A stretch of 19,986 nt of DNA. Source: Collinsella sp. AF33-16 (lineage in GTDB: Bacteria; Actinomycetota; Coriobacteriia; Coriobacteriales; Coriobacteriaceae). Position 1 is the stretch's first letter. Each line of letters starts with the position of its first letter. Below the pieces are notes generated by a model. The model was not told the DNA's origin. It made no database searches and saw only the letters and a list, made by a program, of their open reading frames with translations. The DNA lies in NCBI RefSeq assembly GCF_003475325.1, contig NZ_QRQC01000030.1, positions 1-19,986 of the forward strand. The letters are read 5' to 3'. This document shows positions 1 to 19,986 of the stretch, piece after piece. Both the position numbers and the translations under genes were made by a program.

Positions 1-698
1 CGCCTAGGCGCGGTCCAAGAAATCGTCCGCACCCCCCTTTGGTTATATTTGCCATAGGGGAGAAGGATAAATCACTTCCTAGATTTGTTTTGCTGGTGGT
101 CACTTATGCTCTCAGCTCAGCAAACTCAGGTTTGCTTGCCTCAATCGTGGTATTGATCTTTTTCCTTGTTTTTAAGAAGAAGACACAACTTGACTTTCTT
201 GTTGCATCGTTAATGTTTCTCGTTGCTGTTCTGTACCTTCCGTTTCATAATGTCGACTGGATAACCGCGGCGGGCGAGAGGCTTGCTGCCGGAGGCTCGT
301 TGGATAATAGAGTTATCCGCGGATTCATATGCTTTGGATTTCTCGACTCCTTTCATCAGGTTGTTGGAGTTGGTCTTAACAACCTTGGTTCTTATATGAG
401 CTACAACGCGCTGTCCACCGGGTTTGACAGCGACGGCCTAAATTACTGTGCGACATGGATTCAGACGCTCAATTATTCTGGAATTATTGGATTCTGCGCC
501 CTTGTTTTTTATGTTGGATCCTTGTTTAAGCAATGTAATGGACGTATGTCCCGAGCCCTGTGCATAGTCTTGATCGTTGTTATGGCATATGAATCAATTC
601 TCTTTTCCTACAGATTTGCTTTCATGGTCATCCTCCTCGAGGGATTCATTCGCAGCGAAAAAGCTGCCGCTGAATGCGAAGCCGAGGTGCAGCAATGA
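1..698 (+). CDS. O-antigen/capsule polymerase (Wzy-like), C-terminal part, cut by left edge
   Basis: This reading frame is open through the left edge, so the gene begins upstream. A TTG at 39 is an internal codon rather than a convincing start. The visible 219 residues hold several hydrophobic helices (about residues 15-45, 50-65, 145-165 and 170-200 from codon 39). They also contain a loop with RLAAGGSLDNRVI and a GVGLNNLGSY segment, the periplasmic-loop pattern of Wzy and O-antigen ligase-type proteins. Such proteins sit in the cytoplasmic membrane and join repeat units carried on undecaprenyl diphosphate. The setting, among glycosyltransferase, flippase and sugar-nucleotide genes, supports this. 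The stop overlaps the next start as ATGA, which suggests coupled translation. The first 38 bases are more G+C-rich than the rest and encode an Arg/Pro-rich stretch, odd beside a membrane protein. The family is clear in outline, but linkage and substrate cannot be read. Confidence 0.72.
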   Translation, partial: PRRGPRNRPHPPLVIFAIGEKDKSLPRFVLLVVTYALSSANSGLLASIVVLIFFLVFKKKTQLDFLVASLMFLVAVLYLPFHNVDWITAAGERLAAGGSLDNRVIRGFICFGFLDSFHQVVGVGLNNLGSYMSYNALSTGFDSDGLNYCATWIQTLNYSGIIGFCALVFYVGSLFKQCNGRMSRALCIVLIVVMAYESILFSYRFAFMVILLEGFIRSEKAAAECEAEVQQ

Positions 699-1912
699 AA
701 ATTGTCATCGCTGCACTTCAGCGGTTGAGCGCCAACGGGATATGTGCACAGGCCGTTGTCTCGGAGCTAGTGCGACGCGGGCACGAGGTCGTTTGGGTTT
801 GTAACCATGAGTTTGAATCACACGACCGACAGGATGGGGTAGAGTTTCGCGAGATCGATCCCCGCTGGGTCGACGTAGCACTTGCGAGACATCCCGGTCG
901 TTCGGCTGCCCATACTGCTATCGTCGCGGCCAACCGTTTCGGAATGCTGCGCTCTTTGGGCACGTGGCCCCTTGTGTCAAAAGGCTATTCTCGACGCGTG
1001 ACCAGGGCAGTTTGCGAGGCTTGCGTCGGCGCCGACATCGTGGTGGGGGCATACACTCAAATCGACGCTCTCATCGCTGCGCATGAGGCCAAATCCCGGA
1101 ACCCACGGCTTCACTACATTGCTTGGTTCCTGGACAGCTTTGTGGGCGGTTATGGCCCGCGCTTTTTATCTGCAAAACAACTTGAGGAGCGAGTCGGGCG
1201 TTGGGATCGCGAGTTGCTCGACAATGCCGATGTTGTCGTGTCTATGGAGTCAGCCCGCTGTTTCCATATGGATCGATGTGTTAACGAACCATGGTTCGAA
1301 AAAATGCGCTTCTTAGATCTCCCCTTGCTCGACCTTCATAGGATGGTCGATTGTTCCGACGATCCTGGTACTCCCAAAGGAGTAAAGACTATCGTCTATG
1401 CGGGTTCTCTTCCCAAGGGGATTCGCTCACCTCGCTTCTTCCTGAACGTGCTTTCCTGCATGCCGGAGGAACCGCTGCGAGTTGTGTTCGTCGGTGATGC
1501 AGCCAATGACGATCTCAATGCGGCAGCTTCGAGTGACCGACGCATTGAGATTCGGGGGCGTCTTTCGCACGGCGATGCCGTGGCGCTTTTGCGTTCGGCA
1601 GATTTCGTACTCACCCTCGGAAATCGCCTAGACAACATGACACCCTCGAAAGTGTTCGAGCTCATGGCCTTGCGCAAACCCATATTGGCTACTTATCCCA
1701 TAGATGACGAGCCAAGCATGCCGTACTTGAAGCGTTACGGCGACGTGCTGCTATTGGATGAAAGGAGTGATGCCTCTGAGGCGGCGACAAAGCTTCGCGA
1801 CTTCCTCCGTATGTCTCATGAACCGCCTACGGTGGAAGAGCTTGAGAAAAACTTCTGGAACAACACGCCGTCGGCGTTTTGTGACCTTATCGAGTTATTA
1901 GGAGATAAATAA
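695..1912 (+). CDS. Glycosyltransferase, GT4-like (GT-B fold)
   Basis: This is probably a cytoplasmic glycosyltransferase that adds one sugar to the lipid-linked repeat unit. The protein has about 405 residues, the usual size for GT4. The N-terminus starts MKIVIAALQRLSANG and continues with RRGHEVVWV, the first Rossmann strand and helix. In the C-terminal half, TIVYAGSLPKGIR opens the second Rossmann domain. It is followed by LRVVFVGDA, LLRSADFVLTLGN and then SKVFELMALRKPIL, the E-containing nucleotide-sugar binding segment typical of GT4. I chose the ATG at 695 over an in-frame ATG at 674: 695 overlaps the upstream stop (ATGA), has GAGGTG at 684-689, and gives a normal N-terminus. The stop overlaps the capE start as TAATG. 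Donor and acceptor are unknown. Confidence 0.8.
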   Translation: MKIVIAALQRLSANGICAQAVVSELVRRGHEVVWVCNHEFESHDRQDGVEFREIDPRWVDVALARHPGRSAAHTAIVAANRFGMLRSLGTWPLVSKGYSRRVTRAVCEACVGADIVVGAYTQIDALIAAHEAKSRNPRLHYIAWFLDSFVGGYGPRFLSAKQLEERVGRWDRELLDNADVVVSMESARCFHMDRCVNEPWFEKMRFLDLPLLDLHRMVDCSDDPGTPKGVKTIVYAGSLPKGIRSPRFFLNVLSCMPEEPLRVVFVGDAANDDLNAAASSDRRIEIRGRLSHGDAVALLRSADFVLTLGNRLDNMTPSKVFELMALRKPILATYPIDDEPSMPYLKRYGDVLLLDERSDASEAATKLRDFLRMSHEPPTVEELEKNFWNNTPSAFCDLIELLGDK

Positions 1913-2970
1913 TGAAATCAAGCACTGCATTTAAAGACAAGACCCTCATGATCACGGGTGGCACCGGCTCGTTCGGCAACACCGTGCTCAAGCACTTCAT
2001 GAACACCGACCTGGCCGAGATCCGCATCTTCTCCCGCGACGAGAAGAAGCAGGACGACATACGCCACCGCCTGCAGGAGAGGTCGCCCGAGCTCGCCTCC
2101 AAGGTGCGCTTCTTCATCGGCGACGTCCGCAACGCCCAGAGCGTGCGCGACGCCATGCACGGCGTGGACTACATCTTCCACGCCGCCGCCCTCAAGCAGG
2201 TGCCCTCCTGCGAGTTCTTCCCCATGGAGGCCGTCCGCACCAACGTCATCGGCACGGACAACGTGCTGCACGCAGCGATTGAGGAAGGCGTCGACCGCGT
2301 CGTGTGCCTGTCCACCGACAAGGCCGCATACCCCATCAACGCCATGGGCAAGTCCAAGGCCATGATGGAGTCCATAATCTACGCCAACGCCCGCAACGGC
2401 GCCGGCCGCACCACCATCTGCTGCACCCGCTACGGCAACGTCATGTGCTCGCGCGGCAGCGTCATCCCGCTGTTCATCGACCGCATCCGCAAGGGCGAGC
2501 CGCTGACGGTCACCGACCCCAACATGACCCGCTTCCTCATGAACCTGGACGAGGCGGTGGACCTGGTGCAGTTCGCCTTCGAGCACGCCAACCCCGGCGA
2601 CCTGTTCATCCAGAAGGCGCCGGCGTCCACCATCGGCGACCTCGCCGAGGCCGTCCAGGAGGTCTTCGGCCGCGTGGGCACCCAGGTGATCGGCACCCGC
2701 CACGGCGAGAAGCTCTTCGAGACCCTCATGACCCGCGAGGAGCGACTGAGGTCCGAGGACATGGGCGGCTACTACCGCGTGGCCTGCGACTCGCGCGACC
2801 TGAACTACGACAAGTTCGTCGTGGACGGCGAGGTGGAGACCCAGGCCGACGAGTCCTACACCTCCCACAACACCGAGAGACTCGACGTGGAGGGCACCAT
2901 CGCCAAGATCAAGACGGCCGAGTACGTGCAGCTGGCACTCGAGGGCCGCGAGCACGAGGCGGTGCAGTAG
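1912..2970 (+). CDS. capE: UDP-GlcNAc 4,6-dehydratase/5-epimerase CapE (UDP-L-FucNAc pathway)
   Basis: CapE catalyses the first step from UDP-GlcNAc to UDP-N-acetyl-L-fucosamine, an inverting 4,6-dehydration. The protein is an extended SDR of 352 residues. It shows TGGTGSFG (residues 15-22) for NAD(P) binding, a DVRN acid at 71, then STDKA (134-138) and NAMGKSK. In the last motif Met145 takes the usual Tyr place of YxxxK before Lys149, a feature I associate with CapE/WbjB-type enzymes. The capF and capG partners lie downstream in the window, which supports this call over a generic FlaA1-like dehydratase. The start is ATG at 1912, overlapping the upstream stop, with GGAGA at 1901-1905. Base use changes abruptly here: nearly every third codon position is G or C, unlike the genes on either side. 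Confidence 0.88.
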   Translation: MKSSTAFKDKTLMITGGTGSFGNTVLKHFMNTDLAEIRIFSRDEKKQDDIRHRLQERSPELASKVRFFIGDVRNAQSVRDAMHGVDYIFHAAALKQVPSCEFFPMEAVRTNVIGTDNVLHAAIEEGVDRVVCLSTDKAAYPINAMGKSKAMMESIIYANARNGAGRTTICCTRYGNVMCSRGSVIPLFIDRIRKGEPLTVTDPNMTRFLMNLDEAVDLVQFAFEHANPGDLFIQKAPASTIGDLAEAVQEVFGRVGTQVIGTRHGEKLFETLMTREERLRSEDMGGYYRVACDSRDLNYDKFVVDGEVETQADESYTSHNTERLDVEGTIAKIKTAEYVQLALEGREHEAVQ

Positions 2971-2973
2971 ACA

Positions 2974-4119
2974 GTGGCTAAAATTGGAATCTTAACTTCA
3001 ACTCCGTCGTTTAATGACAATTATGGAGCTATTTTGCAGGCATATGCCCTGCAGCGCTGGTTAATTCTTGAGGGACATGAACCCAGCGATATTCTTTATC
3101 ATGGGGATAATGAACCTATGTTAAATAAAAAGATGAGTCCGGTCGTTCGTTTTAAGGGTATTTTCTTTTCAGGGAACACCTTCCGACAGGCGCTCGGAAC
3201 TGTTTTAACAAAAAAGGTTCGTCAAGCCCGTAGTAGGTATTTTCAGAAGTTTCAGAATGCTCACCTCGTAATATCAAACGAAACTTATGATTTTGCAGCA
3301 TTAAAAAAATCTGTCGATGATTTTGATTGTTGTATTTGTGGAAGCGACCAGGTATGGAACCCAAGAGTCCATGGAGGAGTCAATGACCCTGGTTATTTCT
3401 TGCAATTTGCTGTTGGCGAGCGTCTCACGATAGCATATGCTCCAAGCTTTGGTGTTTCCGTTCTTCCCGATGCGTGCTACGACAATCTTGCAGAGTTTGT
3501 TGCCGGGATTGATTATGTTTCCGTACGCGAGGATTCCGGCGCTAAGCTACTTGCCGATGCTGGAGTTAAAGCTCCGGTAGTCGTTGATCCGACTATGCTT
3601 CTTACCGATAAAGACTACGATAAGATTGCAATTCGACCTGACTGGCTTCCGGAACGTTACATAGCGGTATACAAATTTGGAGAGCGTAACGAATTCGATT
3701 CAAAAATCAAGGATACTGCCAATAAGCTTGGTCTTCCTATTATTAATATACCTGCATCCGTTGACTCCTCTTTCAAAACGCGTTGGGATATTGGCCCGTC
3801 AGAATTTATTGCAATTATTCGCGATGCTGATTTAGTCTGTACCGATTCCTTCCATGCCACGGTATTTTCGACGTTATACAAAACGCCATGTATTGTTTTT
3901 CCACGAGATGCTATCGGCTCCAAAAAATCGATGAATTCAAGAATGGAAGGCTTGCTTGATCGTCTTGGAATGAGCTGCAGGTACGTAGCTTCATCTTCAG
4001 AATGGGATCGGGCCCTTGCAATGAAAATTGATTATTCAGAAGCTCATAATAGGCTTGCCGCATGGCGTTCCGATAGCGAAAAATATTTGATTTCAGCTCT
4101 TTCAGGAATCGGCGAATAG
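2974..4119 (+). CDS. Polysaccharide pyruvyl transferase family protein
   Basis: Members of this family (PS_pyruv_trans) transfer pyruvate from phosphoenolpyruvate to a sugar, giving acidic ketal-decorated polysaccharides. The 381-residue protein begins with IGILTSTPSFNDNYGAILQAYALQRWL, the standard N-terminal pattern of the family. CICGSDQVWNP follows, then YVSVREDSGAKLL and finally LVCTDSFHATVFSTLYKTP, the conserved D-S-F-H segment. The start is GTG at 2974, three bases after capE, with only a distant GAGGCGG near 2956, so it may rely on coupling to capE. The gene is A+T-rich, in sharp contrast with capE. The stop abuts the ATG of the FrhB-like gene. The pair occurs together in many polysaccharide loci, which suggests a joint role, but the acceptor sugar cannot be told. 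Confidence 0.83.
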   Translation: MAKIGILTSTPSFNDNYGAILQAYALQRWLILEGHEPSDILYHGDNEPMLNKKMSPVVRFKGIFFSGNTFRQALGTVLTKKVRQARSRYFQKFQNAHLVISNETYDFAALKKSVDDFDCCICGSDQVWNPRVHGGVNDPGYFLQFAVGERLTIAYAPSFGVSVLPDACYDNLAEFVAGIDYVSVREDSGAKLLADAGVKAPVVVDPTMLLTDKDYDKIAIRPDWLPERYIAVYKFGERNEFDSKIKDTANKLGLPIINIPASVDSSFKTRWDIGPSEFIAIIRDADLVCTDSFHATVFSTLYKTPCIVFPRDAIGSKKSMNSRMEGLLDRLGMSCRYVASSSEWDRALAMKIDYSEAHNRLAAWRSDSEKYLISALSGIGE

Positions 4120-5304
4120 ATGGCAGGTAATGAGTCAGTGACTATCGAGGACATCGATGGGATTTCCTCCTTATGCACAGGATGTGGAGCATGTGCCGCT
4201 GCGTGTCCGACGGGTTCAATTTGTATGACAACCGATAGGGAAGGCTTTTCTTACCCCCGCGTAGATAATAATCAGTGCATTGCCTGTCACAAGTGTCTCA
4301 ATGTCTGTCAGGCGTCTCGGGATAGTGCCAAACATAACCCGATTGAAATCGAAGTGCTATATGCCTCCCGAAAAGACGAAAGAGCCGCTGGATCATCTGG
4401 CGGAATCATGGGTCTACTAGCCAAGCGAGTTTTAGAGTCAAATGGTGTAGTGTTCGGAGCGGTTTTCGATGCGGAGGGCCATAGGGTTATACATGCATCT
4501 ACGGAAACGCATTCCTTGGAGAAAATCCTACGTTCTAAGTATGTCCAAAGTGAGGCGTGGCCAACTTATGCTCGTGTAAAACAGCATCTATGTTCTGGTG
4601 AACAGGTCCTGTTTTGCGGCACGCCTTGTCAAGTTATCGGACTAAACCGGTATCTTGGAAAACAGTACTCCAATTTACTGACAGTTGATTTCTTCTGTCA
4701 CGGTGTTCCTTCGCCCGGTTTTTTTGCTGATTACGCTCGTCTAGTCGAAAGTCAAAAGGGGAGCCGTTTGACTGATGTGACCTTTCGCGAGAAAAGTCAC
4801 GGTTGGAGAGAGCAGCACATGCGTTGGTACTTTTCAGATGGATCGAATATAGAAGAACCTTCCCTCGATAATTGCCATTACTTCTTCTTCTTGGGCAATT
4901 ATTCCTTAAGAAAATCATGTTATACGTGTGAGCTGTATAAACGTCATGAAGCAGATATAACACTGGCAGATTATTGGCTAATTGACCCCGCGTTTGATGA
5001 CGATCTTGGCACCTCTCTTGTTCTTGCAAATACGGAAAATGGATTAACCTTTCTGAAGGATATCAAGAAAGACACTATTGAGGTCCCTGTTGACAATTTC
5101 GACTTCGAAATTTATCGACATAGCTACTGCCCTAATAAACGCGCTAACTTTTTTGATTGTTACGTAAATGAAGGTATTGAAGCAACATGCGGTTCTTATT
5201 TCGATAATGAGCATCGCGTATGGTGTATTAGAAACAGATGCGGCGCAATTAAAAACGCTTTTGTGTCAAAAATCAAAAACTGCATAGGGGCATTTACAAG
5301 ATAA
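4120..5304 (+). CDS. FrhB-like iron-sulfur protein (coenzyme F420 hydrogenase beta-subunit family)
   Basis: The 394-residue protein opens with two 4Fe-4S ferredoxin motifs: Cys19, 22, 25 and 29 (CTGCGACAAACP), and Cys53, 56, 59 and 63 (CIACHKCLNVCQ). It then has the FrhB N-terminal pattern (YASRKDERAAGSSGG, GVVFGAVFD) and the C-terminal pattern (LFCGTPCQVIGLNRYL, VDFFCHGVPSP). A further Cys cluster (SCYTCELYKR) and ADITLADYW follow, as is usual for the versions found in polysaccharide loci. The family name comes from F420-dependent enzymes. In capsule loci the electron donor and the reaction are not established, and a redox change on a sugar is only a guess. The gene abuts the pyruvyl transferase and overlaps the flippase start as TAATG at 5302-5306, so the three look like one transferred cassette. 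Confidence 0.82.
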   Translation: MAGNESVTIEDIDGISSLCTGCGACAAACPTGSICMTTDREGFSYPRVDNNQCIACHKCLNVCQASRDSAKHNPIEIEVLYASRKDERAAGSSGGIMGLLAKRVLESNGVVFGAVFDAEGHRVIHASTETHSLEKILRSKYVQSEAWPTYARVKQHLCSGEQVLFCGTPCQVIGLNRYLGKQYSNLLTVDFFCHGVPSPGFFADYARLVESQKGSRLTDVTFREKSHGWREQHMRWYFSDGSNIEEPSLDNCHYFFFLGNYSLRKSCYTCELYKRHEADITLADYWLIDPAFDDDLGTSLVLANTENGLTFLKDIKKDTIEVPVDNFDFEIYRHSYCPNKRANFFDCYVNEGIEATCGSYFDNEHRVWCIRNRCGAIKNAFVSKIKNCIGAFTR

Positions 5305-6692
5305 TGGGCAGTAAAAAAAGCTTTATTAAGAACTCATTGCTGTTTATGCTTGGTTCTGGATTATCAAAAGCACTCGGCATCATTATGTTGCCGTTATACA
5401 CTTCTCAAATTCCAACAGAAGATTACGGTGCTTACGATATTTCGCTTACTCTTATCACAATTGTAAGTTCGATTGCATACTTCGAACTTTGGTCTGCCGT
5501 CTTACGTTTTATGTATGATCGCTCAGACAGAAATAGTAAGGCAACAGTTGTTCGATCTGGTCTATATCTGTTACTATGCGCGACGGTAGTATTTGTAATA
5601 CTTGGAGTGGTATTGTGCTCATCCCTTTCTCTGGGTCATCCGGTATGGTTGATGAGTTATGGAGTTGCAATATCTACGTCAACGTTTTTTTGTTTTGTAG
5701 CAAGGGGCTATGGAAAGAACGCTGAGTTTACGTTATCTGGTATTTTGAGCAGTGTTGTAATTGCAGTCACAAATATTGGTCTGATTCTTTTACTCCATTT
5801 TGACTATTCCGCTCTGTATATCAGTTATGTAATAGGCTCAATAGTTCAGTGTGTTTATCTTGGCTGGACTATTGGTATTGGCGAGATAGTCAAGTCGTCA
5901 GAAAAGGATAACGAACTAACAAAAAGCCTATTGCGTTTTGCTGCGCCCTTATGCTTGAACACGGCTTCTTATTGGCTATTATCAAGCGCTTCTCGACTTG
6001 TTTTCAACTATATGAGCGGAAATGCTGCAAGCGGCGTGTTCTCTGTTGGAAATAAATTTGGCCAGGTCATAGTTCTTGCAACAACGTGTTTTACATATGC
6101 ATGGCAAGACCTTTCATTCTCAGAAAGCTCTAAAGGGGCAGACTCTCTTTTTTATACACGTGCATGCCGTACGTATCTGACTTTCTTATCGGCCGCCTTT
6201 GCTCTTCTGCTCCCCATGCTCAGGTGTGCCTTTCCACTTTTCGTCAGGGGTTCCTATGGCGATGCAATCGATATAGTCCCGCTTGCCCTTGTCGTTGCTT
6301 TAATTAGTGGATACTCTGGCTTTGTTGGCAACGTTTTTTATGCTATCAAAAAAACAAAGACAATTACCGTTTCAACGGTAATTGCAGGTTTAGTCGCTGT
6401 AGGCTTTTCGCCTTTATTTATCAATATTTTAGGCGCAAATGGAGTAAATGTTGCCGTTCTTCTCGGGTTTATTGTAAATCTTGCAGTTAGAGCGTTCGTA
6501 CTAAACCGAGAAATCGGCTTTAAGCTCTGTTATAAAATCGTGATACCGTGCTCGTTGTGGATAGCGCTTTCTTGTGTTGCGTTTTGGTATGGACTGCTGT
6601 GGTCAACAATTTCTTTGATATGCAGTATTTTCATTGCCTGTTACCTATTTAAAGACGAAGTATCGTCATTATTTCATCTACAAAATAAGTGA
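5304..6692 (+). CDS. Oligosaccharide repeat-unit flippase (Wzx-like, MOP superfamily)
   Basis: This 462-residue integral membrane protein has a start typical of Wzx proteins: SFIKNSLLFMLGSGLSKALGIIMLPLYTS, then IPTEDYGAYDISLTLITIVSS. I count about a dozen hydrophobic segments over the whole length, with short basic loops. A central YMSGNAASGVFSVGNKFGQVI matches the repeated half of the MOP fold. The role would be to flip undecaprenyl-diphosphate-linked repeat units to the outer face for the Wzy polymerase. The start overlaps the FrhB-like stop (TAATG). The gene is A+T-rich like its two upstream neighbours and ends 34 bases before the likely start of G+C-rich capF, so it closes the low-G+C cassette. 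Confidence 0.85.
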   Translation: MGSKKSFIKNSLLFMLGSGLSKALGIIMLPLYTSQIPTEDYGAYDISLTLITIVSSIAYFELWSAVLRFMYDRSDRNSKATVVRSGLYLLLCATVVFVILGVVLCSSLSLGHPVWLMSYGVAISTSTFFCFVARGYGKNAEFTLSGILSSVVIAVTNIGLILLLHFDYSALYISYVIGSIVQCVYLGWTIGIGEIVKSSEKDNELTKSLLRFAAPLCLNTASYWLLSSASRLVFNYMSGNAASGVFSVGNKFGQVIVLATTCFTYAWQDLSFSESSKGADSLFYTRACRTYLTFLSAAFALLLPMLRCAFPLFVRGSYGDAIDIVPLALVVALISGYSGFVGNVFYAIKKTKTITVSTVIAGLVAVGFSPLFINILGANGVNVAVLLGFIVNLAVRAFVLNREIGFKLCYKIVIPCSLWIALSCVAFWYGLLWSTISLICSIFIACYLFKDEVSSLFHLQNK

Positions 6693-6726
6693 CCAATTTG
6701 CCTAGATTTTTGGAATGGAATTAATC

Positions 6727-7944
6727 TTGAAAGTACTAATCACTGGATCGAAGGGGTTCGTGGGTAGGAACCTCTGCTGTGCGCTGAAGAACATAAGGGA
6801 CGGCAAGGACCGTCGCGAGAAGTATGCGAGCCTGCTGCCCCTCGAGGTCATGGAGTACGACGTCGACTCGACGCCCGCTGAGCTGGAGGACTACTGCTCC
6901 CGCGCCGACTTCGTCTTCAACCTGGCCGGCGTCAACCGCCCCAAGGACCAGGCGGAGTTCATGGAGGGCAACTTCGGGTTCGCCTCCACGCTGCTGGACA
7001 CCTTGGAGCGCCACGGGAATAAATGCCCCGTCATGCTCTCCAGCTCCGCGCAGGCGAGCCTGTCGGGCCGCTTCGAGGGCTCGGTCTACGGCGAGTCCAA
7101 GCTCGCGGGGGAGGGCCTGTTCCGCGAGTATTCCGAGCGCACGGGCGCCCCGGTACTCATCTACCGCTTCCCCAACCTCTACGGCAAGTGGTGCCGCCCG
7201 CGCTACAACTCCGCCGTGGCGACCTTCTGCGACGCCATCGCCAACGGCCGCCCCTACACCGTGAACGACCCCTCGGTGGAGCTCGAGCTCCTCTACATCG
7301 ACGACCTGGTCGACGAGATGCTGGGCGCCCTGCTGGGGCGTGAGCACCGCTGCGGATACGAGGGGCTCGAGCGCATCGAGGGAGATCAGTTCTGCTACGT
7401 CCCAGAAACCGACGTGAAGACGCTGGGCGAGATCGTCTACCTGCTGGACAGTTTCCGAGACAGCCGCGAGACGCTCTCGGTGCCCGACCTGACCGAGGGC
7501 TCCTTCTCCAAGAAGCTCTGGAGCACGTTCCTGTCCTACTACGAGCCGGGGCACTTCGCCTACGGACTCAAGCCTAACGTGGACGTGCGCGGCTCGTTCA
7601 CCGAGTTCCTGCGCACGCCGGAGCGCGGCCAGGTCTCCATCAACGTCTCGAGGCCCGGTATCACCAAGGGCAACCACTGGCACATGAGCAAGTGGGAGAG
7701 GTTCCTGGTGGTCTCCGGCACCGCCTCCATCAAGCTCAGGAAGGTGGGGGAGGACTCCGATGGAAACCCGTTCCCCGTCGACGAGTACACCGTCTCGGGT
7801 TCGGACATGCGCGCCGTGGAGATGGTCCCCGGCTACACGCACTCCATCACCAACCTGTCCGACACCGAGGACCTCGTGACGGTCATGTGGGCCAACGAGC
7901 CCTTCGACCCCGAGAATCCCGACACCTACTACGAGGAGGTCTAG
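6727..7944 (+). CDS. capF: Bifunctional UDP-sugar 3-epimerase/4-reductase CapF
   Basis: CapF carries out the second stage of UDP-L-FucNAc synthesis. In the Staphylococcus aureus enzyme the C-terminal zinc cupin epimerises C3 and the N-terminal SDR domain reduces C4 with NADPH. Both parts are visible here. The SDR has TGSKGFVGRN near residues 6-15 and YGESK with Tyr121 and Lys125. The cupin has TKGNHWHMSKWE (His317, His319) and GYTHSITN (His372). I chose the TTG at 6727 because it gives the family-typical MKVLITG start and has GGAA at 6717-6720. An ATG at 6715 adds four residues but leaves no room for a ribosome site. Codon use is strongly G+C-rich, as in capE and capG. The 405 residues are slightly longer than the S. 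aureus protein. Confidence 0.88.
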   Translation: MKVLITGSKGFVGRNLCCALKNIRDGKDRREKYASLLPLEVMEYDVDSTPAELEDYCSRADFVFNLAGVNRPKDQAEFMEGNFGFASTLLDTLERHGNKCPVMLSSSAQASLSGRFEGSVYGESKLAGEGLFREYSERTGAPVLIYRFPNLYGKWCRPRYNSAVATFCDAIANGRPYTVNDPSVELELLYIDDLVDEMLGALLGREHRCGYEGLERIEGDQFCYVPETDVKTLGEIVYLLDSFRDSRETLSVPDLTEGSFSKKLWSTFLSYYEPGHFAYGLKPNVDVRGSFTEFLRTPERGQVSINVSRPGITKGNHWHMSKWERFLVVSGTASIKLRKVGEDSDGNPFPVDEYTVSGSDMRAVEMVPGYTHSITNLSDTEDLVTVMWANEPFDPENPDTYYEEV

Positions 7945-7948
7945 CCGC

Positions 7949-9133
7949 ATGGGCAAGGACTATTCCGATATCGCATTCGAGGACGACGGCCGCCTGAAGC
8001 TGCTCATTATCGTGGGCACCCGCCCCGAGGTCATCCGCCTGTCCGAGGTCATCAAGAAGTGCCGCCGCCACTTCGACTGCCTGCTGGCGCACACCGGTCA
8101 GAACTACGACTACACGCTCAACGGCATCTTCTTCCGCGACCTGGAGCTCGCCGACCCCGACGTCTACCTGGACGCCGTGGGCGCCGACCTCGGCGAGACC
8201 GTGGGCAACATCATCGCCGCGAGCTACAGGCTCATGGTCCAGGTCCAGCCCGACGCCCTTCTGATCCTGGGCGACACTAACAGCTGCCTGTCCGCCATCG
8301 CGGCCAAGCGCCTGCACATCCCCATCTTCCACATGGAGGCGGGCAACCGCTGCAAGGACGAGTGCCTGCCCGAGGAGACCAACCGCCGCATCGTCGACGT
8401 GATCTCCGACGTCAACCTGGCCTACTCCGAGCACGCCCGCCGCTACCTGAAGGACACCGGCTGCGCCCCCGAGCGCACCTACGTCACCGGGTCGCCCATG
8501 GCAGAGGTCCTGCGCGCCAACCTGGAGAAGATCGAGGCGTCGGACGTCCTGACCGAGCTCGGGCTGGAGCCGAAGAAGTACATGCTGCTGTCCGCCCACC
8601 GCGAGGAGAACATCGACACCGAGGTCAACTTCACGAGCCTGTTCACCGCCATTAACGCGCTGGCCGAGAGGTACGACATGCCGATCCTGTACTCCTGTCA
8701 CCCGCGCTCCCGCAAGCGCCTGGAGGCCACCGGCTTTCAGCTCGACCCCCGCGTCCGCATGCACGAGCCCATGGGCTTCCACGACTACAACTGCCTGCAG
8801 ATGAACGCCTTCGCCGTGGTGTCTGACTCCGGTACCCTGCCCGAGGAGTCCAGCTTCTTCGCGAGCGTCGGGCATCCGTTCCCGGCGGTGTGCATCCGCA
8901 CCTCCACCGAGCGCCCCGAGGCCCTGGACAAGGCGTGCTTCACGCTGGCCGGCATCAGCGAGCGCGGCCTGCTCCAGGCCGTCCGCACCGCCGTCGAGCT
9001 CGATGCGGAGGGGTCGCTGCCCGAGGCTCCCGTCCCCGACTACGCCGACGAGACCGTGTCCACCAAGGTGGTCAAGATCATCCAGAGCTACACCGGCGTC
9101 GTGGACAAGATGGTGTGGAGGAAGAGCCTCTAG
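7949..9133 (+). CDS. capG: UDP-sugar C2-epimerase CapG (WecB-like, non-hydrolysing)
   Basis: CapG performs the last step of the pathway, the C2 epimerisation to UDP-N-acetyl-L-fucosamine. The 394-residue protein has the ordered motifs of the WecB/UDP-GlcNAc 2-epimerase fold: IIVGTRPEVIRLSEVI near the N-terminus, AHTGQNYDY, HMEAGNRCKDECLPEETNRR, then LLSAHREENID and VVSDSGTLPEESSFF. Sequence alone would allow UDP-GlcNAc 2-epimerase (making UDP-ManNAc). I prefer CapG because it directly follows capF and capE is present upstream. GAGGAGGT at 7933-7940, inside the end of capF, is a near-ideal ribosome site eight bases before the ATG. This is the last G+C-rich gene: composition falls immediately after its stop. 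Confidence 0.87.
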   Translation: MGKDYSDIAFEDDGRLKLLIIVGTRPEVIRLSEVIKKCRRHFDCLLAHTGQNYDYTLNGIFFRDLELADPDVYLDAVGADLGETVGNIIAASYRLMVQVQPDALLILGDTNSCLSAIAAKRLHIPIFHMEAGNRCKDECLPEETNRRIVDVISDVNLAYSEHARRYLKDTGCAPERTYVTGSPMAEVLRANLEKIEASDVLTELGLEPKKYMLLSAHREENIDTEVNFTSLFTAINALAERYDMPILYSCHPRSRKRLEATGFQLDPRVRMHEPMGFHDYNCLQMNAFAVVSDSGTLPEESSFFASVGHPFPAVCIRTSTERPEALDKACFTLAGISERGLLQAVRTAVELDAEGSLPEAPVPDYADETVSTKVVKIIQSYTGVVDKMVWRKSL

Positions 9134-9144
9134 CTTCATTACTA

Positions 9145-9231
9145 ATGGATAGCCATTTTAAATATTGCCAATTATCGGCTAAACATCTTGCAGATGTTGC
9201 CGACAAATTCTATACGAAAGATTTGTATTGA
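9145..9231 (+). pseudogene. Short 28-codon open frame, possible gene remnant
   Basis: An ATG at 9145 opens 28 codons (MDSHFKYCQLSAKHLADVAD, then eight more) ending in TGA just before the hairpin. No ribosome site is evident. The peptide looks like an ordinary folded-protein fragment rather than random translation, and it lies exactly where G+C-rich capsule DNA gives way to A+T-rich DNA. It may be the tail of a gene lost during replacement of the neighbouring segment. It may equally be chance. I do not recognise the family. Confidence 0.2.
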
Positions 9232-9244
9232 GGAATTAGTACAA

Positions 9245-9279
9245 TGGGCGGCCCTTTGCTTTCTGCAAAGGGCCGCCCA
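9245..9279 (+). terminator. Perfect 15-bp hairpin at the end of the capsule operon
   Basis: Arms GGGCGGCCCTTTGC (9246-9259) and GCAAAGGGCCGCCC (9265-9278) pair perfectly around the loop TTTCT, and T9245-A9279 adds a fifteenth pair. The stem is very G+C-rich. What follows on the + strand is CCCCTTATAG, not a clean T run, so it lacks the classic intrinsic-terminator tail. Its place about 110 bases after capG and before the next unit still favours a terminator or an mRNA 3'-end-protecting stem. Confidence 0.6.
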
Positions 9280-9428
9280 CCCCTTATAGCCCTCATTGCT
9301 AATAAAGCTTCGATTCTTTCACACAGCGAATTATAGAGCACTCGCTTTATGTGAGCCGCGCATACCTCGGACCATTCGCTGTTTGTATTTATTGCTGGCA
9401 TATTACGTCCTATGTAAGGAGGAAAGGA
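9280..9428. other. Intergenic leader between the hairpin and the 54-aa gene
   Basis: No gene is supported here. A weak extended -10-like site, TGG followed by CATATT (9399-9404), lies 24 bases upstream of the ATG at 9429, with no good -35 partner. TATAGA near 9332 is another weak candidate. The stretch is A+T-rich and most likely carries the promoter for the downstream unit. Confidence 0.3.
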
Positions 9429-9593
9429 ATGTTTGGAAAAGTCAGGAAAACGAGAAGCGACTGTACGGTTGGTACCTACGAGAAGAAGCATGACCTTCCT
9501 GCAGGAACACTTAGGAACTCTGATGGTCGTAAGGCCAGAAAGGATAAAACTCTGAAATCCCTTCGAAAAGAAACTGGAAGCGACTATCGATAA
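9429..9593 (+). CDS. Small basic protein of 54 residues, unknown function
   Basis: The ATG at 9429 follows AAGGAGG at 9416-9422 with a six-base spacer, one of the strongest ribosome sites in the window, so this short frame is very likely translated. The 54-residue product is rich in Lys and Arg, has one Cys (residue 12), and has no signal peptide or membrane segment. It contains an internal repeat: residues 6-19 (RKTRSDCTVGTYEK) align with residues 34-47 (RKARKDKTLKSLRK), sharing R-K-x-R-x-D-x-T and a Lys at the end, 28 residues apart. The two halves are linked by LPAGTLRNSDG. It lies 30 bases upstream of the STAND NTPase gene and probably shares its transcript. A nucleic-acid-binding, regulatory or antitoxin-like role is possible from size and charge only. 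Confidence 0.62.
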   Translation: MFGKVRKTRSDCTVGTYEKKHDLPAGTLRNSDGRKARKDKTLKSLRKETGSDYR

Positions 9594-9623
9594 CTTCTGA
9601 AACTATAAGATTGGGGTACTGCA

Positions 9624-12023
9624 ATGGGAACTGATGTCTTTGTTCTTGGTGACGATCAGAGCTATGCAGCAAGCATGGCCAATGACTACACCTTGAAGCC
9701 GTCGTCTGAGATGAGCGGTCGTTCAAGTTCGCGAGCGCATATTCAAGAAGTTGCTGCCGAAGTGCTTTCGAAGGAAAACGGGACTGGCAAGGTCTTTTCG
9801 ATCTACGGGACCGGCGGGCTTGGGAAGACGTTCCTCATGGAAGAGTTGTATTCCGACTTTACACATAGGTTTACCCACAATACCGTTGTTACCAGGCATA
9901 GCTTTGAAGGAGAAGAGATAACCTCTGAAGAGAAGATTCTAAAAGAGCTCTCGGATCTTCTTGCATGCAACGGAGTGCCAAGTCCAACCTTTAGGATGAA
10001 TTACTACGCATGGAGAGCAAAAGCATCGAATTTTGCATTGGCTAAAGCCGAGTTCTGCGCTGATTTTGAGCAAGCAAAAAATAAGGGAGTCGAGATTTCG
10101 ACGATGTTGTCGGGTCTTGCTGCTCCCTTTATTGATCAATTTACCCAAGGCCTTGGTGGCTCTATTCTTAATGCTGCCATTGAGATTGGGGTTTATGCAG
10201 CCGATTCTATTAAAAGTGCCAAAGCGTGTAATGAATGGAAGAGCCTAACGGAAGAGAAAACCTCCAGTGATTTGAAAAGGTCATTGGCGGCTAGTCTTAA
10301 GTCTGATATCGAAGCGTGGACTGGTCGCAATGAACGGAAGCTTATCTTCTTTTTGGATACATTTGAGAAGCTGGGTTGGGTTGCTGGTGAATGGCGAATA
10401 GGTCGATACGATTGGGCAAAGACCATCTCGGAGGCAAAGGGGTCTCTCTGGATTGTCGCTGGGCGCTGCAGACTTGCATGGAAAAATGTGGTTCGTTTTC
10501 CTGTTCAGCTTGAGCCCATGAGCTCATCTGAAGCAGACGACCTGTTGGTGAAATGCGGAGTCAGTGATTCCGAGCTGCGTAGCTTGGCTGTGGAGAAAGC
10601 CAGAGGAATACCCGTATACTTAATAATGCTTGCTGACATGATTAATAGATCGTCAGTCGCGGAGGCAAGGCGCGACCTTCTTTGCATTGTTGATTATGAT
10701 AATCTCGTCGAAGTGTATTTACGGGGCCTCGATGCCTCCCTTAAGCCTGCCATCTATACCGCTGCTTTTATTGAGTACTGGGACTACGAATTTATGATGG
10801 CAGTGGGGGAATCCTTCATTGATCCTAATGCTATTGCTCAACTTGAAAATCTTTCCTTTGTATGGAAGCGGCAAGATAGCTTTGAAATGCATGAGGTTGT
10901 CGCCGATCTCATTCGTAGATCTGCTAAGGGCCCTGTCGTATTGAAGCTTTTCAAGGCGTGCGGAGATTTGCTCGGGCAGTTGGGCTCAGACGATAAAAGG
11001 ACTGCCTATGCAAAGGATACTTATAGACTTCATGTGCTCAAGGCAAGGCAACTTCTTGCTGTAGAAGGTGTGGACGTTCTTGGATCCGAGGCAGCTTTTA
11101 ATGCTCGCATGCAATATGCCGAGGCGGCATGGCACAACGGTCAAGTTGAGCAGGCATATGACCTTTATAAAGAAATTCAATGTTCTTACGCTCCTACAAG
11201 CTCTGCAGATGAACCTAGCATTTATTTCTTGAGAGCAAAACTCAAGACTGCGGCTCTTAAAACTCAACTTTGGTTAACCAGAGGCGAAAGAACATGGCAT
11301 GAACAAGCCATCGCAGATACCGTTGAAGTTTTAAATGACGTAAGGGAGCATTATCCGAATGAACGGCTCATTTATCTTTCGGCGCTTAATGATCTTGGTA
11401 TTTCCTGGAAACGATTCAAAGACTTCGACAAGGCTTTCTACTATCAGAATCAAGTTGTGAGAGCGCTTAAGGATAAAAAAGCCAAGGAACTAGATGCCGA
11501 TGAGGCTCGCTTTATTAACAACTACGGAGCAACATGCCAACAATACGGTGCCAAGCTTAAACAAGAGGGCAACGCTTCCGAAGGGCAAGAGTACCTTAAA
11601 AGGGCTTTGAAGTATTACGACAAGGCCTACAAAGCGCGTAAGACTCTGTTTGGCACAAACAGCCTTCAGGCTTTAATCGTGCTTACCAACAAGGGCGTTG
11701 CCAACATGTTGATGGGCAAGTATCCTGAAGCTGAAAACATGCTTGAAAAAGCCTATAGAGGCTTTAAAAGCGGTGGTTTCCCCACGGGAGATTCCTCTTA
11801 TTTGAGAGCTAGATTTCAGCTGGCCAATGTTAGTTCTAACAAAGCAAGAGAGCTCAAGGATGCTGGCTTGATCGATGAGGCGCGCATCGAGGGGCGTAAA
11901 GCGCTTGAGTTGCACAAGAAGGTTTATAACGATAAGAAAGAATGCCTAACTGAATGGGCTGTTGATACGGGAAAATCGAGAGATGCGGTAAAGGCCGCTG
12001 AAAAGTTTTTGGCAGAGCTTTAG
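9624..12023 (+). CDS. STAND-type NTPase with C-terminal TPR repeats, candidate defence protein
   Basis: The 799-residue cytoplasmic protein has GTGGLGKT (residues 62-69) as Walker A and LIFFLDTFEK (from 240) as Walker B. SLWIVAGRCRLAW follows, with a possible sensor Arg281, and GIPVYLIMLAD (328-338) resembles the GxP motif of NB-ARC/STAND ATPases. A winged-helix-like stretch follows to about residue 450. The last 300 residues are helical TPR-like repeats (ALNDLGISWKRFKDFDKAFY, then KALKYYDKAYKARKTLFG-like units), the usual ligand-sensing part. There are only about 35 residues before the NTPase module, so no N-terminal effector is visible. Known STAND proteins sense phage or stress signals by C-terminal repeats and oligomerise. 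Here the effector would have to be absent, cryptic, or a separate protein. The start is ATG at 9624 with GGGG at 9613-9616. A transcription-regulator ATPase is the main alternative. Confidence 0.75.
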   Translation: MGTDVFVLGDDQSYAASMANDYTLKPSSEMSGRSSSRAHIQEVAAEVLSKENGTGKVFSIYGTGGLGKTFLMEELYSDFTHRFTHNTVVTRHSFEGEEITSEEKILKELSDLLACNGVPSPTFRMNYYAWRAKASNFALAKAEFCADFEQAKNKGVEISTMLSGLAAPFIDQFTQGLGGSILNAAIEIGVYAADSIKSAKACNEWKSLTEEKTSSDLKRSLAASLKSDIEAWTGRNERKLIFFLDTFEKLGWVAGEWRIGRYDWAKTISEAKGSLWIVAGRCRLAWKNVVRFPVQLEPMSSSEADDLLVKCGVSDSELRSLAVEKARGIPVYLIMLADMINRSSVAEARRDLLCIVDYDNLVEVYLRGLDASLKPAIYTAAFIEYWDYEFMMAVGESFIDPNAIAQLENLSFVWKRQDSFEMHEVVADLIRRSAKGPVVLKLFKACGDLLGQLGSDDKRTAYAKDTYRLHVLKARQLLAVEGVDVLGSEAAFNARMQYAEAAWHNGQVEQAYDLYKEIQCSYAPTSSADEPSIYFLRAKLKTAALKTQLWLTRGERTWHEQAIADTVEVLNDVREHYPNERLIYLSALNDLGISWKRFKDFDKAFYYQNQVVRALKDKKAKELDADEARFINNYGATCQQYGAKLKQEGNASEGQEYLKRALKYYDKAYKARKTLFGTNSLQALIVLTNKGVANMLMGKYPEAENMLEKAYRGFKSGGFPTGDSSYLRARFQLANVSSNKARELKDAGLIDEARIEGRKALELHKKVYNDKKECLTEWAVDTGKSRDAVKAAEKFLAEL

Positions 12024-12139
12024 TGGGCGATTGTTGGCTGTTTGTTTGTATTGATTCGTGTTGGATCGTCTAACTGTAAAAGTCTTTAAAGGCCACTATT
12101 TACCGTTTATCGAGAAGAAGTTTATTGCTACGACACGAG

Positions 12140-12148
12140 TGCTAGAAT
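12140..12148 (+). promoter_or_regulatory. Candidate extended -10 promoter before the three-gene unit
   Basis: TGC directly precedes TAGAAT (12143-12148), matching the extended -10 pattern TGnTATAAT at all but one core base. A TTTATT 16 bases upstream of TAGAAT is a poor -35, which is acceptable for an extended -10 site. It lies 33 bases upstream of the ATG at 12182, whose ribosome site is AGGGGTG around 12169-12175. The 158-base gap from 12024 to 12181 shows nothing else that I can support, including no clear terminator for the STAND gene. Confidence 0.42.
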
Positions 12149-12181
12149 CAGCTCATCAATCTCTATATTAGGGGTGTAGCA

Positions 12182-15040
12182 ATGTTTGATACCAAAATCG
12201 CTCTTGAGCAATTTAATGCGCTTTCTGATGTTGCAAGAAAGCGATTGAGTAGCGCCCTTGATTCAATAGAGCATGGTATTTCACCTAATACAGATGCCAT
12301 TCATGATCTGAGCCTTTCTCTTTCAGATTTAAGATCAGCATATGAGAAAGCAAAAGGTGCTGCCATTCATTGCGCTAACGCCGACGGTGTGAATGATGCT
12401 GATGCAGCTTTTTGCTCATATATTGAAACAATTGACGAAAATGAACGCCGACAATTAATTGCTGCATTACAACCAATTATTTCTTTACTTGAGAGGTTTG
12501 TTAGAGTTAAGTCTGACAAGGATGCCTTTATGGGAGACCTTATTCCCATTCAAAGCGAGGCATCAGACTTGCTTGATAGTCTAAAAAATGACCCACTGTC
12601 TTTAAATCAGGGCGAATCGGGTTTAAATAACAATGTAGTTAGGCCTAAACAGCTTTTTATGGAGGCCCTACATCATGAGGACATGACCGATGATAGGGGT
12701 ATCGAACTTTCTGAAGAACTTGCCGGCCTCTTGCCGCAGCGTATTATCTACGGTCTTATAGCAGGTGTCTACTATGAACCCCACAACCCGAATCCCATAA
12801 AACAGCCGGAGCCTCAGGCTGCAGTTTATCAGGCAAAGAGCGACCCTGTCTTGCCTGTTTCCGAAGTGAAGAGTGAAGCCTTATCCTCTATTGAAGAAGA
12901 TGGTGGATGCGCTGAAAAAGAATCGGCTCCATTAGCGCCTCAAAGGCCTTCTCTTGGCAAGAAAAAACTCGGCATTAAGAAACTCCAGAGCGACGTATTG
13001 AATGCTGGATATGTTGCTAGATTTACATTCTCGCTGCTCGCGTCATGGCCTGGACTCACTTCAGGCCAGATTGCTCGAATTGCATCATCGTTTTACGAAT
13101 GGGATACCGTTCCCGAAGCCGTTCAGACGATTATCGATCGTCTTGTCAAAAAGACTTATTTAGAATCAGTCGCGGTCAGTGACAATACTCAATATTTCCT
13201 AACGGTCCCTGCTGCTGTACTTTGTAGCAAAGAAACCGTATATAACTACAAGAATGCTTGCCGAAAATCACCTTGGTTAATACCGATGCCGGAGAGCAGG
13301 ATTTCAAACGGCATTAGAAATATAGACACGGCTGCTGAGCGCATCAAAGATATTAAGTCCAGGGACATTGTAGAGGTTTTGCGTTCATACGACCTTCTGA
13401 TTGATTACTTATGCTATGTCGAAGATTCAAATTCGGGAGTGAACAAATCAAAACTGCTCGATAGCCTCTTTGGGAGTACTCCTTCTGCTGTTTTGGTCTA
13501 TTTTAATGATCAGCTCATTAACTGCGTCCTCGCTCCCGAAGGCGAAAGACTTTCGTTGGAAGGCAACAACGTTCTGTCCAACGTTGCGCCAAAAGAAAAC
13601 GTCGATAGCGCAAATATCGACCATTGGTTCGTTCTAAAGGATGGCTTATTAGAAGACGCTTTTGCGAAACTTGAATTCGCGGATGAAGAAGATGAAGATA
13701 ATACGCCATTACCTTCATCATCTGAATCCTTGGAATCAGACCAAGGTCCTGCTGACTTCGCTATAGACTCCGAGGTTGTCATTCTGAATGAGGTGCATGA
13801 GTGCGATCGTAATAATCTCACCTCAACTGATGATTCAAATGAGGCAGAGGGTGTGGCGGTCGATTCGGGCGCCCAAGAAGCCGAACATGAAAACTCTGAT
13901 GTTTCTATTCATCCTGACATCACGGATGAAATGGATTCGAACCAAATGGCCAGCATACTTGTCAAACGCAAGATGCCTCCATCAGACGATGAAGCTCGAC
14001 TATTTGTCGGCAAGCTGCTTAATGAGCAAAATAGAATCCAATCGCTAGTTGCAGCGCATTATTTTCTTAAGGCCCTCTCGTTGGAGGGCGATCGACCTTG
14101 GGCTCAGTTGGCTTCACTTCAGATGGCCTATGGCTGCGATTCTAAAATTGAACGTCACCTGTATCGCGGCTCCGAATTGAAGGCTGCGTTTCCTACCGTT
14201 ACTGCCGATACTAGCGCCTTACAGCTGGCCGCTTATTGTAGGGCAATGGTCGCTCCTGCAGTTGCCTATGACTATGAGCTGCATGCGACCGCGGAAACGT
14301 TTGGCAAGAACTTTGATGAGCTCTTTCCGCAATTTGTTGTATTAAAGCCGCTGTTTAATGAGCTGCTCATAATATGGGATGTTTCTCCGGAGCGAGGTCT
14401 TGATAGTCAGATAGTTGAGATGCTCGGTGGAGAGGAGAGAAGAGACCAGGCAATAGCCGAGACCGAAAGTAAGGCAAGGCTGCTATGCGCGCCTCCTAAA
14501 GTAAAGGCGATGATTAAAGGCATCCCCGAATTTCTTGAGTTGAGTTTTGGCGATTCGAGCGATCTTGGCTCTGTTCTAACGATTGTTGCTAATGATGACC
14601 GCGAATCTCGTCCTCTAATTGAAGACGTTCTTGCTCAGTTCAAGGTTGGCAGTTCCGATGCCGAGCAGGATAAAGCCATTTCTGACTTTATCGATTCGAA
14701 ATGGCGTATGGCGGTAAATGGTAAGAAAAATAGAGGGATGAATCTTGAATATGCCGCTCGTAAGCATTTGGTTAGTGCCATTGAAGACCGCATCGAAGTA
14801 TTAAAGGAGTGGAACACCCTAATCGGTTCTTCATTTAGAGAGGGGGCGCTAGAACAGCTGGGAAATCTCAAGGACAGGATTCTTGTTTTGACCGATGAGG
14901 TTTCTGTTTCTGGAGCAGCTTATAATCCGGTGGATTCGACTGTGCTGGACGCTTTATTTACCGATATAAAGCGTTTACTGACGGGAAATTCTTCCTGCAC
15001 AATGGACTATGAACAATTTCTTGCCACTGGATGCATTTAG
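12182..15040 (+). CDS. Large protein of unknown function, first gene of a three-gene unit (winged-helix-like segment)
   Basis: I do not recognise this 952-residue family. The protein has no signal peptide and no membrane segment. Residues 1-150 are helical and hydrophilic. After a Pro/Glu-rich linker, residues about 258-340 (GKKKLGIKKL, then LTSGQIARIASSFYEWDTVPE and VKKTYLESVAV) read like a basic patch followed by a winged helix-turn-helix, so DNA binding is possible. Residues about 500-590 are a long acidic, Ser-rich and probably disordered linker. Residues 595-952 are again helical, with SILVKRKMPPSDDEARLFVG at the start, and show no recognisable catalytic motif. The gene is followed after 27 bases by the ATPase gene, so the two are probably expressed and may act together, with this protein as scaffold or sensor. 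The ATG at 12182 has AGGGGTG upstream. Confidence 0.7.
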   Translation: MFDTKIALEQFNALSDVARKRLSSALDSIEHGISPNTDAIHDLSLSLSDLRSAYEKAKGAAIHCANADGVNDADAAFCSYIETIDENERRQLIAALQPIISLLERFVRVKSDKDAFMGDLIPIQSEASDLLDSLKNDPLSLNQGESGLNNNVVRPKQLFMEALHHEDMTDDRGIELSEELAGLLPQRIIYGLIAGVYYEPHNPNPIKQPEPQAAVYQAKSDPVLPVSEVKSEALSSIEEDGGCAEKESAPLAPQRPSLGKKKLGIKKLQSDVLNAGYVARFTFSLLASWPGLTSGQIARIASSFYEWDTVPEAVQTIIDRLVKKTYLESVAVSDNTQYFLTVPAAVLCSKETVYNYKNACRKSPWLIPMPESRISNGIRNIDTAAERIKDIKSRDIVEVLRSYDLLIDYLCYVEDSNSGVNKSKLLDSLFGSTPSAVLVYFNDQLINCVLAPEGERLSLEGNNVLSNVAPKENVDSANIDHWFVLKDGLLEDAFAKLEFADEEDEDNTPLPSSSESLESDQGPADFAIDSEVVILNEVHECDRNNLTSTDDSNEAEGVAVDSGAQEAEHENSDVSIHPDITDEMDSNQMASILVKRKMPPSDDEARLFVGKLLNEQNRIQSLVAAHYFLKALSLEGDRPWAQLASLQMAYGCDSKIERHLYRGSELKAAFPTVTADTSALQLAAYCRAMVAPAVAYDYELHATAETFGKNFDELFPQFVVLKPLFNELLIIWDVSPERGLDSQIVEMLGGEERRDQAIAETESKARLLCAPPKVKAMIKGIPEFLELSFGDSSDLGSVLTIVANDDRESRPLIEDVLAQFKVGSSDAEQDKAISDFIDSKWRMAVNGKKNRGMNLEYAARKHLVSAIEDRIEVLKEWNTLIGSSFREGALEQLGNLKDRILVLTDEVSVSGAAYNPVDSTVLDALFTDIKRLLTGNSSCTMDYEQFLATGCI

Positions 15041-15067
15041 ATTGATTCTGGTCTTCCTGTTTTGAAC

Positions 15068-17524
15068 ATGGATCTCTCCCGTGTCGTTTATTGCGAACCT
15101 TGGAGGGTTCTGCTCGAGCACCATCTGAGCCCTAAACTTGATTCAGCTGAGGCTGCTAGGCAGATTGCTGATCCAAGTTCGAGGCTATTTGACAATTTAG
15201 GCCAGCTCGACAACATCTTGAATCTGTGTGGCGCAATAGAGGGGGTTCTGCCTCCGAGCGACCTTGATCGTAAAAATGCGCATCAGTCAGCCTTGGATGA
15301 GCTGGATAAATATAAAGATATGCTCGAAATGGCGTATGCCTACAACAAAATTGATGAGCAACAGAAGGAACGCTTGCTAGAAATAGCTCGTCTGAACATG
15401 GGATTCTTCTTTGACTTGGAAGACTATGCCAATTGGAAGTGGTTCCTTAAGGGACTTCAGAAGCAGGTCGATGATCTTTCGCTTTCGCGTAAGACCGATC
15501 TTGATCGCAGGCTATCTTCTTGTCGTCGTAAGATCCAAGGTAAAAAATCCTCCTTGCTCGATAAGGCTACCGTTTTGTTTGAAGAGGGCAACTATGCTGT
15601 AGTTGAAGAGTATTTGAATAGAATAGATGCTGGCAAGCTTGATTTGGACGTAACGCCTATTACCGAGAGCGATGTTTTCTCGGAGTTTATTAGCGATGAT
15701 GTTTATAAACAGCTATTTGATTGTTGCAAGAAATCTAACAACCGAAACGATTTTGCCAAGTTCGCAAAGTCCTATATTAATAAGAATGCTCCGAAGAGTT
15801 GGGATACTGATTACAAAGATTCAGGCTATAAAGAAAACGCCTTGAAAATGGTTGGAAGTTGGCCAAAGCGCGGAAATAAAACCGGAAGTGCCGATTGCAA
15901 GGATATTGCTACATTCTTGAGAGCTCTTGGATTGTCTGTTAGGCAAGTTGAACGCACTTCTCAAGGCCAAGCTCGGTACTCCGCGTCGCTACGCCCCGCT
16001 TCTCGCGGAATGACTCAATACAGTCATCCTATTGCGGCATTTGGCACTAAAATGCCGTCAAAGCTAGATGTTTTGCTGTTGTTCGGTTCATTATCGCCTA
16101 GAGATATCTTGTCTAAAGTTCGTGCTGCCGGACTGACGAGGATGTCCCTCGTATTTGTTGATAGCCCAATGAGACTCGAGGATAAAAGAGCCTTGGCAGA
16201 GCTATCACATGCGAGCAACAATCATCTTCAATTTATCGTTATTGATCAGGTCCTTGCATTGTTCTTGGCCTTGCACGAAGAGCCCGAACGTCTTCAGTTA
16301 ATGCTGAAGTGCGCCTTGCCTTTTACGTTTTATCAACCATTTGTACGCGATGGCGGTCCTACCCCAGACGAAATGTTCTGCGGCAGGGATGCTGAGCTAA
16401 GAAGCATTATGGATCCTGGTGGAGCCATAATCGTCTATGGTGGCAGACAGTTGGGCAAGACTGCGCTTCTTCAAAGAGCCGAAAGCCTCTGCCAAAAACC
16501 TGATTCCAAAGAGTTCGCAGTCTATGTCAACATTCTTAATTGCCTGACTGAAAAGGATGTTGCCTGTAAGGTTGCTGAGGCTTTTGGTGCAAAAGCTGAA
16601 CTTTCGCTTGGAAAGGTTGAGGACATTCGGTCCCTTGCGGCAGCGATTGCTAAAGCCATGAACTCCAAGCTTGCTTCCAGGGTTCTGTTGCTTCTTGATG
16701 AGTGTGATAATTTTCTCAATGCTATTGCTGAGCACCATTACAGGGAGCTCCAGCCTCTTATCGACCTAAAAAGTGAATCTACTAATAGCTTTAAGTTTGT
16801 GATTGCGGGCTTGCATAATGTTTGCAGAGCAAAAAACGCTATTCAGGAGAACGGCTTCTCGGGCCAAGTTGGTTCACCCATTTGCGTCAAACCATTATCA
16901 CCCCAAGAAGCGCTGCAGCTAATTTCTAGGCCGCTGCTTTATTTGGGCTTCCAAGTTGATAGGTACCCTCATCTGGAGACCATCCTTACAAACACAAATT
17001 ACTATCCAGGAATCATCCAGTTCTTTGGGCATACACTGGTTGAAACCATGAAAGAACAGTATGGCGTTTATTATCGTGCTGCTGATGGACAGCCTCCGTA
17101 TCCTCTCCTTGAGGAGCAACTTGGCGAAATCATTAACAAGAATGATTTGAACAACAGTATTAGAGAAAAGTTCAGGCTCTCTCTGGAGCTCGATGAGCGA
17201 TACTTTATGCTTGCTCGGTGTATCGCCATGTTGAGCTTTGCTGCAGAACGCGAGGATGATCAGAAGTCCCTGCTTGACGGCTTCAGTATCGACGCTATTC
17301 AGAAATCAGCGATCGAATTCGACATCTCATGCCTAAAATGCGAATCCCAGAGCGCTCTGGAGATACTGCTTGACGAAATGGTCGAGATGGGTATTTTGAC
17401 TAAACCTTCTATGACTGTTCATTGTTATAAACTGCGCAGGCATTCGTTCTTGAATATCATCGGACCCAATGAAGATGCTGTTTTCGATGACATCATCGAA
17501 GCTAATGAGTGCGCTAAGGTTTAA
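15068..17524 (+). CDS. P-loop ATPase with helical N-terminus and extra alpha/beta domain, second gene of the unit
   Basis: The 818-residue protein has three regions. Residues 1-275 are helical and resemble a repeat or coiled scaffold. Residues about 280-415 look like an alpha/beta domain (ATFLRALGLSVRQVERT, KLDVLLLFGSLSPRDILSKV, RMSLVFVDS, NNHLQFIVIDQVLALFLAL). Then PFTFYQPF and MFCGRDAELR lead into the ATPase, with Walker A GGRQLGKT (458-465) and Walker B VLLLLDECDN (539-548). FKFVIAGLHNV is a sensor-like strand, and the C-terminal 120 residues look winged-helix-like. The GR-x-x-E entry and YGGRQLGKT resemble the MNS/STAND side of AAA+ ATPases. The start is ATG at 15068, and a TTG at 15062 is also possible. 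Neither has a visible ribosome site, so coupling to the upstream gene is likely. The specific family is not recognised. Confidence 0.75.
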   Translation: MDLSRVVYCEPWRVLLEHHLSPKLDSAEAARQIADPSSRLFDNLGQLDNILNLCGAIEGVLPPSDLDRKNAHQSALDELDKYKDMLEMAYAYNKIDEQQKERLLEIARLNMGFFFDLEDYANWKWFLKGLQKQVDDLSLSRKTDLDRRLSSCRRKIQGKKSSLLDKATVLFEEGNYAVVEEYLNRIDAGKLDLDVTPITESDVFSEFISDDVYKQLFDCCKKSNNRNDFAKFAKSYINKNAPKSWDTDYKDSGYKENALKMVGSWPKRGNKTGSADCKDIATFLRALGLSVRQVERTSQGQARYSASLRPASRGMTQYSHPIAAFGTKMPSKLDVLLLFGSLSPRDILSKVRAAGLTRMSLVFVDSPMRLEDKRALAELSHASNNHLQFIVIDQVLALFLALHEEPERLQLMLKCALPFTFYQPFVRDGGPTPDEMFCGRDAELRSIMDPGGAIIVYGGRQLGKTALLQRAESLCQKPDSKEFAVYVNILNCLTEKDVACKVAEAFGAKAELSLGKVEDIRSLAAAIAKAMNSKLASRVLLLLDECDNFLNAIAEHHYRELQPLIDLKSESTNSFKFVIAGLHNVCRAKNAIQENGFSGQVGSPICVKPLSPQEALQLISRPLLYLGFQVDRYPHLETILTNTNYYPGIIQFFGHTLVETMKEQYGVYYRAADGQPPYPLLEEQLGEIINKNDLNNSIREKFRLSLELDERYFMLARCIAMLSFAAEREDDQKSLLDGFSIDAIQKSAIEFDISCLKCESQSALEILLDEMVEMGILTKPSMTVHCYKLRRHSFLNIIGPNEDAVFDDIIEANECAKV

Positions 17525-17540
17525 AGGAAAGTGTGGCTTC

Positions 17541-18704
17541 ATGGGCATGGACCATTCGTACATATGGTGGACCAATGTTACGGGTCCTCGGATGTTTATA
17601 AAATCAGTCGTGAGTTCTCTCTCGGACAATTACAATGTGCGATTGCTTCTGCCCAAGTTGTGCCCTTGGCCAAATAGGATGAGGGAGTTAATTGCTGAAG
17701 CCGCCCAAAGCGAATACGCGCTGGAAGGTGTCACTATTGATGTGGTCACACCGGATGATTTTAACAATGCTCAGAGTCCAGTTGAAGTGCTGCTTGATCG
17801 CTACGCTCTGAATGACGTAAGACTAAGATATAGGAATTCACTTAATCCCGCTGAGTATCTTATCCAGAATCACGTGTTGAAAGACAGAATCGTCTGGTTG
17901 ACAGGTTTTGAGCCGAAAGACATTAAAACTTGGATGGGCTTAATCTGCGGGTGGCCATCTACAACACCTTTAGATGGATTGTTTGTTGTAGAGACTTCTT
18001 TTGATGGATGGTCTTCGCTGGATCAAAATGAAAATGATGGGTGCAAGACTATCAGTTATCGTGATTGCATAGGCGAGTATAGCGTTTCGTTATTCAATGG
18101 TTTACTTGTGGATGAAATGCCTTCAATGGCTTTTTCGGGTCAAGAAAAAAGCTACTGCGCCTCGCTGCTCTCCAACGTCTGCGGTGGGGACGTTGAGGTG
18201 TCAGATATCTTATCCGAGAACCTCGAACTTATGCTTGATAACAGCTATGATGTGCTCTGTTCTGTTTTAGATTGCTTTGATAATGATAGGGTCAAAGCTG
18301 ATCATAATAATGTTCTTGCTATCGCTCTGCGAGCCGATAAGGGCTCAATCGATCGAAGAGTCTGGAAAGCACAGGTCGAGATTCTGTTCCCCATCTTGGA
18401 GGCTAGGCGATTGGCGGTGATAGCAAGAGTACGTGATCAGCTTACCGCCGTTTTGGAAAGCAGTGATGTCTCTCAATTTGGCGAGCGCGTATCTGAACCC
18501 GAGGATGTTGAACTCGGAACCCTTGTATACCTAATGGCGCAAACTAACGATGACGGCGAAAGACTTTTATATATCCCCGATCGAGAGCTCAGGAACGAAA
18601 TCCATCTTCTTCGCGAATGCCGCAATATTATTGCGCACCACAAAATATGCGAATGGAGCCAAGTTAGATGGTTACTTGAATCAAGTGGAGATTCAGACGT
18701 ATAA
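17541..18704 (+). CDS. Unknown protein with C-terminal HEPN-like R-x4-H motif, third gene of the unit
   Basis: The 387-residue protein starts MGMDHSYIWWTNVTGPRMFI, followed by VRLLLPKLCPWPNRMREL. This is a conserved-looking Trp-rich N-terminus that I cannot assign. The middle is alpha/beta to about residue 230, then helical. Near the C-terminus, LLRECRNIIAHHKICEWSQV contains R361-N362-x3-H366, the R-x4-6-H spacing with a polar residue after Arg that marks many HEPN ribonuclease or RNA-binding domains. The position at the end of a helical segment also fits. This suggests, without proving, that it is the effector of the preceding ATPase. I chose the ATG at 17541, which has AAAGGAAAG at 17523-17531. 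A longer frame from 17469 would overlap the upstream gene by 56 bases without a ribosome site. Confidence 0.68.
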   Translation: MGMDHSYIWWTNVTGPRMFIKSVVSSLSDNYNVRLLLPKLCPWPNRMRELIAEAAQSEYALEGVTIDVVTPDDFNNAQSPVEVLLDRYALNDVRLRYRNSLNPAEYLIQNHVLKDRIVWLTGFEPKDIKTWMGLICGWPSTTPLDGLFVVETSFDGWSSLDQNENDGCKTISYRDCIGEYSVSLFNGLLVDEMPSMAFSGQEKSYCASLLSNVCGGDVEVSDILSENLELMLDNSYDVLCSVLDCFDNDRVKADHNNVLAIALRADKGSIDRRVWKAQVEILFPILEARRLAVIARVRDQLTAVLESSDVSQFGERVSEPEDVELGTLVYLMAQTNDDGERLLYIPDRELRNEIHLLRECRNIIAHHKICEWSQVRWLLESSGDSDV

Positions 18705-19169
18705 ATTTCTAGATAAGACACTTTCGCAATAATGCATTTATTGATTGGCTGGCCCATGGTTAAACGTCTCAATATTAATCGATATAAGAAATTAAACGAT
18801 ATTGCTATTGAATTTGACTGTGGCGTTAATGCCATATCGGGAACGAATGGCACTTGCAAGACTACCCTGCTGCATATGATCAGCAACGCATACAAAGCTG
18901 TCAGCAGGAAAGATCACCAATTTAAAGATCCCGAAGCATTAAGAATGATTAATTCTCTCAATGCTCAAGTGAATACGAAGATCGAAAAATTAGCAAAAGG
19001 TGATAGGCAGTATAATAACCCTGCCCCTGGCTATAAAGAGGGGTCGTTGTTTGAAGTCGAGTATTTAGATGGTTCGCGACTGTCTTTTAGAAAGCATAAT
19101 TCGGCCGTCAATAATCGATATGCAATTAAGCCCTATTACAAAAAAGGCAGTCATGATAGGTTGCCAGCC

Positions 19170-19172
19170 TAG
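19170..19172 (+). other. In-frame amber codon inside the OLD-like ATPase
   Basis: TAG lies between GCC and CCA, with the same frame open for over 400 bases before it and almost 800 bases after it. The flanks encode RLPA and PVLYLGL, which read like one continuous strand-turn block. A single base change from TCG (Ser), CAG, TTG, TGG or similar would produce it. Confidence 0.85.
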
Positions 19173-19960
19173 CCAGTGCTTTATCTCGGACTGGCTCGTC
19201 TAATTCCTTGGGGAGAATATCAAGACGACGGTGCGCTGAAAAACTCATCATTCATACTCCCTGAGGACGCCCAGTCTGAGCTGAGCGATCTTTATGCTCG
19301 AATCACCGGAATTCACGCAAGCTCATTTCAAGCACAAAGTCTAAGAGACATTAAGAAAAGACAAGAATTTAGCACGGATATTGAAGGCGTAGATTCAAAT
19401 ACAGTATCTAGCGGCGAAGAGAATGTCTTGATACTTCTAACCGCCTTGCTCTCATTAAAAAGATATTATGAGGCTTTGGACGAGAGCTCTCAATCGGAAA
19501 CGGTTTGTAGCCTATTGCTTGTTGACGAGCTTGATGCAACTCTGCACCCTTCGTTCCAATATGCTTTGCTTCAATTGCTTATTGAATACTCGACGCTATT
19601 CCATATTCAAATAGTCTTTACTACTCACAGTATCTTTATGTTAAAGCAAATGTTTAAAGAAAAACAGAATGTAATTTACCTGTATGACGGCGCAGGTGTT
19701 GTTTCCAAAATGGACAACCCTGATATTGAAAAAATAGAGATGTATCTCACAAATAGATCCCGAGCGGACCTATTCTCTGAAAAGAAAATACCTGTATTCA
19801 CCGAAGATGAAGAAGCAAGGTGCCTCATTCGCCTGTTGATATCCCATCTATGCAAACAGGCAGATGGATTTAATCACTTAAACAGACATATCCATTTGAT
19901 AGACGGAAATCTTGGCGGTGACGTTATATCTAGCCTATTTAAAGATGAGTATTTGCCCGC

Positions 19961-19986
19961 ATGAGCACCGCTGAATATTGCGAAAC
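19961..19986 (+). CDS. Open frame at the right edge: TOPRIM continuation or start of the next gene
   Basis: ATG at 19961 overlaps the TGA at 19962-19964 (ATGA) and encodes MSTAEYCE before the edge. It could be the next gene in an operon. More likely, in my reading, it is the true continuation of the ATPase after a one-base loss: inserting one base near 19960 joins SLFKDEYLPA to MSTAEYCE. Eight codons cannot decide this. Confidence 0.3.

Follow-up and report, generated by a model that had tools for sequence, protein, structure and literature searches.

A giant STAND ATPase gene split by a stop codon and its degenerate-STAND partner form an apparent gene trio in Collinsella

What do three large, adjacent and co-directional open reading frames in the genome of Collinsella sp. 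AF33-16 encode: a new three-gene system, or something already familiar in another guise? The stretch of DNA analysed here (the window; 19,986 nucleotides, positions 1 to 19,986 of contig NZ_QRQC01000030.1) carries them on its forward strand as ORF A (12182..15040, 952 codons, ending at an in-frame TAG), ORF B (15068..17524, with possible ORF starts at 15062 and 15068, ~820 aa) and ORF C (17541..18704, 387 aa). A first-pass annotation had proposed a trio of scaffold-like protein, P-loop ATPase and HEPN-like protein. The ORF list bears out its coordinates and shared strand, together with its gaps of 27 bases between the A stop and the ATG at 15068 and of 16 bases between B and C.

The surroundings of the locus were also largely read correctly. 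The upstream neighbour is STAND-like with TPRs (Pfam KAP_NTPase, NB-ARC, TPR_12), and the downstream neighbour is OLD-like, matching AAA_15/AAA_21 (Pfam). The DNA was described as A+T-rich, and at 43-48% GC it is, although several upstream polysaccharide genes are equally so (39-46%), with others at ~65%. These polysaccharide genes share DNA identity of up to 94-97%, in parts, with genomes of the class that includes locus L001, a Coriobacteriaceae MAG. A search for an empty site in near relatives found none, and matching DNA stops at window positions 9123-9127 in all six loci opened. A candidate extended -10 element was also reported ahead of the first gene. The pattern, TGCTAGAAT, is indeed present at 12140..12148 on the forward strand, 33 bases upstream of the first ATG; with two occurrences in the window against 2.5 expected by chance, it does not exceed chance level and is therefore only a candidate promoter.

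The key to the locus is the stop codon between the first two frames. Positions 12182 and 15068 lie in the same frame, and reading on from A, the sole stop before the end of B is the TAG at 15038..15040 (forward strand). Read through this codon, the combined sequence, AB, comprises about 1780 codons and aligns in one piece to single-chain proteins. By a hand count from the alignment list, 24 distant proteins among 126 of A or B type span the joint, matching from before residue 900 to past residue 1000, and over residues 663-1775 P0029 is 45% identical to AB. The joint is also crossed by nine close relatives, 86-99.8% identical, which have a sense codon at the TAG site. The AB homologue is also intact as a single ORF of 1654-1985 aa in five whole-genome loci (L002, 1810 aa; L003, 1792; L015, 1886; L017, 1985; L018, 1654), and in L001 it is truncated by the contig end. 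Because the protein searches admitted lengths of 0.55-1.75 times the query, which excluded intact proteins of ~1780 aa, the frequency of breakage cannot be judged from the broken close forms in the protein lists. The claim of three genes consequently does not survive: A and B share one frame with one TAG between them, and relatives encode both as one protein. Judged by sequence, the unit is a two-gene pair, a giant STAND ATPase (AB) and its partner C, and the apparently new trio of the first reading is corrected to the product of one stop codon.

In this lineage, A and B might nonetheless be separate chains, with B restarting at ATG 15068, so that a split scaffold and ATPase would make up a genuine three-gene unit with C. 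B does have its own ATG, 27 bases past the stop; P0145 (952 aa, 99.7% identical), representing 82 clustered sequences, stops at the codon where A stops in the window, and P0025 starts exactly at residue 963, which is ATG 15068. However, no clear ribosome-binding site is apparent by eye before that ATG, intact distant relatives are single-chain, the nine close relatives have their sense codon, and a TAG in the next gene too points to decay. We regard separate chains as clearly unlikely. That TAG might be read as an amino acid, yielding full-length AB, is brought to mind by the single in-frame TAG in each of two neighbouring genes. Yet TAG is the last codon of five other window genes, in one case directly before the ATG of the next gene; it is an ordinary stop, and we reject recoding as extremely improbable. 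A programmed read-through structure past the stop was likewise rejected, there being no RNA fold signal (z -0.34) and no Rfam match.

The N-terminal part of the giant gene, ORF A, has no recognised domain and one sub-threshold Pfam match, and contains an acidic stretch at residues 471-600. Its beginning evolves fast: in the same seven distant relatives, identity is 13-26% across AB residues 1-280 versus 31-49% in the STAND core. We infer from this gradient that residues 1-280 may resemble the usual fast-evolving sensor arm. The C-terminal part, ORF B, is a P-loop ATPase, as first supposed, with a match to AAA_22 (E 4.9e-8) that is the only above-cut-off Pfam domain in AB and is sub-threshold or above in relatives. 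Along the forward strand it consists of an N-terminal stretch, a putative alpha/beta domain that, on visual reading of the alignment, covers about B residues 290-430, the STAND ATPase and a C-terminal tail. The motifs of B are a Walker A (GGRQLGKT), a Walker B (LLLLDE, of the form hhhhDE) and AGLHNVxR. Both Walker patterns occur in all 21 rows of the B alignment (A4), and AGL[HR][ND][VI]xR occurs in 20 of them, its arginine being a candidate arginine finger, with no equivalent identified in C. Among PDB profiles, AB matches 6mfv (E 2.4e-4), in which a STAND protein carries a TPR sensor, and Cdc6 (E 1.6e-3).

The partner, C, had been described as HEPN-like. This description suits the end of the protein, where R361-x4-H366 is present, but there is more to C than HEPN. 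Residues 1-254 (17541..18302, forward strand), the larger portion, are predicted to fold as a degenerate STAND/ORC-like AAA domain that lacks Walker motifs at the expected places: a Walker A pattern occurs in one of 18 C-type rows (L003, where by eye it lies off the P-loop position) and a Walker-B-like pattern in two. Residues 255-387 (18303..18704, forward strand) constitute a helical, HEPN-like domain, predicted to be an RNase. Its model is mostly helical (pLDDT 89.6), with R361 and H366 at the end of a long helix. The HEPN signature is Rx4-6H with a polar residue following the arginine (PMC3710099), and the motif of the C family, R361-N-x-x-A-H366, agrees with it. R-x4-H is found in 18 of 18 partners in alignment A5, which covers C-type partners other than those of L015, L018, L039 and L031-L034 and the broken C of L016; both the arginine and the histidine are invariant. 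In diverged partners W275 and E324 are also invariant, and the asparagine and alanine nearly so. The motifs of the L015, L018 and L039 partners were read separately, and the L036 and L039 partners were taken from annotated genes. Among 173 non-overlapping ORFs of at least 250 aa from 29 loci, R[NR]xx[AS]H occurs in 14, of which 11 are the partner gene, a count that drops some true partners because only non-overlapping ORFs were used. HEPN_Swt1 matched below cut-off in four of nine partners scanned. A structure search with C residues 255-387 returned no significant match, leaving the four-helix HEPN fold without structural confirmation; this null result is not evidence against the fold. By sequence, C-type partners matched nothing among solved structures (best E 0.55).

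These properties could also be those of an adaptor or non-catalytic subunit like BrxB/BrxF, in which case R-x4-H would be structural. The iSTAND proteins BrxB and BrxF of BREX are likewise described as inactive STAND/ORC-like P-loop folds that accompany a larger ATPase machinery in defence (PMC12839542). An inactive STAND acting as sensor or regulator is indeed the reading published for BREX and MoxR-vWA systems, and the want of structural confirmation for the HEPN fold is compatible with such a role. BrxB, however, is described there as compact, without a C-terminal helical bundle, whereas C has ~130 further, mostly helical residues. The invariance of R, H, W275 and E324 in diverged partners, and the position of the motif at the end of a long helix, also speak against an adaptor, which we consider rather unlikely. 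No PglZ, BrxC or methylase was found in scans of nine proteins of the window or in a PADLOC scan of ten neighbouring genes.

AB and C travel together. Searches with C yielded eight loci, in all eight of which a co-directional B homologue immediately precedes C, and the B-C junction is an overlap or a 1-base spacing in the seven loci with both ends placed (L016 was not). C occurs in 3 of 396 genomes of the class of L001 and in 4 of 391 genomes of the class of L002 (an uncultured Clostridium). The co-occurrence check proposed for the trio came out positive for B and C: full-length B (E <1e-200) is present in the same 7 of 787 genomes as C and in no other. If the two were independent, the chance of such overlap would be ~3e-17, a figure that must be read knowing that G001 and G002, one from each class, were picked for their possession of C, and that some of the loci were already part of the B alignment. 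As A4 contained loci first found via C, B was expected there; the absence of full-length B elsewhere was not. Searches of phages gave no match to C or B, those of plasmids gave no near-DNA match to the window version and no match to C, and those of viral contigs gave none for C and one diverged B relative (L035).

Diverged versions extend this picture. Weaker B matches (E 1e-17 to 1e-41) were found in five further genomes, and in the four opened (L031-L034) a giant STAND gene (2283, 2286, 1741 and 1621 aa) and a second gene share a 4-base overlap. The second proteins all have R-x4-H near the C-terminus (RNNVSH, RNNVSH, RNAVVH and RRKCMH). Profile comparison of C with the second proteins of L031-L034 did not support homology (E 0.074, 0.59), and the partner STAND of L034 matches active families. 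L031-L033 have two extra upstream genes of matching sizes, identified in L031, the only locus scanned for them, as FHA and as RyR with weak kinase-like matches. B matches also occur in 27 plasmid records; in the 15 opened, a C-type partner adjoins in eight (Azospirillum, Thiodictyon, Salinibacter, Streptomyces fungicidicus, Microvirga, Methylocystis, Agrobacterium and Bradyrhizobium) and none in seven. Diverged pairs are thus carried on plasmids from other phyla, and viral contig L035 also carries the pair. The partner has a kinase-type AAA_33 match in Azospirillum, Microvirga, Agrobacterium (below cut-off) and Bradyrhizobium. The giant protein of Azospirillum starts with a pPIWI_RE module (PF13111, PF18157, PF13032), and in Cupriavidus the gene next to the giant one is DrmE_C (E 1.5e-12). 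Partners diverge fast, since a plasmid search with a plasmid-borne one (L042) returned L042 only. A C-like domain fused to the STAND tail of cyanobacterial-type proteins is a lead that is too weak to claim. The comparison gave an hhalign E of 0.0017 over 64 columns and, with a wider C alignment, E 0.025 (score 25.2, 51 columns), while controls reached at most 17.4 for 40 column-shuffled C profiles and, for reversed C, 17.0 against the tails and 23.6 against B.

The unit was first said to fit no named system, and this still applies. In PADLOC, B has two weak matches, whereas A and C have none; nor do A and C match a named system above cut-off or in full in Pfam and NCBIfam. The PADLOC matches of the three ORFs include no Avs family. 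Compared with Avs/AVAST and other STAND sensors, AB-C keeps its effector in a gene apart. Among published descriptions, the nearest is that of the nSTAND2 two-gene operon, predicted without experiment by Kaur, Iyer, Burroughs and Aravind (2021, eLife 10:e70394; PMC8195603). In that paper, both products have a STAND core, with NTP-binding motifs eroded in one; the inactive STAND is fused to an effector, mostly GT4 or HEPN; both proteins have an arginine finger; the STAND family is closest to CR-ATPase, Dap3/S29 and RNA12; and the operon is described as mobile. AB-C similarly comprises two adjacent genes with a STAND core in each; the core of C is degenerate and probably inactive, and the effector fused to it is predicted to be HEPN-like. 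By this description AB-C would work like the operon, and its membership in the nSTAND2 family is probable. Section 15 of that paper describes neither a giant arm at the N-terminus nor DrmE-type partners, nor any fusion to pPIWI_RE or a kinase, and the Pfam results for the pair contain no nSTAND2-named model. In the literature searched, which lacked bioRxiv and most subscription journals, we found neither a functional test of nSTAND2 operons nor the term in relevant work beyond PMC8195603. HEPN-fused DUF499 ATPases (BREX-Related type 1, or Hma) also join HEPN, of Swt1/Abi2 type, and an AAA ATPase in defence loci (PMC12839542, PMC3710099). In Hma, however, it is the DUF499 ATPase that bears HEPN, and a helicase and methylase accompany it, whereas here the HEPN-like domain is attached to the degenerate STAND of C, a protein distinct from the ATPase. 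DefensePredictor reports validated E. coli systems with HEPN and P-loop domains (PMC13092281).

The condition of the window copy is a separate matter. The downstream OLD-like ATPase gene is also interrupted, by one in-frame TAG at 19170-19172, and the simplest reading of the two TAG-cut genes is a decaying or silenced defence block. Because AB is interrupted, the module is probably inactive or impaired in this strain, unless restart at ATG 15068 gives cooperating half-proteins. Quite possibly, though we lean slightly the other way, the entire block is an island of pseudogenes in decay that no longer serves any function: besides the two TAGs, a DDE transposase gene interrupts the AB of L014, and L016 has both AB and C broken. 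Against this, C is open with its residues conserved and B keeps its motifs; moreover, such decay would concern the copy in the window, not the system. As the interruptions are single codons, decay would be recent, or the halves kept.

For the system itself, a recognition part, an ATPase switch and an R-x4-H effector had been envisaged. These parts fit, but not as a trio, as recognition part and ATPase form one polypeptide. We consider it fairly likely that the pair is a two-gene intracellular immune module, with AB as switch and C as effector subunit, and its role is probably in phage defence. The fast-evolving N-terminal arm of AB would sense the invader, and the STAND ATPase near its C-terminal end would then drive assembly of a ring or filament. 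Through its degenerate STAND, C probably attaches to the active STAND of AB, and assembly would place the HEPN-like domains at the C-termini side by side to form a dimeric RNase, which would cut host or phage RNA and so stop infection.

We speculate, more tentatively, that these pairs belong to a broad and modular immune platform, in which a giant STAND protein with a swappable N-terminal recognition module would operate with a degenerate-STAND partner bearing an R-x4-H RNase. If this is so, the recognition module would be an unrecognised arm in gut bacteria and an Argonaute-like pPIWI_RE module in Azospirillum, where the STAND switch would couple guide-directed recognition to RNA cutting. The occasional kinase domain of the partner would treat cut RNA ends, and elsewhere a DrmE-like protein would take the place of the partner, or genes of FHA and RyR/kinase-like type would be added. 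Operons of two STAND proteins, one of them inactive and carrying the effector, were already predicted in 2021 (PMC8195603). The present pair is compact at two genes, has intact relatives and offers a testable residue pair, R361/H366. It would bear on whether an inactive STAND can bring an effector into an NLR-like assembly.

Downstream of the giant STAND ATPase gene AB and its partner gene C, the OLD-like ATPase (window 18732-19964) occupies one frame that is interrupted by a single TAG at 19170-19172, with the N-terminal AAA match falling on one piece and the C-terminal match on the other. On the other side of AB, positions 9624-12023 encode a separate STAND protein (KAP/NB-ARC) with TPR repeats, which matched no named defence system except for weak hits. 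Further upstream, surface polysaccharide genes span 674-9133, where G+C content is strongly mixed (39-67% in sliding windows) and identity to other genomes of the G001 class, the most likely source of the window, reaches 94-97% in parts.

Relatives of AB occur in several other arrangements. At L014, the homologue contains a DDE transposase gene (12022-13680). At three loci in G001-class genomes (L031, L032 and L033), the giant STAND gene and its R-x4-H partner form a four-gene version, preceded by two extra genes of about 760-790 aa and 508 aa; in L031, one of this pair carries an FHA domain and the other RyR and weak kinase-like matches.

On an Azospirillum oryzae plasmid (L036, 933-12373), a single 3256-aa protein combines a pPIWI_RE (Argonaute-like) module with a STAND ATPase as in AB, followed by a gene carrying R-x4-H and an AAA_33 domain. 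Partners resembling this one accompany the giant proteins of L041 and L045, which have RNaseH-domain annotations. On a Cupriavidus oxalaticus plasmid (L043, 8371-11172), a DrmE_C (DISARM) protein replaces the HEPN-type partner after the giant STAND gene, and the next genes in Burkholderia (L049) and Euzebya (L044) are comparable in size.
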